Both the position numbers and the translations under genes were made by a program. A DNA stretch of 64,000 nucleotides from Pseudorhodoferax soli (GTDB lineage: Bacteria > Pseudomonadota > Gammaproteobacteria > Burkholderiales > Burkholderiaceae_C): NCBI RefSeq assembly GCF_003337555.1, contig NZ_QPJK01000003.1, positions 116,115-180,114 on the forward strand. Direction: 5' to 3'. Under the pieces are notes generated by a model, which ran no database searches, was not told the origin of the DNA, and saw only the letters and a program-made list of their open reading frames with translations. How positions within the stretch are numbered: the first letter of the stretch is position 1; each line of letters opens with the position of its first letter. Below are positions 1 through 64,000 of the stretch, one piece after another.

Positions 1-1
1 C

Positions 2-193
2 GTGAGTTCCGGTGCCGACGTGCGGCGCTGGGCGCCGCTGGACGCTGCGCGCCACCGCGTGCTCGCCCAGGACATGCCGTGCCGGCCCTGCGCCCACGCC
101 GTCTGCCCCTACGACCACGGCTGCGCCACGGCCATCAGCGTGCCGCAAGTTCTGGCGGCATTGCCGGCGGATCTGCGAGCGCCGGCGCCCTGA
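2..193 (+). CDS. C-terminal end of a glycosyltransferase family 9 (heptosyltransferase-like) protein, 5' truncated by the window edge
   Basis: Only the last 63 residues are present. They carry the cysteine-rich tail CRPCAHAVCPYDHGC followed by a hydrophobic stretch with V..VLAAL. This resembles the C-terminus of ADP-heptose:LPS heptosyltransferases, which transfer heptose to the lipopolysaccharide inner core on the cytoplasmic face of the inner membrane. The true start lies outside the window. The gene runs into the 3' end of gmhB on the other strand with a 59-base convergent overlap. The next gene being a heptose-bisphosphate phosphatase supports an LPS-core role. The call rests on the tail motif and context only. 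Confidence 0.6.
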   Translation: MSSGADVRRWAPLDAARHRVLAQDMPCRPCAHAVCPYDHGCATAISVPQVLAALPADLRAPAP

Positions 194-746
194 GGATGTG
201 CCGCGCCGCCTCGTGCAGGTTGGCGGCACGCGCATGGGGCGTGCGCCAGGGGCCGCTCTTCCACACGGTCTCGTTGCCCACGTCCAGCAGCACGCTGCGG
301 CAGCCGGCGCGCTGGCCGGCCTCCACGTCGTCCAGGATGTCGCCCACCATCCAGCTGCGCGCCAGGTCCAGGCCATGCGCACGCGCGGCCTGGTGGAACA
401 GCCCTGGCGCCGGCTTGCGGCAGCTGCAGGCCGGCTCGGCCGCCGTGCCCGGCGCGTGCGGGCAGGCGTAGAAGCCCGTCAGCGGCACGCCTGCGCGCGC
501 AAGCCGGCGTGCCAGCGCCTGGCGCAGGCGCAGCAGCGCGTTGAGGTCGAAGTAGCCCAGCGCCACGCCGGGCTGGTTGGTCACGACCACGATGCGAAAG
601 CCCTGCGCATGCAACAGCCGCAGCCCGTCCAGCGCGCCGGCGGTGAAGCACATGCGCGCCGGGTCCACGTTGTAGGGCTGGTCTTCGACCAGGGTGCCGT
701 CCTTGTCCACGAACACTGCGGGGTCGCCGCCATCGTTCAGCGCCAT
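135..746 (-). CDS. gmhB: D-glycero-D-manno-heptose 1,7-bisphosphate 7-phosphatase, HAD-IIIA family
   Basis: A 203-residue cytoplasmic HAD phosphatase that would dephosphorylate heptose 1,7-bisphosphate during ADP-heptose synthesis for LPS. Motif I is VFVDKDGTL with the nucleophile Asp14 and acid/base Asp16. Motif II is VVTNQPG. A zinc loop CPHAPG...CSCRKP lies in the middle, and motif IV is VGDILDD. Length is normal for GmhB (about 180-200). The ATG at 746 is preceded by an AGGAGG seven bases upstream, which decides the start. The 3' end overlaps the heptosyltransferase-like gene. The related histidinol-phosphate phosphatase domain is an alternative, but the zinc loop and the neighbour favour GmhB. 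Confidence 0.85.
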   Translation of the reverse strand: MALNDGGDPAVFVDKDGTLVEDQPYNVDPARMCFTAGALDGLRLLHAQGFRIVVVTNQPGVALGYFDLNALLRLRQALARRLARAGVPLTGFYACPHAPGTAAEPACSCRKPAPGLFHQAARAHGLDLARSWMVGDILDDVEAGQRAGCRSVLLDVGNETVWKSGPWRTPHARAANLHEAARHILRAPALADPPAMPPELAAR

Positions 747-902
747 GGGGCCTCCTGCCGGGGGCGCGCCATGGTGGCGGCCACGGCCGGAGGGGACGTG
801 GCCGCGCCGTGGGCACGCACGCACAGGAGAAGGGAAGGGGTGGCCGCGGGGGGCGCAGTGGCTTGCATGGGCAGTCGGAATGTCGAGGTCGTGCCACTCC
901 GG

Positions 903-916
903 GCAATCCGCGTGCC
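903..916 (-). promoter_or_regulatory. Sigma-54-type promoter element facing gmhB
   Basis: On the minus strand the sequence reads GGCACGCGGATTGC, a match to the -24 GG / -12 GC sigma-54 consensus with the required 10-base spacing. A transcript would begin near 891, about 145 bases before the gmhB start. It is identical over 14 bases to the element at 5313-5326. The long leader makes its link to gmhB less certain than for the other sites. Confidence 0.5.
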
Positions 917-1099
917 CGGGACCGGCGCCGCTTGCCAGTCGCGGTAGGGCTTGCCGCAAATCTTGCGTTGCCGCGGCCGGCGCCAGGGTGGCGTTGACAC
1001 GGCGGCGCAGGGCATCGGCGCGGTGCGGCGGGCTGCTGACGGGGGGCGCCGCCCACGGCGGGGCCCGTATGTTTCCAGGTGTCACGGGGCAACCGTTTC

Positions 1100-1113
1100 G
1101 GCACGTCGCTTGC
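1100..1113 (+). promoter_or_regulatory. Sigma-54-type promoter of the rpoN gene
   Basis: The sequence GGCACGTCGCTTGC has -24 GGCAC and -12 TTGC with 10 bases between GG and GC. Transcription would begin near 1125, leaving a leader of about 26 bases before the ATG at 1151. A sigma-54 gene read from a sigma-54 promoter implies positive autoregulation. Confidence 0.6.
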
Positions 1114-1150
1114 GATGCGCTGCACTCTTCGACCACAGACCCGCGCCAAC

Positions 1151-2545
1151 ATGCTTCAACCTGCTCTCCAGCACCAGGCCCAGCCGCAGTTCTCGGTGCG
1201 CCAGCAGCGCGCCGTGCAGCTGCTGCAGATGCCCAACCTCGAATTCGCCGCCAGCATCGATGCCTGCCTGGCCAGCAACCCCTTCCTCGAGATCGACGAA
1301 CAGGCGCCGCCGCCCGCCGCGGCCGCGATGGACGAGGCGCAGGCCGTGTCCGCCGCCGGCCAGCCCTGGGGCGCCACGCTGGGCGCGCGCCAGCGCCCGC
1401 GCGGCGGCGACGGCGATTTCGACGCACTGGCCTTCCTGCCCGCGCCGGTCAGCCTGCGCGACCACCTGCACGCGCAGCTGCGCCTGCTGCGGCTGGACGA
1501 CCGCTCCTTCATGCTGGCCAGCCTGCTCTGCGAGGCGCTGGACGAAGACGGCTACCTGCGCCTGGACCCCACCGAGGTGGCGGCGCTGGGCGAACTGCAG
1601 CCCGCCGCAGGCGTCGCCGAACTCGACGCGGCCCTGGCCTGCGTGCAGACGCTGGACCCGCCCGGCGTGGGCGCGCGCAGCCTGGTCGAGTGCCTGCAGC
1701 TGCAGCTGGCCAGCCACCCCGACGCGCAGGAGCGCCAGCTCTGCACGCGGCTGCTGACCGAGGCCGAACCGGCGCTGCGCACCGGCGACGTGGCGCGCTG
1801 CGCCCGCCTGCTGGGCTGCAGCGCCGCCACGGTGCAGCGGCTGCTGCGGCTGCTGCGCGGGCTGGACCCGCATCCGGGCTGGCGCCACGGCGGCGAGCCC
1901 GTGCGCTACGTGGTGCCCGACGTGCTGGCCCGGCGCACGCGCACGGGCTGGACGGCCCAGCTCAACGAGGCCGTGGTGCCGCGCGTGCAGCTGCACCGCG
2001 CCTATGCCGAGCTCTACCGCCAGCACCGCGGCACGGCCGCGCCCGCGCTGGCCGGCCAGCTGCAGGAGGCGCGGTGGACGCTGCGCAACGTGGAGCAGCG
2101 CTTCTCCACCATCCTCGCCGTGGCGCAGTCCATCGTGCGCCGGCAGCAGCGCTTCCTGGACCACGGGCCCCTGGCCATGCAGCCGCTGGTGCTGCGCCAG
2201 GTGGCCGAGGAACTGGGCATGCACGAGTCCACGGTCTCGCGCGTCACGCACCAGAAGTTCATCGCCACGCCCTCGGGCACCTTCGAGCTGGGCTACTTCT
2301 TCTCGCGCGGCCTGTCCGTGGTCGGCGGCGGGCAATGCTCGCCCACGGCCGTGCGCGAACTCGTGCACGAGATCATCGTGCGCGAGAAGGGCGCGCCGCT
2401 GTCGGACGTGGCCATTGCGCTGCAACTGGCGCGCCGCGGCATCCGCGTGGCACGCCGCACCGTCACCAAATACCGCCAGCAGCTGGGCCTGGGAACGGCC
2501 GGCCTGCGGGCAGCAAGGGGCATGGCCCAGGGAGCATCCACATGA
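1151..2545 (+). CDS. rpoN: RNA polymerase sigma-54 factor (RpoN family, probably a second copy)
   Basis: A 464-residue sigma-54 factor that directs core RNA polymerase to -24/-12 promoters and needs an AAA+ activator to open them. Region I is the glutamine/leucine-rich N-terminus (residues 1-50, QFSVRQQRAVQLLQMPNLEF...SNPFLEID). The core-binding region follows. The helix-turn-helix is at about 340-365 (LRQVAEELGMHESTVSRVT), and the RpoN box ARRTVTKYRQ lies near the C-terminus (about 433-443), as in all active members. The ATG at 1151 is chosen because family homology begins exactly there, although no strong ribosome site precedes it. The usual rpoN neighbours (lptB upstream, hpf/ptsN downstream) are absent, so this is probably an accessory copy. 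The stop overlaps the next start (ATGA). Confidence 0.93.
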   Translation: MLQPALQHQAQPQFSVRQQRAVQLLQMPNLEFAASIDACLASNPFLEIDEQAPPPAAAAMDEAQAVSAAGQPWGATLGARQRPRGGDGDFDALAFLPAPVSLRDHLHAQLRLLRLDDRSFMLASLLCEALDEDGYLRLDPTEVAALGELQPAAGVAELDAALACVQTLDPPGVGARSLVECLQLQLASHPDAQERQLCTRLLTEAEPALRTGDVARCARLLGCSAATVQRLLRLLRGLDPHPGWRHGGEPVRYVVPDVLARRTRTGWTAQLNEAVVPRVQLHRAYAELYRQHRGTAAPALAGQLQEARWTLRNVEQRFSTILAVAQSIVRRQQRFLDHGPLAMQPLVLRQVAEELGMHESTVSRVTHQKFIATPSGTFELGYFFSRGLSVVGGGQCSPTAVRELVHEIIVREKGAPLSDVAIALQLARRGIRVARRTVTKYRQQLGLGTAGLRAARGMAQGAST

Positions 2546-2820
2546 ACAGCACGTCCCCCAAGGAGAGCGGCGCGGGCACGCGCCCGGTGACCGACGGCAC
2601 GGTGGCCAACATCGGCGCCGGCGGCGCGCTGGAGACGGGCCGCGCCGCCACGGGCGAGCCCAACAACGGCCCGGCCCATCCCGAGCGCATGCAGGACAAG
2701 GCGGCCGACGCCGCGGGCGAGCGCCAGGACGACTCCGTGCCGCTCGGCCTGCACAGCGACAAGACGCCGCAGGCCAACACCGAGCCGCCACCCGCGCACG
2801 ACGACGACGCCGACCGCTGA
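2542..2820 (+). CDS. Small hydrophilic protein of unknown function co-transcribed with rpoN
   Basis: A 92-residue polar protein, rich in Gly, Ala, Asp, Glu and Pro, with no membrane segment, signal peptide or cysteine. It begins at an ATG overlapping the rpoN stop codon by four bases, so it is almost certainly translated from the same mRNA. The sequence (TVANIGAGGALETGRAATGEPNNGPAHPERM) suggests a disordered, stress-type protein. No family is recognised. Translational coupling to rpoN is the only clue to its role. Confidence 0.7.
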   Translation: MNSTSPKESGAGTRPVTDGTVANIGAGGALETGRAATGEPNNGPAHPERMQDKAADAAGERQDDSVPLGLHSDKTPQANTEPPPAHDDDADR

Positions 2821-2831
2821 GCCCCGGCCCG

Positions 2832-2845
2832 GGACCGCGGTTTGC
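2832..2845 (+). promoter_or_regulatory. Sigma-54-type promoter element ahead of the cytochrome oxidase subunit I gene
   Basis: GGACCGCGGTTTGC has GG and GC separated by 10 bases and ends in the shared CGCGGTTTGCC block also seen at 7948. The -24 half (GGACC) is weaker than GGCAC. Transcription would start near 2857, some 28 bases before the ATG at 2885. Confidence 0.45.
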
Positions 2846-2884
2846 CAGCGCTGTGGCGTCCCATTCGCACAGGAGCGCCTCTCG

Positions 2885-4495
2885 ATGAGCACCCCACCGC
2901 TGGCCCATCCCGTCCCCGAGCCGCACGCCCTGCCGCATGGCTGGGCGCGCTGGCTGGGCGCCACCAACCACAAGGACATCGGCACGCTGTACCTGCTGTT
3001 CAGCTTCGCGATGCTGATGGTGGGCGGTGTCTTTGCGCTGGCCCTCAGGGCCGAACTGCTGCAGCCCGGCCTGCAGCTGCTCAACCCGGACCTGTACAAC
3101 CAGCTCGTCACCATGCACGGCCTGGTGATGGTGTTCGGCGCCATCATGCCGGCCTTCGTGGGCTTTGCGAACTGGATGCTGCCGCTGCAGATCGGCGCCT
3201 CCGACATGGCCTTCGCGCGCATGAACAACTTCAGCTTCTGGCTGCTGGCGGTGGCCGGCGTGGCGCTGCTGGCCTCGTTCGGCGTGACGGGCGGCGCGCC
3301 CGCCGCGGGCTGGACGCTGTACGCGCCGCTGTCGCTGCAGATGGGTCCCGGCATGGACATGGCCATCTTCTCGATCCACCTGATGGGCGCCAGCTCCATC
3401 ATGGGCGCCATCAACATCATCGTGACGCTGCTCAACATGCGCGCGCCCGGCATGACGCTGCTGAAGATGCCGATGTTCTGCTGGGCCTGGCTGGTCACGG
3501 CCTACCTGCTGATCGCGGTGATGCCGGTGCTGGCCGGCGCGATCACCATGACGCTGACGGACCGGCATTTCGGCACCAGCTTCTTCAACCCGGCCGGCGG
3601 TGGCGACCCGGTGCTCTACCAGCATGTGTTCTGGTTCTTCGGCCACCCGGAGGTCTACATCATGATCCTGCCGGCCTTCGGCATCGTGAGCCATGTGATC
3701 CCGGCCTTCGCGCGCAAGAAGCTGTTCGGCTACCTGTCCATGGTCTATGCGCTGGCGGCGATCGCCATCGTCTCCTTCGTGGTCTGGGCCCACCACATGT
3801 TCACCACCGGCATGCCGGTCACGGGCCAGCTGTTCTTCATGTACGCCACGCTGCTGGTGGCCGTGCCCACGGCGGTCAAGGTGTTCAACTGGGTCGCCAC
3901 CATGTGGCAGGGCTCCATGAGCTTCGAGACCCCCATGCTGTTCGCCGTCGGCTTCGTTTTCGTGTTCACGGTGGGCGGGCTGTCCGGCGTGATGCTGGCG
4001 CTGGCGCCGCTGGACCTGCAATACCACGACACCTACTTCGTCGTCGCGCACTTCCACTACGTGCTGGTGGCCGGCTCGCTGTTCGGCCTGTTCGCGGGCT
4101 ACTACTACTGGGTGCCCAAGTGGACCGGCGTGATGACGTCGGAGCGCCGCGGCCGCTGGCACTTCTGGGTCTCCATCGTCTCGCTGAACGTGACCTTCTT
4201 CCCGATGCACTTCCTGGGCCTGGCCGGCATGCCGCGGCGCTATGTGGACTATGCGGCCCAGTTCACCGACATCCATGCGCTGACCAGCGTGGGCGCCTTC
4301 GTGTTCGGGTTGGCCCAGGTCTACTTCCTCTTCTGGGTGCTGCTGCCCGCGCTGCGCAAGCGCGGCGCACCGGCGCCGCAGCGGCCCTGGGAAGGCGCCG
4401 AAGGCCTGGAATGGGAGGTGCCGTCGCCCGCGCCGTTCCACACCTTCGAGCAGCCGCCCAAGCTGGACGCCACAGCCACGCGCGTGGTGGCCTGA
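2885..4495 (+). CDS. ctaD: Cytochrome c oxidase subunit I, aa3 type (CtaD homologue)
   Basis: A 536-residue integral membrane haem-copper oxidase subunit I with about 12 membrane helices, which reduces O2 and pumps protons. It starts with the family signature WLGATNHKDIGTLYL. The active-site helix has GHPEVY (about residues 253-258: CuB His, the proton-channel Glu and the cross-linked Tyr). The CuB histidine pair is in VWAHHMF (about 303-304), the K-channel lysine in VPTAVKVFNW, and the haem ligands in VVAHFHYVLVAGS. Unlike a normal cta operon, no subunit II, III or assembly gene is nearby; only a DUF2244 gene follows. This is therefore an orphan, probably a paralogue able to assemble with subunits encoded elsewhere. 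A sigma-54-like promoter precedes it. Confidence 0.92.
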   Translation: MSTPPLAHPVPEPHALPHGWARWLGATNHKDIGTLYLLFSFAMLMVGGVFALALRAELLQPGLQLLNPDLYNQLVTMHGLVMVFGAIMPAFVGFANWMLPLQIGASDMAFARMNNFSFWLLAVAGVALLASFGVTGGAPAAGWTLYAPLSLQMGPGMDMAIFSIHLMGASSIMGAINIIVTLLNMRAPGMTLLKMPMFCWAWLVTAYLLIAVMPVLAGAITMTLTDRHFGTSFFNPAGGGDPVLYQHVFWFFGHPEVYIMILPAFGIVSHVIPAFARKKLFGYLSMVYALAAIAIVSFVVWAHHMFTTGMPVTGQLFFMYATLLVAVPTAVKVFNWVATMWQGSMSFETPMLFAVGFVFVFTVGGLSGVMLALAPLDLQYHDTYFVVAHFHYVLVAGSLFGLFAGYYYWVPKWTGVMTSERRGRWHFWVSIVSLNVTFFPMHFLGLAGMPRRYVDYAAQFTDIHALTSVGAFVFGLAQVYFLFWVLLPALRKRGAPAPQRPWEGAEGLEWEVPSPAPFHTFEQPPKLDATATRVVA

Positions 4496-4500
4496 GCGCC

Positions 4501-4959
4501 ATGGCGCAGCAGGCCGGGGCGCCGCTGCACAGCTGGCGGCTGCTGCGCCCGCATGCATTGCGGCCGTGCCAGTTCTTCGGCGCGCTTGGGGCCATCGCCG
4601 CCTGGCTGCTGCTGGTGGCCGGCGTGGCGCTGGGCCTGGGCTACTGGCCGGTGGCGCTGTGCTGCGCGCTGGCGCTGGCGGCGGCCGTGGCGGGCTTCGT
4701 GCATGCGGCCCGCCACGCGCTGGACGGCGAGCAGGTCCACCTGCATGCCGACGGCAGCCTGGAGGTCTGGAGCATGCGGGGCAGCGCCCGGCAGTGCCAG
4801 CGCCTGCCGGTGGCCTGGCTGCGCGTGGAAGCCGACCACGCCGGCCTGCGGCTCAGCAGCGGCGGCCGGCGCGTGTGCGTGGCCACGCAGCTCGGTGCCG
4901 TGGCGCGTGCGCGTTTCGCCGCCGAACTGCGCGCGGCCTTGCGCATGCCGCGGTACTAG
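4501..4959 (+). CDS. DUF2244 membrane protein
   Basis: A 152-residue inner-membrane protein with two adjacent helices (about residues 33-75), followed by a soluble C-terminal domain with repeated short beta-type segments. This is the DUF2244 layout. In many proteobacteria DUF2244 genes lie in cytochrome c oxidase clusters. Here it follows the oxidase subunit I gene by only five bases, so it is co-transcribed and presumably serves that oxidase. Molecular function is not established. Its stop overlaps the 3' end of the convergent gene by four bases. Confidence 0.75.
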   Translation: MAQQAGAPLHSWRLLRPHALRPCQFFGALGAIAAWLLLVAGVALGLGYWPVALCCALALAAAVAGFVHAARHALDGEQVHLHADGSLEVWSMRGSARQCQRLPVAWLRVEADHAGLRLSSGGRRVCVATQLGAVARARFAAELRAALRMPRY

Positions 4960-5285
4960 GGCGCGCCGGCCCCGGCGCCGCCGTGTCGGGTGGCGGGCGG
5001 CTGGGGCGGCGTGGCCGTTGCGAACAGGCTGCCGTTGACAGCCCCGCCGGGCTCACCGGGTTCCGGCGGCCGCTCGGCCGCCAGCAGCGCGCGGCCGCGC
5101 GGCGTGATCGCCAGCACGCGCGCCACGCGGTGCGGCGGCGCCGGGGCGTCGCCCGCCGTGCGCAGAAACAGCGCTGCCACCAGGTCTGCCGCGCGCAGCA
5201 ACTGGGCTTCGTCCATCTCTGCGCGCTGCGTGAGTTGCAGCGGCAAGGTGGCGGTCTCGATCTTCTTCAGCAGGGACAGGGTCAT
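4956..5285 (-). CDS. Small soluble protein of unknown function, winged-helix-like
   Basis: A 109-residue protein beginning MTLSLLKKIETATLPLQL. The segment LLRAADLV...RVARVLAITPRGRALLAAE looks like a small winged-helix or MarR-like end (helices, then an ITxxGRxLL wing). A related protein occurs at 55660-55944: both share an L(K/R)(K/R)IE.A..P opening and a LLRA..LV...V.....GRA.LA end, which suggests a small paralogous family. The ATG at 5285 has AGGAGG nine bases upstream. A sigma-54-type element lies 28 bases upstream. The tail after residue 75 is Pro/Gly-rich and probably disordered. Confidence 0.7.
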   Translation of the reverse strand: MTLSLLKKIETATLPLQLTQRAEMDEAQLLRAADLVAALFLRTAGDAPAPPHRVARVLAITPRGRALLAAERPPEPGEPGGAVNGSLFATATPPQPPATRHGGAGAGAP

Positions 5286-5312
5286 GCGGATGCGCCTCCT
5301 GGGCAAGTCAGA

Positions 5313-5326
5313 GCAATCCGCGTGCC
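5313..5326 (-). promoter_or_regulatory. Sigma-54-type promoter of the 4956-5285 gene
   Basis: On the minus strand GGCACGCGGATTGC, identical to the element at 903-916. The -12 dinucleotide lies 28 bases before the ATG at 5285. The predicted start near 5301 leaves a 16-base leader that just accommodates the AGGAGG site. Confidence 0.6.
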
Positions 5327-5414
5327 TGGTCTGGCGGAACAGGGGCCTGCGCAGGCGCCGCGGCATCGGCCGCGGCGGCCGTGCTCGGGCCAGGGCTGCG
5401 TGGCGTCCGGCCGG

Positions 5415-5669
5415 TCAGGCGCCGGGCCGGCGCAGCATCAGCACGATGCCCCACAGCGCGGCCAGGCCGACCAGCACGTAGACCGCGCGCGACAGCAGGC
5501 TCATGCTGCCGAACAGCGTGGCCACGAGGTCGACCTGCAGCAGCCCCACGAGCCCCCAGTTCAGCCCCCCCACCACGAGCAGCACCAGGGCGATGTAGTC
5601 GAGCAGGTTGAAGGGCCGGCGGGCCGGGGCGTGCAGGGGTTGGGAAGCGGTGGTCTGACCGATGGCCAT
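5415..5669 (-). CDS. DUF378 small membrane protein
   Basis: An 84-residue protein with two hydrophobic helices. The first holds the family signature ALVLLVVGGLNWGLVGL and is followed by DLVATLFGSMSLLSRAVYVLVGLAALWGI, matching DUF378 (YuzA type). Function is unknown; it is an inner-membrane protein. The ATG at 5669 is preceded by AAGGAG at good spacing. It has its own sigma-54-type promoter at 5716-5729. The C-terminus is short and basic (LRRPGA). Confidence 0.85.
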   Translation of the reverse strand: MAIGQTTASQPLHAPARRPFNLLDYIALVLLVVGGLNWGLVGLLQVDLVATLFGSMSLLSRAVYVLVGLAALWGIVLMLRRPGA

Positions 5670-5715
5670 GGAGAACTCCTTGGAAAGGGTGGATGGAAGG
5701 GGACACGGATGGTTG

Positions 5716-5729
5716 GCAATCGGCATGCC
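5716..5729 (-). promoter_or_regulatory. Sigma-54-type promoter of the DUF378 gene
   Basis: Minus strand GGCATGCCGATTGC, with GG-N10-GC spacing and the shared CGATTGCC end. The predicted start is near 5704, about 35 bases before the ATG. Confidence 0.55.
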
Positions 5730-5798
5730 GGCTGTCGGTGTCCGCCGCCCGCCGCGGCGCACGCCGGCGTGGCTGCCCGGAGCGCGCGCGCAGCGGCG

Positions 5799-6704
5799 TT
5801 ACGGCCGGCCCGCGGGCGTCGGGGGACCGGGCGGCGTGGCCGGCGTGGCCGGCATGGCCGGGGCCTCGATGGCGCGGCCGGCCAGCAGCTCGAACTCCTG
5901 GCGGTCGTGCGCGCAGAAGACGGTCACGGCCGCCTCGCTGCGGTTGCGCAGTTCGCGCAGGCGCTGCTGGTTCTCCAGCCGCGCGCGGCGGTCCTTCTCC
6001 ATGACCGTCTGGTACAGGCGCAGGCCGGGCGGGCACCAGGGCCGGTCGCGGTGCATCTCCCCGTGGTGGAAGTAGGCGTCGCCGGTCAGCAGCAGCCAGC
6101 GCCCGCCGGTCTGCACGGCCACGCCGGCATGGCCCAGGGTGTGGCCGGGCAGGGGCACGAGCAGCACCTCGGGCGGCAGGCCGGACAGCGCGCGCACGCA
6201 CCGAAAGCCGAACCAGGGCTCGCCCTCGTTGCCTTCGTAGACCTGCCAGCGGCGCTGGTAACCCCATTGCTGCGGCCGGTAGCGTTGGCGGTCGAGCCAG
6301 CTGGCCTGGGCCACGGCGTCGTCGCGCTCGGCACGCAGCATGTGCACGCGCGCCTGCGGAAAGTCGTCCAGGCCGCCGGCGTGGTCGAAGTCCAGGTGCG
6401 TGAGCACGATGTGGCGCACGTCCAGCGGGTCCAGGCCCAGCCGTTCGATCTGGCGCAGCGCCGTCATCTCCTCGCGCAGCGCGGGCGCCATCAGCCGCAG
6501 GAAGAAGGGGCTGAGCCGGTTGTGCGGGTCGTGCACGTCGCGCAGGCCGTAGCCGGTGTCCACCAGCACCAGGCCGTCGCTGGTCTCCAGCAGCAGGCAA
6601 TGGCAGCACAGCTGCGCGCGTGTGAGCGCGCCGCCACGCTGCCCGTCCATGAGGTGGCCGCCGAGCGGGCAGGCCGTGATGCAGTTCAGGTGGTGGATGC
6701 GCAT
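5799..6704 (-). CDS. Metallo-beta-lactamase-fold hydrolase, N-acyl homoserine lactonase-like
   Basis: A 301-residue soluble protein starting MRIHHLNCITACPLGG, the opening typical of AHL-lactonase-like MBL proteins. The metal motif is THLDFDHAGG (about residues 102-111), where the usual HxHxDH reads HLDFDH with Asp in the second His position. Further ligands lie in PLPGHTLGHAGV and in LLTGDAYFHHG. The substrate is unknown; lactone hydrolysis is inferred only from the fold and N-terminus. The C-terminal 20 residues are Pro/Ala-rich. It lies 92 bases downstream of the DUF421 gene on the same strand and may share its transcript. Confidence 0.8.
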   Translation of the reverse strand: MRIHHLNCITACPLGGHLMDGQRGGALTRAQLCCHCLLLETSDGLVLVDTGYGLRDVHDPHNRLSPFFLRLMAPALREEMTALRQIERLGLDPLDVRHIVLTHLDFDHAGGLDDFPQARVHMLRAERDDAVAQASWLDRQRYRPQQWGYQRRWQVYEGNEGEPWFGFRCVRALSGLPPEVLLVPLPGHTLGHAGVAVQTGGRWLLLTGDAYFHHGEMHRDRPWCPPGLRLYQTVMEKDRRARLENQQRLRELRNRSEAAVTVFCAHDRQEFELLAGRAIEAPAMPATPATPPGPPTPAGRP

Positions 6705-6796
6705 GTGGGCTGCGCGGCAAGCGGCGCTCCCGGCCCGGCTGTGGCCTTTTGTCGCGGGTGCGGATGGGCCGGCTGCGCGCTGGCCGGGCCCGCGGA

Positions 6797-7285
6797 TCAG
6801 CCGCGCAGGTGCGCGGCCATGCCCTCGGCACGGCGCAGGATGCTGATCTTGCCGTCGGCTTCGACCAGCGCGAGCTTCATGTCGGCGACATCGCAGTCGG
6901 CCTCGCGCAGGGCCTGCATCACGTCCTCGCGCGTGACGTGCTCGGCGCGCAGCCGCTCGTCGAGGATGCGGCCGTCGTAGCCCACCACCACGGCCTCGCC
7001 CTCGGCCAGCTTGCGGATGCGGTCGCTGCGCGCGCTGAGCCGGCTCACCAGCGCGTTGAGCCCCAGCAGCGTGCAGGCCACGATGAGACCACCCAGCACC
7101 GATTCCTCGCCGCCGGTCAGGGCGTTGGACACGCCCTCGCTGAGCAGCATCACGACCAGCAGGTCGAAGGGCGTGAACTGCCCGACCGTGCGCTTGCCGG
7201 ACATGCGCATGAGCAGCAGCAGCGCCGCATAGACGGCAGTGGCGCGCAGCACCAGTTCCCACCAGGGCACGCTCAGTTCGAACAT
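6797..7285 (-). CDS. DUF421 (YetF-like) membrane protein
   Basis: A 162-residue protein with three N-terminal helices (about residues 10-75), including RMSGKRTVGQFTPFDLLVVMLLSEGVSNAL, the DUF421 signature. A cytoplasmic YetF domain follows, ending in MKLALVEADGKISIL. Function is unknown; YetF-type proteins occur in stress and sporulation settings. Length is at the short end of the family, since the second copy of the soluble domain is lacking. ATG at 7285. Confidence 0.88.
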   Translation of the reverse strand: MFELSVPWWELVLRATAVYAALLLLMRMSGKRTVGQFTPFDLLVVMLLSEGVSNALTGGEESVLGGLIVACTLLGLNALVSRLSARSDRIRKLAEGEAVVVGYDGRILDERLRAEHVTREDVMQALREADCDVADMKLALVEADGKISILRRAEGMAAHLRG

Positions 7286-7355
7286 GCGGTTCTCTCCGTG
7301 TCGTCGTTGCAGGCGGCGGCAGTCCTTGCGGCAGGTTTTGCCGCAGCGCAGTGCC

Positions 7356-7625
7356 TCAGTCGCCGCGTTCCCACGTGCCCGCGGGCCGGATGGCGGAAAT
7401 CGTCACGCCGCGCAGGGCCAGCTGCACCACATCGCTGCTGCGCCGCCGGGCCGTCTTGCGGTCCAGGCGGCCCAGGCCGAGGGCGCGTGCGCGCTTGAGC
7501 GCGGCCGCGGCGAACTGCTCTGCAGAAGGCGTGCCGCGGCACACCAGCTCGATGGCGAGATGGCGCCCGTCGGCGTGGTGGGCGCGCGCGACCCAGCGCG
7601 ACAGGCCCGCGCCGGCCAGCATCAT
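7356..7625 (-). CDS. Small hypothetical protein
   Basis: An 89-residue soluble protein with a mixed beta/alpha start (ARAHHADGRHLAIELVCRGTPSAEQFAAAALKRARALGL) and a basic middle. No family is recognised. Its ATG at 7625 overlaps the stop of the preceding gene by four bases (ATGA), so the two are translationally coupled. A second ATG at 7622 immediately follows and could also be used. It ends 71 bases upstream of the DUF421 start on the same strand and could be part of the same transcript. Confidence 0.65.
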   Translation of the reverse strand: MMLAGAGLSRWVARAHHADGRHLAIELVCRGTPSAEQFAAAALKRARALGLGRLDRKTARRRSSDVVQLALRGVTISAIRPAGTWERGD

Positions 7626-7828
7626 GGCTGCTTGCGCGGTTCGACACCGCGGATCTGGCGTTCGTTGAGGCCTTCGGCCGCCTTGCTGTCTTCGCGCACC
7701 AGTCCGTACTGGCTGTGCTCGGCCTCGGGGGCGCCGCGCTCGGCCTGCACGCCGGTGCGGGCGCCGTCGTCGGCCGCATCCGGGCGCATGTCCGCGCGTT
7801 CGCGTTCGCGGGGTTGGTTGGTGGCCAT
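7622..7828 (-). CDS. Small hydrophilic protein, stress-type
   Basis: A 68-residue, highly charged protein (MATNQPRERERADMRPDAADDG...EHSQYGLVREDSKAAEGLNERQIRGVEPRKQP) with no membrane or signal segments. It is probably disordered, like many small general-stress proteins. The ATG at 7828 is preceded by AAAGGA. It forms a two-gene unit with the downstream hypothetical gene through an ATGA overlap. No family is recognised. Confidence 0.65.
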   Translation of the reverse strand: MATNQPRERERADMRPDAADDGARTGVQAERGAPEAEHSQYGLVREDSKAAEGLNERQIRGVEPRKQP

Positions 7829-7947
7829 GGGGCGTCCTTTCAGGTGTTGGTTGAAGGTTTGGCGCAAGGCTATGCCGGGCAACGCAGCGGCGCTGTCGCG
7901 CCGGCCCGCGAGCGCGTGTAGGAAAGCCGCGCACCTGCCCGAACGCA

Positions 7948-7961
7948 GGAACGCGGTTTGC
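7948..7961 (+). promoter_or_regulatory. Sigma-54-type promoter of the aldehyde oxidoreductase operon
   Basis: GGAACGCGGTTTGC with exact GG-N10-GC spacing. The predicted start near 7973 leaves a leader of about 19 bases that contains the AAGGAG ribosome site before the ATG at 7992. Only the -24 third base (A for C) departs from the best sites in the window. Confidence 0.6.
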
Positions 7962-7991
7962 CGCCCAGGCGCCATGCACAAGGAGCCCCCC

Positions 7992-8537
7992 ATGCATTCC
8001 GACGACCAAGCCTCGGCGCCGGCCGGCCAGCCTCTGGCCCTGCGCGTGAACGGCCAGCCGCGCAGCCTGGTGCTGCAACCCTGGGTCAGCCTGCTGGACA
8101 TGCTGCGCGACCGGCTGCAGCTGACCGGCACCAAGAAGGGCTGCGACCACGGCCAGTGCGGTGCCTGCACCGTGCTCGTGGACGGCCGGCGCGAGCTGAG
8201 CTGCCTGGCACTGGCGCGCGCGGGCTGCGACATCGTGACGGTGGAGGGCCTGGCGGACGGGGAGCGCCTGTCGCCCTTGCAGCAGGCCTTCATCCGCCAC
8301 GACGCGCTGCAGTGCGGCTACTGCACGCCGGGCCAGCTGTGCTCGGCCGAGGGCCTGCTGCGCGAAGGCCAGGCGCGCACGCTGGACGAGGTGCGGGAAC
8401 TCATGAGCGGCAACCTGTGCCGCTGCGGCGCCTACGTGCAGATCGCCCAGGCCGTGGCCGAGGTGGCGTTCGGCCCGGGCCCGCATGCCAGCGAGCGCGC
8501 CGACCGGCCCATCGTGACGGGAACGGTGCCGGGATGA
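7992..8537 (+). CDS. paoA: Aldehyde oxidoreductase, 2Fe-2S subunit (PaoA/YagT type)
   Basis: A 181-residue iron-sulfur subunit of a molybdenum hydroxylase of the xanthine dehydrogenase family; it passes electrons from the Mo site to FAD. The plant-type cluster is bound by GCDHGQCGACTV plus a later Cys (about residues 52-80). The second cluster is bound by CGYCTPGQ and GNLCRCGAY (about 115-150). The E. coli counterpart PaoA carries a Tat signal; none is present here, so this enzyme is probably cytoplasmic. The ATG at 7992 has AAGGAG seven bases upstream. It overlaps the next gene by ATGA. Confidence 0.88.
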   Translation: MHSDDQASAPAGQPLALRVNGQPRSLVLQPWVSLLDMLRDRLQLTGTKKGCDHGQCGACTVLVDGRRELSCLALARAGCDIVTVEGLADGERLSPLQQAFIRHDALQCGYCTPGQLCSAEGLLREGQARTLDEVRELMSGNLCRCGAYVQIAQAVAEVAFGPGPHASERADRPIVTGTVPG

Positions 8538-9586
8538 ACCCGTTCGACTACGTGCAGGCGGCCGATGCAGAGCAGGCGCTCGCGCTGGTCGCCGAGGCCG
8601 GGCCGGGCGGCGATGCGGCGCAGGCGCCGCGCTTCATCGCGGGCGGCACCAATGTGCTGGACCTCATGAAGGAGAACGTGCTGCGGCCCGCGCGGCTCGT
8701 CGACCTGAAGCGCCTGCCGCTCGACCGCATCGAGGCGCTGCCCGATGGCAGCCTGCGCCTGGGCGCCCTGGCGCGCAATGCCGACACGGCCTACGACCCG
8801 CGCGTGCGCGCGGCCTTGCCGCTGCTGTCCAGCGCGATCCTGGCCGGCGCCTCGCCGCAGATCCGCAACATGGCCAGCAACGGCGGCAACCTGCTGCAGC
8901 GCACGCGCTGCCTGTACTTCTACGACACGGGCACCCCGTGCAACAAGCGCACGCCGGGTGCCGGCTGCGCCGCCATCGGCGGCCTGGCGCGCCAGCATGC
9001 GGTGCTGGGCGCCAGCGCGGCGTGCATCGCCACCCATCCCTCGGACATGTGCGTGGCCCTGGCGGCGCTGGACGCCCGGGTGGAGCTGCGTGCGCTGCGC
9101 GGCACGCGCACCGTCGCGCTCGTGGACTTCCACCGCCTGCCGCAGGACCAGCCCGAGCGCGATACCGTGCTGGCGCCCGGCGAACTGGTCGAGGCCATCG
9201 TGGTGCCGCCTTCGCGCCAGTACGCGGCCCACAGCGTCTACCTCAAGCTGCGCGAGCGCCAGTCCTACGCCTTCGCGCTGGTCTCGGTGGCGGCGGCGCT
9301 GGACCTCGCGCCGGACGGCCGCATCCGCAGCGCGCGCCTGGCGCTGGGCGGCGTGGCCCACAAGCCCTGGCGCCTGCCCGCGGCCGAGGCGCTGCTGGCC
9401 GGCCAGCTGCCCGCTACCGCGCTGTTCGAGGCGGTGGCCGCCCGGGTGCTCGAAGGCGCGCGGCCGCAGGGCGTGGGCCTTGGCTGCAACGCCTTCAAGA
9501 TCCCGATGGCGCGCCGCGCCATCGTGCGTGCGCTGGGCCAGGCCGTCCAGGGCACGGTGACCAACACCGGAGACAACACGGCATGA
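8534..9586 (+). CDS. paoB: Aldehyde oxidoreductase, FAD-binding subunit (PaoB/YagS type)
   Basis: A 350-residue FAD subunit. The FAD loop is FIAGGTNVLDLMKENV (about residues 35-50). ASPQIRNMASNGGNLLQRTRC precedes a cysteine-rich insert (LYFYDTGTPCNKRTPGAGC) that matches the extra 4Fe-4S site of E. coli PaoB. The C-terminal CO-dehydrogenase flavoprotein domain is complete. Start and stop each overlap the neighbouring genes by four bases, so the three subunits are translationally coupled. Confidence 0.88.
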   Translation: MNPFDYVQAADAEQALALVAEAGPGGDAAQAPRFIAGGTNVLDLMKENVLRPARLVDLKRLPLDRIEALPDGSLRLGALARNADTAYDPRVRAALPLLSSAILAGASPQIRNMASNGGNLLQRTRCLYFYDTGTPCNKRTPGAGCAAIGGLARQHAVLGASAACIATHPSDMCVALAALDARVELRALRGTRTVALVDFHRLPQDQPERDTVLAPGELVEAIVVPPSRQYAAHSVYLKLRERQSYAFALVSVAAALDLAPDGRIRSARLALGGVAHKPWRLPAAEALLAGQLPATALFEAVAARVLEGARPQGVGLGCNAFKIPMARRAIVRALGQAVQGTVTNTGDNTA

Positions 9587-11940
9587 ACCCGCTCCCGACG
9601 TCCCAGCCGCTGCAGGCCCGACCCATTGCCGAGCCCGGCACCGGCCCGGTGGGCCCCGGCGATGCGCCGGCCCGCGTGGACGGCCGTGTCAAGGTCACCG
9701 GCCAGGCGCGCTACGCGGCCGACCACGGCGCACCGGATATGCTGTTCGGCGTGGTGGTCAACAGCACGGTCGCGCGCGGGCGCATCGAGGCGCTGGAGAC
9801 GGCCGCCGCGCTGGCCGTGCCAGGCGTGGTGGCCGTGCTCTCGCACCTGAACCGGCCGCGCAGCCGCCGGCTGGACCTGTTCTACAAGGACATGACGGCT
9901 CCGTCCGGCTCGCCGTTCAAGCCCTTGCATGGCGACACCGTGCTCTACAGCGGCCAGCCCGTGGCGCTGGTGCTGGCAGAGAGCTTCGAGGCGGCGCGCC
10001 ATGCCGCCTCGCTGGTCACGCTGCGCTATGCGCCGCTGCCGCACGACACGGACCTGCTGGCCAACCTGGAACGCGTGCACCGGCCCAGCCGGCTCAAGGC
10101 CGGCTACTCGCCTCCGCCCCAGCCCACCGGCGACGCGCAGGCCGCCTTCGAGGCCGCGGCCGTCCGCGTCGATGCGCAGTTCTACGCCGGGCCCGAGCAC
10201 CACAACCCGATGGAGATGCACGCCAGCACGGTGCTGCGCGACGCCGACGGCCACCTGACGGTGCACGACAAGAACCAGGGCGCGCAGAACTGCCGCTGGG
10301 TGGTCTCGCATGTCTTCGGGCTGTCCAGGCGGCAGCTGACGGTGCGCAACGCCTATGTGGGCGGGGCCTTCGGCTCGGGCCTGCGGCCGCAGTACAACCT
10401 GCTGCTGGCGATGATGGCGGCGCTGCAGTGCCAGCGCCCGGTGCGCGTGGTGCTCACGCGCCAGCAGATGTTCACCTTCGGGCACCGGCCCGAGACCTGG
10501 CAGCGCGTGCGGCTGGCGGCGCAGGCCGACGGCCGGCTCACGGCCGTGCTGCACGACGCCATCGCCGCCACCTCGCGCCTGGAGGACTACGTCGAGGTCG
10601 TCGTCAACTGGTCGGGCCAGCTGTACCGCTGCGACAACCTGCGCCTGCGCTACGGCCTGGTGCGGCTGGACCAGTACACGCCCATCGACATGCGCGCGCC
10701 CGGCGCGGCCCATGGCCTGCATGCGCTGGAGGTGGCCATGGACGAGCTGGCCCACGCCCTGGCGATGGACCCGCTCACGCTGCGGCTGGTGAACCATGCC
10801 GAGCGCGATGCCGCGCGTGGCCTGCCGTACTCCAGCAAGGAGCTGCGCAGCTGCTATGCCGAGGGTGCCGCGCGCTTCGGCTGGGACCGGCGCCCGCCGG
10901 CGCCGCGCAGCATGCGCCAAGGCCATGAACTCGTCGGCTGGGGCATGGCCACGGGCCAGTGGGATGCGATGCAGATGTTCGCGCGCGCCAGCGCCGTGCT
11001 GCACGCCGACGGCCGGCTGGTGGTGGCCAGCGCGGCCAGCGACATCGGCACCGGCACCTACACCGTGATGGCGCAGATCGCCGCGGGGGCCATGGGGCTG
11101 CCGCTGGAGCAGGTGGAGTTCCGGCTCGGCGACTCCACGCTGCCGGTGGCGCCGGTGGAGGGCGGCTCCTCGCACGTGACCACGGTGGGCTCGGCCGTCG
11201 AAGGCGTGTGCGAGAAGCTGCAGCGCCAGCTGCTGCGGCTGGCGCGCGAGCTGCCGGACTCGCCGTTCTCGGGCGCCCGCTGGTCCGACGTGCGCTTCGC
11301 CGAAGGCGCCATCGTGCTGCGCGGCGGCACGGCGCTGCCGTACCCGCGGCTGCTGGCACTGGCCGGCCGCACGCACGTGCAGGAGAAGTACCTGATGCTG
11401 CCGCGGCTGCTGCAGCAGAAGAAGTACGTGCGCGCCGTGCACTCGGCGGTGTTCTGCGAGGTGCGCGTGGACGAGGACTTCGGCACCGTGCGCGTGACGC
11501 GCGTGGTCAGCGCGGTGGCGGCCGGCCGCATCGTCAACCCGCGGCTGGCGCGCAGCCAGGTGATGGGCGGCATCGTCTGGGGCATCGGGCAGGCGCTGCA
11601 CGAGGAGACGCTGGCCGACCACCGGCTGGGCCGCTTCATGAACCACAACTTCGCCGAGTACCACATCGCGACCAATGCCGACGTGCACGACATCGAGGTG
11701 GTGTTCGTCCCCGAGGACGACCGCATCGTGAGCCGGCTGGGCGCCAAGGGCGTGGGCGAGATCGGCATCGTGGGCGTGGCCGCGGCCATCTCCAACGCGA
11801 TCTTCCACGCCACGGGACGCCGGCTGCGCTCCACGCCCATGACGCCGGACAAGGTGATGGCGCCATCGCCCGAATGGCCCGCGGGCGATGGCGCCACCGG
11901 CCTGCCGCTGGTGCCGCCGGCCACGCACGAGCCCGGCTGA
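9583..11940 (+). CDS. paoC: Aldehyde oxidoreductase, molybdopterin-binding subunit (PaoC/YagR type)
   Basis: A 785-residue catalytic subunit binding the molybdenum cofactor, probably as a cytosine dinucleotide form. It oxidises aldehydes to acids. The N-terminal domain begins ARVDGRVKVTGQARYAADH. Cofactor-binding glycine-rich loops include GGAFGSGLRPQYN. The catalytic glutamate lies in KGVGEIGIVG (about Glu726). Length is normal for PaoC (about 730-790). No dedicated chaperone of the PaoD/XdhC type follows in the window, so maturation must rely on a gene elsewhere. Confidence 0.88.
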   Translation: MNPLPTSQPLQARPIAEPGTGPVGPGDAPARVDGRVKVTGQARYAADHGAPDMLFGVVVNSTVARGRIEALETAAALAVPGVVAVLSHLNRPRSRRLDLFYKDMTAPSGSPFKPLHGDTVLYSGQPVALVLAESFEAARHAASLVTLRYAPLPHDTDLLANLERVHRPSRLKAGYSPPPQPTGDAQAAFEAAAVRVDAQFYAGPEHHNPMEMHASTVLRDADGHLTVHDKNQGAQNCRWVVSHVFGLSRRQLTVRNAYVGGAFGSGLRPQYNLLLAMMAALQCQRPVRVVLTRQQMFTFGHRPETWQRVRLAAQADGRLTAVLHDAIAATSRLEDYVEVVVNWSGQLYRCDNLRLRYGLVRLDQYTPIDMRAPGAAHGLHALEVAMDELAHALAMDPLTLRLVNHAERDAARGLPYSSKELRSCYAEGAARFGWDRRPPAPRSMRQGHELVGWGMATGQWDAMQMFARASAVLHADGRLVVASAASDIGTGTYTVMAQIAAGAMGLPLEQVEFRLGDSTLPVAPVEGGSSHVTTVGSAVEGVCEKLQRQLLRLARELPDSPFSGARWSDVRFAEGAIVLRGGTALPYPRLLALAGRTHVQEKYLMLPRLLQQKKYVRAVHSAVFCEVRVDEDFGTVRVTRVVSAVAAGRIVNPRLARSQVMGGIVWGIGQALHEETLADHRLGRFMNHNFAEYHIATNADVHDIEVVFVPEDDRIVSRLGAKGVGEIGIVGVAAAISNAIFHATGRRLRSTPMTPDKVMAPSPEWPAGDGATGLPLVPPATHEPG

Positions 11941-11963
11941 GCCGCCAGGCGCTGCGGCGGCCG

Positions 11964-11978
11964 GCCAGGCGGCCTGGC
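11964..11978. terminator. Candidate hairpin between convergent genes
   Basis: A GC-rich 6-bp stem (gccagg/cctggc) with a 3-base loop lies in the 45-base gap between paoC and the convergent gene. No T-run follows on either side, so it is only a possible bidirectional stop. Confidence 0.3.
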
Positions 11979-11985
11979 GGCCTGG

Positions 11986-12246
11986 CTAGTCCGGCGGTGC
12001 CGGCCGGCTCGGCAGTTCGCCGGCGTGGGCCCGGATGCGGTCGACGCAGCCCGCGAGGTCGGGGATCAGGGCGAGCGAATCCAGTGCCAGCAGCAGCACG
12101 TCGCGGCTGAGCCGGCAGCTGTCGTGCATCCTGAGGAGCTTGTCCAGCAGGTCGTCGGCCAGCGCGTGCATCTCGTCCGATGCCTCGGCCGAGGCCAGTG
12201 CGTGCCGGCACTGCTCCAACTGCTCGCGGGTCACGTGTCGGTGCAT
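11986..12246 (-). CDS. Small hypothetical helical protein
   Basis: An 86-residue, alpha-helical, cytoplasmic protein (MHRHVTREQLEQCRHALASAEASDEMHALADDLLDKLLRMHDSCRLSRDVLLLALDSL). No signal or membrane segment is seen, and two cysteines lie far apart. The ATG at 12246 fits where the amphipathic helices begin. No family is recognised. A sigma-54-type element lies about 300 bases upstream, with a strong inverted repeat in between. Confidence 0.6.
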   Translation of the reverse strand: MHRHVTREQLEQCRHALASAEASDEMHALADDLLDKLLRMHDSCRLSRDVLLLALDSLALIPDLAGCVDRIRAHAGELPSRPAPPD

Positions 12247-12515
12247 GGCTCTGGGGGGAGGCGGTGCCGTCGGTGCCGGGCGGGCCGCATCTGGTTGTTG
12301 CTGCTGGGTGCTGGCCGGGGCCGGGAAGGCGGTCCGGCGACTGTACGCGGACTTTCGTGCAGGACAGCCATGTCCATGGCTTCGGCAGGTGCAAGGGCAA
12401 AGGGCGGCGTGGCGCCGGTCCCCGCCCCGCGTGGCCCGCAGGCTGTTGCACGGCCCTGGCCGGGGCCAGGTGCGCGGGCGGTGGTGCAGATGGTGTGCTC
12501 CCGCGTGGTGGTGCA

Positions 12516-12536
12516 CCGCCGGCACCGTGCCGGCGG
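12516..12536 (-). repeat. Perfect 10-bp inverted repeat in a presumed leader RNA
   Basis: ccgccggcac (12516-12525) and gtgccggcgg (12527-12536) are perfect inverted arms around a single base. If transcription begins about 12 bases past the sigma-54-type element at 12551, this hairpin is at the extreme 5' end of the RNA. It could protect the RNA or act as a protein site on DNA. Confidence 0.5.
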
Positions 12537-12550
12537 CTCGCCGTAGCGAG

Positions 12551-12564
12551 GCAAGCCGCGTGCC
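12551..12564 (-). promoter_or_regulatory. Sigma-54-type promoter element downstream of the DUF2243 gene
   Basis: Minus strand GGCACGCGGCTTGC with exact GG-N10-GC spacing. It lies just after the DUF2243 stop codon and points toward 12246. Predicted transcription start is near 12539. Confidence 0.55.
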
Positions 12565-12570
12565 CGGCCT

Positions 12571-13353
12571 TCAGCGCGGGGCCGGGCGCGTCCAGCCCAG
12601 GCAGCCGGCCAGCGGGCCCTGGCCGACCAGCAGGGCCCCATCGCCCAGCAGCCGCCAGGCCTGGTGCGGCTGCGCCATCTGCACCGCCCAGACCCCATCG
12701 CGGGCCCACAGCACGCGCGCATCCAGCCGCGCCAGCGCGTCGAAGGCGCGGGCGCCCGCGGTGCCGGGCGCGAAGACCACGAGCACCTGGTCGGCGTCGG
12801 CCGCAGGCAGGGCCGCCAGCGGGCCGGCCAGCAGGGCCGCCAGGCCGAGCGCCACGGCGCCGCTGCGGCCATGGCCGGCGCCCGGGCCCGGTCCAGCGGC
12901 GGGCGGCGGTCGGCGCCGCCACCACAGCGCGATCGCCAGTGGCAGCAGGCCGAAGGCCGCGAGCCAGCCCAGGTCCCAGGGCAGCGGATCGGCCACGTCC
13001 ATGCGCACGCGGTGCAGGCCCAGCAGCCAGTGCGAGAGCAGGGCGTCGAGCACATGCCACAGGCCGAAGCCGACCAGGGCGGCGCTGCCCAGCACGCGCC
13101 CGGCCGCGGGCCCGCTCAAGGCCCGCCGCGCGCGCCACAGCAGGGCCAGGCCCAGCAGCGCCAGGAGGTACATGAGGGCATGGAACAGCCCGTCCGCCAG
13201 CAGCTGCAGGCGCAGGTCGCGCACGCGCTCCAGGCCCGACAGCAGGTGGTGCCACTGCAGGACCTGGTGCAGCACGATGCCGTCGAAGAAGCCGCCCAGC
13301 GCGATGCCGAGCAGCAGGGCGGCGCGCCCGGGCGCGGGTGCCGGTGCCGTCAT
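12571..13353 (-). CDS. DUF2243 membrane protein with extra C-terminal domain
   Basis: A 260-residue inner-membrane protein. The first 150 residues have four helices and the signature GIALGGFFDGIVLHQVLQWHHLLS, with histidines typical of DUF2243. A second hydrophobic segment (about 165-185) leads to a soluble C-terminal tail with no recognised fold. DUF2243 is usually about 150-170 residues, so the tail is an addition. Function is unknown; conserved histidines hint at metal or haem binding. It ends just upstream of a sigma-54-type promoter. Confidence 0.8.
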   Translation of the reverse strand: MTAPAPAPGRAALLLGIALGGFFDGIVLHQVLQWHHLLSGLERVRDLRLQLLADGLFHALMYLLALLGLALLWRARRALSGPAAGRVLGSAALVGFGLWHVLDALLSHWLLGLHRVRMDVADPLPWDLGWLAAFGLLPLAIALWWRRRPPPAAGPGPGAGHGRSGAVALGLAALLAGPLAALPAADADQVLVVFAPGTAGARAFDALARLDARVLWARDGVWAVQMAQPHQAWRLLGDGALLVGQGPLAGCLGWTRPAPR

Positions 13354-13365
13354 GCCGCGCCGCGC

Positions 13366-13656
13366 CTACTTCGGCGTGCCCAGGATGCTGCCGGAGTCGC
13401 TGTCGCGCGGCGTGCTGCTGCCCTTGCGGTAGCCGGGCGGGTGCTTCTCGTCCCGCTCGGACCGGGGCGCTGCGCTGGCCGACGCGGCGGAACTGGGCGG
13501 GCGCGGCGTGCCCGCGCGCGTGGTGCCGTCCTGGCGCGGGTTGGACCCTTCGCCCACGGTGGGGCGCGGCGGGCTGCTGGTGTTCTGGGCGTGCAGCGGT
13601 GGCAGCAGGGCGCCGAGCAGGGCTGCAGCGGCGGTGAGCGTTCGGACAGTGCGCAT
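13366..13656 (-). CDS. Small secreted or periplasmic hypothetical protein
   Basis: A 96-residue protein with a Sec signal peptide (MRTVRTLTAAAALLGALLPPLHAQ, cleavage probably after HA). The rest is a low-complexity Ser/Pro/Arg-rich chain (SPPRPTVGEGSNPRQ...HPPGYRKGSSTPRDS). No domain is recognised. A GGAG motif lies about ten bases before the ATG. The upstream sequence resembles that of the DUF4142 gene, suggesting similar expression of the two periplasmic products. Confidence 0.6.
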   Translation of the reverse strand: MRTVRTLTAAAALLGALLPPLHAQNTSSPPRPTVGEGSNPRQDGTTRAGTPRPPSSAASASAAPRSERDEKHPPGYRKGSSTPRDSDSGSILGTPK

Positions 13657-13713
13657 GGTGTGGTTCTCCGGTGGTGGGCGGCGGTCAAGGGGTGCGTGCT
13701 GGCGTCCGGGTCG

Positions 13714-14394
13714 TCAGCCCGGGGTGCGCGGCGCCTCGCGCTCGCGCGCGCTGCCGGGCGGACGGCCGGCGGCCAGCTGGCGCGCCTGCGCGAGATGGCG
13801 CTGCAGCATGGGCAGGTGCTTGCGCGCGAAGGCGCGCACGTCGGCATCGCCGGCCTTGTCGGCGGCCTCCGTGAAGCGCTCGACCGCGTCGGCGTAGGCA
13901 TCGGTGTCCAGGTGCTCGCGGTAGCGCCCGTCGAACTCGCCGTGGTCGGCCCCTTCCAGACGGCGCAGCTGCGCGCGCAGCACCATGGACGGGCCTTCCG
14001 GCAATTCCACGCCCTTGCGTTCGGCCAGGCGCCGCAGCTCGGTCTCGCTGCGCGCGAAGTCCTCGGCCAGCCGGCGTGCGAAGGCCGCCAACTGCGGGTC
14101 CTTGGCCTTCTGCGCGGCCAGGCGGGCGGCGGGCACCTCGGCCATGGCGAGCTTGGCCGCATCGTTGAGGAAGGTGGTGTCCACGCGCGTGAGGAAGGCC
14201 TGCTCGCGGCCCTTGCGCACGCCGTCCTCGCCCGCGAACTCCGGGCCGTTGTCGGGCCGGGTGTTGCGCGTCGCATCGGCGGCGCGGTGGCCGGCCCCCA
14301 GGCCGGTGTCGGGCTGGGCGTGCGCGGCCAGGGCCACGCACAGGGCCAGGCCGGTGGCGGCGTGCAGCAGCGGCTGCGGGAAGGGGGCGGTCAT
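13714..14394 (-). CDS. DUF4142 periplasmic protein
   Basis: A 226-residue protein with a signal peptide (residues 1-27, ending AAHA). A ferritin-like four-helix DUF4142 domain (about 60-205) follows, including FLNDAAKLAMAEVPAARLAAQKAKDPQLAAFARRLAEDFARSETEL and ADADVRAFARKHLPMLQRHL. These proteins are exported and linked to envelope stress, but their chemistry is unknown. The C-terminus is Arg/Pro-rich. The ATG at 14394 follows a GGAG. Confidence 0.82.
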   Translation of the reverse strand: MTAPFPQPLLHAATGLALCVALAAHAQPDTGLGAGHRAADATRNTRPDNGPEFAGEDGVRKGREQAFLTRVDTTFLNDAAKLAMAEVPAARLAAQKAKDPQLAAFARRLAEDFARSETELRRLAERKGVELPEGPSMVLRAQLRRLEGADHGEFDGRYREHLDTDAYADAVERFTEAADKAGDADVRAFARKHLPMLQRHLAQARQLAAGRPPGSAREREAPRTPG

Positions 14395-14533
14395 GGTGCT
14401 GTACTCCGGTGGCATCGTCGCCGCCCATGCTCGGCCCGCGCGGGGCCTGCGCCTGTCTAGCGAAGGCGAAGCCGCTTGTAGGAGCCGGGCCTGTCCGCAG
14501 GTGTGCGCGCGTCCTTCCCCGCGGGACAGGCGC

Positions 14534-15295
14534 TCAGGGTGCCGGGGGGCTGCGCCGCAGCAGGTAGGTGTCCATGATCCAGCCGTGCGCCACGCGCGCG
14601 CTGTCGCGCAGGCGGGCGATGGGCCCGGCCACATCGGCCAGCGGGCCGTGCCGCAGCAGCTGCTGCGGCAGCCCGAGGTAGGCACCCCACCAGATCGACA
14701 CGCCGGCGGTCTCCAGGCCGCGGAAGGCGCAGCGCCCGTCCAGCAGCACCGCCACGGTGTCGGCACCGGCGGGCCAACCGCCCGTCTCCAGCCGCCGCCC
14801 GGTGGTGACCGTGACGGGGCTGTTGATGGCGTTGAGCGGGATGGCGTGCGCGGCCGTCAACGCCTGCAGCGCCGTGATGCCGGGCACGACGCTGGTGCGC
14901 AGTGCGGTCCGGCGTGCCAGCCGTTCGGCGATGCGCAGCGTGCTGTCGTACAGCGAGGGGTCGCCCCAAACCAGCAGGGCCAGCCGCCCGCCGCCGGGCA
15001 GGTGCACGGCGATGGCCGCCAGCCAGGCCTCGGCGATCGCGTCGTGCCAGCGTTCGACGGCACCGGCGTAGTCGCTCTCTGCACCCTCGCGCACCGGCAT
15101 GTCGAAGAAGGCGATGCGCGTGCCCGTGGTGACGACGGCCGAGCAGATCGCCAGCCGGACGTCCGCCAGGTCGGCCTTGCCTTCGCCCTTGCGCGGGATG
15201 AGGATCAGGTCGGCCGCGTTGAGCGCGCGCTCGCCCTGCCGCGTGATGTGGTCGGGATGGCCGGTGCCGATGCCGACCAGCGCCAGCTCGATCAT
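14534..15295 (-). CDS. cobF: Precorrin-6A synthase (deacetylating)
   Basis: A 253-residue S-adenosylmethionine-dependent methyltransferase of the tetrapyrrole class. In the aerobic cobalamin pathway it methylates C1 of precorrin-5 and releases the acetyl group, giving precorrin-6A. The N-terminus is [17 protein letters not shown]. The substrate loop is [12 protein letters not shown], and [21 protein letters not shown] follows. The ATG at 15295 overlaps the cobM stop (ATGA). It is the last gene of the minus-strand cob block. CobF is found only in the oxygen-dependent route. Confidence 0.92.
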
Positions 15296-16080
15296 GCGTC
15301 GCCGCCCGCGGGAAAGCGCGGCGTGGCGCCCAGCGGGCGGTAGCGGCGGTCGTAGTCGGCGGCGTAGAGCCGGCTCGTGCCGAAGTCCTCGGCGCCGAGG
15401 TTGGCGCCGACCAGGATCAGCGCGGTGCGGTCCATGGTCTGGCCGACCTCGGCCTCGATGCTGGCCAGCGTGCCGCGCACCACGCGCTCGTCGGGCCAGC
15501 TGGCGCGCCAGACCACGGCCACCGGGCAGTCGGGCCCGTAGAACGGCAGCAGTTCGGCCACCACGCCCGCCAGCACATGGATGGACAGGTGGATCGCCAG
15601 CGTCGCGCCGGTCGCCGCGAAGCGGGCCAGGGCCTCGCCCTCGGGCATGGACGAGGCGCGGCCCGAGGTGCGCGTCAGCACCACCGACTGCGCCCGCCCG
15701 GGCAGGGTCAGTTCCTGCGCCAGCGTGGCGGCCGCCGCGGCGAAGGACGGCACGCCCGGCGTGACCGTGAACGGGATGCCGAGCGCGCGCAGGCGGCGCA
15801 GCTGCTCGCCCATGGCCGACCAGACGGACACATCGCCCGAGTGCAGGCGCGCCACGTCCTGGCCGGCGGCGTGCGCGGCGCGCAGGGTCTCGACGATCTC
15901 GTCGAGCGACAGCGGCGCGGTGTTGACCACGCGCGCGCCCGGCGGGCAGAAGGCCAGCACGCCCTCGGGCACGAGCGAGCCTGCGTAGAGGCAGACGGGG
16001 CAGGCGGCGATCAGGTCGCGGCCGCGCAGGGTCAGCAGGTCGGGGGCGCCGGGGCCGGCGCCGATGAAGTGGACGGTCAT
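15292..16080 (-). CDS. cobM: Precorrin-4 C11-methyltransferase
   Basis: A 262-residue tetrapyrrole methyltransferase. Key segments are [18 protein letters not shown] at the N-terminus, [28 protein letters not shown], and [14 protein letters not shown], which is typical of CobM/CbiF. It converts precorrin-4 to precorrin-5. Its start overlaps the cobE stop and its stop overlaps the cobF start, both by four bases. Confidence 0.93.
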
Positions 16081-16475
16081 GGTTCGCAGGGGTCGGTGGG
16101 ATGGGGCCGGGCCGCGGCCAAGGCCGCCGTGGCCTGCCGGTCGCTGGAGACGGCGCGTGTTGCGAGCAGCCGCGCGCCGGGCCCGGCGGCCGCCAGCGCG
16201 GCGGCCTCGGCCAGGCTGCGCCCGCCGTAGCGCGCGGGCGCGAAGGCACTGGGTGTGGCGGGCTGCGCGGCCAGCAGGGGCAGGGGCACGCCGACCAGCG
16301 GCAGGCGCAGCTCCGCGGCGAACTGCGCCAGGGCGGCACTGTCCATCTTGTCTTGCGCCGTGGCCACGGCGCGCAGCACGGGCGGGGCCGGCAGCGCGGC
16401 GCAGGCGGCGCGCAGCGCATCGTGCAGCGACGCGGCGCCGGCGCCGGAATGGAAGCCCACGCCCAGCACCGTCAC
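16077..16475 (-). CDS. cobE: Cobalamin biosynthesis protein CobE (CbiG C-terminal-like)
   Basis: A 132-residue protein with the start [13 protein letters not shown] and the conserved segments [28 protein letters not shown] and [20 protein letters not shown]. These match the CobE/CbiG C-terminal domain. Its exact step in the aerobic pathway is not settled. The start is a GTG that overlaps the cobL stop as GTGA, and the first family residues begin there. It overlaps cobM downstream. Confidence 0.85.
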
Positions 16476-17662
16476 AGCTGCACGCTCCACTGCACGATGG
16501 GGCGAGACGGCGCCCAGCTGCGCAGGCGCCCGAGTGGCGCGGCCTGGGCGATGTCGATGCGCAGCAGCGTGCCGCCATGGCTGGCGTGCAGCTGCAGCAG
16601 CAGGGCTTCGGTCTCCAGCGCGACGGCATTGGCCACCAGCCGCGCCACGGGGCTGGCGGCGCGCAGCGCCTCGAACAGCGCCAGGTCGAAGCCGCCGCCG
16701 GCGAAAATGGCCTGCGCCGGCGCCAGTCCCGCCAGGGCCTCGGGCGCGCGGCCGGTGACGACCTGCAGTCGCTCGGCCACGCCGAAGCGCCCGGCATTGG
16801 CCTGGATGTTGGCCGCGCGGGCCGCATGCTGCTCCACGGCGCAGGCACGTCCGCCCGCCAGGCACCACTCGATGGCGACGGAGCCCGCGCCGGCTCCCAC
16901 ATCCCACAGCAGCTCGCCGGGCCGCGGCGCCAGTGCTGCCAGCGTCAGCGCGCGCATGGGCGACTTGGTGATCTGCCCGTCGTGCGCGAACGCCGCATCG
17001 GGCAGGCCGGCGGCGCGCGGCAGGCCCGCCGCGCCTGCCGGCTCCAGCCCCACGGCCACGGGCGTTGCGATGCCGGCCAGGTCCAGGTCCAGGTCCAGGC
17101 CCTGGGCCGTGGTCCGGTGCACGCGCTCGCGCGGGCCGCCCAGGGCCTGCAGCACCCACAGCGTAGAGCTGCCGAAGCCCTGGTCGCACAGCCATTGCGC
17201 GAAGCTGCCGACGGCCTCGGCCGACGCCAGCAGGCACAGCAGCCGCGCGCCGGGATGCAGGTGCACGCGCGCCACGGCGAACGGCCTGGCATGCAGGCCC
17301 AGGCAGGCGACCCCCTCCAGCGGCCAGCCCAGCCGCGCGGCCGCCAGCGAGAAGGTCGAGGGCGCCGGGTGCGCCGTCCACTCGTCTGGCGCCAGATGCG
17401 CGGCCAGCGCGCCGCCGGCGCCGAACCAGAACGGATCGCCCGAGGCCAGCACGGCGACGCGGCGGCCGCGCAGCGCCAGCACCGGCGCGAGGTCGAAGGG
17501 CCGCGGCCAGGCCTGGCCGCGCGCGCCCGCCTGGGCCAGCGCGAGGTGGCGCGGGCCGCCGAAGACGAACGCGGCCTGCTCCAGTGCCGCGCGGCCGGCA
17601 CCGGACAATCCGGCCAACCCGTCTTCTCCGATGCCGATGATGTCCAGCCAGCGCTCAGCCAC
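16472..17662 (-). CDS. cobL: Precorrin-6Y C5,15-methyltransferase (decarboxylating), CbiE-CbiT fusion
   Basis: A 396-residue two-domain enzyme that methylates C5 and C15 and removes the acetate at C12, giving precorrin-8X. The N-terminal CbiE half has [14 protein letters not shown] and [12 protein letters not shown]. The C-terminal CbiT half has the methyltransferase motif [19 protein letters not shown] run of LDLDLDL in the linker comes from a short tandem DNA repeat. Start is the GTG at 17662, with AGGAGG seven bases upstream. Its 5' end overlaps the oppositely oriented cobK, so its promoter must lie inside cobK. Confidence 0.92.
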
Positions 17663-18413
17663 GCCCCGCCTCCTGCTCCTGGGCGGCACCACCGAAGCCC
17701 GCCAGCTCGCCGAAGCGCTGGCCACGGCCGGCGTGGACGCCGTCTACTCCTATGCCGGCCGCACCCAGGCGCCGCTGGCCCAGCCGCTGCCCACGCGCGT
17801 GGGCGGCTTCGGCGGCGTGGCCGGCCTGCGCGCGTGGCTGCTGGCGCAGCGCATCACGCAGGTGGTGGATGCGACCCACCCCTTCGCGGCCCGCATGAGC
17901 GAGAACGCGGTGCAGGCCTGCGCCGCGCTCGGCGTGCCCCTGGTCGCGCTGGAGCGGCCGGCCTGGGTGGCGCAGTCCGGCGACGACTGGCGTGAGGTGC
18001 CGGACATGGCCGCGGCCGTGGCGGCCCTGCCGGCCGCGCCCAGCTGCGTGTTCCTGGCCATCGGCCGGCAGGCCCTGGACGCCTTCGCCCAGGCCCCGCA
18101 ACACCACTACCTGCTGCGGCTGGTGGACGCACCGCTGCAGCCGCTGTCCCTGCCGCAGGCCACGCTGGTGCTCGACCGCGGCCCGTTCACGGCCGAGGGC
18201 GACCGGCAACTGATGCTGGCGCACGGCAGCACGCATGTGGTGGCCAAGAACGCGGGCGGCAGCGGCGCCCGCGCCAAGCTCGACGCCGCCCGCAGCCTGG
18301 GCTTGCCGGTCATCATGGTTCAGCGGCCGCGGCTGGCGCCGCGGACCAGCCTCGGCTCGGTGGCCGAGGTGATGGCCTGGCTGGCGGCTCACAAGGCCGC
18401 CCTCGGCGTGTAG
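17640..18413 (+). CDS. cobK: Precorrin-6A reductase
   Basis: A 257-residue NADPH-dependent reductase of precorrin-6A. The N-terminal nucleotide loop is LLLGGTTEARQLAEAL; further segments include VVDATHPFAARMSENAVQAC and LVLDRGPFTAEGDRQLM. It is the only cob gene here on the plus strand. Its head overlaps the start of cobL by 23 bases and its tail overlaps the end of cobJ by 25 bases, so it has no intergenic space of its own. Alternative in-frame ATGs at 17631 and 17637 exist, and no ribosome site distinguishes them. Confidence 0.9.
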   Translation: MSSQRSATPRLLLLGGTTEARQLAEALATAGVDAVYSYAGRTQAPLAQPLPTRVGGFGGVAGLRAWLLAQRITQVVDATHPFAARMSENAVQACAALGVPLVALERPAWVAQSGDDWREVPDMAAAVAALPAAPSCVFLAIGRQALDAFAQAPQHHYLLRLVDAPLQPLSLPQATLVLDRGPFTAEGDRQLMLAHGSTHVVAKNAGGSGARAKLDAARSLGLPVIMVQRPRLAPRTSLGSVAEVMAWLAAHKAALGV

Positions 18414-19126
18414 ACGAAGCGGCCGACGCGCCGGGTCGCGGCATTGCCCACCAGCACCACGGTGCGCATGTCGGCCATCTCGGGCCTGGCCTCGGCCAGC
18501 GTCACGGTGCGCAGCCGCTCCTCGGGCGTGCCGACGGCGCGCGCGAAGACGAGCAGGCGTTGGGGTTCGCAGGCCTCGCGCAGCAGGGCGAGGATGCGCG
18601 CGAAGCCATCGGGCCGGCTGGCCGAGCGCGGGTTGTAGAAGGCCATGGCGAAGTCGGCACCGGCGGCGGCGCGCACGCGCGCCTCGATGGTGGCGGCCGG
18701 CTTGAGGTTGTCGCTCAGGTTGATCGCGCAGAAGTCGTGCCCCAGCGGCGCGCCGGCCCGGGCGGCCGCCGCCAGCATGGCGGTGATGCCGGGCAGCACG
18801 CGGATGTCCAGCTGTTGCCACGCGGGCGCCGCCTCCAGCGCCTCGAACACCGCGGACGCCATCGCGAAGACGCCGGGGTCGCCCGACGACACCACCACCA
18901 CGCGCCGCCCGGCCGCGGCCATGGCCAGCGCGGCCTGGGCGCGCGCGATCTCCTGGCGGTTGTCCGACGGGTGCAGGCGCAGCCCTTCGCGCGGCGCGAC
19001 GCGCGCCACATAGGGGATGTAGCCGACCACGTCGGTGGCCTGGTCCAGCGCCTGGGCGACCTCGGGCGTGCGCATGGCCTCGTCGCCCGGCCCCAGGCCC
19101 GCGATGCACAGCCAGCCCGGGCTCAC
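18389..19126 (-). CDS. cobJ: Precorrin-3B C17-methyltransferase
   Basis: A 245-residue tetrapyrrole methyltransferase catalysing ring contraction and C17 methylation to precorrin-4. Segments include IAGLGPGDEAMRTPEV, VVSSGDPGVFAMASAVFEAL and DFCAINLSDNLKPAATIE, ending in DMRTVVLVGNAATRRVG. Start is a GTG that overlaps the cobI stop as GTGA. The 3' end converges with cobK. Confidence 0.92.
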   Translation of the reverse strand: MSPGWLCIAGLGPGDEAMRTPEVAQALDQATDVVGYIPYVARVAPREGLRLHPSDNRQEIARAQAALAMAAAGRRVVVVSSGDPGVFAMASAVFEALEAAPAWQQLDIRVLPGITAMLAAAARAGAPLGHDFCAINLSDNLKPAATIEARVRAAAGADFAMAFYNPRSASRPDGFARILALLREACEPQRLLVFARAVGTPEERLRTVTLAEARPEMADMRTVVLVGNAATRRVGRFVYTPRAAL

Positions 19127-19854
19127 TCCAGCACCTCGGGGCGGCGCCCCTGGCCATGCACCAGCACGATGGCGAAGTAGGGGCAGTCCGCGCCGTCCAC
19201 CTCGGCCAGCGGCACGATGCGTTCGCCGGGCATGGTGCCGCGCTCCACCAGCCAGGCGGCGTCGAGCCGGCCGGCGGCCTGCAGCGCACGCCGCACGCGC
19301 GGCAGGTTGCGGCCGGTCTTCATGACCACGAGCGCATCGGCCGAGCGCATGTGGCGCTCCAGTTCCGCATCGGGCAGCGTGCCCATCAGCACGACGAGCA
19401 CGTCGTCGCCCCAGGTGATGGGCAGCTGGGTGGCAGACCAGCAGCCCACCATGCCCGGCATGCCCGGGATCACCTCCACCTGGGCGCGGCCCTGCAGCCG
19501 CGTGTGCAGGTGCATGAAGGAGCCGAAGAAGAAGGGGTCGCCCTCGCACAGCACCACCACATCCTGCTGCTGTGCCAGCGCCGCCAGGCGCGCGGCCCAG
19601 TCGTCGTAGAAGGCGGCGAGGCAGGCCTTGTATTCGGCGCTGCCGAAGTGCAGCTCGGTCGTGACCGGGTACTCCATCGCGTACTCCTGCACCTCGGGCG
19701 CGAGCATGCCGTCGACGATGCGCCGGGCCTGGCCGGGCCGGCCGCGCTTGCGGAAGTAGGCGACATGGCGGGCCGTGCGGATGGCGCGGTCGGCGCGCAC
19801 GCTCATGAGTTCGGGGTCGCCAGGGCCCAGCCCGGCGCAGAGGATGCGGCCCAT
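19123..19854 (-). CDS. cobI: Precorrin-2 C20-methyltransferase
   Basis: A 243-residue methyltransferase converting precorrin-2 to precorrin-3A. The N-terminus is ILCAGLGPGDPELMSVRADR. The active-site loop is LCEGDPFFFGSFMHLHTRL, followed by VIPGMPGMVGCWSATQLPI. The ATG shares its A with the cobH stop (TGATG), so the genes are tightly coupled. Confidence 0.92.
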   Translation of the reverse strand: MGRILCAGLGPGDPELMSVRADRAIRTARHVAYFRKRGRPGQARRIVDGMLAPEVQEYAMEYPVTTELHFGSAEYKACLAAFYDDWAARLAALAQQQDVVVLCEGDPFFFGSFMHLHTRLQGRAQVEVIPGMPGMVGCWSATQLPITWGDDVLVVLMGTLPDAELERHMRSADALVVMKTGRNLPRVRRALQAAGRLDAAWLVERGTMPGERIVPLAEVDGADCPYFAIVLVHGQGRRPEVLE

Positions 19855-20498
19855 CAGATTTCCTGGCGGCTGGCCAATGCGTTGACGGCGGCCACCGTGA
19901 TGGCCGAGCCGCCCAGCCGCCCGTCCACGACGATGGCCGGCGCGGGCAGCGCCTCGATCAGGGCGGCCTTGGATTCGGCCGCGCCGACGAAGCCCACCGG
20001 GCAGCCGACGATGGCCGCGGGCCGCGGACACAGCGGGTCCTGCAGCAGGTTGAGCAGGTGGAACAGGGCGGTCGGCGCGTTGCCGATGGCCACCACGGCA
20101 CCGGCCAGCAGCGGGCGCCACAGTTCCACGGCGGCGGCGCTGCGCGTCGTCCCGAGGCGGGCCGCGAGGGCGGGCACCTCCGGTTCGTGCAGCGTGCAGA
20201 CGACGCGGTTGTCGGCCGGCAGCCGCGCGCGCGTGATGCCTTCGCTGACCATGCGCGCATCGCACAGGATGGGCGCGCCGGCCTCGAGCGCGGCGCGCGC
20301 GGCCTCGGCCGCGCCGGCGGAAAAGCGGATGTGCGGCGCCAGCTCGACCATGCCGGCGGCATGGACCATGCGCACGGCCACCATCTCCTCGGCGGGAGAG
20401 AAGCGAGCGAGCGCGGCTTCGGCGCGGATGATGGCGAACGAGGCGCGGTAGATCGCCGCGCCGTCGGTCTCATAGCGGTGGGGTGTCGGTGGCGTCAT
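19854..20498 (-). CDS. cobH: Precorrin-8X methylmutase
   Basis: A 214-residue mutase that moves the C11 methyl to C12, forming hydrogenobyrinate. The catalytic histidine is in VRMVHAAGMVELAPHIRFS (about residue 45). The C-terminal part has AAIVGCPVGFVGAAESKAAL and VDGRLGGSAITVAAVNALA. The start lies inside the 3' end of cobG (29-base overlap). Confidence 0.93.
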   Translation of the reverse strand: MTPPTPHRYETDGAAIYRASFAIIRAEAALARFSPAEEMVAVRMVHAAGMVELAPHIRFSAGAAEAARAALEAGAPILCDARMVSEGITRARLPADNRVVCTLHEPEVPALAARLGTTRSAAAVELWRPLLAGAVVAIGNAPTALFHLLNLLQDPLCPRPAAIVGCPVGFVGAAESKAALIEALPAPAIVVDGRLGGSAITVAAVNALASRQEI

Positions 20499-21693
20499 GG
20501 GCCGGGGCGTCTTGTGTTGTTGTGGTGGTGTTCCATGCGCAGGCCAGATGGGAGGCGAGTTCGTCGGCGCGCAGCGCGTGCCGGTCGGGCCGCGACGAGG
20601 CCTTGCCGTGGCGGACCAGGTCGTAGCCGGCCGGCGTGGCGACCAGCGTGACCGTGGGCTCGGCATGCGCGCAGCCCTTGCTGCAGCCGGAGACATGCAG
20701 CAGCCCGTGCGCCGGCACGAGGCCGGCCAGCGCGCGGGCCAGCGGGCGCGTGGCGCCCACCGCCTGGCGGCAGCCCTCGGCACCGCTGCAGGCGACGACG
20801 CGCAGCAGGGGGTCGGCCGGGTCGGTCAGCAGCCCGGGCAGCCCGGGCAGTGCCGGTGCGCTGCGCACGCCTTCGACCAGCAGCATGCGCCAGGGCGTGA
20901 GGCGCAGCGCGCCCAGCTCGGCAAGGCGCGCGAAGGTGTCGGCCTGCAGCTGGCCGAACGCGGCGGCCACGAGCCAGCCGCCGGGCACCGGGCCGGGCTG
21001 CGGCCTGGGGCCCGTGCGCTGCGGCAGCGGGGCGGGTTGGAAGCGGGGCGGTGGCGCGGCAGCGTCGCCGCGGGCGAACCAGTGCGCCAGTTCCATGGCG
21101 ATGGCCACCGCGTCCTGCGGCGTGGCGCGGGCCGCCAGCGGCACGCGGTCGGCGCGCACGACCAGGCCCTGGCTGTCGCGCTCGATGCGGACATGGGCGG
21201 GGGTGGCGCGCAGCACGGGGGCGGCGCCGCAGTCCACAGCGAAGCCGAACTTGGCCGGCAAGGCGGGCGCACCGGGCGCGGCCAGGGCCCGGGCGAGTTC
21301 GCTGGCCAGGGCGCAGGCGAGCGCCAGCGTGGCGTCGCCCGGCTCGCCGAACGGTGTGACGACGATGTTGCGGCGCTGTTCCGCTGCGGCATCGGCATCG
21401 ACCAGGCCCAGGGCCTTCAGCCCGGCGAGCAGCTGCGGATGGCTGCCCTGCGCCACGCCGCGCAGCTGCAGGTTGGCGCGCCGGGTCAGCTCCAGCGTGC
21501 CCTGGCCATGCGCTGCGGCGAGCCGCGCGATGCCGGCGGCCTGCGCGCGCGTGAGCCGCCCCGCGTGCGGCCGCACGCGCACGATCCAGCCGTCGCCCGA
21601 GGCCATGGGCCGCAGGGCACCAGGGCACCAGCCATGGACGGTGGGGAGGGGGGCCGCAGGCAGCGGTGCCGGCGTGGCCGAAGGCGCGCGCAT
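20470..21693 (-). CDS. cobG: Precorrin-3B synthase, oxygen-dependent
   Basis: A 407-residue enzyme of the sulfite/nitrite reductase fold that hydroxylates precorrin-3A with O2. This marks the pathway as aerobic. Two half-domains are visible; the 4Fe-4S cysteines are in CSGAEGCRQAV and HVSGCSKGCAHAEP (about residues 285-335). RRANLQLRGV is the family's substrate segment. It is the first gene after the cobalamin riboswitch and so the most directly controlled. ATG at 21693. Confidence 0.92.
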   Translation of the reverse strand: MRAPSATPAPLPAAPLPTVHGWCPGALRPMASGDGWIVRVRPHAGRLTRAQAAGIARLAAAHGQGTLELTRRANLQLRGVAQGSHPQLLAGLKALGLVDADAAAEQRRNIVVTPFGEPGDATLALACALASELARALAAPGAPALPAKFGFAVDCGAAPVLRATPAHVRIERDSQGLVVRADRVPLAARATPQDAVAIAMELAHWFARGDAAAPPPRFQPAPLPQRTGPRPQPGPVPGGWLVAAAFGQLQADTFARLAELGALRLTPWRMLLVEGVRSAPALPGLPGLLTDPADPLLRVVACSGAEGCRQAVGATRPLARALAGLVPAHGLLHVSGCSKGCAHAEPTVTLVATPAGYDLVRHGKASSRPDRHALRADELASHLACAWNTTTTTQDAPAHDATDTPPL

Positions 21694-21814
21694 CTGTCCT
21701 CTTGAACGGTACGGGCCGGGGCCCGGGGCTGCCGTGCGTGGCAAGAGGGAATGCGGTCGGATGGCTATGGGTCGTGCGCAGCCATGGGACCCGCATCGCC
21801 CACCGCAACGCCAG

Positions 21815-22010
21815 CTCGGAACAACAGGCCGGTCTCCGGGCTCGCGAGTTCCGGGCGCCTGTCGCGACACCCGACGCTTGCGGCAACCTTCCCAGGTGCA
21901 CCGACCCAGTGGTTGTGTTTGCCGCTTGCTTCTCGCACACCGTTGCGGGGGCAGCGCCGGCATCGTGCGGCCCCGAAGGCGCGCACACCGGCTTCCCGTT
22001 TAACCCGGCG
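21815..22010 (-). ncRNA. Cobalamin riboswitch
   Basis: The minus strand shows the class signature in order: TTAAACGGGAAGCCGGTG near 22003-21986, the invariant core GCTGCCCCCGCAAC at 21955-21942, CACTGGG and GGGAAGGTTGCC in the middle, and the B12 box CCCGGAGACCGGCCTG near 21842-21826. It lies about 120 bases upstream of cobG, the first gene of the cobalamin operon. When adenosylcobalamin is plentiful it should lower expression of cobG-H-I-J. No T-run terminator is seen after it, so control may be at ribosome access or by factor-dependent termination. The rest of the 21694-22063 gap holds nothing else recognisable. Confidence 0.92.
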
Positions 22011-22063
22011 CGCTTGTGTCGCCGGGCACCTGTTGCAGCGGCGGATGGTAGCAGCCCGGGGGC

Positions 22064-22306
22064 TCAGCCTTCTGCTTCGATGTCGTTCTTCTTGAGGCCG
22101 CGGATGTTCATGGCCGCCAGGCCCACCTGCAGCGCGACCAGGGCCCAGCCGCTGGTGTACACGCCCCAGACCACCCACAGCACGTTGCTGAGCAGGAAGA
22201 CCCAGAAGCCGTAGGCGCGCCGCTGTTCCGAGGCCGATGCGACGAGCCAGGCGGCGGCGAGCGAGGCGGCCATGGCGGGCCATTGGAGGAGGTCGATGAG
22301 GTCCAT
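22064..22306 (-). CDS. Small membrane protein of unknown function
   Basis: An 80-residue protein with three hydrophobic segments (PAMAASLAAAWLVAS, FWVFLLSNVLWVVWGVYTS and WALVALQVGLAAMNI) and a charged tail (RGLKKNDIEAEG). The layout resembles half-size transporters of the SemiSWEET/PnuC kind, but no diagnostic motif is clear. The ATG at 22306 is preferred over an upstream TTG at 22327. It lies just upstream of the riboswitch on the same strand. The 228 bases upstream hold nothing recognisable. Confidence 0.6.
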   Translation of the reverse strand: MDLIDLLQWPAMAASLAAAWLVASASEQRRAYGFWVFLLSNVLWVVWGVYTSGWALVALQVGLAAMNIRGLKKNDIEAEG

Positions 22307-22534
22307 GGTGGGTGGCGCTGCGGGCAAAAAGTGAAGCCGCCACCCTAGCGCCGGCGCAGGGCTCTCGCCTGTCGAGCAGATGCCAGCCTGCAGGTAGGAC
22401 GCTGGCCGACCCTGCGGCTGGTGCCGGCGCCGCGCCTTGGTGAACGCGCGCAGGCGCAGTCCGCACGCCGCGGCAGTGCGTGCGGCTTCAGCCCGGCGCC
22501 ACCGGGTGCCCGGGCTGGCCGGTGCCCGCGGTCG

Positions 22535-23332
22535 TCATGGCCGGCCTCCCAGGGTCTGGGAGAGGGTGCGCGCCTCTTCCAGCAAGGCCTTGGCCAGCGC
22601 CTGGGTGGTGCCCTTCGTCAACTGGTCGGTCACCCCCACGGCGACCAGCGCGTGCGTCATGCGGGCCTGTGCCGTCGTGACGGGCGCCGCGATGACCGTG
22701 ATGCCGCTCATGTAGTGGCCGTGGTCGATGCCGAAGCCCTGGCGGCCCGCCGCCTGGACCTCTTTCTGCCACTGCGCGAAATCGGGCGGGTTGTCCCAGC
22801 GCAGCTGCCTGAACTGCTTCAGCAGCTCGGCAGGGGACAGCGCCGCATGCGCCGCCACGAGCCGGCCGGTCGCGCTGGTCAGCGCGGGAAAGCGGCTGCC
22901 CACCTCGACGTAGAAGCTGAACGGCGAGCGCGAGCGCGCCAGCGCGAGGACCACGAGGTCTTCGATGCCGGCCACCTTCACGCCGATCGTCGTGACGTTC
23001 CAGTCCTCGGCGATCTTGTCCAGCACCGGCTGGGCCAGCGTGTGGAAGGGGTTGTTCTCGGCCACGCTGCGTGCCAGGGAGAGCACGCCGACGCCGAGCG
23101 TGTAGCGCTTGGTCGATGCATCCACCTGGACCATCTGCTCCTCGACCAGCGCGCGCAGGATGTGCAGGCAGGTGCTGGTGACCATCTCCAGCTCCTGCGA
23201 GATGGTCTTGAGCGTGGAGGGTTCGGTCTGCCGGGCCAGGAACCGCAGGATGGCCAGGGCGCGGGAGACGGCCGGAACCGGCCGCACGCGGGCGGTGGCT
23301 GGGCGCTTGGAAATGGGGGATGTCGGGGCCAT
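22535..23332 (-). CDS. IclR family transcriptional regulator
   Basis: A 265-residue regulator. The N-terminal winged helix-turn-helix has VSRALAILRFLARQTEPSTLKTISQELEMVTSTCLHILRALVEEQMV (about residues 20-70). The C-terminal effector domain has GSRFPALTSATGRLVAAH and the late segment ITVIAAPV. It lies divergent from the CoA-ligase operon and probably controls it in response to an acid or its CoA ester. The start could also be the ATG at 23407, which adds 25 residues. The 23332 start fits family length. Neither has a clear ribosome site. Confidence 0.87.
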   Translation of the reverse strand: MAPTSPISKRPATARVRPVPAVSRALAILRFLARQTEPSTLKTISQELEMVTSTCLHILRALVEEQMVQVDASTKRYTLGVGVLSLARSVAENNPFHTLAQPVLDKIAEDWNVTTIGVKVAGIEDLVVLALARSRSPFSFYVEVGSRFPALTSATGRLVAAHAALSPAELLKQFRQLRWDNPPDFAQWQKEVQAAGRQGFGIDHGHYMSGITVIAAPVTTAQARMTHALVAVGVTDQLTKGTTQALAKALLEEARTLSQTLGGRP

Positions 23333-23414
23333 GGGGGCGTGTGGAAAGCGTCCCGAGGATACGTCCCTTTGCCGCGCGAGCAGGCCGTCGAAAGGCGTTG
23401 GTGTCATGCTGGCA

Positions 23415-23432
23415 AATTGTCTATAGACAATT
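23415..23432. promoter_or_regulatory. 18-bp perfect palindrome, probable IclR operator
   Basis: aattgtctatagacaatt reads the same on both strands. It overlaps the -10 hexamer (TCTATA, 23427-23422 minus) of a plausible promoter for the regulator gene. A further ttgacaattg lies at 23444-23453. The AT-rich composition stands out in this GC-rich DNA. The position suggests autorepression and control of the divergent operon. Confidence 0.65.
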
Positions 23433-23450
23433 GATAGTTGTATTTGACAA
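23422..23450 (-). promoter_or_regulatory. Sigma-70-type promoter of the iclR-type gene
   Basis: Minus strand TTGTCA (23450-23445), a 17-base spacer, and TCTATA (23427-23422). Transcription would begin near 23415. The palindromic operator covers the -10 element. Confidence 0.5.
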
Positions 23451-23500
23451 TTGTAGGGCCCAGGCAAAAAAATGTCTCCATCGACAACGGAGACATGGAC

Positions 23501-25084
23501 ATGACGCAGTTGACGCAATTCAGTTCGTACGCAGATGCACAGGCGCACTGCAGTGCGGCTGCCCTGTGGGACTTGTTCGACGGCGACCGCGAACGCCTCA
23601 ACATCGCCCACGAATGCATCGACCGGCATGTGGGCAGCGGCCGCGATGCGGTGGTGCTGGTGCGCGCCGAGGGCCAGGACGAAGTCCTCGGCTTCGCGGC
23701 GATCGCCGAGGCGTCCTCGCGCTTCGCCCACCATCTGGTGGCACGTGGCGTGCGGCCCGGCGACCGCGTCGCCGTGATGCTGGAGCCCTCGCTGGCCTTC
23801 TACGCCGCGATCTTCGGCGCGATCAAGATGGGCGCGATCGCCGTGCCGCTGTTCACGCTGTTCGGCCCCGATGGCGTGCGCCTGCGGGTGGCCGACTGCC
23901 GGCCGCGCATCGTCGTCACCAACCCCGAGAAGTCGGCCGCCGTGCCGGCGCAGGACGGGCTCGAGGTGCTGATCGCCGATGCGGCCTTCCTGGCGGACCT
24001 GCGCGGCTACCCCGCGTCGTACGCGGTGAACACGCGGGCCGACGACCTGGCGATCTTCCAGTACACATCGGGCACGACCCGCGAGCTGCCGGACGCCGTG
24101 AAGCACACGCACCGCGCGCTGGTGACGCTGATGCTCGCAGCGCTGTACGGCACCGGCGTGCGCCCGGGCGACCGCTTCATGTGCCCCTCGTCACCGGCCT
24201 GGGGGCACGGGCTGTGGCACGGCACGCTGGCGCCCCTGGCCATGGGCGCCACCGTGGGCGCCTACGCCGGCAGGTTCAGCGGCGAGCGGCTGCTCGAGGC
24301 CCTGTCCACGCACCGGTTCAACAACCTGTCGGCGGCGGCCACGCACTACCGCATGATGCGCAACTCCGGCGCCGCCGGGCGCCATGCCTACGTCCTCGAC
24401 AAGCTGTCCTTCACCGGCGAGCCGATCGACAGCGAGACCGCCGCCTTCGCCGAGGCCACGTTCGGCCACGCCGCCTGCAGCATGTACGGCACGACGGAGA
24501 TCGGCGTCTGCCTGGTGAGCTACCCGGGCGCCGAGGACTTCCCGGTCAAGCCGGGCGCGTTGGGCAAGCCCGTGCCGGGGCTGCGCGTGGAGGTCCAGGA
24601 TGCCGCGGGCAGGCCTTGCGCGCCGGGCGTGACGGGCGAGCTCAAGCTGTGGCGCAAGGGCGAGTGGGTCGCCACCAAGGACCTCGGCCGCGTGGACGAG
24701 GACGGCTACTTCTGGCACGGCGGCCGCGCCGACGACGTGATCATCTCGGCGGGCTGGACCATCGGTGCCGTCGAGGTCGAGGACGCCATCCTCAAGCACC
24801 CGGATGTGCAGGAGGCCGCGGCCATCGGCGTGCCCGATGCCTTGCGCGGCCTCGTCGTCAAGGCCTTCGTCGTGTCGAACCGGCCCGCCAGCGCCGCCTT
24901 CGCCCAGGAGATCCAGGACGGCGTGCGCGCCCGCCTGAGCCAGCACGAATACCCCCGCCAGGTCGCCTTCGTCGCAGAGCTGCCGAAGACGCCGGCCGGA
25001 AAGATCCACCGCAAGAAGCTGCGCGAGCAGGAAGCGGCCCTCGCCGAGCTGGCCGACCAGGCCTCGCTCGCCCCCCAACCCTGA
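23501..25084 (+). CDS. AMP-dependent acyl-CoA ligase
   Basis: A 527-residue ANL-superfamily ligase that activates a carboxylic acid to its CoA thioester through an acyl-adenylate. The ATP loop is QYTSGTTRELPDAVKHTHRA (about residues 186-205), followed by MYGTTEIGVCLVSYPG, the hinge region DLGRVDEDGYFWHGGRADDVI, and the catalytic lysine in KTPAGKIHRKKLRE near the C-terminus. Sequence style is that of aryl or cyclic acid ligases, but the substrate is not evident. The ATG at 23501 has GGAG eight bases upstream. An in-frame ATG at 23495 is too close to it. A 7-bp hairpin (tgtctcc/ggagaca, 23474-23496) includes that ribosome site. Confidence 0.85.
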   Translation: MTQLTQFSSYADAQAHCSAAALWDLFDGDRERLNIAHECIDRHVGSGRDAVVLVRAEGQDEVLGFAAIAEASSRFAHHLVARGVRPGDRVAVMLEPSLAFYAAIFGAIKMGAIAVPLFTLFGPDGVRLRVADCRPRIVVTNPEKSAAVPAQDGLEVLIADAAFLADLRGYPASYAVNTRADDLAIFQYTSGTTRELPDAVKHTHRALVTLMLAALYGTGVRPGDRFMCPSSPAWGHGLWHGTLAPLAMGATVGAYAGRFSGERLLEALSTHRFNNLSAAATHYRMMRNSGAAGRHAYVLDKLSFTGEPIDSETAAFAEATFGHAACSMYGTTEIGVCLVSYPGAEDFPVKPGALGKPVPGLRVEVQDAAGRPCAPGVTGELKLWRKGEWVATKDLGRVDEDGYFWHGGRADDVIISAGWTIGAVEVEDAILKHPDVQEAAAIGVPDALRGLVVKAFVVSNRPASAAFAQEIQDGVRARLSQHEYPRQVAFVAELPKTPAGKIHRKKLREQEAALAELADQASLAPQP

Positions 25085-25108
25085 ACCGTTCCACCACAAG
25101 GAGACAGC

Positions 25109-26248
25109 ATGTCTACGACCACCGAGCGCACCTTCCCGAAGATCACCGACGAGGGCCTGGAGGACCTGCGCAAACGCATCGGCCTGAAGATCGGCGCCAC
25201 CGCCGAACCCTGGTGCTACGAGGCCACGCGCGACAACATCCGCCACTACGCCCATGGCATCGGCGACGACAACCCGCTGTGGTGCGACCCCGACTACGCG
25301 GCCAAGACCGCCTACGGCGGCATCATCGCGCTGCCCAGCTTCCTGTTCTCCACCAGCCGCATCGTCTCCGGCTATGTCGGTGGCCTGCCGGGCGTGCACG
25401 CCATGTGGTCCGGCGCGGACTGGCAGTGGCACCAGCCCGTCAAGCGCAACGACACGATCTCCACCGAGGCCTACCTGAAGGACCTGGTCGAACACCAGAC
25501 GCGCTTCGCCGGCCGCGCCGTGCAGCAGATCTACCACGTCGACTTCTTCAACCAGGACGGCGACAAGGTCGCCGAGGCGGACAGCTGGTGCTTTCGCACC
25601 GAGCGCGACCATGCCCGCGAGCAGGGCAGCAAGTACAAGGGGGTGCGCGAGCGCGCGCCGCGCCGCTACACGCCCGAGGAGATCCAGGAGGCCTACAAGC
25701 TGTATGCCCAGGAGGAAGTGCGCGGCAGCACGCCGCGCTACTGGGAAGACGTCAAGGAAGGCGAGGCGTTGCCGGTAATGTTCAAGGGCCCGATGACGGT
25801 GACCGGCTTCATCGCCTACGCGCAGGGCTGGGGCGGCCTGTACATCCGCGCCAACAAGCTGGCCTGGCGCCTGATCGACGCGCACCCCGGCGTGGGCATC
25901 ACCAACCGCTTCGGCATCCCGGACGTGCCCGAGCGCGTGCACTGGGAGGAGGACTTCGCGCTGGAGGTGGGCGCGCCCGGCGCCTACGACTACGGCCCCG
26001 AGCGCACCTCCTGGATGACGCACCACCTGACCAACTGGGCGGGCGACGCCGGCTTCCTGCGGCGTTCGCACTGCAAGATCCGCCGCCACAACCCCGAGGG
26101 CGACATGCTCTTCATCAAGGGCATGGTCAAGCGCAAGTTCGTGGAGAACGGCCGCCACCTGGTGGAGATCTCGCAGGAGGCGCACAACCAGGACGACGAG
26201 CTCTCGGTGCTGGGCTCCGGCGTCGTCGAGCTGCCCTCGCGCGGCTGA
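25109..26248 (+). CDS. Double hot-dog dehydratase-like protein (FAS1-like / MaoC)
   Basis: A 379-residue soluble protein with two hot-dog domains. The first (about 10-170) resembles the FAS1-like dehydratase domain (DNIRHYAHGIGDDNPLWCDPDYAAKTAYGGIIALPSF), containing the hydratase-type GD.NP motif. The second (about 205-370) starts with RYWEDVKEGEALP and has FIAYAQGWGG. Such proteins hydrate enoyl-CoA or dehydrate 3-hydroxyacyl-CoA. It follows the ligase by 24 bases in the same operon, so it probably acts on the ligase product. Confidence 0.8.
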   Translation: MSTTTERTFPKITDEGLEDLRKRIGLKIGATAEPWCYEATRDNIRHYAHGIGDDNPLWCDPDYAAKTAYGGIIALPSFLFSTSRIVSGYVGGLPGVHAMWSGADWQWHQPVKRNDTISTEAYLKDLVEHQTRFAGRAVQQIYHVDFFNQDGDKVAEADSWCFRTERDHAREQGSKYKGVRERAPRRYTPEEIQEAYKLYAQEEVRGSTPRYWEDVKEGEALPVMFKGPMTVTGFIAYAQGWGGLYIRANKLAWRLIDAHPGVGITNRFGIPDVPERVHWEEDFALEVGAPGAYDYGPERTSWMTHHLTNWAGDAGFLRRSHCKIRRHNPEGDMLFIKGMVKRKFVENGRHLVEISQEAHNQDDELSVLGSGVVELPSRG

Positions 26249-26361
26249 GGCCGCGCCCGACCCGAAGCGGCCCCTGGCGGGGCCGCCGCTCCCCCTCTTC
26301 GCAAGGCCCCGCGGCCGGCCCGGCAGCCGGCTGGCGCAGCCCTGCCTTCACGAGACCGGCC

Positions 26362-27585
26362 ATGGAACGTCCCACACACGGCGGCGCGCACGCCAGCGGT
26401 GCCCTCGCAGGACTGCGCGTCATCGACCTCTCCAGGGTGCTGGCCGGGCCGCTCTGCACGCAGATGCTGTCCGACCACGGCGCGGATGTCGTCAAGATCG
26501 AGCCGCCGACCGGTGACGAGACCCGTGGGCTGGGGCCGCCGTTCGACCGGCACGGCGACGCCGCCTACTTCACGGCCGTCAACCGCGGCAAGCGCGGCAT
26601 GGCCATGAACCTGGCCGACCCGGCCGGGCGCGAGACCTTGCTGCGCCTCGTCGAAGAGGCCGACGTGCTGGTCGAGAACTTCGTTCCCGGGACGATGGCG
26701 CGCTGGGGGCTGGACTACGAGACCTGCCTGCGCCCGCGCTTTCCCCGGCTCGTCTACTGCACGGTGACCGGCTTCGGTGCCGACGGGCCGCTGGGCGGCC
26801 TGCCCGGCTACGACGCCGTGCTGCAGGCCATGTGCGGCCTCATGAGCGTGAACGGCGACGCGGCCTGCGGCCCGACGCGGGTGGGCATTCCCATCGTCGA
26901 CCACCTGACGGCCTACGTGGCGCTGTCGGGCATCGTGATGGCGCTGCACGAGCGGCACCGCTCGGGCCTGGGCCAGCGCGTGGAGGCCACGCTGTTCGAC
27001 ACGGCGATGAGCCTGCTCGTGCCGCACGCGGCCAACTGGATGTACTCCGGAACGGCGCCGGGCCTGCTGGGCAGCGCCCACCCGAACATCGCGCCCTACG
27101 ACCGGTTCGCCTGCGCGGACGGGCTGGTCTTCCTCGGCATCCTGAACGACCGGCAGTTCGCGAAGTTCTGCCAGTTCGTGGGCATCGCGCCGCTGGCCGA
27201 CGATCCGCGCTTCGCGACCAATGCCGACCGCCTGGCGCACCGGGCGGCGCTGCGCAGCGCGATCGAGGCGGCGCTCGCCGGGTGGCATCGCGAAGCCCTG
27301 TGTGCGCAGCTGATGCGCATCGGCGTGCCGATCGGCCCGGTGAACACCGTGCCCGAGGCGTTCGCGCAGCCGCATGCGGCGCACCGCGGCGCCTGCGTGG
27401 AGATCGGCGGCTACCGCGGCGTCGGGCTGCCGGTGGTGCTGTCGCGCACGCCGGGCGCGCCGCAAGGCGAGCCGCCGCGGTTCGGCGAGCACGCCAGCCA
27501 GATCCTCGGCGAGGCCGGCATGGCCGAGCCGCACATCCGACAGCTGGTGGAGCGGGGCGTCCTCCACCAGCGCCCGCCGCCTTAG
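26362..27585 (+). CDS. CaiB/BaiF-type CoA transferase
   Basis: A 407-residue class III CoA transferase. The start GLRVIDLSRVLAGPLCTQMLSDHGADVVKIEPP is diagnostic. FVPGTMARWGLDYE and the catalytic-Asp region VGIPIVDHLTAYVA (about residues 173-187) follow. It moves CoA between two acids, letting the pathway recycle CoA. It lies 113 bases after the dehydratase gene on the same strand. The CoA donor and acceptor cannot be told from sequence. Confidence 0.88.
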   Translation: MERPTHGGAHASGALAGLRVIDLSRVLAGPLCTQMLSDHGADVVKIEPPTGDETRGLGPPFDRHGDAAYFTAVNRGKRGMAMNLADPAGRETLLRLVEEADVLVENFVPGTMARWGLDYETCLRPRFPRLVYCTVTGFGADGPLGGLPGYDAVLQAMCGLMSVNGDAACGPTRVGIPIVDHLTAYVALSGIVMALHERHRSGLGQRVEATLFDTAMSLLVPHAANWMYSGTAPGLLGSAHPNIAPYDRFACADGLVFLGILNDRQFAKFCQFVGIAPLADDPRFATNADRLAHRAALRSAIEAALAGWHREALCAQLMRIGVPIGPVNTVPEAFAQPHAAHRGACVEIGGYRGVGLPVVLSRTPGAPQGEPPRFGEHASQILGEAGMAEPHIRQLVERGVLHQRPPP

Positions 27586-27628
27586 CACGCCGTTCCGTTC
27601 CACCACCAACATCCAAGGAGACAACGAC

Positions 27629-28588
27629 ATGACAGCAATCCGGTTCCTCATGGCCTGGGCGCTCGCGTTCCTGAGCGCCGCAGCCTGCGCCGCCAACTAC
27701 CCCACCAAGCCGATCCGCATCATCGTGCCGTACCAGGCGGGGCAGGGGACGGACGTGGCCTCGCGCTACATCGCCGACCAGCTGGGCAAGAGCCTGGGCC
27801 AGGCCGTGGTGGTGGAGAACAAGGCCGGCGCGGGCGGCAACATCGGCGCCGCCGAAGCGGCGCGCGCGCCCGCCGACGGCTACACCTTCGTGATGGGGAC
27901 CAACGGCACCCATGTGCTGAACCAGTTCCTCTACCCGTCGATGCCCTACGACAGCGAGAAGGACTTCGAGCCGGTCGCGCTCGTCAGCACCTTCCCGATG
28001 GTGATCCTCGCCAACGCCGGCGTGCCCTATGGCAGCCTCGCCGAGTTCCTGGCCGAGGCCAAGGCCCATCCCGACACCGTCGCCGTGGCCTTGCCGAGCA
28101 CCACGGCACGCCTGGTGCTGGAGCTGCTCCAGCAGCAAAGCGGAACGCAGCTGCGGGCCGTGCCGTACAAGGGCTCGGGCACCTCCATGACCGACCTGAT
28201 CGGCGGGCAGGTGCTGGTCGGGATCGACACGGCCAGCGCGGCGCGGCCCTTCGTCGCCAACGGCCGCCTCAAGGCCCTGGCCGTGACCTCCCGGCGTGAG
28301 TCGGCGCTGCTGCCGGGGGCCCGGAGCGTGGCCGCGTCCGGCCTGGGCGATTTCGAGGTGCTGGCCTGGAACGGGCTCTACGCGCCGCGGGGCACGCCGG
28401 CCGCCATCGTCCAGCGGATCAACGCGGAGCTGGTCAAGATCCTGGCGCAGCCCGACGCGCAGCGGCGCCTGCTGGAGCTCGGCCACGAGGCGGCCGGCGG
28501 CACGCCCGAACAGCTGGCGGCCTTCGCCGCGGCGGAGCGCAGGAAGTGGGGCCCGCTGGTGAAGGGCGTGGGCCTGAAGATCGACTAG
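27629..28588 (+). CDS. Bug family periplasmic solute receptor (TctC type)
   Basis: A 319-residue tripartite tricarboxylate transporter receptor homologue. The signal peptide is about residues 1-21 (LMAWALAFLSAAACAA). The mature start NYPTKPIRIIVPYQAGQGTDVASRYIADQL and VVVENKAGAGGNIGAAEAARAPADGYT are hallmark Bug segments. It would bind the operon's carboxylate substrate in the periplasm. No TctA/TctB membrane genes are adjacent, which is usual for orphan Bug proteins of Burkholderiales. AAGGAG lies eight bases before the ATG. Its end is 11 bases from the convergent ZIP gene. Confidence 0.92.
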   Translation: MTAIRFLMAWALAFLSAAACAANYPTKPIRIIVPYQAGQGTDVASRYIADQLGKSLGQAVVVENKAGAGGNIGAAEAARAPADGYTFVMGTNGTHVLNQFLYPSMPYDSEKDFEPVALVSTFPMVILANAGVPYGSLAEFLAEAKAHPDTVAVALPSTTARLVLELLQQQSGTQLRAVPYKGSGTSMTDLIGGQVLVGIDTASAARPFVANGRLKALAVTSRRESALLPGARSVAASGLGDFEVLAWNGLYAPRGTPAAIVQRINAELVKILAQPDAQRRLLELGHEAAGGTPEQLAAFAAAERRKWGPLVKGVGLKID

Positions 28589-28599
28589 CGCGCGGCGGC

Positions 28600-29493
28600 T
28601 CAGCCCAGCGCCGTGTCCAGCACCATCATGAGCACGAAGCCCAGCAGCAGGCCGCCGGTGGCGAAGGCCTCGTGGCCCTGGCGGTGCGACTCGGGAATGA
28701 TCTCGTGGCTGATGACGAACAGCATGGCGCCCGCCGCCGCGGCCAGCCCCCAGGGCAGCAGCCCGGCCGACACGGTCATCAACGCGGCGCCCATCACGGC
28801 GGCCACGGGCTCGATCAGGCCCGAGGCGACGCCGATGCCGGCGCACAGCCAGCGCCCGTAGCCCACGCTGCGCAGGGCCAGCGCCACGACCATGCCTTCG
28901 GGCACGTCCTGGATCGCGATGCCGGTGGCCAGTGCGCTGGCACCGAAGCTGTCGGCGCCCCCGTAGCCCACGCCGATGGCCAGGCCTTCGGGAAAGTTGT
29001 GCAAGGCGATCGCCAGCACGAACAGCCAGGCTCGGCGCAGCGAACGCGCGCGCAGCCCCTCCGTGCCCTTGACGAAGTGCTCGTGCGGCACCAGCCGGTC
29101 GATCAGCATGAGCAGCGCCGCACCGAGCAGCAGGGCGCCGCCGACCTGGGCGCCTGCGCCCCAGGGCCCGGCGCCCTGGGCCTTGGCCGCGGCCAGCGCT
29201 GGCAGCACCAGCGAGAAGGCGCAGGCGGCCAGCATCACGCCCGCACCGAAGCCCAGCAGCGTGTCGCAGGTGCGTTGCGACATCTGCTGGCGCAGCAGCA
29301 CCGGCAGCGTGCCCAGCGCCGTGGCCAGGGCTGCCATGCCGCCGCCGGCCAGCGCGCCCAGCAGGCGCGGGTCGTCCCAGGGCAGCGCCTGCCAGGCCCG
29401 CACGGCCAGCAGCACCAGGCCGACCACGAGGATGAGCGTGCCCAGCGCGCGGCGCCAGGGCCGCAGGGTGCCGGCTGCCACGGGCGCGTGCAT
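28600..29493 (-). CDS. ZIP family metal transporter
   Basis: A 297-residue inner-membrane protein with about eight helices. Metal motifs are ALHNFPEGLAIGVG and IQDVPEGMVVALAL in the central helices, and SHEIIPESHRQGHEA near the C-terminus. This matches ZupT/GufA-type ZIP proteins that take up zinc, iron or manganese. A histidine-rich loop is lacking. It starts six bases after the DUF892 stop codon, so the two are an operon. DUF892 proteins are ferritin-like, which fits a metal link. Confidence 0.87.
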   Translation of the reverse strand: MHAPVAAGTLRPWRRALGTLILVVGLVLLAVRAWQALPWDDPRLLGALAGGGMAALATALGTLPVLLRQQMSQRTCDTLLGFGAGVMLAACAFSLVLPALAAAKAQGAGPWGAGAQVGGALLLGAALLMLIDRLVPHEHFVKGTEGLRARSLRRAWLFVLAIALHNFPEGLAIGVGYGGADSFGASALATGIAIQDVPEGMVVALALRSVGYGRWLCAGIGVASGLIEPVAAVMGAALMTVSAGLLPWGLAAAAGAMLFVISHEIIPESHRQGHEAFATGGLLLGFVLMMVLDTALG

Positions 29494-29498
29494 GGCGC

Positions 29499-29993
29499 TC
29501 AGCCCTGGACGGCTTCCTCGATCGACGCGGCCTGGCCCAGCGTGCCCAGCTTCTCGTCGGTGGCCTTCTCCTCGGCCAGCGAGGCCTCCAGCAGCGGCAC
29601 GGCGTCCATGAAGCCGAGCTTGGTGGCCAGGAGCACCAGCGTGGTGTAGCTGGCGATCTCGTAGTGCTCGACCTTCTGCGCCGCGCCGATCAGCGCGACA
29701 TCCAGCACGGGGCCCTTGTCGATCTCGTCGATGAGGTCGTTGCCTTCCTCCACCAGGCCCTCCATCGCGGCGCACTTGATGCGCTTGAGCTTGAGGCCCG
29801 TGAGCTCCACGATCTGGTCGATGCGCTCGACCTGCCCGCGCGTTTCCTCCAGATGGTCGCGGAAGGCCTGCGCCAGTTGCTCGTCGGAGGCGGCACGCGC
29901 CATCTTGGGCAGCGAGCGCGTCATCTGTTTCTCGGCGCTGTAGGTATCGGACAGTTCATGGATGAACAGTTCGCGGACGGTTTTGACAGCCAT
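29499..29993 (-). CDS. DUF892 ferritin-like protein (YciE/YciF type)
   Basis: A 164-residue cytoplasmic four-helix protein. The start VRELFIHELSDTYSAEKQMTRSLPKMA is diagnostic, with carboxylate/histidine metal ligands in HLEETRGQVERI and EHYEIASYTTLV. YciF homologues are induced by stress and osmotic shock, and the role is unknown. ATG at 29993 with AGGAG about eight bases upstream. It is co-transcribed with the ZIP transporter. Confidence 0.92.
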   Translation of the reverse strand: MAVKTVRELFIHELSDTYSAEKQMTRSLPKMARAASDEQLAQAFRDHLEETRGQVERIDQIVELTGLKLKRIKCAAMEGLVEEGNDLIDEIDKGPVLDVALIGAAQKVEHYEIASYTTLVLLATKLGFMDAVPLLEASLAEEKATDEKLGTLGQAASIEEAVQG

Positions 29994-30161
29994 GGGTGGA
30001 CTCCTGTGTCGGTTGGAAAAGTTGCGCGCCGGCCTGGGAGGGCGCGACGCGGTGATGGTGGCGGCGGCCGTGGGGCACCGGTGTAGGGCCTTGCCGGTGC
30101 GCGGCTCCCGGCGGGCATCCGGTGCGCGTGTGGGAACCGGTTGACATGCCGGAGCAGGTCT

Positions 30162-30626
30162 TCATGCCGGCTTGGCGACCATGAGCCAGAAGATCGCGAG
30201 GAAGGCGCCCAACGCCGGCACGCCCAGCGCGAACCACCAGCGGAAGTAGCGCCAGTAGAGGGGCGGCAGCGGGCCGCCCTCGCGCAGGGCCTGGGCCGCC
30301 ACATCGCGCAGCCGCATCTGCAGCCACACCACCGGCAGCCAGCAGGCCATCGCCACCACGTACAGGGCGATCGACCAGTGCAACCAGCGGGCCGCCAGCG
30401 GAAAGCCCGCCAGGTGCATGAGCCACCAGCCCGTGAGCGGCTGCAGCACGGCCGTGGTGGCGGTGAACAGCCAGTCCGCCCGCACCACCCAGCGCGTGAC
30501 GCCGGCCGTCAGCGCCACGTCGCGGCTCATGCTGGCGACCAGCAGGTAGAAGGCCGTGCCGATGCCGGTGCCGAACAGCACCGTGGACGACAGGATGTGC
30601 AGCCACTTGACGGGCAGGTAGTCCAT
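30162..30626 (-). CDS. DUF2269 integral membrane protein
   Basis: A 154-residue protein with four helices, starting MDYLPVKWLHILSSTVLFGTGIGTAFYL, the DUF2269 signature with a conserved histidine. GWWLMHLAGFPL and WRYFRWWFALGVPALGAFLAIFWLMV follow. Function is unknown; a redox or haem role is possible from membrane histidines. It lies six bases after the DoxX-fusion gene in one operon. Confidence 0.85.
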   Translation of the reverse strand: MDYLPVKWLHILSSTVLFGTGIGTAFYLLVASMSRDVALTAGVTRWVVRADWLFTATTAVLQPLTGWWLMHLAGFPLAARWLHWSIALYVVAMACWLPVVWLQMRLRDVAAQALREGGPLPPLYWRYFRWWFALGVPALGAFLAIFWLMVAKPA

Positions 30627-30632
30627 CGCGGT

Positions 30633-31934
30633 TCAGCGCGTGCGCTGCGTGGCCCACAGCACGCCGATCAGCGCGAGCATGGGCAGGTTCTTGGACAGCG
30701 GGCCGTAGGGGTGGAGCCACCAGTGCGGCATGCGCAGCGTGATGAGCGCGGTGTAGCCCGCGATCAGCAGCAGCTGCGCGCACCACACGCGCCCCATGTG
30801 GCGCGGCGGTGCCAGCAGCGTCGCCAGGCCCAGCGCCAGGTCGAGCAGGGCGCCGGCGTACAGCGCGACGAGGGCCGGCCGGCCCTGCAGGCCGAAGTCG
30901 GCCAGCAGTTCCAGGCTGCCCGCCACCGGGTACAGCCCGAGCGAGACCGCGGCGGTCCACAGCCAGACCACGGCGACGCTGGCGCGCCCCAGCGGCAGCA
31001 ACACCTGCAAGGCGGCGGCCTGGCGCAGCGCGGGCCGTTCGGACGGCGCGACGAAGGCCGCGGGCGCGCGCGGCGCGTGCCCCAGCAGCCCGGTGATGGC
31101 GGCGGCCTCGGCCGTGTTGCCGCGCAGCAGCATGCGCACGGCCTCGGCATCGACGGTGCTGCCCGGGAGCCGGCCCAGCACGCCGGCCGCCGCCACCGCC
31201 AGGCGCGGTGGAACCGGCAGCACCCAGGCCGCGCGCCGCCAACCCAGGGCGCGGCGCAGCGTGGCCAGATAGGCCTGCAGGCCCAGCGGCTGCGGGCCCA
31301 CGGCAGCCAGTGTCATGCTCTGCGCGGCGGGATCGTTGATCCAACACAGGATGGCCTGCACCAGGTCGTCCAGGTGCAGCGGCTGCACCTGGGCCGGCGT
31401 GGCCGGCAAGGCGATCAGCGGCAGCGCGGCGAGCCCGTGGAACAGCCGCGTGCTGGCACCCGCAGGCGCGTAGACCAGCGAGGGCTGCACGACGAGGGAG
31501 GTCAGCGGCAGCGCGCGCAGGGCCGTGTCGGCGGCGTGCTTGCTGCGGTGGTAGGCGCTGGCCGCCTGCGCACCGCTGCCCAGCGCGGAGATCTGCACGG
31601 CGCGCCGCACGCCGGCCCGGGCCGCGCCCTCGAACAGCGCGGTGGGCGCCTGCCGGTGCAGGGTGTCGAAGCGCTGGCGGCCGTGTTCGCGGAAGATGCC
31701 GACCGCGTTGACGACCAGGTCCACGCCCCGCAGCCGGTCTGCCCACCATGGGGCGAGCGGCACCTCGGCCAGGTCGGCCTGCAGCGTGGCCATGGACGGT
31801 TCGGCCGGCTGCCGGCACGGCGCACGCATGGCCGCAACCACCGCGTGGCCCTGTTGCGCCAGCGCGCGTGCGAGGGCGCTGCCGATCAGGCCGGAGGCGC
31901 CCGTCACCAGGATGCGCAGGGGCGCCGTGCTCAC
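30633..31934 (-). CDS. NAD(P)-binding epimerase-like / DoxX-like fusion protein
   Basis: A 433-residue fusion. The N-terminal Rossmann domain (about 1-260) has LRILVTGASGLIGSALARALAQQGHAV and resembles atypical SDR / NDUFA9 proteins. The C-terminal third (about 300-430) has four membrane helices of the DoxX-like kind (LELLADFGLQGRPALVALYAGALLDLALGLATLL). Such fusions are seen in Burkholderiales next to DUF2269 genes and may act on a membrane quinone or lipid; this is inference. Its ATG overlaps the upstream gene's stop (ATGA). Confidence 0.82.
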   Translation of the reverse strand: MSTAPLRILVTGASGLIGSALARALAQQGHAVVAAMRAPCRQPAEPSMATLQADLAEVPLAPWWADRLRGVDLVVNAVGIFREHGRQRFDTLHRQAPTALFEGAARAGVRRAVQISALGSGAQAASAYHRSKHAADTALRALPLTSLVVQPSLVYAPAGASTRLFHGLAALPLIALPATPAQVQPLHLDDLVQAILCWINDPAAQSMTLAAVGPQPLGLQAYLATLRRALGWRRAAWVLPVPPRLAVAAAGVLGRLPGSTVDAEAVRMLLRGNTAEAAAITGLLGHAPRAPAAFVAPSERPALRQAAALQVLLPLGRASVAVVWLWTAAVSLGLYPVAGSLELLADFGLQGRPALVALYAGALLDLALGLATLLAPPRHMGRVWCAQLLLIAGYTALITLRMPHWWLHPYGPLSKNLPMLALIGVLWATQRTR

Positions 31935-32458
31935 GGCTCGCGCCCGGGGGGCGCGGCGGGCCGCTCCTCTTCACCGGCGCGCTGCACGGCCCAGGTGCCC
32001 AGGGCCAGGCCCAGCGCGAAGGCGGCGTAGGCGCCGGCCAGCGCGGGCTTGGACAGGCGGTGCTCGAAGCCCGGCGTGAAGCGCTTGGGCGTGAGCTGGA
32101 AGTCGACGAAGCAGGCCAGCGCGCTCGTGGCCGCGCCGCCCAGCAGGGCGCCCTGGGTGCTGCGCAGCGCCGGCTGCCTGCGGCAGGCCAGCGCGAACAA
32201 TCCGGCCCAGAACACCGAGGCGACGTGGTGCGTGGCATAGCCCGTCCCGGTGTGCGTCAGCCCGGTGTCGTCGCGCCGCAGTGCCTCGTCGCCCCAGTAC
32301 CAGTGGCTCACAGCGTTCAGCGGCGCGGCGGCGCTGCCGCTCTCGCGGCGGCCCGCCCATGCCAGAACGCAGGTGGACAGGAGGCTGGCCAGGCTGCCGG
32401 CCACGAGGCCGTGCAGCGCCGTGGCGCGTGCCGATGGGGGATCCGACGGAAAGGGCAT
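31931..32458 (-). CDS. Membrane protein of unknown function
   Basis: A 175-residue protein with about four hydrophobic segments (GLVAGSLASLLSTCVLAWAG, VASVFWAGLFALAC, LLGGAATSALACFVDF and ALAGAYAAFALGLALGTWAV). Histidine pairs occur at SHWYWGDEALRRDD and ATHHVAS. No named family is recognised. It is the first gene of a three-gene operon with the DoxX fusion and DUF2269. Confidence 0.7.
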   Translation of the reverse strand: MPFPSDPPSARATALHGLVAGSLASLLSTCVLAWAGRRESGSAAAPLNAVSHWYWGDEALRRDDTGLTHTGTGYATHHVASVFWAGLFALACRRQPALRSTQGALLGGAATSALACFVDFQLTPKRFTPGFEHRLSKPALAGAYAAFALGLALGTWAVQRAGEEERPAAPPGREP

Positions 32459-32501
32459 GCGGAGGCTTTCGCGTGTCAGTGGTGGTGGCGGCGACAGCAG
32501 C

Positions 32502-32534
32502 AAAAAAAGGCGCCCGCCACGCATGGCGGGCGCC
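32502..32534 (-). terminator. Rho-independent terminator
   Basis: On the minus strand an 11-bp perfect GC stem (ggcgcccgcca / tggcgggcgcc, 4-base loop) is followed directly by seven T residues. It is the clearest intrinsic terminator in the window. It ends the transcript that begins at the sigma-54-type promoter at 32939. Confidence 0.88.
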
Positions 32535-32661
32535 GATCGCTGCAAGCAGTGTGCGTCCAGGACGGAGACGCAGGGCCAGTCTGGTGCCTCGCGCTGCACT
32601 GGCCAGCCGGCGGTGTTCCACAGGCCCTGTGGGACGCGCCGCGCAGGCGCGAACGTCCGGC

Positions 32662-32870
32662 TCAGCGCGTCTGGTCGGTCTCGCCCTGGGGCGGCGGCAC
32701 CACGTCCTCGCGCGGCCGCGCTCCTGCTCCCCGGGCAGGCCGCTCGTGGGTTCGCCCTTGATCGCGTGGTCCGCCCGGGCGAGGTGCAGCACGGCCCGCT
32801 TCTTGGCGAGTTCGGCGGCGGGCAGTGGCGGGGACTGGCCTTTGTCTTCGGCGCGTTCGGAATCGTTCAT
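32662..32870 (-). pseudogene. Small hydrophilic protein gene with an apparent single-base frameshift
   Basis: The ATG at 32870, with AAGGAG eight bases upstream, opens MNDSERAEDKGQSPPLPAAE...ADHAIKGEPTSGLPGEQERGR. Past about 32715 the frame becomes Arg-rich nonsense, whereas the neighbouring frame reads REDVVPPPQGETDQTR and stops at 32662. The distance 209 is one base short of a multiple of three. One missing base near the GC-rich run at 32715-32735 would restore a 69-residue acidic protein. It could be a sequencing error or real decay. The gene has its own promoter and terminator, which argues that it was functional. Confidence 0.6.
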
Positions 32871-32938
32871 GCAGGTTCTCCTTGGTGTGGTGGGCCATCG
32901 GTGCGCAGCCCCGGTGCAATGCTCGGCAGGCCGGCCCG

Positions 32939-32952
32939 GCAAACGGCGTGCC
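32939..32952 (-). promoter_or_regulatory. Sigma-54-type promoter of the 32662-32870 gene
   Basis: Minus strand GGCACGCCGTTTGC with exact GG-N10-GC spacing. Transcription would start near 32927, 57 bases before the ATG. Four phased 10-bp repeats lie directly upstream. Confidence 0.62.
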
Positions 32953-32960
32953 GGGCGCGG

Positions 32961-33000
32961 CCGTCAGCAGCCGTCAGCGACCCTCAGCGGCCGTCAGCGC
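32961..33000. repeat. Four tandem 10-bp repeats upstream of a sigma-54-type promoter
   Basis: Four consecutive blocks ccgtcagcag, ccgtcagcga, ccctcagcgg and ccgtcagcgc share ccgtcagcg with one change in the third. The exact 10-base period equals one helical turn. They begin nine bases upstream of the element at 32939-32952 and overlap the end of the preceding gene. Such an array could place protein on one face of the DNA. Confidence 0.6.
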
Positions 33001-33248
33001 CGCGCCTTGCGCGGGCTGGCGCGCGCTGGGTCGGCGAGGGGCGGCGCCGGCCGGCATGCCGCTGCCGCCACGGCGCTGGCCGCCAGCATCGCGCGCAAGG
33101 CTTGCGAGGCCTCGCGGCGCAGGGCGAGGGCGTTCTGCAGTTCCTGCGCACCGGCGGGCGTGAGGCCGAAGCGCAGTGCCCTGCACTCGGCTTCGTACGC
33201 CGCCTGGTGGGCCCGCTTCCAGCGCTCGAATGCGTGTTGGAATTCCAT
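32994..33248 (-). CDS. Small hypothetical helical protein
   Basis: An 84-residue protein, MEFQHAFERWKRAHQAAYEAECRALRFGLTPAG..., mainly alpha-helical. A hydrophobic alanine-rich stretch LRAMLAASAVAAAAC (about residues 52-66) could be a weak membrane anchor, and the tail is basic. No family is recognised. The ATG at 33248 is chosen over longer forms because the helical heptads begin there. Its last codons fall in the tandem-repeat array. Confidence 0.55.
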   Translation of the reverse strand: MEFQHAFERWKRAHQAAYEAECRALRFGLTPAGAQELQNALALRREASQALRAMLAASAVAAAACRPAPPLADPARASPRKARR

Positions 33249-33417
33249 GGCGTCAGCTGTGGTGGTGCACGCAGGCTCTCTCGCCATGCCGAACGCGGGG
33301 GCCGCCCGCCCGGCCTGAGCGCGGAGGATCCAGGTGCGCACGGCCGGCATCGGTCAAGCGCCTCAAATCCGGCCGCGTCCTACAAACCCGGCCGTCGGCG
33401 CTCTCGTAGAAAACGGC

Positions 33418-33648
33418 ATGGACAGCGATGTCGATGTGGCGATGGAAGCAGGGCGCAGCGCCTACCGCTGCGGGCACCAGCGCTGGGCCAACCCTTACGG
33501 TGTCGACCCGGCCTCGCGGCTGGCGCAGATGCAGGCCTGCGCCTGGACCATCGGCTGGGCGCGCGAGCACCACGCCACGGTGATGCGCCAGTCGCTGCGC
33601 ACCCGGCACGACGCCAGGGCCTGGGAGACGCAGCCTCCCTGTCCCTAG
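33418..33648 (+). CDS. RMF/CrpP-like small protein
   Basis: A 76-residue protein: a short acidic start, then AGRSAYRCGHQRWANPYGVDPASRLAQMQACAWTIGWAREHH. The spacing A...G....NPY.....R......W..GW is the pattern shared by ribosome modulation factor and the CrpP family. RMF dimerises ribosomes in stationary phase, while CrpP-like proteins have been linked to stress and drug tolerance. Which applies here is unknown. No strong ribosome site precedes the ATG. Confidence 0.55.
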   Translation: MDSDVDVAMEAGRSAYRCGHQRWANPYGVDPASRLAQMQACAWTIGWAREHHATVMRQSLRTRHDARAWETQPPCP

Positions 33649-33661
33649 CGCGTGCCATGGT

Positions 33662-33680
33662 GCGGGCGGCAGCCGCCCGC
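33662..33680. terminator. Candidate bidirectional hairpin between convergent genes
   Basis: A 7-bp stem gcgggcg/cgcccgc with a 5-base loop lies in the 43-base gap between the RMF-like gene and the convergent Hsp20 gene. No T-run is present on either side. Confidence 0.35.
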
Positions 33681-33691
33681 TGGCGCGCGCC

Positions 33692-34093
33692 TCAGTGCAC
33701 CTGCACGTCGATGCGCCGTGGCTGGGCATGCGCGGCCTTGGGGATGCGCAGCTTGAGCACGCCGTTGGCCAGCTCGGCCGAGACCTGCTCGGTGTCCAGC
33801 TCCTTGCTCAGCGTGAACACGCGCCGAAAGCGTGCCAGCGCGACCTCCGTGTGGTTGGAGGCCAGGCCCTGCGGCATGTTCAGCTGCATGTCGGCCTCGA
33901 TCGTCAACTGGTCCGCCTCGACCTGCAGCCGCAGCGCTTCGCGGCTGACGCCCGGCAGGTCGGCGTACAGGGTGATGCCGCCGGCATCCTCCACCACGTC
34001 CACCGGAGGCGTCAGGGCCTCCTCGGCGTAGCGCTGGTTGCGCTCGGGGGCGGCGGCCCCGCTGCGCTGGATCTCCTGGGAATTGGTGTTCAT
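33692..34093 (-). CDS. Hsp20/alpha-crystallin family small heat-shock protein (second of a pair)
   Basis: A 133-residue ATP-independent chaperone. The alpha-crystallin domain (about 38-130) has PPVDVVEDAGGITLYADLPGVSREALRLQVEADQLTIEA and ends with the conserved ELANGVLKLRIPKA. The C-terminal I-x-I-type tail is DVQVH. AAGGAG precedes the ATG at 34093. It starts 21 bases after the other hsp20 gene and is co-transcribed from the sigma-32-type promoter upstream of that gene. Confidence 0.92.
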   Translation of the reverse strand: MNTNSQEIQRSGAAAPERNQRYAEEALTPPVDVVEDAGGITLYADLPGVSREALRLQVEADQLTIEADMQLNMPQGLASNHTEVALARFRRVFTLSKELDTEQVSAELANGVLKLRIPKAAHAQPRRIDVQVH

Positions 34094-34113
34094 GGAACGT
34101 CTCCTTGGCTGGT

Positions 34114-34551
34114 TCATTGCACTGTGATGCGGCGGGGCTGCGCGGCCTCGCGCCGGCGCACGGTGATGTGCAGCACGCCATCGCGCAGGCGCGCCTGCAC
34201 ACCGTCGGGATCGGCGTCCTCCGGCATGCTCAGTGCGCGCCGGAACGCGCCCGCGAAGCGCTCGTTGATGTGGACGGCCGAGCGCTCGGCGCGCTGCTCC
34301 AGGCCGCTCTCACGCCGGCCCGCGATGCTGAGCAGGCCGCGCTCCAGGTTCACCTCGAGCGACGCGGGATCCAGGCCCGGGGCAAAGGCATAGATCTCGA
34401 TCGTGCCGGGCGTGCTGCCGACGTTGAGCGCGGGGAAGCCGTTGCGGCTCACGCCGCGGATGCTGGGAGACAGATCGAAGGCCTGCTGCATCTCGCGCTG
34501 CAGGCGATCCATCTCGGCGAGCATGTCGCGTGGAAACAGGGATCGGTACAT
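34114..34551 (-). CDS. Hsp20/alpha-crystallin family small heat-shock protein (first of a pair)
   Basis: A 145-residue chaperone with N-terminal arm MYRSLFPRDMLAEMDRLQREMQQAF, an alpha-crystallin domain (about 45-140) including IEIYAFAPGLDPASLEVNLERGLLSIAGRR, and the terminal strand DGVLHITVRRREAAQPRRITVQ. GGAGG lies before the ATG at 34551. The two Hsp20 proteins differ clearly and may form mixed oligomers, as E. coli IbpA and IbpB do. Confidence 0.92.
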   Translation of the reverse strand: MYRSLFPRDMLAEMDRLQREMQQAFDLSPSIRGVSRNGFPALNVGSTPGTIEIYAFAPGLDPASLEVNLERGLLSIAGRRESGLEQRAERSAVHINERFAGAFRRALSMPEDADPDGVQARLRDGVLHITVRRREAAQPRRITVQ

Positions 34552-34611
34552 GCGAAAACCTCCATGGTCGAACGGCGCACCGCAGACCACCTGCGGCGCT
34601 CCGATGGCGAC

Positions 34612-34638
34612 TTTTGGGCTGGCCCGCGCGGTTTCAAG
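34612..34638 (-). promoter_or_regulatory. Sigma-32 (heat-shock) type promoter of the hsp20 pair
   Basis: Minus strand CTTGAAA (34638-34632), a 13-base spacer, then CCCAAAA (34618-34612), close to the sigma-32 consensus CTTGAAA-N11-16-CCCATNT. The predicted start is about 50 bases before the ATG at 34551. Confidence 0.62.
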
Positions 34639-34813
34639 AGGTGGTCGCCGTGACGACAGGCGCTGTCGGCGCGCGCCTACGCAGCGCGCAGGTGCAGCGG
34701 CCAGACTGGTCTGCCGTCGACCCATCCAAGGCCCAGCGCATGTCCATCCGTCCTGCTTCCACCGGCGGCCCGCCACCGCTCCACCGTCCCGCGCAGGGGA
34801 CTGGCGGCCCCCC

Positions 34814-35977
34814 ATGAGCCTGCAGACCCAGGGGCATGCGGCCTGGGACGCGCAGGACGCGCAGGCCCTGTTCGCGCTGTTCCCCGCTGGACTGCAGCAG
34901 TACGCCGTGGTGTTCGTGGACACCGCAGGATGCATCTCCGGCTGGAGCGAGGGCGCCTACGCGCTCACCGGCTTCTCCGCGCAGGACGTGCTGGGCCAAT
35001 CGGTGGAGATCCTCTTCACGCCGGAGGACGCCGCGCTGGAGCTGCACCTGCACGAACTCAACAGCGCCCGGCTGCTGGGCTCGTCCGAGGACGAGCGCTG
35101 GCACATGCGCAAGGACGGCTCGCGGCTGTGGGCCAGCGGCATCACCGTGCCACTGGGCAGCCCTGATGCGCTGCGCGGCTTTGCCAAGCTGTTCCGCGAT
35201 GCGACCCACCTGCGGCTGCGGCTGGATGCGCTGGAGGAGGAGGTGCGCCAGCTGCGCCGGATGCGCAAGGAGCAGAACCTGGTGCTCGCCACCATCGCGC
35301 ACGAGCTGCGCAGCCCGCTGCAGCCGCTCACCACGGCCACGGAGCTGCTGTCCCAGCGCACCGAACCGGAGCTGCGCGAGCGCGCCACGCGCATCCTGCG
35401 CCGGCAGATCCAGCAGATGGAGCGCCTGGTCGAGGACCTGGTCGACATGGCGCGCGTGCAGCAGGGCGCGCTGCGCATCGCCTATGCGGCCGTGCCGCTG
35501 CAGCCGCTGCTGGAGGAGGCCGTGGACGCGTGGCGAGAAGCGGCCGCGCGCAAGCAGATCGCGCTGTTCAGCGTGCTGCCGCCCGTGCCTGTCGAGGTCG
35601 AGGTCGATCCGGGACGCATCACCCAGGTCATCGGCAATTTGCTCGGCAACGCCGTCAAGTTCACGCCGGCCGGGGGGCAGGTCACGCTGCAGGCGAATGT
35701 GGAACCGCAGCATTTCGTCGTGCGGATCAGGGACACGGGCCGCGGCATCGGGCCGGAGCTGCAGCCCCGGATCTTCGAGATGTTCACCCAGGCCGATGGC
35801 GCGGACACCGGGCGCGGCAAGGGCCTGGGCATCGGCCTGGCGCTGGTCAAGCAGATCGTCGCGCTGCACGGCGGCTCGGTGGAGGTCAAGAGCGAAGGGG
35901 CGGACAAGGGCAGCGAGTTCGCCGTGCGCGTGCCGCTGGCCAAACCCGCCACCTACCTGCACGGGCCGCTGCCGTAG
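34814..35977 (+). CDS. PAS domain sensor histidine kinase
   Basis: A 387-residue cytoplasmic kinase without membrane segments. The PAS domain is at about 25-130 (VVFVDTAGCISGWSEGAYALTGFSAQDVLGQ). A short coiled coil at about 135-155 leads to HisKA with phospho-accepting His163 in TIAHELRSPLQPL. HATPase follows, with GNLLGNAVKFTPAGG (N box), RDTGRGIG (G1) and GRGKGLGIGLALVKQIV (G2). PAS signals suggest redox or light input, though no cofactor residue is evident. No response regulator is adjacent, so it is an orphan kinase within the stress neighbourhood. Confidence 0.9.
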   Translation: MSLQTQGHAAWDAQDAQALFALFPAGLQQYAVVFVDTAGCISGWSEGAYALTGFSAQDVLGQSVEILFTPEDAALELHLHELNSARLLGSSEDERWHMRKDGSRLWASGITVPLGSPDALRGFAKLFRDATHLRLRLDALEEEVRQLRRMRKEQNLVLATIAHELRSPLQPLTTATELLSQRTEPELRERATRILRRQIQQMERLVEDLVDMARVQQGALRIAYAAVPLQPLLEEAVDAWREAAARKQIALFSVLPPVPVEVEVDPGRITQVIGNLLGNAVKFTPAGGQVTLQANVEPQHFVVRIRDTGRGIGPELQPRIFEMFTQADGADTGRGKGLGIGLALVKQIVALHGGSVEVKSEGADKGSEFAVRVPLAKPATYLHGPLP

Positions 35978-36068
35978 CGGGTGCCTTGGGCCGCCGCGGT
36001 TCCTGCGCGTGCGCCGGCGCTGAAGCGCAAAGTTGCCATCGGCTGACACCGGGGCCGCGGCATCGGCC

Positions 36069-36082
36069 GGACAGTGGGTTGC
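36069..36082 (+). promoter_or_regulatory. Weak sigma-54-type element ahead of the Mn catalase gene
   Basis: GGACAGTGGGTTGC keeps GG-N10-GC and TTGC but has a poor -24 half (GGACA). A start near 36094 would give a 35-base leader. Confidence 0.35.
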
Positions 36083-36128
36083 AGGCCCCGCCCACGGCGG
36101 GCCTTCGTTCTCAACCCACGGAGCATCC

Positions 36129-37091
36129 ATGTTTTCCCACAACAAACGTCTGCAGTACACGGTCCGCGTGACCGAGACCAATCCGGGCCTGGCCAACCTC
36201 ATGCTCGAGCAGTTCGGCGGCCCGCAGGGCGAGCTGGCCGCGGCCTGCCGCTACTTCACCCAGGCCCTGGGCGAGGACGACCCGGGCCGCAAGGACATGC
36301 TGATGGACATCGCCACCGAGGAGCTGAGCCACCTGGAGGTGATCGGCACCATCGTGGCCATGCTCAACAAGGGCGCCAAGGGCCGGCTGGCCGAAGGCGT
36401 GGAGACCGAGGCCGAGCTGTACCGCGCGATCTCGGGCGCGGGCAACGACAGCCACGTGACCCAGGTGCTCTACGGCGGCGGCCCGCCGCTGGTCAACTCC
36501 GCCGGCGTGCCCTGGACAGCGGCCTACATCGACACCATCGGCGAGCCCACGGCCGACCTGCGCTCCAACATCGCCGCCGAGGCGCGCGCCAAGATCGTCT
36601 ACGAGCGGCTCATCAACCTGACCGACGACCCGGGCGTGAAGGAGGCGCTGGGCTTTTTGATGACGCGCGAGATCGCGCACCAGAAGTCCTTCGAGAAGGC
36701 GCTGTACAGCATCGCGCCGAACTTCCCGCCCGGCAAGACGCCAGGCGACCCGCGCTTCACCAGCGTGTACTTCAACATGTCGCAGGGCGAAGGCGACGCG
36801 GTGCGCGGCCCGTGGAATTCGGGCAACCGCTGGGAGGTGGTGTCCGAGCGCGACGCGCAGAGCGCCGTCGACGGCGGCGATGGGTCGGCCACGACCCAGC
36901 TCGACGAGGCCGAGGCGGCGGTCGTGGCCCAGATGGCCGGCCGCACGGCCTCGGTGCCGGCGGGCGATCCCATGACCGGTGCCGAACTCGGCATGGCCGA
37001 GGACGATGCCTTGACCGAAGTGGACCGCGCCTTGCAGTCCGAAGGGGGCGGGGCGGACGCACCCGGCGCGCCGCGCGCGCCCAGGACCTGA
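36129..37091 (+). CDS. Manganese catalase
   Basis: A 320-residue cytoplasmic ferritin-like dimanganese catalase that splits hydrogen peroxide. Ligand helices are visible: LAAACRYFTQAL (first Glu), ATEELSHLEVIGTIVAML (Glu and His), AEARAKIVYERL and TREIAHQKSFEKAL (Glu and His). The C-terminal 80 residues are acidic and Ala-rich with no domain. Length is normal (about 280-320). It heads a run of stress genes on the plus strand. Confidence 0.93.
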   Translation: MFSHNKRLQYTVRVTETNPGLANLMLEQFGGPQGELAAACRYFTQALGEDDPGRKDMLMDIATEELSHLEVIGTIVAMLNKGAKGRLAEGVETEAELYRAISGAGNDSHVTQVLYGGGPPLVNSAGVPWTAAYIDTIGEPTADLRSNIAAEARAKIVYERLINLTDDPGVKEALGFLMTREIAHQKSFEKALYSIAPNFPPGKTPGDPRFTSVYFNMSQGEGDAVRGPWNSGNRWEVVSERDAQSAVDGGDGSATTQLDEAEAAVVAQMAGRTASVPAGDPMTGAELGMAEDDALTEVDRALQSEGGGADAPGAPRAPRT

Positions 37092-37105
37092 GCGCAGCGC
37101 AGGCA

Positions 37106-37119
37106 GGAACGCGGATTGC
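37106..37119 (+). promoter_or_regulatory. Sigma-54-type promoter element before the zinc-finger protein gene
   Basis: GGAACGCGGATTGC with exact GG-N10-GC spacing. Transcription would begin almost at the ATG at 37131, so either the mRNA is leaderless or the true start codon is further downstream (an in-frame ATG lies at 37188). Confidence 0.55.
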
Positions 37120-37130
37120 CGCGCTCGGGC

Positions 37131-37340
37131 ATGACGCACGACCAACCTACCTCACCCGCCGGCGCACCGAACGTGCCGGCCGGGCCAACCATGGCACCGG
37201 GCGACGAGGCGCCCGCCGGCACGCCGGGCACCGGCGAAGCCCCTTGCCGCGACTGCGGCGGCACCGGCCGCATCGGCACCGAGGCCTGCCCTGCCTGCCT
37301 GGGCACGGGCACCATCAACGTCGGCATCGGAGGTGCTTGA
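37131..37340 (+). CDS. Small DnaJ-type zinc-finger protein
   Basis: A 69-residue protein. The first 40 residues are Pro/Ala/Gly-rich, then CRDCGGTGRIGTEACPACLGTGTI. This is one DnaJ-like zinc knuckle (CxxCGGxG...CPxCxGxG) with four cysteines for one zinc. No J domain is present. It may bind unfolded protein or RNA as an accessory chaperone. It is followed one base later by another small gene, so the pair is co-translated. The start codon is uncertain because of the promoter position. Confidence 0.72.
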   Translation: MTHDQPTSPAGAPNVPAGPTMAPGDEAPAGTPGTGEAPCRDCGGTGRIGTEACPACLGTGTINVGIGGA

Positions 37341-37341
37341 G

Positions 37342-37572
37342 ATGGCCGCCAAGCGCCCCTGGCCCTTCCCGACGGCCGAACACCATCCGCCGCCCGACCC
37401 GGCCGCGCCGCTGCCGCAGCAGCCGAGCGAGGACGCGCTGGACCACGGCATCCAGGAGAGCTTTCCCGCCAGCGATCCGGTGTCGGTGACGGTGACCACG
37501 GTGCCCGAGCAGGTGCCCGGTGCCACGCCGCCGCCCGCACCGGACAGCGAACCCGGCGCGGACAAGGGCTGA
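37342..37572 (+). CDS. Small hypothetical protein with ESFPASDPVSVT motif
   Basis: A 76-residue proline-rich, acidic protein. The centre reads EDALDHGIQESFPASDPVSVT, a short conserved motif seen in many uncharacterised proteobacterial stress-associated proteins. GGAGG lies eight bases before the ATG at 37342, inside the end of the previous gene. Likely disordered outside the motif. Function unknown. Confidence 0.75.
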   Translation: MAAKRPWPFPTAEHHPPPDPAAPLPQQPSEDALDHGIQESFPASDPVSVTVTTVPEQVPGATPPPAPDSEPGADKG

Positions 37573-37576
37573 AGCC

Positions 37577-38104
37577 TCAGCGCCGGCGGCGCAGCAGGTA
37601 CAGCAGCGCCAGCGCCCCGGCGGCGGCCAGGCCGACCTTGTGCACGGCGCCGCGCGGGTTGTGCTGCCATTCGGCGCGCAGCCCCATCTCGGCCGGCACG
37701 TTGGGCACGCGCCCGCTGAGCAGGTCCTGCAGCAGGCCTTCGCCCACGTGCAGGCGGTCGGCCGCCAGCAGCACCAGCCAGTGGCGCAGGTCGTTCTCGC
37801 TGTAGCGAAAGGCCAGGCCGCGCAGCAGGCCGCTGAGCCCGCGGGGCGGCACGGTGCTGCCGAACACCGGTGTGATGCCCGGGCGCTCGACCGAGCAGAG
37901 GACGCGGACATGGCGTTCCTGCTGCTCGGGCTGCGTCCAGTGCAGGCCCGGCAGCCGCGCCGGCTGGCGCTCCATGGGCACGGCAGGGCGGTTCTCCTGC
38001 GGCAGATCGGCGCCCCAGCCGGGCGGGCGCGGGCGCAGCGGGCGCACGGCCGCGCGGCTGCCTTCGGTGGCGATGGTGGCGGAGGTGACGGTGTCGTCGG
38101 GCAT
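37577..38104 (-). CDS. Hypothetical tail-anchored protein
   Basis: A 175-residue protein with a soluble N-terminal part (VRVLCSVERPGITPVFGSTVPPRGLSGLLRGLAFRYSENDLRHWLVLLAADRLHVGEGLLQDLLSGRVPN) and one C-terminal membrane helix (VGLAAAGALALLYLL) followed by four arginines. This is a tail-anchor layout with the bulk in the cytoplasm. No family is recognised. It lies 41 bases after the alcohol dehydrogenase gene on the same strand and is probably in its operon, under the sigma-54-type promoter at 39387. Confidence 0.7.
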   Translation of the reverse strand: MPDDTVTSATIATEGSRAAVRPLRPRPPGWGADLPQENRPAVPMERQPARLPGLHWTQPEQQERHVRVLCSVERPGITPVFGSTVPPRGLSGLLRGLAFRYSENDLRHWLVLLAADRLHVGEGLLQDLLSGRVPNVPAEMGLRAEWQHNPRGAVHKVGLAAAGALALLYLLRRRR

Positions 38105-38145
38105 GTCGTTTCCTTGGGTGCGTCGCGTGGAGTGGGGCGGTGGGT

Positions 38146-39306
38146 TCACACGCGCTCGTTCGACGAGGGCATGGTCAGCACGGTCTTGATGCAGCCGTCC
38201 AGCTTGCTGGAGAAGATGTGGTACGCGTCGGCTACGTGCTCGAGCGGGATGCGGTGCGTGATGAGCTCGGACGGCTTGACGCGGCCAGCGCGCACATGCT
38301 CGATGAGCCGGGGCAGGTGCCGCTTGACGCTGGCCTGGTTCATGCGCAGCGTGAGGCCCTTGTTCAGCGCGTTCCCGATCGGCACGGCATTGAAGGTGGG
38401 GCCGTAGACGCCGACGATGGAAACGGTGCCGCCCTTGCGCACCGAGTTGATGGCCCAGTGCAGCACCGTGGCCGCACCGCCCTGCAGCATCAGCTGCACG
38501 CCGGTCAGCCGCTGCAGCGCGCTGCCGCTGGCCTCTGCGCCAACGGCGTCGATGCAGACGTCCGGGCCCAGCCCGTCGGTCATGCGCTTGAGGTGCACGG
38601 CCATGTCGCGCACGCTGCGGAAGTCCACCGTCTCGCAGTGGGCGAAACGGCGCACGAAGTCCAGCCGGTACTCGACCTCGTCGACCACGATCACGCGGCC
38701 CGCCCCGAGCAGCCAGGCCGACTTGGCCGCGAAGATGCCGACCGGCCCGGCACCGAACACCACCACCGTGTCGTCCTCGCGGATGCCACCCATCTCGGCC
38801 GCCTGGTAGCCGGTGGGGAAGGCGTCGGTCAGCAGGACCGCATCGTCCAGCGAGATGTCCGACGGGATGACGGTCGGGCCGATGTCGGCCATGGGCACGC
38901 GCACCAGTTCGGCCTGGCCGCCGGCGTAGCCGCCCGTGGTGTGCGAGTAGCCGTAGATGCCGCCGACGGCGGTGGCCTCGGGGTTCACGTTGTGGCAGTT
39001 GCTGTAGAGCTCGCGCTCGCAGAACCAGCAGGTGCCGCAGAAGATGTTGAACGGCACCAGCACCTGGTCGCCGACCTGCAGGTTGCGCACCGAGGGGCCG
39101 ATCTCTTCGACGACGCCGCAGAACTCGTGGCCGAAGGTGCTGCCCACGCGCGTGTCGGGCACGAGGCCGTGGAACAGGTGCAGGTCCGAGCCGCAGATGC
39201 ACGAGCGCGTGACGCGCACGATGGCATCGTTGGGGTGCTCGATCCGGGGTTCGGGCATGTGGTCGGCCCGCACGCGGTAGGGACCGCGGTAGTTCATTGC
39301 CAGCAT
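38146..39306 (-). CDS. Zinc-dependent alcohol dehydrogenase (medium-chain, formaldehyde-dehydrogenase-like), copy 1
   Basis: A 386-residue cytoplasmic NAD(P)-dependent dehydrogenase. Catalytic zinc ligands are in SCICGSDLH and FGHEFCGVVEE. The structural zinc loop is CGTCWFCERELYSNC. The cofactor fold is VVVFGAGPVGIFAAKSAWLLGA. Substrate is unknown; GSH-independent formaldehyde dehydrogenases and sorbitol/threonine dehydrogenases are the nearest kinds. It is one of four related genes in the window (also 46423, 48479 and 49910). The sigma-54-type element at 39387 gives a 69-base leader. Confidence 0.88.
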   Translation of the reverse strand: MLAMNYRGPYRVRADHMPEPRIEHPNDAIVRVTRSCICGSDLHLFHGLVPDTRVGSTFGHEFCGVVEEIGPSVRNLQVGDQVLVPFNIFCGTCWFCERELYSNCHNVNPEATAVGGIYGYSHTTGGYAGGQAELVRVPMADIGPTVIPSDISLDDAVLLTDAFPTGYQAAEMGGIREDDTVVVFGAGPVGIFAAKSAWLLGAGRVIVVDEVEYRLDFVRRFAHCETVDFRSVRDMAVHLKRMTDGLGPDVCIDAVGAEASGSALQRLTGVQLMLQGGAATVLHWAINSVRKGGTVSIVGVYGPTFNAVPIGNALNKGLTLRMNQASVKRHLPRLIEHVRAGRVKPSELITHRIPLEHVADAYHIFSSKLDGCIKTVLTMPSSNERV

Positions 39307-39386
39307 GGATGGTTTCCAGGAAGGGGGCCGCGGCGCGGCCCGGTGGTGGGGCTCAGAGAGCGGGGTGGTGGTCGGGGCTGCTGCCG

Positions 39387-39400
39387 GCAATCGGTGTGCC
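39387..39400 (-). promoter_or_regulatory. Sigma-54-type promoter of alcohol dehydrogenase copy 1
   Basis: Minus strand GGCACACCGATTGC with exact spacing. The predicted start is near 39375. It is separated by only seven bases from an oppositely oriented element of the same type. Confidence 0.62.
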
Positions 39401-39407
39401 GGCGCGT

Positions 39408-39421
39408 GGAACGCCGATTGC
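39408..39421 (+). promoter_or_regulatory. Sigma-54-type promoter of the lipoprotein gene
   Basis: GGAACGCCGATTGC with exact spacing, predicted start near 39433, leader of about 27 bases containing the CAGGAG ribosome site of the gene at 39460. Together with 39387-39400 it makes a back-to-back promoter pair. Confidence 0.62.
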
Positions 39422-39459
39422 CGCGGGCAGGGCCACCCATCGAACTTCAGGAGATCCCC

Positions 39460-39702
39460 ATGCACCACCGTTTCCGCATCCGCGCCGCGGCCCTCGCCGC
39501 CGTGGCCGCCCTGGCCCTGAGCGCCTGCCAGCGCAACGATGCGCCGGCGCCGGCCGCCCCCGCGACCCCCGCCACGCCGGCGCCGCAGCCAGGCCCTGCA
39601 CCCGCAGCACCGAGCGCGCCTGCGTCGGCCCCGGAGGCCGGGTCCGGCACCGCGCCGACGAGCCCCGCGACGCCCGCACCGGCGGCGCCGAGCAGTTCCT
39701 GA
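39460..39702 (+). CDS. Small lipoprotein, Ala/Pro-rich
   Basis: An 80-residue protein with a type II signal peptide (RIRAAALAAVAALALSAC) whose lipobox LSAC gives Cys23 as the lipidated residue. The mature part is almost only Ala, Pro, Ser, Thr and Gly, a disordered spacer with no domain. It may be a small envelope-stress lipoprotein. The ATG at 39460 has AGGAG seven bases upstream. Confidence 0.75.
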   Translation: MHHRFRIRAAALAAVAALALSACQRNDAPAPAAPATPATPAPQPGPAPAAPSAPASAPEAGSGTAPTSPATPAPAAPSSS

Positions 39703-39746
39703 GCCACGCGGCCCCACGCCACCGGCGCGCCGATGGCCTGGCCGGT

Positions 39747-39760
39747 GGCACCGGTAAAGC
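39747..39760 (+). promoter_or_regulatory. Possible sigma-54-type element before the hemerythrin gene
   Basis: TGGCACCGGTAAAGC has a perfect -24 TGGCAC and a correctly spaced GC, but AAGC in place of TTGC at -12. It is 55 bases upstream of the ATG at 39815. Listed with low confidence. Confidence 0.25.
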
Positions 39761-39814
39761 TTGCAGCAAGGCCGGCGGCGCCGCCGGCCCGCCACCCGCA
39801 ACGGAGACCCCACG

Positions 39815-40399
39815 ATGAACACCCTGAGCACGCAGCTGTTGCCCTCGGCAACCAACATGGTCCGGCTGGACCACACCCACGTGCTGTCGACCTTCCACCA
39901 GTACAAGGCCAGCGCGCCGGCGCGCGTGCGCATCGGCCTGGCCAACACCATCTGCCTGGCGCTGGAGGTGCATGCGCAGCTGGAGGAGGAGATCTTCTAT
40001 CCCGCGGTGCGCGAGGTGGCCCCCGAGCTGCTGGCCGACAGTCCCGCCGAGCACCAAGAGATGCGCGAGGCCATCGCGCGCCTGCGCCAGCTCGACCCGG
40101 ACGACCCTGCGCACGAGGAGCAGCTGATGGCGCTCATGCGCATGGTCATGCACCACGTGGCCGACGAGGAGACGCTGGTGCTGCCGGCGGCAGAGCGCCT
40201 GCTGCCAGGGCGGCTCGGCGAGATCGGCCTGCGCATGACGCGCCGGCGCTTCGAGCTCGTGGCACCGCGCAGCGGCGAGATCGCGCTGAACATGGGCCGC
40301 GCCGCCTCGGGCAACAAGCTGCTGCTGGCCGGCTGCACGGCTGCGGCGCTGGGGCTGCTGTGGTGGGGCCGGGCAGGACGGAGGGCGTTCCGGGGCTGA
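39815..40399 (+). CDS. Hemerythrin-domain protein with C-terminal membrane anchor
   Basis: A 194-residue protein. The hemerythrin-type four-helix bundle (about 15-150) has DHTHVLSTFHQY, VHAQLEEEIFYPAVREVAPELLADSPAEHQEM and MHHVADEETLVLPAAE, supplying His, Glu and Asp ligands for a di-iron site. The C-terminal hydrophobic helix LLLAGCTAAALGLLWWG likely anchors it in the membrane. Di-iron hemerythrins bind O2 or NO or protect iron centres. It shares QLEEEIFYPAVRE with the hemerythrin gene at 45902. Confidence 0.85.
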   Translation: MNTLSTQLLPSATNMVRLDHTHVLSTFHQYKASAPARVRIGLANTICLALEVHAQLEEEIFYPAVREVAPELLADSPAEHQEMREAIARLRQLDPDDPAHEEQLMALMRMVMHHVADEETLVLPAAERLLPGRLGEIGLRMTRRRFELVAPRSGEIALNMGRAASGNKLLLAGCTAAALGLLWWGRAGRRAFRG

Positions 40400-40590
40400 G
40401 CCGACGCGCCTGCCAGGCGGGCGGTGCCGTGGGCGCTGGCGTTCCACGGCGTGTTGGCGAAGGCGTCCGACGGGTGCGTCAGCGCATGTCCGCTGCAGCG
40501 CGCATGTGCTGGCGGCTGACAGTACGGCGGCCAGTGCGGCGGCGCGCGCACGGCGCGTGCCCCATCCCTTCATCCCCTTCACAACACCAC

Positions 40591-41181
40591 ATGCCCGCCA
40601 GCCATTCCCATGCGTCCGCTTCCCCTGTGCCTGCCGCCCTGTCGCAGGCGCCGGCCATCCGCCTGTACGGCACCGTCGACCAGGCCATGCTGGCCGAGTT
40701 CCTGCGCCAGCGTGCAGAGGCGCCGGCCGACGGCCCCATCGTGTTCGAACTGTCCACCTCGGGCGGCAATGCCGACGTGGGCCGCCGCATCGCGCAGGAG
40801 ATCCGCGCGTGGCGCCAAGGCGGTGCGGCGCTGTACTTCCTGGGCAAGTCCTATGTCTATTCGGCCGGCGTGACCGTGATGGCGGCGTTCGCGCGCGAGC
40901 GCCGCTTCCTGACGGCCGACTGCGAGCTGCTGGTGCACGAGCGCCGGCTGAGCAAGACGCTGCAGCTGGACGGCGCACTGCACGCCTGCATGGTCCAGGT
41001 CAAGAGCGCGCTGGCCGAGATCGTCTCGGGCCAGCGGCTGGAGCGCGCCGGCTTCGCCGATCTCGTGCAGGGCTCCGGCTTGTCGCTGGCCGACCTGGAG
41101 GCCCGCGTGCGCGAGTGCGACTGGTACGTGCCGGCGGCCGAGGCGCGCGAACTCGGCCTGGTCGGCGGCATCGTGGACTGA
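40591..41181 (+). CDS. ClpP-like serine protease / peptidase S14-fold protein
   Basis: A 196-residue protein of the ClpP/crotonase fold. IVFELSTSGGNADVGRRIAQEIRAW supplies the oxyanion loop. The likely nucleophile Ser is in SYVYSAGVTVMAAFA (about residue 91) and the base His in ELLVHERRL. It lacks the ClpP axial-loop start and has no ATPase partner nearby, so it is not the housekeeping protease. Substrate unknown. A 10-bp stem-loop follows the stop. Confidence 0.75.
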   Translation: MPASHSHASASPVPAALSQAPAIRLYGTVDQAMLAEFLRQRAEAPADGPIVFELSTSGGNADVGRRIAQEIRAWRQGGAALYFLGKSYVYSAGVTVMAAFARERRFLTADCELLVHERRLSKTLQLDGALHACMVQVKSALAEIVSGQRLERAGFADLVQGSGLSLADLEARVRECDWYVPAAEARELGLVGGIVD

Positions 41182-41183
41182 AG

Positions 41184-41210
41184 CCCGGCGGGCGGGGGTT
41201 GCCCGCCGGG
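41184..41210 (+). terminator. Stem-loop after the ClpP-like gene
   Basis: cccggcgggc and gcccgccggg form a perfect 10-bp stem with a 7-base loop three bases after the stop codon. No T-run follows, so termination efficiency is uncertain. Confidence 0.5.
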
Positions 41211-41245
41211 CCGGCCCGCTCCGCGCCGCTGCCAGAATCCCCGCA

Positions 41246-42574
41246 ATGAACCAAGAGCCCGACTTCCTCCAGAACCTGCGCGCCGAGTTTTCAAGCTGGC
41301 GCCTGTGGCTCGACCGCGCCATCGTCCTGGGCTATGCGATCGCCGCCGGTCTCTTCGTCGTCGGCTTCACGGTGGCGGCCGAATGGGCCTTCGGCTGGTT
41401 CGAGCGCCTGCACCATGCGCAGCCCTGGGCCGTGCTGGTGTGGACGCCCGCGCTGACCGCCGGCATCGTCTGGGTCACGCGGCGCTGGTTTCCCGGCGCC
41501 GGCGGCTCGGGCATTCCGCAGATCAAGGCCGCGCTCGACCCCGCCGTGCTGCCCGGGCAGCGCGGCCTGTTCGCCTCGCTGCGCCTGACCGTGGCGAAGA
41601 TCGGGCTGGGCGTCGCGGGCTTCGCGGCGGGCCTGTCGATCGGGCGCGAAGGCCCTTCGGTGCAGGTGGCCGCCGGTGTGATGCAGCACGCGCGGCGCTG
41701 GCTCTCGCCCGGCAGCCAGATCGACGCGCGGGCGCTGCTGATCGCCGGCGGCGCCGCCGGCATCGCGGCCGCCTTCAATGCGCCGCTGGCCGGCGTGGTG
41801 TTCGCCATCGAGGAACTGTCGGGCCGGCTCGAGGCACGTGCCAGCGGGGTCATCATCACGGGCATCGTGCTGGCCGGCCTGGTGGGCGTCTCGGCCTTCG
41901 GCAACATGAGCTACTTCGGCATCATCCGCGTGCCGCCGCTGGGCTGGGACCTGTTCGGCCCCGGGCTGCTGGTGGCACTGGCCAGTGGCGTGGCAGGCGG
42001 CCTGTTCGCACGCCTGATGATCGCCTCGCTGACCGGATCGCCGCAGCGCCTGAACCGCTGGCGGGCACGCTGGCCGGTGCGTTTCGCGGCGGCGGGCGGG
42101 CTGCTGGTGGCCGCCATCGGCCTGGCGACGGGTGGCGCCACCTTCGGCGCGGGTTCGGACGCCGTCAAGCAGATGCTGGCCGGCCACGACGAGCTGTCGC
42201 CGCTGTACACGCTGCTCAAGTTCATCGCCACCTGGCTCACGGCCTGGTGCGGCGTGCCGGGCGGCATCTTCGCGCCCTCGTTGTCCATCGGCGCGGGCAT
42301 CGGCGACGGCATCGCGCAGTTGGCCGGGCCGGGCCTGGGGCCGGCACTGATCGCCATGGGGATGACCGGCTTCCTGGCCGCCGTGACGCAGGCGCCGCTG
42401 ACGGCCTTCATCATCGTGATGGAGATGGTCGACGGGCACTCCATGGTGCTGAGCCTCATGGCGACCGCCATGCTCGCGAGCCTGGTGTCGCGCATGCTCA
42501 GCCGGCCCCTGTACGCCACGCTGGCCGAACACATGGTGGCGGCCGCAGCCCGCGCCGACGCACCGAAGGCTTGA
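41246..42574 (+). CDS. CLC family chloride/proton antiporter
   Basis: A 442-residue inner-membrane protein. Selectivity motifs are in order: GAGGSGIPQIKAAL (GSGIP), SIGREGPSVQVAAG (gating Glu), GGIFAPSLSIGAGIG (GxFxP) and the late Tyr in RPLYATLAEH. The double Glu in VVFAIEELSGR includes the internal proton-transfer Glu, which points to an H+/Cl- exchanger rather than a channel. No CBS domain is attached. It could aid acid resistance. Confidence 0.92.
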   Translation: MNQEPDFLQNLRAEFSSWRLWLDRAIVLGYAIAAGLFVVGFTVAAEWAFGWFERLHHAQPWAVLVWTPALTAGIVWVTRRWFPGAGGSGIPQIKAALDPAVLPGQRGLFASLRLTVAKIGLGVAGFAAGLSIGREGPSVQVAAGVMQHARRWLSPGSQIDARALLIAGGAAGIAAAFNAPLAGVVFAIEELSGRLEARASGVIITGIVLAGLVGVSAFGNMSYFGIIRVPPLGWDLFGPGLLVALASGVAGGLFARLMIASLTGSPQRLNRWRARWPVRFAAAGGLLVAAIGLATGGATFGAGSDAVKQMLAGHDELSPLYTLLKFIATWLTAWCGVPGGIFAPSLSIGAGIGDGIAQLAGPGLGPALIAMGMTGFLAAVTQAPLTAFIIVMEMVDGHSMVLSLMATAMLASLVSRMLSRPLYATLAEHMVAAAARADAPKA

Positions 42575-42597
42575 GCTGCGCGCGCGGCCGCTGCCCT

Positions 42598-43509
42598 TCA
42601 GCCCACGGCGGCGGCCTGCGCGCGGCGCGGCGGGCGGGCCGGCTTGCCCTGCTGCGCCCAGGCGGCCTGCTCGATGAGCCGGCCCAGTTCGCGCACGGCC
42701 GGGTCGTGCTGGCCGGCGGCCTCCTCGCTGTAGACCAGCGTGAAGTCCAGCAGGGGCAGTGGCGGCAGGCCGTGCTTGCCGTCGAGCACCTGCATGCCGG
42801 GGCGCAGGTTGTCGCGCGTGAACGGGGCGACCGCCAGGCCGCTCAGCGCCACCGCGCGCAGGTCGTGCAGGCTGTGCGAGCTGAAGGCCGCATGCCAGGC
42901 GATGCCGGCCTGGTTCAGCGCGTCCATGGCAATCTGGCGGCACACGCAGGGCGGCGGTGAATAGGCCAGCGGCAGCGAATCCGCGCGCGACCAGGCAAAG
43001 CCCTCGGCCGCGGCCCAGACCATGGGCTCGCGCTGCAGCAGCCGGCCCGGGGCCGCACCCGGCTGCGCCACCACCACGGCCAGGTCGAGCTGGCGCTCGC
43101 GCACCATGCTGGCCAGGTCGAGGGTGAGGCCCACGCTGACCTCCAGCCGCACCTTGGGACAGCTGCGCGCGAACTGGCGCAGCAGCTGCGGCAGCCCTTC
43201 GCGCATGAAGCTCTCGGGCACACCGAAGCGCACCGTGCCCTCGATCGGCGAACAGCGGAAGTGCCGTGCCAGCGCCTCCTGGGCCTGCAGGATGCGCTGC
43301 GCCAGCCGCAGGAAATCCTCGCCGTCGGCCGTCAGGCGCAGGCTGCGCGTGGTGCGCAGGAACAGCGGGCGCCCGACGAGTTCCTCCAGGCGCCGGATCT
43401 GGTGGCTGACCGCCGACTGGGTGAGGTGCAACTGCTCGGCCGCGCGCGTGAACCCCTGGGCCGCGTGCACGGCGATGAAGGCCTGGAGCAGGCCGGTGTC
43501 ATAGCTCAT
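42598..43509 (-). CDS. LysR family transcriptional regulator
   Basis: A 303-residue regulator with an N-terminal winged helix (LLQAFIAVHAAQGFTRAAEQLHLTQSAVSHQIRRLEELVGRPLFLR) and a C-terminal periplasmic-binding-like effector domain. It is divergent from an MFS efflux gene, the usual arrangement for a regulator of that gene. The ATG at 43509 is preferred to a GTG at 43536 since family homology begins after it. Confidence 0.92.
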   Translation of the reverse strand: MSYDTGLLQAFIAVHAAQGFTRAAEQLHLTQSAVSHQIRRLEELVGRPLFLRTTRSLRLTADGEDFLRLAQRILQAQEALARHFRCSPIEGTVRFGVPESFMREGLPQLLRQFARSCPKVRLEVSVGLTLDLASMVRERQLDLAVVVAQPGAAPGRLLQREPMVWAAAEGFAWSRADSLPLAYSPPPCVCRQIAMDALNQAGIAWHAAFSSHSLHDLRAVALSGLAVAPFTRDNLRPGMQVLDGKHGLPPLPLLDFTLVYSEEAAGQHDPAVRELGRLIEQAAWAQQGKPARPPRRAQAAAVG

Positions 43510-43523
43510 GGAGCGGAGATTAA

Positions 43524-43555
43524 TGAATCCGGCCACTGAATCCCAGAAAAATTCA
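43524..43555. promoter_or_regulatory. Candidate LysR operator between the LysR and MFS genes
   Basis: TGAAT (43537-43541) and ATTCA (43551-43555) form an inverted repeat with nine bases between, and another TGAAT lies at 43524-43528. The region is AT-rich relative to its surroundings. It fits LysR-type dyad sites. Confidence 0.4.
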
Positions 43556-43617
43556 TCATTTGCTTCATGGGTGAGGGGTCATGAGAATGCCCATCCTCCC
43601 CTTGCTCCCTGCCCCCC

Positions 43618-45156
43618 ATGCCACCCCGCCATCCCGCCCTCGCGTTGTCTGCCATCTGCCTCGCGGCCCTGTTGTTCGGCCTGGAGATCTCCAGCGTGCC
43701 CATCATCCTGCCGGTGCTGGAGGCGCAGTTGCACGCCAGCTTCCAGGACCTGCAATGGACGATGAACGCCTACACCATCGCCTGCACCACGGTGCTGATG
43801 GCCACCGGCACATTGGCCGACCGCTATGGCCGGCGCCGCGTGTTCGGCCTCAGCGTGGCGGCCTTCGGCATCGCCTCGCTGCTGTGCGGCCTGGCGCCGC
43901 ACATGCCCGCGCTGATCGCCGCCCGCTTCGCGCAGGGCATGGCCGGGGGCGCCATGTTCATCTGCTCCATCGCCATCCTGTCGCACCAGTTCCCCGACGG
44001 CCGGGCGCGCGCGCGGGCCTTCGCGGTGTGGGGCGTGGTGGCCGGCATCGGCCTGGGCTTCGGCCCGGTGGTGGGCGGCGCCATCGCGGCACTGGCCAGC
44101 TGGCACTGGGTCTTCCTCGTGCACGCGCCGCTGGCGCTGGTGTGCCTGGCCCTGGTGCGCGCCGGCGTGGCCGAGTCCAGCGACCCGCAGGCGCGCCAGC
44201 AGCGGCTGGACTGGGCCGGCATCGCCACGCTGACCGTTGCCGTGCTGGGGCTCAGCTGGCTCATCACGCAGGGCCCCAGCCTGGGCTGGAGCAGCCCAGC
44301 CGCGCTGGGCCTGCTGGCCGCCACGCTGGCGGGGCTGGCGGGCTTCGTCGTGGCCGAACGCCGGCACCCGCACCCGATGTTCGATTTCTCGGTGTTCCGC
44401 ATCCGCGACTTTTCGGGCGCCATCCTGGGCTGCGTGGGCATGAACTGCAGCTACTGGCCATTCATGGTCTACCTGCCGCTGTACTTCACGGCGGGCCTGG
44501 GCTGGGACACGACCGCCACCGGGCTGGCGCTGCTGGTCTACACCGTGCCCTTCCTCGTCATGCCGCCGATCGCGCAGTGGCTGCTGCTGCGCTACCAGGC
44601 GCGCACCGTCATTCCGGCGGGGCTGTTCGCGATCGGCCTGGGCTTCGTGCTCATGCAGTGGGGCAGCCGCTTCGCAGGAGAGGGCGGCTGGCCGGTGCTG
44701 CCCGGCGCGTTGCTGGCCGGCATGGGCCTGGGCCTGACGACCACGCCCGCGACCAACATGACGACCTCGGCCGTGCCGCCCGAGCGCGTGGGCATGGCCT
44801 CGGGCATGGACACCAGTGCGCGCCTCATCACCCTGGCCCTCAACATCGCGGCCATGGGCGGCGTGCTGGTGGCCGGCATCGCAGGCGCGCTGCAGGCGTC
44901 GCTGGGGCAGGGGGTGGACGCGGCCGGCCTGCGTGCGCTCGCCGAACAGCTGGCCGGCGGCAACATGGCCGGCGCGCGGCAGCTGCTGGCCCAGCTGGCC
45001 GGGCCCGACGCCGCGGCCGGGCAACTGCAACTGGCCGTCACGCAGGGCTTCGGCGCGGTGATGCTGTACGGCGCTGTCGCGGTCTGGCTCACGGCCGCCG
45101 CCAGCTGGGCCGTGCTGCGCCGTCCGCGCGCTGAGGCGGACGTGGCGGCGGCTTGA
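43618..45156 (+). CDS. MFS efflux transporter, DHA2 (EmrB/QacA) family, 14 helices
   Basis: A 512-residue inner-membrane drug/proton antiporter. The loop motif GTLADRYGRRRVFGL lies after helix 2, motif C-like GLGFGPVVGGAIAAL is in helix 5, and the fourteen-helix layout leaves a long periplasmic loop near 420-475 (QLAGGNMAGARQLLAQLAGPDAAAGQ). No EmrA adaptor is adjacent, so it probably works alone. It is likely controlled by the divergent LysR gene. Confidence 0.9.
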   Translation: MPPRHPALALSAICLAALLFGLEISSVPIILPVLEAQLHASFQDLQWTMNAYTIACTTVLMATGTLADRYGRRRVFGLSVAAFGIASLLCGLAPHMPALIAARFAQGMAGGAMFICSIAILSHQFPDGRARARAFAVWGVVAGIGLGFGPVVGGAIAALASWHWVFLVHAPLALVCLALVRAGVAESSDPQARQQRLDWAGIATLTVAVLGLSWLITQGPSLGWSSPAALGLLAATLAGLAGFVVAERRHPHPMFDFSVFRIRDFSGAILGCVGMNCSYWPFMVYLPLYFTAGLGWDTTATGLALLVYTVPFLVMPPIAQWLLLRYQARTVIPAGLFAIGLGFVLMQWGSRFAGEGGWPVLPGALLAGMGLGLTTTPATNMTTSAVPPERVGMASGMDTSARLITLALNIAAMGGVLVAGIAGALQASLGQGVDAAGLRALAEQLAGGNMAGARQLLAQLAGPDAAAGQLQLAVTQGFGAVMLYGAVAVWLTAAASWAVLRRPRAEADVAAA

Positions 45157-45202
45157 GGCGCGGGGGCAGTGGCTTGGCCTCTCGACGAACAGCGAACTCG
45201 AC

Positions 45203-45370
45203 GTGCTTCGCAGCGCGATCAATCGTCGACGGCACGAAGCCGCTGCTGATGGGTTGTTTTGGAAGGCCAAAGATGTGGTCTGGTCGTTTTTGGCCGGCAG
45301 GGAGCTCAACGTGTCAGAGGCGCTGATCCTCACGCGCGCAGCGTGGTCGGGCGCTACAGCAGTTGGTTGA
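45203..45370 (+). pseudogene. Truncated open frame without a start codon
   Basis: From about 45182 the plus strand reads SELDVLRSAINRRRHEAAADGLFWKAKDVVWSFLAGRELNVSEALILTRAAWSGATAVG and then a stop. It looks like true protein (balanced hydrophobic/charged pattern, WSFLAGRELNVSEAL), but the only start option is an internal GTG at 45203 and no ribosome site is visible. It is probably the 3' end of a gene cut during insertion. Family not recognised. Confidence 0.4.
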
Positions 45371-45376
45371 TGGCCG

Positions 45377-45390
45377 GCAAACGGTGTACC
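45377..45390 (-). promoter_or_regulatory. Orphan sigma-54-like element
   Basis: Minus strand GGTACACCGTTTGC, close to the element at 39387. It points toward the end of the MFS gene with no minus-strand gene to drive. It may be left over from rearrangement. Confidence 0.3.
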
Positions 45391-45830
45391 TGAGGACGAC
45401 CGGCAAGTCCGTCCTTTCGCCTAAGTCATGACGTTCACAGGGCAATGATGCCTGCCTCGTCCTTTTCAATCACTGCACGCGGTGCTTGAACCCGCGATGC
45501 AGAGCCGCTCTTTTTGCCGCAATCTTTACCCCATGCGTTCGCATCCAACCTCGTCACACGGGCAGCAGGGTTCAAAGGTCCTCATCAGCGATGCATCAAG
45601 CAGAGGGTCAAAGCAAGAGCGTCGCTGCCATCGTTGAGGACGCTCATCGCGATCTATTCGATGCAGTTCCCCGGACTTCTTTGCTGCAGACACCCATGGA
45701 ACATTGGGTTGCACTCCAAAGAGCCAGCCGCTGCTCCAAGCTGATTTGCCCGAGACCGCCTCACTCGGCATGTCAATTGCCGACCTCCCAAAGTCTCACT
45801 TTCAGCGGACGGGGGCTCCGTCGGCACCGT

Positions 45831-45850
45831 GTGCGGGCGGTCTCCCGCAC
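45831..45850 (+). repeat. Hairpin of the duplicated hemerythrin leader, copy A
   Basis: gtgcggg and cccgcac form a 7-bp stem around six bases, some 50 bases before the hemerythrin start. A matching hairpin at 47576-47593 precedes the degenerate copy, followed in both cases by a ggcggt/gcggtgtt block and a GAAGGAG site. Confidence 0.5.
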
Positions 45851-45901
45851 GTCATCGCTAGAGCAAAAACGTGCAAGCGGTGTTCATCGAAGGAGCATTT
45901 C

Positions 45902-46426
45902 GTGTCAACTGCCATTGCCTACGAAGACGCGGTGGACCTTCTCGACAGCGATCACAAGCTCGTCCAGAAGCTCTTCATCCAATTTCAGACGCAACATGAA
46001 TTCGGCGCCTCTCCGGATGACCGAAGAATGACGGCCGAGCGCATCTGCGCCGCGCTGACGATCCACACGCAAATCGAGGAAGAGATCTTCTATCCCGCGG
46101 TGCGCGAAGCGACCGGGGACGACGCCTTGCTCGACCATGCAGAGGAAGAGCACCAGGAGGCCAAGGACCTGATCGCCCGCATCCAGGGGATGGGTCCTGA
46201 GGAGGACGGCTACGACGAATGCGTGCAGCAGCTCGCCGGGGCGATCATGGCGCACGTCATGGAGGAACGGGAACGCGTGTTCCTCCAGGCGCGCTACTCG
46301 CCCCTTGACCTGCGCGGACTCGCGGTGGCGCTCTTCGAACGCAAGCAGGCGCTGAAGTCCGCTGCGGGTGGAGTGCCTGAGCTGCCTTCCGAGAAAACCC
46401 CCGAGCAGATGGAGGAGCAGTCATGA
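45902..46426 (+). CDS. Hemerythrin-domain protein (inserted segment, intact copy)
   Basis: A 174-residue soluble protein. The start is GTG at 45902 with AAGGAG six bases upstream; no ATG fits. Di-iron ligands are in DSDHKLVQKLFIQFQTQHEF, IHTQIEEEIFYPAVREATGDDALLDHAEEEHQEAKDL and IMAHVMEERERVF. It shares TQIEEEIFYPAVRE with the hemerythrin at 39815 but lacks the membrane anchor. It overlaps the next gene by ATGA, so it is coupled to a dehydrogenase. Confidence 0.87.
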   Translation: MSTAIAYEDAVDLLDSDHKLVQKLFIQFQTQHEFGASPDDRRMTAERICAALTIHTQIEEEIFYPAVREATGDDALLDHAEEEHQEAKDLIARIQGMGPEEDGYDECVQQLAGAIMAHVMEERERVFLQARYSPLDLRGLAVALFERKQALKSAAGGVPELPSEKTPEQMEEQS

Positions 46427-47562
46427 AAGCCCTCGTCTACAACGGCCCGTGCGATGTCTCGGTCGAGAACGTGCCCGATGCGAGGATCGAACGCGCGACG
46501 GACGTGCTGGTCAGGATCACCACCACCAACATCTGCGGCTCGGACCTGCACATGTACGAAGGCCGCACCGACATGCCGCCCGGCCGCATTCTCGGCCACG
46601 AAAACCTCGGCGTCGTCATCGAGGTTGGTGCCGCGGTCGATCGCGTCAAGGTCGGCGACTGGGTGGCCCTGCCGTTCAACGTCGGCTGCGGCTTCTGCGA
46701 GAACTGCGAGCGCGGACTGAGCGCTTTTTGCCTGACGACCAATCCGGGGATGGCCGGCGCCGCGTATGGCTTTGCCGACATGGGACCCTATGCGGGTGGC
46801 CAGGCCGAACTGCTGAGGGTGCCCTACGGCGACTACAACTGCCTCGTGCTGCCGCGCGACGCCGAAGCCAAGCAGAACGACTACGTCATGCTCGCGGACA
46901 TCTTCCCGACCGGCTACCACGCCACCGAACTTGCGGGGGTGAGGCCCGGCGAGAGCGTCGTGATCTACGGCGCCGGGCCGGTCGGGCTGATGGCTACGCT
47001 CTCTTCCGTGACCAAGGGCGCCAGCCAGGTGATGGTCGTCGACACCCAGAAGGATCGCCTGGCGCTGGCCGAGAAGCTCGGCGCGATCCCGATCGACAAC
47101 ACCGAGGGCGACGGCGTCGAGCAGGTGATGGAGCTGACCGGCGGCAAGGGTGCCGATCGCGGTTGCGAATGCGTCGGCTACCAATGCTGCAAACTGCACC
47201 GCGAGGAAGTGCCGGGCCTCACGATGAACAACCTCGTCGCGTCGGTGAAGTTCACCGGACGCATCGGCTGCGTGGGCGTGTTCGTGCCGCAAGACCCGGG
47301 TTCGAAGGACAAACTGGGCCGGGTCGGCAAGATGCCGTTCGACTTCGGCATGTTCTGGTTCAAGGGTCAGAGCATGGGCACGGGGCAGTGCAACGTGAAG
47401 GCCTACAACCGCTTCCTCAGCCGGCTGATCGAGAAGGACAAGGTCCGTCCGTCGTTCATCGTCTCGCACGAGCTTCCGCTCGACCAGGCGCCGATGGGCT
47501 ACGAGAACTTCGACCAGCGTAACGATGGCTGGACCAAGGTGGTCCTGAAGCCCGGCAGCTAA
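46423..47562 (+). CDS. Glutathione-independent formaldehyde dehydrogenase-like zinc dehydrogenase, copy 2
   Basis: A 379-residue medium-chain dehydrogenase. Catalytic zinc ligands are in NICGSDLHMYEG and GHENLGVVIEVG. The structural zinc loop is CGFCENCERGLSAFC. The NAD fold is [17 protein letters not shown]. The insert CECVGYQCCKLHREEVPGLTMNNLV is characteristic of the FdhA group, which oxidises formaldehyde with tightly bound NAD. It starts inside the hemerythrin stop codon. Codon use is less GC-biased than in neighbouring native genes. Confidence 0.88.
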   Translation: MKALVYNGPCDVSVENVPDARIERATDVLVRITTTNICGSDLHMYEGRTDMPPGRILGHENLGVVIEVGAAVDRVKVGDWVALPFNVGCGFCENCERGLSAFCLTTNPGMAGAAYGFADMGPYAGGQAELLRVPYGDYNCLVLPRDAEAKQNDYVMLADIFPTGYHATELAGVRPGESVVIYGAGPVGLMATLSSVTKGASQVMVVDTQKDRLALAEKLGAIPIDNTEGDGVEQVMELTGGKGADRGCECVGYQCCKLHREEVPGLTMNNLVASVKFTGRIGCVGVFVPQDPGSKDKLGRVGKMPFDFGMFWFKGQSMGTGQCNVKAYNRFLSRLIEKDKVRPSFIVSHELPLDQAPMGYENFDQRNDGWTKVVLKPGS

Positions 47563-47575
47563 CGCCACCACCGAG

Positions 47576-47593
47576 TGCGGGCGGTGACCCGCA
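47576..47593 (+). repeat. Hairpin of the duplicated hemerythrin leader, copy B
   Basis: tgcggg and cccgca form a 6-bp stem. Its position and flanking sequence match copy A at 45831-45850, which marks the duplication. Confidence 0.45.
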
Positions 47594-47647
47594 TGCCCAT
47601 CGTCCGGGCACGACGTCCGGGCGGTGTTTTCCTCGAAGGAGTATTCC

Positions 47648-47815
47648 GTGTCTACAGCGATTGCCTACGAAGAAGCCGTGGTCCTTCCCGAAGATGAACG
47701 CGAGTTCCTCGGGAAGCGCCACGCGGGCGGTGCTCCCGCCTCCGACCGACGGACGATGGCCGAGCGCATCGGCGCCGCATCCACGATCCCCGCGCGGGCC
47801 GGGGGGCGGCCATGA
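47648..47815 (+). pseudogene. Degenerate, internally deleted copy of the hemerythrin gene
   Basis: A GTG after GAAGGAG opens STAIAYEEAVVLPEDEREFLGKRHAGG...SDRRTMAERIGAASTIPARAGGRP (55 residues). This matches STAIAYEDAVDLLDSDHK...DDRRMTAERICAALTIHTQ of the intact gene at 45902 but ends before the di-iron motifs. The DNA around the start is nearly the same in both. It overlaps the next gene by ATGA, so translation coupling may be its only remaining use. Confidence 0.65.
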
Positions 47816-48465
47816 CGACCCGACCGGTCGACCCGGCCGGCTCAGGCCACCGGATCAAGGGCACCACGGCACTCGCGCTCACCGCGCTCGCGGGCGCGAT
47901 CGCGGTGGCAGCGGTGCGCGGGGGATGGTTCGATCGCCCCGGGGCGCGCGGCAATAGGCGCGGTGGCGCCGCCGTCGGCGAGCCGGAGGTCGAGCGTTCG
48001 ATCACCATCGGCAGGACTGCGGACGAACTCCACCAGTGCTGGAGTGACCCCCGGACCCTGCCAAGGGTCATGGCGGGACTGGCGACCGTGCGCGCCAGCG
48101 GCGACGGTCGCATGCACTGGAGGGTGGACGGGCCGCTCGGCCGCGCGCGCGAATGGGACTCCGAGACCGTCGACGACCGGCCCGGCGAGGGCATCGGCTG
48201 GCGCTCGCTGCCCGGTGCGGCCGTCTCGAACGAGGGCTCGATCCGCTTCCGCCCGGCCCCGAGCGATCGCGGCACAGTCGCCACGCTGCGCCTGCGCCTG
48301 GACCCACCCGGCGGCGCGCTCGGCGATGCTGCCGTCAGGCTCCTGGGAACCAGGCCGATCGACCTGGCCGTCGACGGCGTGCTGCGGCGCTTCAAGAGCC
48401 TCGTCGAAACCGGCGAGATCCCCACGACCGAGCGCCAGCCCGCCGCTCGCGCCCATACACGCTGA
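47812..48465 (+). CDS. SRPBCC-fold membrane-anchored protein
   Basis: A 217-residue protein. An N-terminal membrane helix (TTALALTALAGAIAVAAV, about residues 18-36) precedes a START-like polyketide cyclase/dehydrase domain (about 58-205: VERSITIGRTADELHQCWSDPRTLPRVMAGLATVRA...MHWRVDGPLGRAREWDSETV). Such domains hold hydrophobic ligands; the ligand is unknown. It starts within the stop of the degenerate hemerythrin copy. Confidence 0.8.
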   Translation: MTTRPVDPAGSGHRIKGTTALALTALAGAIAVAAVRGGWFDRPGARGNRRGGAAVGEPEVERSITIGRTADELHQCWSDPRTLPRVMAGLATVRASGDGRMHWRVDGPLGRAREWDSETVDDRPGEGIGWRSLPGAAVSNEGSIRFRPAPSDRGTVATLRLRLDPPGGALGDAAVRLLGTRPIDLAVDGVLRRFKSLVETGEIPTTERQPAARAHTR

Positions 48466-48478
48466 AGGAGACCCGACC

Positions 48479-49651
48479 ATGCGAGCACTCTATTGGAACG
48501 GTGTGAACGACCTGCGCGTCGGCACCGTGAAGGACCCCGAGATCGTCAACCCGCACGACGCCATCCTGCGCGTCGGCCTGTCCACGACCTGCGGCTCGGA
48601 CCTGCATTTCATCGACGGCTACATCCCCTCCATGAAGTCCGGCGACGTCATCGGCCACGAGTTCATGGGCGTGATCGAGGAGGTCGGCGCCGAGGTGAAA
48701 CGGGTGAAAAAGGGCGACCGCGTCGTCGTGCCCTCGTTCATCGTCTGCGGCCAGTGCTGGTACTGCCAGCACGACCTCTACTCGCTGTGCGACAACACCC
48801 ATCCCAAGTCCGAGCTGCAGGCCCCGCTGCTCGGCGGCCATCACACCGCCGGCATCTACGGGTACACGCACGCCTTCGGCGGCTACGCGGGCGCGCATGC
48901 GCAGTACGTGCGCATTCCGTTCGCCGACAACGACTGCTTCGGAATCCCCGACGGGGTGGCAGACGAGACGGCGCTGTTCCTCTCGGACGCCGCGCCGACA
49001 GGCTACATGGGCGCCGATTTCTGCAACATCCAGCCTGGTGACACGGTCGCCGTCTGGGGCTGCGGCGGCGTGGGTCTGATGGCACAGCAGAGCGCGCGAT
49101 TGATGGGCGCCGAGCGGGTGATCGCAATCGATCGATTCCCCGAGCGGCTGCAGATGGCCCGTGATCATGCTGGCTCGGAGACGATCGATTACACGCAGGT
49201 CGACAGCGTCCTTGAAACGCTCAGGGAAATGACGGGCGGGCGCGGTCCCGACGCCTGCATCGACGCGGTGGGGATGGAGGCGCACGGCACCGGGCCGCAG
49301 TACGCGTACGACCGCGTGAAGCAGGCGCTGCGCCTGGAGACGGATCGCGGCGAGGCGCTGCGTGAGGCGGTCATGGCTTGCCGCAAGGGCGGCACGCTTT
49401 CGGTTCTTGGTGTCTACGGAATGATCGACAAATTCCCAATGGGCGTCATCATGAACAAAGGCATGACGGTGCGCAGCGCGCAGCAGCATGGACAAGCCTA
49501 CATGGACCGGCTGCTCGCGCACGCCCAGAAGGGCGAGCTGAATCCAGCGTATCTCGCTACGCACCGCTTTGCCCTGGAGGACGCGCCGCGCGGCTACGAC
49601 ATGTTCAAGCACAAGACGGATGGCTGCGTGCGCGCGGTGTTTGCGCCGTAG
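48479..49651 (+). CDS. Zinc-dependent alcohol dehydrogenase, copy 3
   Basis: A 390-residue medium-chain dehydrogenase. Zinc ligands are in TTCGSDLHFIDGY and GHEFMGVIEEVG. The structural loop is CGQCWYCQHDLYSLC. The cofactor loop is VAVWGCGGVGLMAQQSARLMGA, with Cys in place of the usual Ala/Gly. Nearest in style to copy 1 and copy 4. AAGGAG lies eight bases before the ATG. It is the last gene of the inserted plus-strand operon. Confidence 0.88.
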   Translation: MRALYWNGVNDLRVGTVKDPEIVNPHDAILRVGLSTTCGSDLHFIDGYIPSMKSGDVIGHEFMGVIEEVGAEVKRVKKGDRVVVPSFIVCGQCWYCQHDLYSLCDNTHPKSELQAPLLGGHHTAGIYGYTHAFGGYAGAHAQYVRIPFADNDCFGIPDGVADETALFLSDAAPTGYMGADFCNIQPGDTVAVWGCGGVGLMAQQSARLMGAERVIAIDRFPERLQMARDHAGSETIDYTQVDSVLETLREMTGGRGPDACIDAVGMEAHGTGPQYAYDRVKQALRLETDRGEALREAVMACRKGGTLSVLGVYGMIDKFPMGVIMNKGMTVRSAQQHGQAYMDRLLAHAQKGELNPAYLATHRFALEDAPRGYDMFKHKTDGCVRAVFAP

Positions 49652-49686
49652 GAACCGTCTGCATTGTTCGCAGTGCGCGCTGTTTG

Positions 49687-49905
49687 TCAGGGCCCCGCGA
49701 CCGAGGAGGGTTGCGCGATCGGTCCCTCGGCCAACCACACGACTCCGTGCTGATAAAAAAGGGTCTGTCCTTCGATCCACGCTTCGCACGCTGTTCGATA
49801 CGCCTCGTCCGCTGCGCGATCTCCTCCGGTCGGATTGACTGGCGGCACTTCGAACGGTCGTTGCCGCCAGCCCCGCCGTGCGAACCTGAGCTCGTGGTGT
49901 GCCCA
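49687..49905 (-). pseudogene. 3' stump of an unidentified gene at the right edge of the inserted segment
   Basis: The minus strand reads WAHHELRFARRGWRQRPFEVPPVN...DEAYRTACEAWIEGQTLFYQHGVVWLAEGPIAQPSS and stops at 49687, about 73 codons. It has no start codon: the frame enters from within the end of alcohol dehydrogenase copy 4. Composition and pattern look like genuine coding sequence, so it is probably the tail of a gene whose 5' part was lost. Family not recognised. Confidence 0.45.
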
Positions 49906-49909
49906 GGCG

Positions 49910-51073
49910 CTACGGCACCAGGATCACCTTGCGGCAGTCCTCTTCCTTCTTCTCGAAGATCTCGTAGCCGCGCGCGGCCTCGGCCAGCGGCATGCGGTGG
50001 GTGACGATGGCCTCGGGCTGGAGCCGGCCTTCGGCGATGTGCTCCAGCAGCTCGGGCATGAAGCGCTGCACATGGGTCTGGCCCATCTTGAATGTCAGGC
50101 CCTTCTCGAACGCGTCGCCGAACAGGAAGCCGTGGATGAAGCCCGCGTACACGCCCGGCACGCTGACCACGCCGCCGCGCCGCGTGGCCGCGATGCACTG
50201 GCGCAGCGCCTTGCCGCTGGAGCCTTCGAGCTTGACGGCGGTGAGGGCGGTTTCGAGCGCGCTGCCCTTGGCCTCGAAGCCGACGGCGTCGATGGTGGCG
50301 TCCACGCCGTGGCCGCGGGTGGCCTTGAGCAGGGTGTCGGCCGGGTCGTCGTCCTGGTCGAAGTTGATCGGCACCACGCCGTAGGTCTCCTGCGCGAAGC
50401 GCAGCCGGTAGGCATGGTGGTCGACCATGAAGATCTGCTCGGCACCCAGCAGGCGCGCGCTGGCCGCGGCCATGAGGCCGACCGGGCCGGCACCGAAGAT
50501 GGCCACGCTGCTGCCAGGGCCCAGTTCGGCGTTGACGGCGGCCTGGTAGCCCGTGGGCAGGATGTCGGAGAGGAACAGCACCTGGTCGTCGCGCAGCACC
50601 TGGGGAATCTGGATCGGCCCCACATTGGCTTTGGGCACGCGCACGTACTCGGCCTGGCCGCCCGGGTAGCCGCCGTACAGGTGGCTGTAGCCGAACAGGC
50701 CCGCGCCGGCGGTGCTGTGCTTTTTGTTGAGGATGGCGCCGCGGCCCGGGTTGGTGTTTTCGCAGCCGGCGAACAGCGCCTTGTCGCAGTAGAAGCACTG
50801 GCCGCAGGCGATCACGAAGGGCACGACGACACGGTCGCCAGGGCGCAGCGCGGTCACGCCGCGGCCCACTTCCTCGACCACGCCCATGAACTCGTGGCCC
50901 AGGATGTCGCCGTCCTTCACCATGGGGATCTTGCCGCGGTAGATGTGCAGGTCCGAGCCGCAGATGGCGGTGGCGGTCACGCGCAGCAGGATGTCGTCGT
51001 CGGCCTGGAGCACGGGATCGGGGACCTGTTCGACGCGCACGTCCTTGGAGCCTTGGTAGGTCAATGCCAGCAT
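49910..51073 (-). CDS. Zinc-dependent alcohol dehydrogenase, copy 4
   Basis: A 387-residue medium-chain dehydrogenase. Zinc ligands are in [13 protein letters not shown] and [14 protein letters not shown]. The structural loop is [15 protein letters not shown]. The cofactor loop is [22 protein letters not shown]. The high-GC codon use matches native genes, unlike copies 2 and 3. AAGGAA precedes the ATG at 51073. Start MLALTYQG parallels MLAMNYRG of copy 1, suggesting these two are the closest native paralogues. Confidence 0.88.
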
Positions 51074-51265
51074 GGTGGTTCCTTGTCGGAGGAGGGTGGT
51101 TGAGCTGCCCGCAGTGTTGGCCGCTGCGCCGGCGCGCCGTGCCGTCCGGGCACGGTTGCGCCGGTAGGAAACGGCGCACGCCCGGAGCACCGGCCCGCCT
51201 TCGGCGCTGCCGCCGGTGCCTCCCTAAGGTGGCAGACAGACCAACCCACCGACAAGGAGATCTCC

Positions 51266-52051
51266 ATGAACACCCCCACCGCGCCGCTGGCTGTCGTCAC
51301 CGGCGCCTCTTCGGGCATCGGCTTCCATCTCGCGCTGTGCTGCGCCAAGGCGGGCTACGACCTGGTGCTGGCGGCCGACACCTCGCTGGAGACCGTCAAG
51401 GCGGCCTGCGAGGCGCATGGCGTCGGCGTGCAGACCCTGCAGGTGGAACTCGCGAGCCGCGAAGGTGTGGACGAACTGTGCGACATGGTCGGCGGGCGCC
51501 CCGTGGGCGCGCTGCTGGCCAATGCCGGGCACGGGCTCGGCCAGGCCTTCCTCGACCAGCAGTTCGCCGACATCCAGCATGTGATCGACACCAACATCAC
51601 CGGCACGCTGTACCTGCTGCAGCGCCTGGGCCGCCGCATGCGCGATGCGGGCAGCGGCCGGATCCTTGTCACGGGCTCCATCGCCGGCTTCCAGCCCGGC
51701 AGCTTCCAGGCCGTCTACAACGCGTCCAAGGCCTTCGTGGACTCGTTCACGGCGGCGCTGCGCAACGAACTCAAGGACACGGGCGTGACGGTGAGCTGCC
51801 TGATGCCGGGCGCGACCGACACCGAGTTCTTCGAGCGTGCCGGCCTGCTGGACACCAAGGTGGGCACGGGCAGCAAGATGGACCCGGCCGACGTCGCCGA
51901 AGTCGGTTTCAAGGCCATGCAGGACGGGGAGGCCGATGTGGTGGCGGGCCTGAAGAACAAGCTGCAGGTCATGCTGGCCAAGGTGACACCTTCGCAGGTG
52001 GTGGCCGAACAGCACCGCAAGCAGGCCGAGCCGGGCACGGCGGAGCGCTGA
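51266..52051 (+). CDS. Short-chain dehydrogenase/reductase
   Basis: A 261-residue Rossmann-fold oxidoreductase. The cofactor loop is VVTGASSGIGFHLA, NAGHG is the stabilising motif, the catalytic Ser is in VTGSIAGFQPGS and the YxxxK motif is YNASK. AAGGAG lies before the ATG at 51266. The substrate is unknown. It lies divergent from alcohol dehydrogenase copy 4. Confidence 0.88.
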   Translation: MNTPTAPLAVVTGASSGIGFHLALCCAKAGYDLVLAADTSLETVKAACEAHGVGVQTLQVELASREGVDELCDMVGGRPVGALLANAGHGLGQAFLDQQFADIQHVIDTNITGTLYLLQRLGRRMRDAGSGRILVTGSIAGFQPGSFQAVYNASKAFVDSFTAALRNELKDTGVTVSCLMPGATDTEFFERAGLLDTKVGTGSKMDPADVAEVGFKAMQDGEADVVAGLKNKLQVMLAKVTPSQVVAEQHRKQAEPGTAER

Positions 52052-52066
52052 CCCGGCGGCCCGCGG

Positions 52067-52330
52067 TCAGGGATGGCGCCGGTAGTCCGCCAGGAACACC
52101 AGGCGCGAGGGCGTGCCCTGGTCGAGCACCGTGAAGCGCAGCAGCTTGATGGACTGCGGCCCGAACCGTGCACGCAGCGGCCCGTCCTGCATCCTGGCGG
52201 CCAGCGCGCGGACCGCCTGCTCCTGGCCCTCGATCTCCGCGCTCAAAACGCCCGCCGAACAGCTCCGCGCAACGCAGCGGGCGAAGGCAGCCGGCTGCTG
52301 CAGATCGGGAAAGGACAACTGTTCGTTCAT
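52067..52330 (-). CDS. Small hypothetical protein
   Basis: An 87-residue soluble protein (MNEQLSFPDLQQPAAFARCVARSCSAGVLSAEIEGQEQAVRALAARMQDGPLRARFGPQSIKLLRFTVLDQGTPSRLVFLADYRRHP). A beta-rich C-terminal half is suggested. No family is recognised. The ATG at 52330 has AAAGGTGG upstream. An 11-bp inverted repeat precedes the gene. Confidence 0.65.
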   Translation of the reverse strand: MNEQLSFPDLQQPAAFARCVARSCSAGVLSAEIEGQEQAVRALAARMQDGPLRARFGPQSIKLLRFTVLDQGTPSRLVFLADYRRHP

Positions 52331-52342
52331 GGCATCACCACC

Positions 52343-52387
52343 TTTGCGACATGCGCGCGGCACCACCCGCCGTAGACATGTCGCAAA
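52343..52387. promoter_or_regulatory. Split 11-bp inverted repeat, probable operator
   Basis: tttgcgacatg (52343-52353) and catgtcgcaaa (52377-52387) are perfect inverted arms 23 bases apart, just upstream of the gene ending at 52067. TTGACA lies on the minus strand at 52396-52391, so the far arm falls within the promoter spacer. The near arm covers the ribosome-site region. Likely bound by a repressor or forming a leader hairpin. Confidence 0.5.
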
Positions 52388-52526
52388 TTGTGTCAACGCC
52401 CCGCAGGCGCGCACGTAGGACAGCAAGCTGATCGCGCGCATGGAGGTGAAGCATTGCCTGGCGCCGCCTGCGGCCCGGTGCGTCATCGCTTTTACACACA
52501 AATTTCAGAACTCTCGTTGATTTGAA

Positions 52527-52570
52527 GGATGCCTTGTGGCGCGGCAGGCCACAACCTCGTGCGGGCATCC
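52527..52570 (+). promoter_or_regulatory. Structured 5' leader: stacked 7+7-bp hairpin with a bulge
   Basis: ggatgcc pairs with ggcatcc (52527-52533 with 52564-52570) and, immediately inside, ttgtggc pairs with gccacaa (52534-52540 with 52548-52554). This leaves a 9-base one-sided bulge and a 7-base loop. It lies 24 bases before the ATG at 52594 and ends just before the ribosome site. A protein-binding RNA element or DNA operator is possible. Confidence 0.45.
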
Positions 52571-52593
52571 AACAACAGGGAGAGAGGCACCGC

Positions 52594-53490
52594 ATGGAAC
52601 ACTTCAGGAACCAGGCCGCAGCGCAGAGCCAGCTGGCGGCGAACGCAAGCTTGCTGCGCCGGCACGCCGAGCGCGTGCTCTACCGCCAGTGCGACGAAGA
52701 CGCCATGGTGGCGACGCTGAGCGAGATGGTCGACGGCCTGCCGCCCGATGGGCTGCAGAGCCTGGCCGCGCTCGCGGCGTCGCAGGGTGGGGGCGCCGCC
52801 GGCGCTGCGCTGCGTTCGCAGATCCATGCGGCGGCGGTGCGCTGCAGCGAGGAACACGTGGCCGCGCAGGATGGCCGGCGCGCGCACCTGTTCGCGCTGC
52901 CCATGGCCATCGCCGGGCCCGAGCGCCCGCGCCACCGGTCGACCGCGTTGGCCGGCGGGCAACAGGCCGCGATCGCCAGCGCGCTCGGCCGCAGCCAGGT
53001 GGCGCCGGACGCCGAGGTCGCGGTGCTGCCCTGGTTGGTCAGTGCGCACGAGGCCATGTTCCTGAGCCTCGGCGAAGTGCACCTGCTCAAGCTGCACCTG
53101 TGCGCCGGCCGTCCTGCCGCCGCCATGCAGACCCTCGCCACGGCCGCGGCGCAGCAGGATGCCGCCACGCGCGCGCACGTCGCACTGGTCGAACAGACGG
53201 AGCTGCGGCTGCAGGACCATGTGGTGCTTCTGGTCGGCATCGCGCGCTGCGCGCCTGGTGCCGCGGCGCCGTTCCCCGTCCACGCCGTGCACGATGGCAG
53301 CGCCGCGGAAGATGCGGCAGAGCAGGGCCTGGCGGGCGCCCTCGGGTGTGCGCTGGAGCTGCTCAAGCCGGCCGCTGCATGGAGCGCCAATGTGCCGGGC
53401 TGCAGTGCCCTGCCACGCGCCCTGCCGCCCAGCCTCGCGCACGGGGACTGGGCGGGGGGGGCGGGGGCGCCTTCGTCCTGGCTGCATTGA
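52594..53490 (+). CDS. Conserved-type hypothetical cytoplasmic protein
   Basis: A 298-residue soluble protein. The N-terminal 80 residues are helical (AQSQLAANASLLRRHAERVLYRQCDEDAMVATLSEMV). The middle has LFALPMAIAGPERPRHRS and VAVLPWLVSAHEAMFLSLGEVHLLKLHLCAGRP, and a long Ala-rich C-terminal part follows. No domain is recognised. GGGAGAGAGG lies before the ATG at 52594. The structured leader suggests specific regulation. Confidence 0.7.
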   Translation: MEHFRNQAAAQSQLAANASLLRRHAERVLYRQCDEDAMVATLSEMVDGLPPDGLQSLAALAASQGGGAAGAALRSQIHAAAVRCSEEHVAAQDGRRAHLFALPMAIAGPERPRHRSTALAGGQQAAIASALGRSQVAPDAEVAVLPWLVSAHEAMFLSLGEVHLLKLHLCAGRPAAAMQTLATAAAQQDAATRAHVALVEQTELRLQDHVVLLVGIARCAPGAAAPFPVHAVHDGSAAEDAAEQGLAGALGCALELLKPAAAWSANVPGCSALPRALPPSLAHGDWAGGAGAPSSWLH

Positions 53491-53623
53491 TGCAGGCAGC
53501 GCCCCGCCTGCGCGTCGATGGCTGACGGCGACTGTCCGGGTTGTCCGGCGTACAGTGCGCGCCCGCGGGTACAAGCTCCAGGTCACAGCGCCGGTCGGCC
53601 GTCCAAGAAAGGAAGCACTGCCC

Positions 53624-55516
53624 ATGCACGATTGCGCGGCAGCCCCCCTGTCGGAGGCACAACGCCTGTCCTCGCTGCACGCGCTGGGCGTGCTGGACAG
53701 TGAGCCGGAGGAGATCTTCGACGCCATCGTGCAGATGGCTGCGGGCGCCTGCGGCACGCCCATCGCCTTGTTGACCCTGATCGACGTGCAGCGGCAGTGG
53801 GTCAAGGCACAGGTCGGAATGCCCGGGATCACGGAAACCGCCAGGGATGCGTCCTTGTGCAACCACGCGGTGCTGAGCGACCGGCTGCTGCTGGTGCCCG
53901 ACGCGGCGGCGGACCTGCGCTTCGGGGACAAGCCGAGCGTGCGCGGCCCGCCGTATGTGCGCTTCTATGCGGGCGCGCCGCTGGTGCTGGCCGATGGGGC
54001 GCGCGTCGGCGCGCTGTGTGTCGTGGACCGCAGTCCGCGCCAGCTGGACCCGGTGCAGATCGACGCGCTGCAATCCCTGGCGCGCATCGCCACGCAGGCG
54101 CTGGAGATGCGCGGCGCGCTGTTGCGCGAGCAGGCGCGCTCGGCCGACGCCGTGCCGCGCCAGGCGGCCGCGCGCGCGCAGGCGTTGGCCGAACGCGGGC
54201 TGTGCGCCGATGCGCCGGTCGACGACCAGCTGGCCTATGCGCTGCTGCACCGCGCGGGCGACAGCACGGGCGGGCGCGCGCGTGCGGAAGAAGCCTTGCG
54301 CACCAGCCAGCAGTTCCTTTCCCAGGCCGGCCATGTCGCGGGCATCGGCGGATGGGCGCTGGACCTGGGCACAGAGCGCCTCACCTGGTCCGAGCAGACG
54401 CGCCGGATCCACGAGGTGGACGACGCCTTCGTGCCCACCGTCGACCATGCGATCGACTTCTATGCCCCCGAGTCGCGGGCGGCCATCCGCGAGGCCATCG
54501 ACGCCGGCATGCGCGCCGCGCACCCCTGGGATCTGGAGTTGCGCCTGGTCACGGCCAAGGGCCGCGCCATCTGGGTCCGGGCGGTTGGCGAGGTCGTGTG
54601 CGAGGACGGCCAGCCCGTGCGCATGCTGGGCGCCTTCCAGGACGTGACCGAACGCAAGGGCCTGGAGCAGCTGGTGGCGCGCCAGGGCGCCACGCTGCGC
54701 GCGGTGGTCGAGGCCGTGCCGGCCAATGTCTCGGTCGTCGACCGCCACGGCGTCCTGCAGTTCGCCAATGGCAATTTCGAGCGGTGGTGCGGCGCACCCC
54801 GCACCGAGATCCTGGGCCGGCCGCTGGCCGACGTGCTGGGCCGTGTGGAGTACGAGCGCAGCCTGCCCTGGTTCGAACGCGTGGCCGCGGGCGAGACCGT
54901 GAGCTTCGAGACGGAATGCGTCGGCCGCCGCGACAGCGCGCCATGGGCTGTCACCTACATCCCGCTGTGGAACGAGCCGGGCCGCACGGACGGCTTCGTC
55001 CAGGTTGCCCATGCCGTGCGCCAGCACCGGATCGAGGCCGGCCGGCCGATGCCTGCGAGCCAGCGCGATCCGCTGACAGGCCTGTTGAACCGTGCCGGCC
55101 TCGTCGCCTACATGGAGCGCCAGATGGCCGAGAACGGCGGCGCCACGCTGGCGGTGCTGTGCATCGAACTGGCGCCGCCGGCCCCGGGCCTGGCGCGCCA
55201 TGGGCCGGCCGTGCGCGACCGGCTGCTGCAGCTGTTCGCGCAGCGGCTGGGTGGCCTGGTGCGGCCCAGGGACGCGGTCGCCCGCCTGGGCCGCAGCACC
55301 TTCGCCGTCGTGCTGGCCGGCATCGCGGATGCGTTGCATGCGGGCGCAGTCGCCGACAAGGTCAGCGCTGCGGCGCAAGACCCTTTCGAAATCGAATCGC
55401 TGCGGGTGGCGAGTGCCGCGCGCGTCGGGGTGGCCTGGGGCCTGAAGCCGGGCCAGCCCTGGACTTCGCTGCTGACCCGGGCGGATGCCCTGCTGCACGG
55501 CGCGCTGGGCCGTTGA
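53624..55516 (+). CDS. GAF-PAS-PAS protein with a degenerate GGDEF domain
   Basis: A 630-residue cytoplasmic sensor. The GAF domain is at about 15-165 (TPIALLTLIDVQRQWVKAQVGM...FYAGAPLVLADGARVGALCVVD). PAS domains are at about 235-345 and 355-460. The C-terminal GGDEF fold (about 480-625) begins RDPLTGLLNRAGLVAYM, but the active-site loop reads RLGRSTFAV instead of GGDEF. It therefore cannot be expected to make cyclic-di-GMP and may be a signal-binding regulator instead. GGAA lies about ten bases before the ATG at 53624. Confidence 0.85.
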   Translation: MHDCAAAPLSEAQRLSSLHALGVLDSEPEEIFDAIVQMAAGACGTPIALLTLIDVQRQWVKAQVGMPGITETARDASLCNHAVLSDRLLLVPDAAADLRFGDKPSVRGPPYVRFYAGAPLVLADGARVGALCVVDRSPRQLDPVQIDALQSLARIATQALEMRGALLREQARSADAVPRQAAARAQALAERGLCADAPVDDQLAYALLHRAGDSTGGRARAEEALRTSQQFLSQAGHVAGIGGWALDLGTERLTWSEQTRRIHEVDDAFVPTVDHAIDFYAPESRAAIREAIDAGMRAAHPWDLELRLVTAKGRAIWVRAVGEVVCEDGQPVRMLGAFQDVTERKGLEQLVARQGATLRAVVEAVPANVSVVDRHGVLQFANGNFERWCGAPRTEILGRPLADVLGRVEYERSLPWFERVAAGETVSFETECVGRRDSAPWAVTYIPLWNEPGRTDGFVQVAHAVRQHRIEAGRPMPASQRDPLTGLLNRAGLVAYMERQMAENGGATLAVLCIELAPPAPGLARHGPAVRDRLLQLFAQRLGGLVRPRDAVARLGRSTFAVVLAGIADALHAGAVADKVSAAAQDPFEIESLRVASAARVGVAWGLKPGQPWTSLLTRADALLHGALGR

Positions 55517-55659
55517 AGGATCGGCGCCCCACACAGGGGGCGCGGCGGGCGGATCGCGGGGCGTGGCCCGCGGTTTACCTGTCAGGTTTGCCAGTCAAGG
55601 GGGGCGGTCATGCCATGCGCCTTCTCTAAGATCGGCGCCGACATGAACAAGGGGGCGAC

Positions 55660-55944
55660 GTGGCCGATGAAGAGGGCGAAGGGCAGGGAGCCGCAGCGAA
55701 CGGCGAAGACGCTTTGCTGGACGTGCTGCGCCGAATCGAGCGCGCGAACTTTCCGTTCCGCGTCGGCACGCCGGCGCTGGTGGCGGAGGTCGAGGCACTG
55801 CTGCGCGCCGGCCTGGTCGAAGGCGGCATCGGCCGGTCGCCAGTCGACGCCGGGAAGATCGCGGTGGTGCGCAGGATCTCGGCCCTCGGGCGGGCCCGGC
55901 TGGCGCTGACGCGCGACTCCGCACGCGGCGCCCTGGAGTGGTAG
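55660..55944 (+). CDS. Small soluble protein, paralogue of the 4956-5285 product
   Basis: A 94-residue protein starting at GTG 55660 after a GGGGG ribosome-like site. The core LLDVLRRIERANFPFRVGTPALVAEVEALLRAGLVEG...AVVRRISALGRARLAL parallels the protein at 4956-5285 and looks like a small winged helix. Its function is unknown. No sigma-54 element is seen upstream here. Confidence 0.6.
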   Translation: MADEEGEGQGAAANGEDALLDVLRRIERANFPFRVGTPALVAEVEALLRAGLVEGGIGRSPVDAGKIAVVRRISALGRARLALTRDSARGALEW

Positions 55945-56056
55945 GCGGCGGCGCCGCTCTGCCAGGCGTTGTCGATTCGGAGTCCTGTCGTTCGTCGAGG
56001 GGGTACGGGGCGCCCGGGGCAGTGGCGCCACCGATCAATCCAACAGGAGTGAAGAC

Positions 56057-56425
56057 ATGTCCTACATCGATGGTTTCGTGATCGCCGTTCCCACCGCCAA
56101 CAAACAGAAGTTCATCGCGCACGCCCGCCAGCTCGACCCGCTCTTCATCGAGCTCGGCGCCATCCGCGTGATCGAGGGATGGGGCGACGATGTGCCTGAC
56201 GGCAAGCTCACCGACTTCCGCCGCGCCGTCCAGGCCACGGCCGAAGAGACGGTGGCGTTCTCGTGGGTCGAGTGGCCGGACAAGGCCACGCGCGACGCCG
56301 GCATGAAGAAGATGATGGAAGACCCGCGCATGGACCCGTCCGCACCGGGCAACCCGCCCATGCCGTTCGACGGCAAACGCATGATCTTCGGCGGCTTCGA
56401 GCAGGTGGTCGAAGTCAAGGCGTGA
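56057..56425 (+). CDS. DUF1428 protein (YbaA-like)
   Basis: A 122-residue cytoplasmic protein: MSYIDGFVIAVPTANKQKFIAHARQ, then IRVIEGWGDDVPDGKLTDFRRAVQ and FSWVEWPDKATRDAGMKKMMEDPRM, ending FDGKRMIFGGFEQVVE. This is the complete DUF1428 pattern, a dimeric alpha/beta-barrel fold of unknown function. AACAGGAG lies before the ATG. Confidence 0.92.
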   Translation: MSYIDGFVIAVPTANKQKFIAHARQLDPLFIELGAIRVIEGWGDDVPDGKLTDFRRAVQATAEETVAFSWVEWPDKATRDAGMKKMMEDPRMDPSAPGNPPMPFDGKRMIFGGFEQVVEVKA

Positions 56426-56581
56426 GGCTGGTGCGGCACGGCCCCGCGCGCCTGCTTGGCGACTTCTCGGCATCCGGGGCCACCGAATGTGGCGGGACTG
56501 TGGCGGCCCGCGCGCTGTCCGCGTGCCGCCCGCGTTCCGCCTGCGCCGCCCCGTGTCCGGCGCCGCCGCGCGCGCCGCGAC

Positions 56582-56686
56582 TAGACGCTGGCGACCAGGC
56601 GGTAACCGTCCGCAGCACGCCGCCTGGCGATGCCGCCGAAGGCCTGGTCGACCGCTTCGGCATCGGCCAGTGCGCGGCAACCGTTC
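56582..56686 (-). other. Short coding-like remnant downstream of the UspA gene
   Basis: Directly after the UspA stop, the minus strand reads ENGCRALADAEAVDQAFGGIARRRAADGYRLVASV and stops at 56582. The frame overlaps the UspA end without any start codon. It may be a decayed or fused tail of a coupled gene, or chance in GC-rich DNA. Confidence 0.25.
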
Positions 56687-57124
56687 TCAGCGGATGATGG
56701 ACACGAGCACGCTGCAGTGCGCGTGCTCGATCAGCGCGCCGGAAATGGCGCCCTGCCACCAGCGCGCGGCCCAGTTCTCCAGGTGCTTGTGGCCGACCAC
56801 GATGAGGTCGGCGTCGATGTCTCGGGCGCGGCGCGTGATCTCGGTCACCGAGTCGCCCGTGACCACCTCGCCACTCACGTTGTGGCCGGCGGCGCGCAGC
56901 CGCGCGAGGCCGGCGTCGAGCACGGACTGGTGGCGTCCGCGCTCGCGCTCCTCGGCCACCTGGTCGTAGACCCCCACCTCCAGGCCGATGGAGCCGACGT
57001 GCAGGGGCATCACGGCGACCAGGGTCAGGGCCGCACCGCTGAGGTGGGCCAGGTCGCCGCAGTCGAGCAAGGCCTTCTGGCCGGCTTCGGAACCGTCGTA
57101 GGCGAGCAGGATGCGCTTGTACAT
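56687..57124 (-). CDS. Universal stress protein, UspA family
   Basis: A 145-residue cytoplasmic protein. Start MYKRILLAYDGSEAGQKAL gives the first strand and the ATP-site Asp. The C-terminal motif VVGHKHLENWAARWWQGAISGALIEHAHCSVLVS replaces the canonical G-x2-G-x9-G(S/T) with a looser version, so ATP binding is uncertain. GGGAG lies before the ATG. Fits the stress-gene theme of the window. Confidence 0.9.
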   Translation of the reverse strand: MYKRILLAYDGSEAGQKALLDCGDLAHLSGAALTLVAVMPLHVGSIGLEVGVYDQVAEERERGRHQSVLDAGLARLRAAGHNVSGEVVTGDSVTEITRRARDIDADLIVVGHKHLENWAARWWQGAISGALIEHAHCSVLVSIIR

Positions 57125-57366
57125 GGCGGAACTCCCTGGGTTGTGGTGCGCGCAGTCTAGGCAAGCGCCGCACTGCCGTCGAATCCGGGAATGCCCTTGT
57201 CACGCAGGAATGTGTGGAGGCATGTAGGCTTGGTCCTGCACACACGGCAGGCCGGCGCCCACGAAGGCAGCGGCCGGCCGGCCACGTGCAGCCCGTGGGA
57301 GGCACCCTATGGTCTGCACTTCGCTGTGCGAAGCCAGCACAAGAACCTACGAGAACGAGGCCTTGC

Positions 57367-58659
57367 ATGACCCTTTCATCTCGTCCTGCCGACCTGTCCG
57401 GCGTGCCGCCGGAACGCCAGGACCTGCTGCAGCGCCTCGCTGCGGTGCGCGCCCATTCGCTGGCCCTGGCCGCGCCATTGTCGCCCGAGGACCAGTGCGT
57501 GCAGTCCATGCCGGACGCCAGCCCGACCAAGTGGCATCTCGCGCACACCAGCTGGTTCTTCGAGGCCGTGGTGCTGCAACCGCTGTGGCCGGGCTATGCG
57601 GTGTTCGATCCGCGCTTCTTCTACCTGTTCAACTCTTACTACGAAGCGCTGGGCCCCCGCCATCCGCGGACGCAGCGCGGCCTGCTCACCCGGCCTGCGG
57701 CCGCGGAAGTGCTGGCCTACCGCCGCCATGTGGATGCGGCGCTCGAGCGCTTCGCCGGCATGGCCGATCCGCAGGCGTGGGCCGCGGCGGGGCCGCTGCT
57801 GGAACTGGGCTTGCAGCACGAACAGCAGCACCAGGAACTGCTGCTCACCGACGTGCTGCACGCACTCTCGTGCAACCCGCTGCTGCCGGCCTATGCGCCG
57901 GCCGAGGCGGCGCCGCTGCGCCTGGTGCGCGAGCAGCCCGAGCCGCTGCGCTGGCTGCCCCGGCCCGAGGCCATCGTCGAGGTCGGCCATGGCGGCCAAG
58001 GCTTCGCCTTCGACAACGAAGGCCCGCGGCACCGCCGGCTGCTGCCGGCCTACGAGATCGCCGAGCGGCTGGTCAACTGCGGCGACTACCTGCGCTTCAT
58101 CGAAGACGGTGGTTACCGCCGCGCCGGCCTGTGGCTGTCCGACGGCTGGGCCCAGGTCCAGGCACTGGGCTGGCAGGCGCCGGCGTATTGGCTGGCGCCC
58201 GGCGATCCGCGTGCGCCTTCTGACGACTGGCAGGTGTTCGGCCTGGCTGGCGTGCAGCCGCTGGACCCCGCCGCGCCCGTGATGCAACTGAGCTTCTACG
58301 AGGCCGCAGCCTATGCCGAATGGGCCGGTGCCCGGCTGCCGACCGAGTTCGAATGGGAGGCGGCGCACGGCGCGCCCGCGCTGCGCGACATGGCCGGCAA
58401 GGTCTGGCAATGGACGCGCTCGTCCTACGAGCCCTACCCGGGCTTCAGGCCGCTGGCGGGGGCCGTCGGCGAATACAACGGCAAGTTCATGGTCGGCCAG
58501 ATCGTGCTGCGCGGATCGAGCCTGGCCACGCCGCCCGGCCATGCGCGGCCGAGCTACCGCAACTTTTTTCCACCGCACGCGCGTTGGCAGTTCTCCGGAC
58601 TGCGGCTGGCGCGCGATCCACAACCTTCCACGCAAGCCAGCCAGGAGATCCGCGAATGA
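57367..58659 (+). CDS. egtB: Ergothioneine biosynthesis sulfoxide synthase
   Basis: A 430-residue non-haem iron enzyme that couples trimethylhistidine (hercynine) to a thiol substrate using O2. The N-terminal DinB-like domain carries the iron histidines: H57/H60 region in KWHLAHTSWFFE and H151-EQQ-H155-Q-E157. The C-terminal half is the formylglycine-generating-enzyme fold (LPTEFEWEAA...MAGKVWQWTRSSY). The ATG at 57367 has no strong ribosome site. The gene overlaps egtD by ATGA. EgtA and EgtC are absent, as is usual in proteobacteria. Confidence 0.93.
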   Translation: MTLSSRPADLSGVPPERQDLLQRLAAVRAHSLALAAPLSPEDQCVQSMPDASPTKWHLAHTSWFFEAVVLQPLWPGYAVFDPRFFYLFNSYYEALGPRHPRTQRGLLTRPAAAEVLAYRRHVDAALERFAGMADPQAWAAAGPLLELGLQHEQQHQELLLTDVLHALSCNPLLPAYAPAEAAPLRLVREQPEPLRWLPRPEAIVEVGHGGQGFAFDNEGPRHRRLLPAYEIAERLVNCGDYLRFIEDGGYRRAGLWLSDGWAQVQALGWQAPAYWLAPGDPRAPSDDWQVFGLAGVQPLDPAAPVMQLSFYEAAAYAEWAGARLPTEFEWEAAHGAPALRDMAGKVWQWTRSSYEPYPGFRPLAGAVGEYNGKFMVGQIVLRGSSLATPPGHARPSYRNFFPPHARWQFSGLRLARDPQPSTQASQEIRE

Positions 58660-59627
58660 GTTTTGTCATGCAACCCCACCTGCGTGTGGTGGACAGCGCG
58701 CCCGAGCGCGACTTCCGCGCGGACATGCACGCCGCGCTCGCCGCGCCCCAGCGCAGCATCTCGCCCAAGTACTTCTACGACGCGCGGGGCTCGCAGCTGT
58801 TCGACGCGATCTGCGAGTTGCGTGAGTACTACCCCACGCGCACCGAGCTGTCCCTGTTGCGCGGCCATGCCGCCGAGATCGCGGCGCTGGCCGGGCGCGA
58901 GGCCGAAGTGGTGGAGTTCGGTGCCGGCTCGCTGCGCAAGGTGCGGCTGCTGCTGGACGCGCTGGAGAACCCGGCCAGCTACGTGCCCATCGACATCTCG
59001 GGCGAGCACCTGGCGCAGGCCGCCGCGCAGTTGCGCAGCGACTATCCCGGCCTGGCCGTGCACCCCGTGGCGGCCGACTACACGCAGCCGCTGCAGCTGC
59101 CCGCGGGCACCCGCAAGTCCGGCATGCGCCTGGGCTTCTTCCCGGGGTCGACCATCGGCAACTTCGACCCCGAGCAGGCGCTGCGTTTCCTGCGCATGGC
59201 CGCGCGCGTGCTGCGCGGTGGCGCGCTGCTGCTGGGCGCCGACCTGGTCAAGGATCCGGCCGTGCTGCACGCCGCCTACAACGACGAGGCCGGCGTCACG
59301 GCCGCGTTCAACCTGAACCTGCTGGCGCGGGCCAACCGCGAGCTCGGCACGGACTTCGACCTGGACGGCTTCGCGCACGGCGCCTTCTACAACAGCCCGC
59401 AGCGGCGCATCGAGATGCACCTGGTGAGCCGCCGCGCACAGCGCGTGCAGCTGGACGGCCAGACCTACCTGTTCGAGGATGGCGAGACGCTGCACACCGA
59501 GAACTCGCACAAGTTCAGCGTCGACAGCCTGCGCGCGCTGGCGGCCGAGGCCGGCTTCACCGCGGGCCCGGTGTGGACCGACCCGAACCGTCTGTTCAGC
59601 CTGCACTGGCTGGCCGCTCCGGCATGA
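58656..59627 (+). CDS. egtD: L-histidine N-alpha-methyltransferase
   Basis: A 323-residue S-adenosylmethionine methyltransferase that trimethylates histidine to hercynine, the first step of ergothioneine synthesis. Segments: SISPKYFYDARGSQLFDAICELREYYPTRTE, cofactor loop VVEFGAGSLRKVRLLLDAL, GFFPGSTIGNF and VLLGADLVKDP-like GALLLGADLVKDPAVL. CAGGAG lies before the ATG. A C-S lyase (egtE) for the last step is not in the window. Confidence 0.94.
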   Translation: MSFVMQPHLRVVDSAPERDFRADMHAALAAPQRSISPKYFYDARGSQLFDAICELREYYPTRTELSLLRGHAAEIAALAGREAEVVEFGAGSLRKVRLLLDALENPASYVPIDISGEHLAQAAAQLRSDYPGLAVHPVAADYTQPLQLPAGTRKSGMRLGFFPGSTIGNFDPEQALRFLRMAARVLRGGALLLGADLVKDPAVLHAAYNDEAGVTAAFNLNLLARANRELGTDFDLDGFAHGAFYNSPQRRIEMHLVSRRAQRVQLDGQTYLFEDGETLHTENSHKFSVDSLRALAAEAGFTAGPVWTDPNRLFSLHWLAAPA

Positions 59628-59631
59628 TGGT

Positions 59632-59644
59632 CCTCTTTGAGAGG
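59632..59644 (+). promoter_or_regulatory. Small hairpin covering the ribosome site of the DUF427 gene
   Basis: cctct (59632-59636) and agagg (59640-59644) form a 5-bp stem with a 3-base loop. The AGAGG arm is the ribosome site for the ATG at 59653, so the hairpin could dampen translation. Confidence 0.3.
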
Positions 59645-59652
59645 AAAGCACC

Positions 59653-59934
59653 ATGAAAGCAATATGGAACGGCAAGGTCGTCGCCGAGAGCGACGACCTG
59701 GTGCTGGTCGAGGGCAACCAGTACTTCCCGATGGAGGCGCTGGACCGCCAGTACGTCACCTACAGCAACCACAAGAGCACTTGCCCCTGGAAGGGCCAGG
59801 CCAGCTACTTCTCCCTGCTGGTCGATGGCGAATTGAACCAGGACGCGGCCTGGTATTACGCCGATCCCAAGCCCGCGGCCGAAGAAATCAAGAACCGAGT
59901 GGCCTTCTGGAAGGGCGTGAAGGTCGAGCCCTGA
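59653..59934 (+). CDS. DUF427 protein
   Basis: A 93-residue cytoplasmic protein: MKAIWNGKVVAESDDLVLVEGNQYFP, then YVTYSNHKSTCPWKGQASYFSLLVDG, and AWYYADPKPAAEEIKNRVAFWKGVKVE. This is the full DUF427 pattern. Function is unknown; the conserved CPWKG and histidine suggest a small catalytic or binding pocket. It follows egtD by 25 bases and may be part of that operon. Confidence 0.92.
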   Translation: MKAIWNGKVVAESDDLVLVEGNQYFPMEALDRQYVTYSNHKSTCPWKGQASYFSLLVDGELNQDAAWYYADPKPAAEEIKNRVAFWKGVKVEP

Positions 59935-59946
59935 CTGGGCGCACGG

Positions 59947-59973
59947 CACGGCGGCGGCGGCCGGCGCGCCGTG
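59947..59973. terminator. Candidate hairpin between convergent genes
   Basis: cacggcg/cgccgtg form a 7-bp stem around 13 bases in the gap between the DUF427 gene and the convergent SDR gene. No T-run is present. Confidence 0.3.
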
Positions 59974-59980
59974 ATGCGGC

Positions 59981-60775
59981 TCAGCGCGCCGCGCCCTGCC
60001 GCAACGTCGCCAGGCCGATGCCGGCCGCGTCGAAGCCGCCGTCCACGGCCAGCAGCTGGCCGTTGACGTAGCTGGCCGCCGGGCTGCACAGGAAGCCCAC
60101 GGCTTCGGCGATCTCCTCGGGCGTGCCGTAGCGCTCCAGCGGAATCACGTCGTGGTAGTCCTTGCGGATCGCCGGGCTGTGCACCTGCTTGGCCATCTCG
60201 GTGTCCACCGGGCCGGGCGCCACGCAGTTCACACGGATGCCCTGGGTACCCAGTTCGGTGGCCTGCTGCTTCGTCAAATGGATCAACGCGGCCTTGCTGG
60301 TGCCGTAGGCCACGCGCAGCGTGCTGGCGCGCAGGCCCGAGATCGAGGCGATGTTGACGATGGCGCCGCCGCCGGCCGCCAGCATGTGCGGCACGCAGGC
60401 CTGGCTGCACAGGAAGGGGCCGTCCAGGTTCACGGCCAGCACGCGGCGCCAGTCCGCGTAACCCGTCTCCGCGATGGGCTTGAAGATGGCGATGCCGGCG
60501 TTGTTGACCAGCGCGTCGATGCGGCCGAAGGCGGCGGCCACGCGGTCGACCGCGGCCTGCACCTGGGCCGGGTCGGACACGTCGCAGGGCAGGCCCAGCA
60601 CGGATTCGGGGGCGGCCAGGTCGGCGACGGTGCGCTGCAGCGCATCGGCCTCGATGTCCAGCAGCGCCACGCGCTGGCCGCGCGCGAGGAACCAGCGCGC
60701 CACGGCCAGGCCGATGCCGCGGGCGCCGCCCGTGACGATGGCCACAGGGGCGGTGGTGGGTGAAGAGTTGTTCAT
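59981..60775 (-). CDS. Short-chain dehydrogenase/reductase
   Basis: A 264-residue classical SDR. Cofactor loop AIVTGGARGIGLAVARW, NNAGIAIF, catalytic Ser in IASISGLRAS, YGTSK as YxxxK, and GPVDTEMAK after it. The C-terminus SYVNGQLLAVDGGFDAAG is typical of 3-oxoacyl-ACP reductase-like or sugar/alcohol dehydrogenases. The substrate is unknown. It is divergent from the DUF3649 iron-accessory operon. Confidence 0.9.
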   Translation of the reverse strand: MNNSSPTTAPVAIVTGGARGIGLAVARWFLARGQRVALLDIEADALQRTVADLAAPESVLGLPCDVSDPAQVQAAVDRVAAAFGRIDALVNNAGIAIFKPIAETGYADWRRVLAVNLDGPFLCSQACVPHMLAAGGGAIVNIASISGLRASTLRVAYGTSKAALIHLTKQQATELGTQGIRVNCVAPGPVDTEMAKQVHSPAIRKDYHDVIPLERYGTPEEIAEAVGFLCSPAASYVNGQLLAVDGGFDAAGIGLATLRQGAAR

Positions 60776-60834
60776 GGTGTGTCTCGGAATGTGGGTGGCC
60801 GCGCTTATACCCCGACCCGCCCCGATGACCATAG

Positions 60835-60853
60835 AATGAGAACAACTCGCAAC
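60835..60853 (+). promoter_or_regulatory. Fur-box-like site ahead of the iron-accessory operon
   Basis: aatgagaacaactcgcaac resembles the Fur-box start AATGAGAAT..., with a weaker second half. It lies nine bases before the ATG of the DUF3649 gene. The operon content supports iron control. Confidence 0.45.
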
Positions 60854-60861
60854 AACAGAAC

Positions 60862-61161
60862 ATGCACGCACCTGCTGTCACCCGTTCGCATCTCCTGGCG
60901 CGGATCGCCGCCGCTGTCCTGGGCGGCTATGCCTTCTCCTGGGGCATGGTTGCGCTGGGCATGGCCGGCCTGTTCGCGCTGGACATGCCTTTCCACGACG
61001 CCGAGCACCTGACGGCCATGCTGGCCATGCTGGTCTACCTGGTGGTGTTCCTGTGGGCCTTCGCAGCGCGCAGCCTGCCGCGCGTGTGGCTGGTGCTGGC
61101 CGGAGGCGGGGCGCTCATGGCGGGCGCGGCCTCGCTGCTGCAAACCGCGCTGCTGCGCTGA
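60862..61161 (+). CDS. DUF3649 small membrane protein
   Basis: A 99-residue inner-membrane protein with three helices (LLARIAAAVLGGYAFSWGMVALGMAGLFAL, HLTAMLAMLVYLVVFLWAFAA and VWLVLAGGGALMAGAASLL). It matches DUF3649, which typically heads a three-gene set with a PepSY protein and DUF3325 beside TonB siderophore receptors. The role is unknown, probably siderophore handling. Confidence 0.87.
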   Translation: MHAPAVTRSHLLARIAAAVLGGYAFSWGMVALGMAGLFALDMPFHDAEHLTAMLAMLVYLVVFLWAFAARSLPRVWLVLAGGGALMAGAASLLQTALLR

Positions 61162-61172
61162 AAGGGCTGAGG

Positions 61173-62852
61173 ATGTTCCCGAATTTCCGCCTCACCATGG
61201 CCTGGCTGCACACCTGGTTCGGCCTGGTGCTGGGCTTCGTGCTGATGGTGGTCTTCTTCTTCGGCGCGCTGTCGGTGTTCGACCGCGAGATCGACCGCTG
61301 GGCCATCCCGTCCTCGCGCTTCGCGCCGCAGCCCATGCCGTCCTACGACCGGATGCTGCGGCCGATCTTCGAGACCATGCAGCCGACGGCGGAGAGCGTG
61401 GAGCTCATGCGGGACCGCGTGGACGGCCCCATGCCGGCGCGCTTCGACACCGTGCAACGCCTGGGCGCCTACACCACGCACCGCGACCCGGTGCTGGGCA
61501 TCTTCGCGGGCTTCGAAGTGCCCAACGCCAAGGACCCGGAGGAGCTGATCTGGGCCCTGCGCACCATCGACCCGCGCAGCGGCGCCGCGCTGCCGGACGA
61601 CCGGCTCAAGATCGGCAGCCAATTCTTCTATCCGCTGCACTACAGCCTGACCCTGAACTGGATGAGCCTCGGCACCTGGATCGTTGGCTTCGCAGCGCTG
61701 ATGATGCTGGCCGCGCTGGTCAGCGGCGTGGTGATGCACCGCAAGGTCTTCCGCGAGTTCTTCACCTTCCGGCCGAAGAAGGCCACGCAGCGCAGCGCGC
61801 TGGACCTGCACAACATGACGGGCGTGGTGGCCTTGCCCTTCCACTTCTTCTTCGCGTTCACGGGCCTCGTGATCTTCGCCGGCATCTACTTCCCGGTCGG
61901 CCACACCCAGCTGAACCCGCTGCACGAACTGCACGAGAAGCTCGAGGCCGAGGAGACCGGCCTGCCGCACAAGCGCGCGGGTGTGGCCGCGCCGCTGGCC
62001 TCGGTGGACGCCATGGTGGCCGAGGCCCAGCGCCGCTGGCACGACAAGGGCATGGCCGGCGAGGTCGGCTTCGTGGCGCTGCAGCACGTGGGTGACGCGA
62101 ATGGCTATGTCAGCGTCTACCGCGCCGGCACCGACCGCATCGCGCTGGTCGGCGAGGGCATCCACTTCAAGGCCGCCACGGGCGAGCTGCTGCGCGAGGA
62201 CCCGCCGCAAAGCGCGGTCGACAGCGTCAACGAATTCCTGACCGGCCTGCACCTGCAGCACTTCCGCCACTGGCTGCTGCGCTGGTTCTACGTGCTGGGT
62301 GGTCTGGCCGGCTGCGTCTGCATCGCCACCGGCTTCGTGTTCTTCGTCGAGAAGCGCAAGAAGCAGCATGCGCGGCAGGGCAGCCAGGGCGTGCGCCTGG
62401 TCGACGCGCTGGCCGTGGGCACGGTGACGGGCATGCTGCTGGCCGCGCTGGGCATGCTCATCGCCAACCGCCTGCTGCCCGACACCCTGCCGGCCGGCTG
62501 GCCCGGCCGCGGTGACCTGGAGCGCTATGCCTTCTGGGCCACCTGGGCCCTCGCGCTCGTGCATGGGCTGTGGCGCAGCGCGCCCGTGGCGCAGGGGCGC
62601 TCCAACCCGGCTTGGCGCGAGCAGTGCATGGCGGTGGCCGTGCTCGCCGTGCTGGCCGTGGCGCTGAACTGGCTGACCACGGGCGACCACCTGCTCAAGA
62701 CACTGGGCGCGGGCTACTGGCCGGTGGCCGGGGTCGACCTGTTCCTGCTGGCCGGCGCGGCCATCGCCGCGCTGGCGGCCCGCCGGCTGCGCCGCGGGGC
62801 GGCGGGGCAGCCGGCCGGCAATGGCCTGGCACGGGAGACGGCCCATGCGTGA
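61173..62852 (+). CDS. PepSY-associated membrane protein (siderophore/iron-reductase type)
   Basis: A 559-residue inner-membrane protein. The first helix is in WLHTWFGLVLGFVLMVVFFFGALSVFDREIDRW, and the signature LDLHNMTGVVALPFHFFFAFTGL lies near residue 210. Histidines in HLQHFRHWLLRWFYVLGG and others are likely haem or metal ligands. Such PepSY-TM proteins are thought to reduce or release iron from siderophores at the inner membrane. It starts 11 bases after the DUF3649 stop. Confidence 0.9.
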   Translation: MFPNFRLTMAWLHTWFGLVLGFVLMVVFFFGALSVFDREIDRWAIPSSRFAPQPMPSYDRMLRPIFETMQPTAESVELMRDRVDGPMPARFDTVQRLGAYTTHRDPVLGIFAGFEVPNAKDPEELIWALRTIDPRSGAALPDDRLKIGSQFFYPLHYSLTLNWMSLGTWIVGFAALMMLAALVSGVVMHRKVFREFFTFRPKKATQRSALDLHNMTGVVALPFHFFFAFTGLVIFAGIYFPVGHTQLNPLHELHEKLEAEETGLPHKRAGVAAPLASVDAMVAEAQRRWHDKGMAGEVGFVALQHVGDANGYVSVYRAGTDRIALVGEGIHFKAATGELLREDPPQSAVDSVNEFLTGLHLQHFRHWLLRWFYVLGGLAGCVCIATGFVFFVEKRKKQHARQGSQGVRLVDALAVGTVTGMLLAALGMLIANRLLPDTLPAGWPGRGDLERYAFWATWALALVHGLWRSAPVAQGRSNPAWREQCMAVAVLAVLAVALNWLTTGDHLLKTLGAGYWPVAGVDLFLLAGAAIAALAARRLRRGAAGQPAGNGLARETAHA

Positions 62853-63165
62853 TGCCCTGATGCTGGGCGCCGCCGTGCTGGCCGCACTGGCCGGCATGGG
62901 CTGGCTGGCCCTGGCCATGGACGTGCACTGGGAGCAGGCCTGCGGCGCGGCCGCACAGCCGCCGGCGCGCGCGCGGCTGCTGCGGGTGCTGGGCATGCTG
63001 GCGCTGGCGGCATCGCTCGGGCTGTGCCTGGCGGTGGACCATGCCTCGATGGCCGCGCTGGTCTGGGTCATGTCCCTGGCCGCGGCCGCGCTGGCCGTGG
63101 CCATGGCGCTGAGCTGGCGGCCGCATTGGCTGCGCCTGTTGGTGCCCGGCGCGCCCAGGGCCTGA
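62845..63165 (+). CDS. DUF3325 small membrane protein
   Basis: A 106-residue protein with three helices (MLGAAVLAALAGMGWLALAMDVHWEQACG, LLRVLGMLALAASLGLCLAVDHAS and ALVWVMSLAAAALAVAMALSW). The DVHW motif and layout fit DUF3325. It overlaps the end of the PepSY gene by eight bases and completes the iron-accessory operon. Confidence 0.87.
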   Translation: MRDALMLGAAVLAALAGMGWLALAMDVHWEQACGAAAQPPARARLLRVLGMLALAASLGLCLAVDHASMAALVWVMSLAAAALAVAMALSWRPHWLRLLVPGAPRA

Positions 63166-63220
63166 ACACGGTGGCACCATACGCACCTTGGGCCCGGCGC
63201 GGGCCCGTCTGGACTGCCGC

Positions 63221-63964
63221 ATGACCACGCCCTCGTTCGTTCCCCCGCTGACCCCGCCCGACCAGGTGCTCGCCACCGTGCACCGCCAGGGCTATGCCGT
63301 GCTGGCAGCGGCCACCGTGGGCGCGCTGGCGGGCTGCGCGCCCAAGGCGCTGCGCGCGCTGGAACCGTCCTGGTCCGACCTGCCACCCGACGCCTACCTC
63401 AAGGACGGCGGCCGCTACCGGCGCCGCCGCCATGCCAGTTGCATCGCCGAGGCCGGCCAGCTGCAGGCCGTGCCGCACCGCGCCCATTGGCAGCCCGTGG
63501 CCTACAACGCGCTGCACGGCGGCATGGAGCGCTGGTTCGAACCCATGCTGGCGGCCGACCTGGCACTGCCGGCGTGGCAGCAGCTCGTGCTCGGCCTGGC
63601 CGGCCTGTGCAGCCGCCTGCGCGGCGACGCCCAGGCGCGCTGGTACGTGGAGGCACACCAGTTCCGCATCGACACCACCGACGGCATCGGCCGGCCCACG
63701 CCCGAGGGGGCGCACCGTGACGGCGTGGACTTCGTCGCGGTGGTGCTGGTGGGCCGCCACGGCATCAAGGGCGGCGAGACGCGCGTGTTCGAGGCCCAGG
63801 GCCCGAACGGCCAGCGCTTCACGCTGACCGAACCGTGGTCGCTGCTGTTCCTGGACGACGCGCGCGTGATCCACGAATCCACGCCGATCCAGCCGCTGGA
63901 TGCGGGCGGGCACCGCGACACGCTGGTGCTGACCTTCCGCGCCAACGGCTTCCAGGACGCCTGA
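63221..63964 (+). CDS. 2-oxoglutarate/Fe(II)-dependent dioxygenase, amino-acid hydroxylase type
   Basis: A 247-residue enzyme of the 2OG-Fe dioxygenase family that includes L-isoleucine hydroxylase. The iron triad is His and Asp in PEGAHRDGVDFVAV (about residues 165-170) and the distal His in ARVIHESTPI. The Arg that binds 2-oxoglutarate is probably in HRDTLVLTFR. The substrate is not evident; free amino acids are likely. ATG at 63221; it is the last gene of the window. Confidence 0.82.
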   Translation: MTTPSFVPPLTPPDQVLATVHRQGYAVLAAATVGALAGCAPKALRALEPSWSDLPPDAYLKDGGRYRRRRHASCIAEAGQLQAVPHRAHWQPVAYNALHGGMERWFEPMLAADLALPAWQQLVLGLAGLCSRLRGDAQARWYVEAHQFRIDTTDGIGRPTPEGAHRDGVDFVAVVLVGRHGIKGGETRVFEAQGPNGQRFTLTEPWSLLFLDDARVIHESTPIQPLDAGGHRDTLVLTFRANGFQDA

Positions 63965-64000
63965 GCGCGCCGGCACCGGCAGGCCGTCGGCGCGGTTGCA

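Follow-up and report, generated by a model that had tools for sequence, protein, structure and literature searches.

A second sigma-54 gene with a co-inherited activator gene and a local cluster of like promoter elements in Pseudorhodoferax soli

Why would a bacterium keep a second sigma-54 gene, place it behind what looks like a sigma-54 promoter, and set it apart from the usual rpoN neighbourhood? Second rpoN genes are already known from Burkholderiales, where a function for them is lacking. We address the question for rpoN2 of Pseudorhodoferax soli, within a window of 64,000 nucleotides (the whole stretch of DNA that was analysed; 72% G+C). Our main finding, from comparison of sequences, is that rpoN2 is part of a co-inherited module of a sigma-54 and its predicted activator (bEBP), with predicted promoters of like form clustered around it on envelope and stress genes.

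All three sigma-54 Pfam domains (PF00309, PF04963 and PF04552) lie above cut-off in RpoN2 (AID 29.9, CBD 152.2 and DBD 172.9 bits), and the protein passes NCBIfam NF009118 (PRK12469 sigma-54 subfamily) with 429.8 bits against a curated cut-off of 396, over 7-453. Its RpoN box reads ARRTVTKYR. The original prediction held this gene to be an accessory sigma-54, lacking the usual rpoN neighbours, and suggested looking in the genome for a second rpoN with lptB/hpf neighbours. There are indeed two genes with a sigma-54 DNA-binding domain, and the other (G000:C12; 43% identity to RpoN2) adjoins an ABC transporter with an LptB signature and an LptA-domain protein, genes that are missing beside rpoN2. 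Because of these neighbours, we regard the C12 copy as the ordinary rpoN. Across six genomes of the genus, ordinary rpoN is found in all six and rpoN2 in three: P. soli, Pseudorhodoferax aquiterrae KCTC 23314 (G001) and a genome deposited as 'Variovorax boronicumulans' DE0202 (G002), the copies in the latter two being 90-91% identical to that of P. soli. An accessory sigma-54 with a sigma-54-type promoter is a well supported reading of this locus.

The sigma-54-type site reported 38 bases before the rpoN2 start is present on the plus strand, and the ATG stands at 1151 (Table 1). Such a sense -24/-12 element directly upstream, at 1100-1113, is what marks the auto- or cross-regulated accessory rpoN genes of Rhizobium etli, Mesorhizobium loti and Ralstonia solanacearum. 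When the three genomes are aligned upstream of rpoN2, four runs of identity stand out amid diverged sequence: the minus-strand element at 903-916, the block at 946-967 (sequence AGGGCTTGCCGCAAATCTTGCG), the block at 1071-1085, and the rpoN2 element itself. Both sister genomes carry an exact -24/-12 site at the position matching 903-916; in G001, an SDR-like gene stands after the equivalent site. The phosphatase gene that this element faces in P. soli is presumably GmhB-like. A search of 780-3000 for a sigma-70 consensus promoter gave none, a weak test in such DNA. The claim that rpoN2 has its own sigma-54-type promoter gains support from the conservation in three genomes, from the island-wide pattern and from other loci of the RpoN2 clade, both described below.

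Table 1. Features of the rpoN2 locus and predicted -24/-12 elements (GGCACG-N4-TTGC) in the window
Feature	Position	Strand	Basis
HAD-family phosphatase	135..746	-	Pfam Hydrolase_like
-24/-12 element divergent from rpoN2, facing HAD phosphatase gene	903..916	-	exact match
Candidate activator site, TTGCCGCAA-N3-TTGC	951..966	+	within 22-base block 946-967, identical in three genomes
Second invariant upstream block, GTTTCCAGGTGTCAC	1071..1085	+	identical in three genomes
-24/-12 element of rpoN2 (GGCACGTCGCTTGC)	1100..1113	+	exact match; conserved in both rpoN2-bearing sisters
rpoN2, second sigma-54 gene, 464 aa	1151..2545	+	Pfam, NCBIfam, identity to ordinary RpoN, clade
92-aa hydrophilic protein, start overlapping rpoN2 stop	2542..2820	+	composition; homologues elsewhere in genus
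-24/-12 element, 28 bp before ORF 4956-5285	5313..5326	-	exact match
-24/-12 element, 47 bp before DUF378 gene 5415-5669	5716..5729	-	1 mismatch
-24/-12 element, 13 bp before 2Fe-2S protein gene 7974-8537	7948..7961	+	1 mismatch
-24/-12 element, intergenic; next called gene 11986-12234, 317 bp off	12551..12564	-	exact match
-24/-12 element, intergenic; next called gene ~0.5 kb off	32939..32952	-	exact match
-24/-12 element, 223 bp before 76-aa gene 37342-37572	37106..37119	+	1 mismatch
-24/-12 element, 81 bp before Zn-dehydrogenase gene 38146-39306	39387..39400	-	1 mismatch; back-to-back with 39408
-24/-12 element facing hemerythrin gene 39815-40399, 394 bp off	39408..39421	+	1 mismatch
Activator-site-like motif upstream of 45767 element	45514..45529	+	1 mismatch
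-24/-12 element, 248 bp before hemerythrin gene 46028-46426	45767..45780	+	1 mismatch

The rpoN2 element is one of many in its surroundings. Exact GGCACG-N4-TTGC occurs five times in the window against 0.48 predicted from the 61 occurrences in the 8.16-Mb genome (Poisson 1.4e-4), and the reversed motif, a genome-wide control, gives 22 against those 61. Next, with genes called by our own codon-usage script, we tallied the intergenic matches that keep GG and GC and depart from the motif at one position or none, over 204 kb around the window and over 119 kb and 140 kb from the sister genomes. Inside the three rpoN2 islands, whose borders were drawn post hoc after the sites had been seen, there are 37 sites in 11.7 kb of intergenic DNA (18, 10 and 9), whereas outside the islands about three times more intergenic DNA (38.9 kb) holds two (1, 1 and 0). 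Controls with a spacer of 2, 3, 5 or 6 or with the motif reversed give 0-2 sites per island. At 72% G+C, one-mismatch matches are common, and a GC-driven origin by chance has to be weighed for them: the window has 27 where shuffled sequences have 15.5 +/- 4.1 (none of 100 shuffles reaches 27), and two of the 18 sites of the window's island (37164 and 40548) do look like chance. For the sites as a whole, however, the shifted-spacer and reversed controls rule this reading out; the sites are also intergenic and conserved before the same genes in three genomes, and we consider an origin by chance exceedingly improbable.

The island sites precede glycosyltransferases, a CheB gene, a PRC-barrel gene, DUF378 genes, HAD phosphatase, hemerythrins and a Zn-dehydrogenase, and in the sister genomes a CheB-CheR-PAS-kinase fusion; five pairs of sites stand back to back, 21-30 bp apart. 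Several stress genes of the window lack a directly upstream site when up to one mismatch is allowed: an Hsp20 pair, a Mn-catalase, a USP gene, a DUF892 gene and an egtB/egtD-like pair. The base after TTGC is C in 25 of the 37 island sites (binomial 1e-4 against an assumed 36%), and the stricter form GGCAYGCNGNTTGCC occurs 19 times in the genome (control 0), seven of them in the island. Seven of the 12 beyond it fall in three groups on contigs C2, C13 and C14. Three of the genome's satellite stretches (L201-L203) hold genes of alpha-amylase type, DUF892 and glycosyltransferases. The same strict form has seven and six occurrences in the two sisters (controls 0 and 1), while the three members of the genus that lack rpoN2 have 3, 1 and 3 (controls 0, 1 and 2).

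The pattern extends beyond the genus. Loci were drawn from a scan of named genomes (53) and, for the remainder, from a search of 399 Burkholderiales genomes in which four first-pass candidates per genome were scored; an ordinary rpoN beside RpoN2 was checked for in the genus and Burkholderiales-search genomes, that is, outside the 53-locus set. We built a maximum-likelihood tree from 64 rows out of the 98 extracted (34 dropped; midpoint root, some long branches); in it, 26 rows labelled RpoN2 fall on one side of a 100/99 branch, and in a 35-row tree two further loci (L097 and L101) join that side, again with 100/99. On these trees the RpoN2 genes form one clade, which includes the RpoN2 of the window. 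A sense -24/-12 element lies within ~320 bp upstream in 21 of 27 RpoN2-clade loci, which are not independent (three Paracidovorax, many Alcaligenaceae), versus 3 of 34 others, mostly Gammaproteobacteria with lpt neighbours unchecked (Fisher 3e-8). Rpo​N starts set by motif failed in six RpoN2 loci, and 21 is a low count because three loci scored as negative (L091, L195 and L216) do show a sense site within ~200 bp on other inspection. With three omitted loci added, two of which have a sense site (L197 is without one), the count becomes 23 of 30. Among other Burkholderiales rpoN loci the element was found in none of the 6 from the genus, none of 20 from the Burkholderiales search and one of 30 from the order-wide rpoN count given below, or 1 of 56 overall, a set in which at least G043 is counted twice and identity as ordinary rpoN was inferred from tree or score.

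Activators and further sites accompany the same clade. A sigma-54 activator lies in the examined flank of 18 of 28 RpoN2-clade loci versus 1 of 34 others, and the examined stretch of the remaining 10 has no bEBP. Around 26 RpoN2-clade loci we counted 138 intergenic sites versus a spacer-control mean of 14.7, around 32 other rpoN genes 27 versus 14.7, and in five random stretches 2 versus 2; 'intergenic' here means the whole locus for L092, L096, L137, L193, L106, L120, L121, L127 and L134, where gene calling failed at lower G+C. L097 and L101 are left out of the 27-locus promoter, flank-activator and 26-locus site counts, L197 of the promoter count, and the fragment L135 of all counts. In the vicinity of the counted sites lie, among others, hemerythrin and BON genes (L191), a trehalose-6-phosphate-synthase-type GT20 (L198), a transglycosylase-associated gene (L192), and DUF892 and PRC genes (L216). 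On plasmid CP099607.1 (Comamonadaceae OTU4NAUVB1) the rpoN start is preceded at 51 bp by an exact element, a gene for a 'sigma-54 dependent transcriptional regulator' is nearby, and TTGC-N-GCAA-N3-TTGC lies just upstream. On the Burkholderia cenocepacia plasmid NZ_CP091014.1, 14 intergenic sites lie in 25 kb around rpoN, a stretch with no bEBP.

The candidate activator of the P. soli island is encoded at G000:C3:113547-114902, 1.2-2.6 kb beyond the left edge of the window. The 451-aa product is a response regulator that has a sigma-54-activator domain and an HTH domain of the Fis type, and its loop reads GSFTGA. The gene beside it encodes a 405-aa protein in which a receiver domain is accompanied by a HisKA match that stays under the cut-off. 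Other sensor proteins of the island are a CheB-CheR-PAS-kinase-receiver fusion and a PAS-HisKA-receiver hybrid. An orthologue of the bEBP with 92% identity is present in exactly the two other genus genomes that have rpoN2, and the three genomes without rpoN2 have none at E<=1e-90 (150 of 152-170 candidates scored). Each of the 24 bEBPs linked to RpoN2-clade genes, two of them from the genus, has the rpoN2-adjacent bEBP as its best match among the hits in this genome; outside the genus, identity to it is 46-68% versus 35-48% to the next ones. The sigma-contact loop, compared in 20 of the 24, reads GSFTGA in 16 and GAFTGA in four, and the second place is Ala in 11 of 13 other activator loops of this genome.

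These features also bear on whether RpoN2 might act by repression, sitting on -24/-12 sites without productive activation and competing with RpoN1. Such a role has been suggested for the RpoN2 of R. solanacearum (PMC4676750), and the activator-contact region of RpoN2 departs visibly, by eye, from that of the other aligned RpoNs. The activator-interacting Pfam domain is nevertheless still above cut-off in RpoN2, an orthologous bEBP is inherited with the gene, and the R. solanacearum RpoN2 is reported to complement an E. coli rpoN mutant (PMC4676750). We therefore regard repression as improbable and retain activation through the linked bEBP as the preferred reading.

A candidate binding site for this activator may be proposed. 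In a de novo search of 213 upstream regions, swamped by back-to-back promoters and by coding sequence from loci in which gene calling failed, the sensible motifs that stood out were TTGC-N-GCAA and GCAA-N3-TTGC. Of 321 loci, 22 contain the full TTGCNGCAANNNTTGC; they come exclusively from this genome, G001, G002 and the distant plasmid L217, which has the same motif upstream of its rpoN. With up to two mismatches allowed, the window holds 17 against 5.6 expected, but the candidate site lies upstream of only 9 of the 37 island promoters. In more distant RpoN2 loci GCAA-N3-TTGC is unenriched (11 in 25 loci and 456 kb, four of these loci being from the genus, versus 9 in 25 controls and 487 kb).

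Across the order, activator and second rpoN tend to occur together. Of the 398 further Burkholderiales genomes, 37 have an orthologue of the bEBP (E<=1e-120; next hits from 1e-108), by a search that scored four first-pass candidates per genome and so makes absence less sure than presence. At least two rpoN genes are present in 29 of these 37, in one of nine genomes with only a shorter paralogue, and in none of 34 without a match at E<=1e-95 (one of 34 if a 37-bit rpoN hit in G043 is counted), the 34 having been taken from the head of lists and not at random. Overall, a second rpoN accompanies the bEBP in 29 of 37 genomes versus 1 of 43 without it (2 counting the weak hit; Fisher 2e-13). In those 29 the second rpoN lies on the contig of the bEBP in 25, at most 10 kb away in 18, and on a different contig in four. 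These counts, with the 24 of 24 best matches, are what a co-inherited cognate activator of a dedicated sigma-54/bEBP pair should give.

The sequences themselves establish that the putative -24/-12 promoters are clustered and conserved, that the bEBP is orthologous and co-inherited, and that there are two rpoN genes. It is quite likely, in our judgement, that the accessory RpoN2 and its linked NtrC-type bEBP constitute a sigma-54 regulatory module that recurs in Burkholderiales. In the mechanism we propose, the sensor proteins of the island would presumably feed the bEBP, which would bind upstream sites, TTGC-N-GCAA-N3-TTGC being the candidate. Once phosphorylated, the bEBP would be expected from established sigma-54 biology to open promoters of the form GGCAYGCNGNTTGC, that of rpoN2 among them. 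A loop or cascade started by ordinary RpoN or by basal RpoN2 would then raise RpoN2 together with the surrounding envelope and stress genes. We put the chances at about even that RpoN2 itself reads the island promoters, and likewise that the rpoN2 promoter is 'self-activating', as had originally been supposed.

That promoter may instead be read by ordinary RpoN, as in R. solanacearum (PMC4371752). In a pure cascade of this kind, RpoN1 with the linked bEBP would transcribe rpoN2, and RpoN2 would add little at its own promoter. In R. solanacearum a sigma-54 promoter lies 63 bp ahead of rpoN2, and cells in minimal medium no longer express the gene when rpoN1 is mutated (PMC4371752). Additionally, the bEBP survives with a single rpoN in 8 of the 37 genomes, and six of these eight stretches retain -24/-12 sites (23 in all versus a control mean of 3.7); therefore RpoN1 can probably serve. 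Set against this are the tie between second rpoN and bEBP across the order and the finding that the two RpoN proteins of R. solanacearum are not interchangeable (PMC4676750). We give the pure cascade a little less than an even chance. R. solanacearum resembles the present case, as far as published description allows, in having a betaproteobacterial second rpoN behind a sigma-54 promoter. It differs in that the promoter is shown to be rpoN1-dependent and in that the available text of the reports describes no regulon or linked activator (PMC4371752, PMC4676750); deletion of rpoN2 there is reported to leave virulence, nitrate use and the tested metabolism unaffected (PMC4371752, PMC4676750).

Other accessory sigma-54 systems share parts of this arrangement. 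The prxS-rpoN2 genes of M. loti and R. etli likewise put an accessory rpoN2 under a sigma-54 promoter (ATGGCACGGCGCTTGCG for M. loti), and the activator that raises their expression belongs to the symbiosis island on which they lie, NifA2 with either RpoN1 or basal RpoN2 being proposed to start them in M. loti; however, they are alphaproteobacterial, the activator is NifA, and the genes served are for nitrogen fixation and not for envelope or stress (PMC3538637). Cereibacter sphaeroides has dedicated sigma-54s with their own activators (RpoN2 with FleQ/FleT, RpoN3 with AprX), but for flagellar or xrpA regulons and with a specificity shown by mutants, which here is inferred (PMC11999139). RpoNp of Bradyrhizobium sp. 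DOA9 is an accessory sigma-54 with a proposed stress role and 22 predicted targets; unlike RpoN2 it lies on an alphaproteobacterial megaplasmid, and the accessible part of the report describes neither a linked activator nor a local promoter cluster (PMC13207237). Aquincola tertiaricarbonis RN12 has four RpoN paralogues, one of which controls floc formation, but the copy named for this is RpoN1 (cited in PMC9012009). A low-oxygen-activated locus of B. cenocepacia was also considered; the regulator named in the accessible part of the report is of the Anr/CRP type (PMC6127331). A literature search, weak and mostly of non-subscription papers, found no stress regulon or linked activator for a Burkholderiales rpoN2.

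What the module is for can be suggested from its gene content, the signal and the stress role both being inferred. We offer as possible, if somewhat short of probable, that it is an ancient and patchily kept second sigma-54 system of Burkholderiales for envelope and general-stress protection. It would comprise an RpoN paralogue, a co-inherited two-component activator, a self-amplifying -24/-12 promoter on rpoN2, and main-island and satellite promoters before glycosyltransferase, hemerythrin, BON, trehalose-synthesis, ferritin-like and small hydrophilic protein genes. If so, this stress system would do through sigma-54 what sigma-S or an ECF general stress response does elsewhere. With an identified bEBP, a promoter form and a compact target list, the question of rpoN2 function becomes testable. 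The GSFTGA loops of the bEBPs and the altered contact region of RpoN2 additionally offer a natural test of how two sigma-54s stay apart in one cell.

The open reading frame that follows rpoN2 had been proposed as a partner that modulates RpoN. The overlap with the rpoN2 stop codon is real (ATGA) and occurs in both sister genomes too, and together with ~90% identity across the three genomes it would suit a modulator of RpoN2 made by translational coupling. The occurrence of the protein does not, however, follow that of RpoN2. Homologues with 63-65% identity are present in two genus genomes without rpoN2 (G004 and G005), second copies (68-72%) lie away from rpoN2 in G001 and G002, and its matches in 40 relatives are five, all of the genus, with none found in the 34 searched relatives outside it. 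Its composition is that of a disordered hydrophilic protein (12% Gly, GRAVY -1.09, pI 4.55; no Cys, Phe, Trp or Tyr), no Pfam or NCBIfam entry matches it at E<=0.1, and it resembles hydrophilins. Because homologues occur in genomes without rpoN2, the protein is probably hydrophilic, hydrophilin-like cargo and no RpoN partner, and we hold the modulator reading to be very unlikely. Five other loci of the protein that were looked at also argue against that reading, with a Ku gene adjacent in two and 1.4 kb away in one; an SDR gene, Pfam-confirmed in one case, is near in two.

Eight genomes (G137, G273, G175, G181, G337, G081, G045 and G164) encode an orthologue of the NtrC-type activator found to the left of the window together with a single rpoN, and offer a natural test of whether this activator can use RpoN1, the product of the ordinary, lpt-linked gene. 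In two of them, G181 and G337, a minus-strand -24/-12 element lies at -42 relative to rpoN. Additionally, six loci of the RpoN2 clade (L093, L094, L096, L098, L137 and L198) each have a divergent pair of activators from the same family, one member of which is a shorter frame that apparently lacks the receiver domain.

Minus-strand -24/-12 elements also precede rpoN in 10 of the 34 control loci, those of Lysobacterales and their relatives (Table), where they may act as autoregulatory elements or as divergent promoters. In Comamonadaceae, the region upstream of the lpt genes holds a -24/-12 element that is directed away from the ordinary rpoN and lies approximately 1.5 kb ahead of it. In another genome, G043, a weak match to the sigma-54 DNA-binding domain (37 bits) was identified within a 405-aa frame, perhaps that of a very divergent sigma-54.

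Among relatives of the 92-aa protein encoded directly after rpoN2, Ku genes adjoin in L213 and L215, and one lies 1.4 kb off in L211. In the window, the gene next after that for the 92-aa protein encodes cytochrome oxidase subunit I, beside which no subunit II or III genes were recognised by eye. Elsewhere in the window, a gene run resembles, by eye, cobalamin biosynthesis, and adjacent genes for a DinB/FGE-sulfatase protein and a histidine methyltransferase resemble egtB-egtD of ergothioneine synthesis.

Table. Locations of the elements, genes and domain match discussed
Feature	Genome or locus	Position
Minus-strand element before rpoN	L100, L102, L103, L107, L108, L111, L116, L123, L126, L130	-72 to -76
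Away-pointing element, Comamonadaceae	G000:C12 (L322)	147631
Away-pointing element, Comamonadaceae	L104	8505
Away-pointing element, Comamonadaceae	L117	1405
Away-pointing element, Comamonadaceae	L119	8482
Sigma-54 DNA-binding domain match	G043:C3	97034-97486
Cytochrome oxidase subunit I gene	window	2885-4495
Region containing cobalamin-like gene run	window	14534-21606
egtB-egtD-like genes	window	57403-59627
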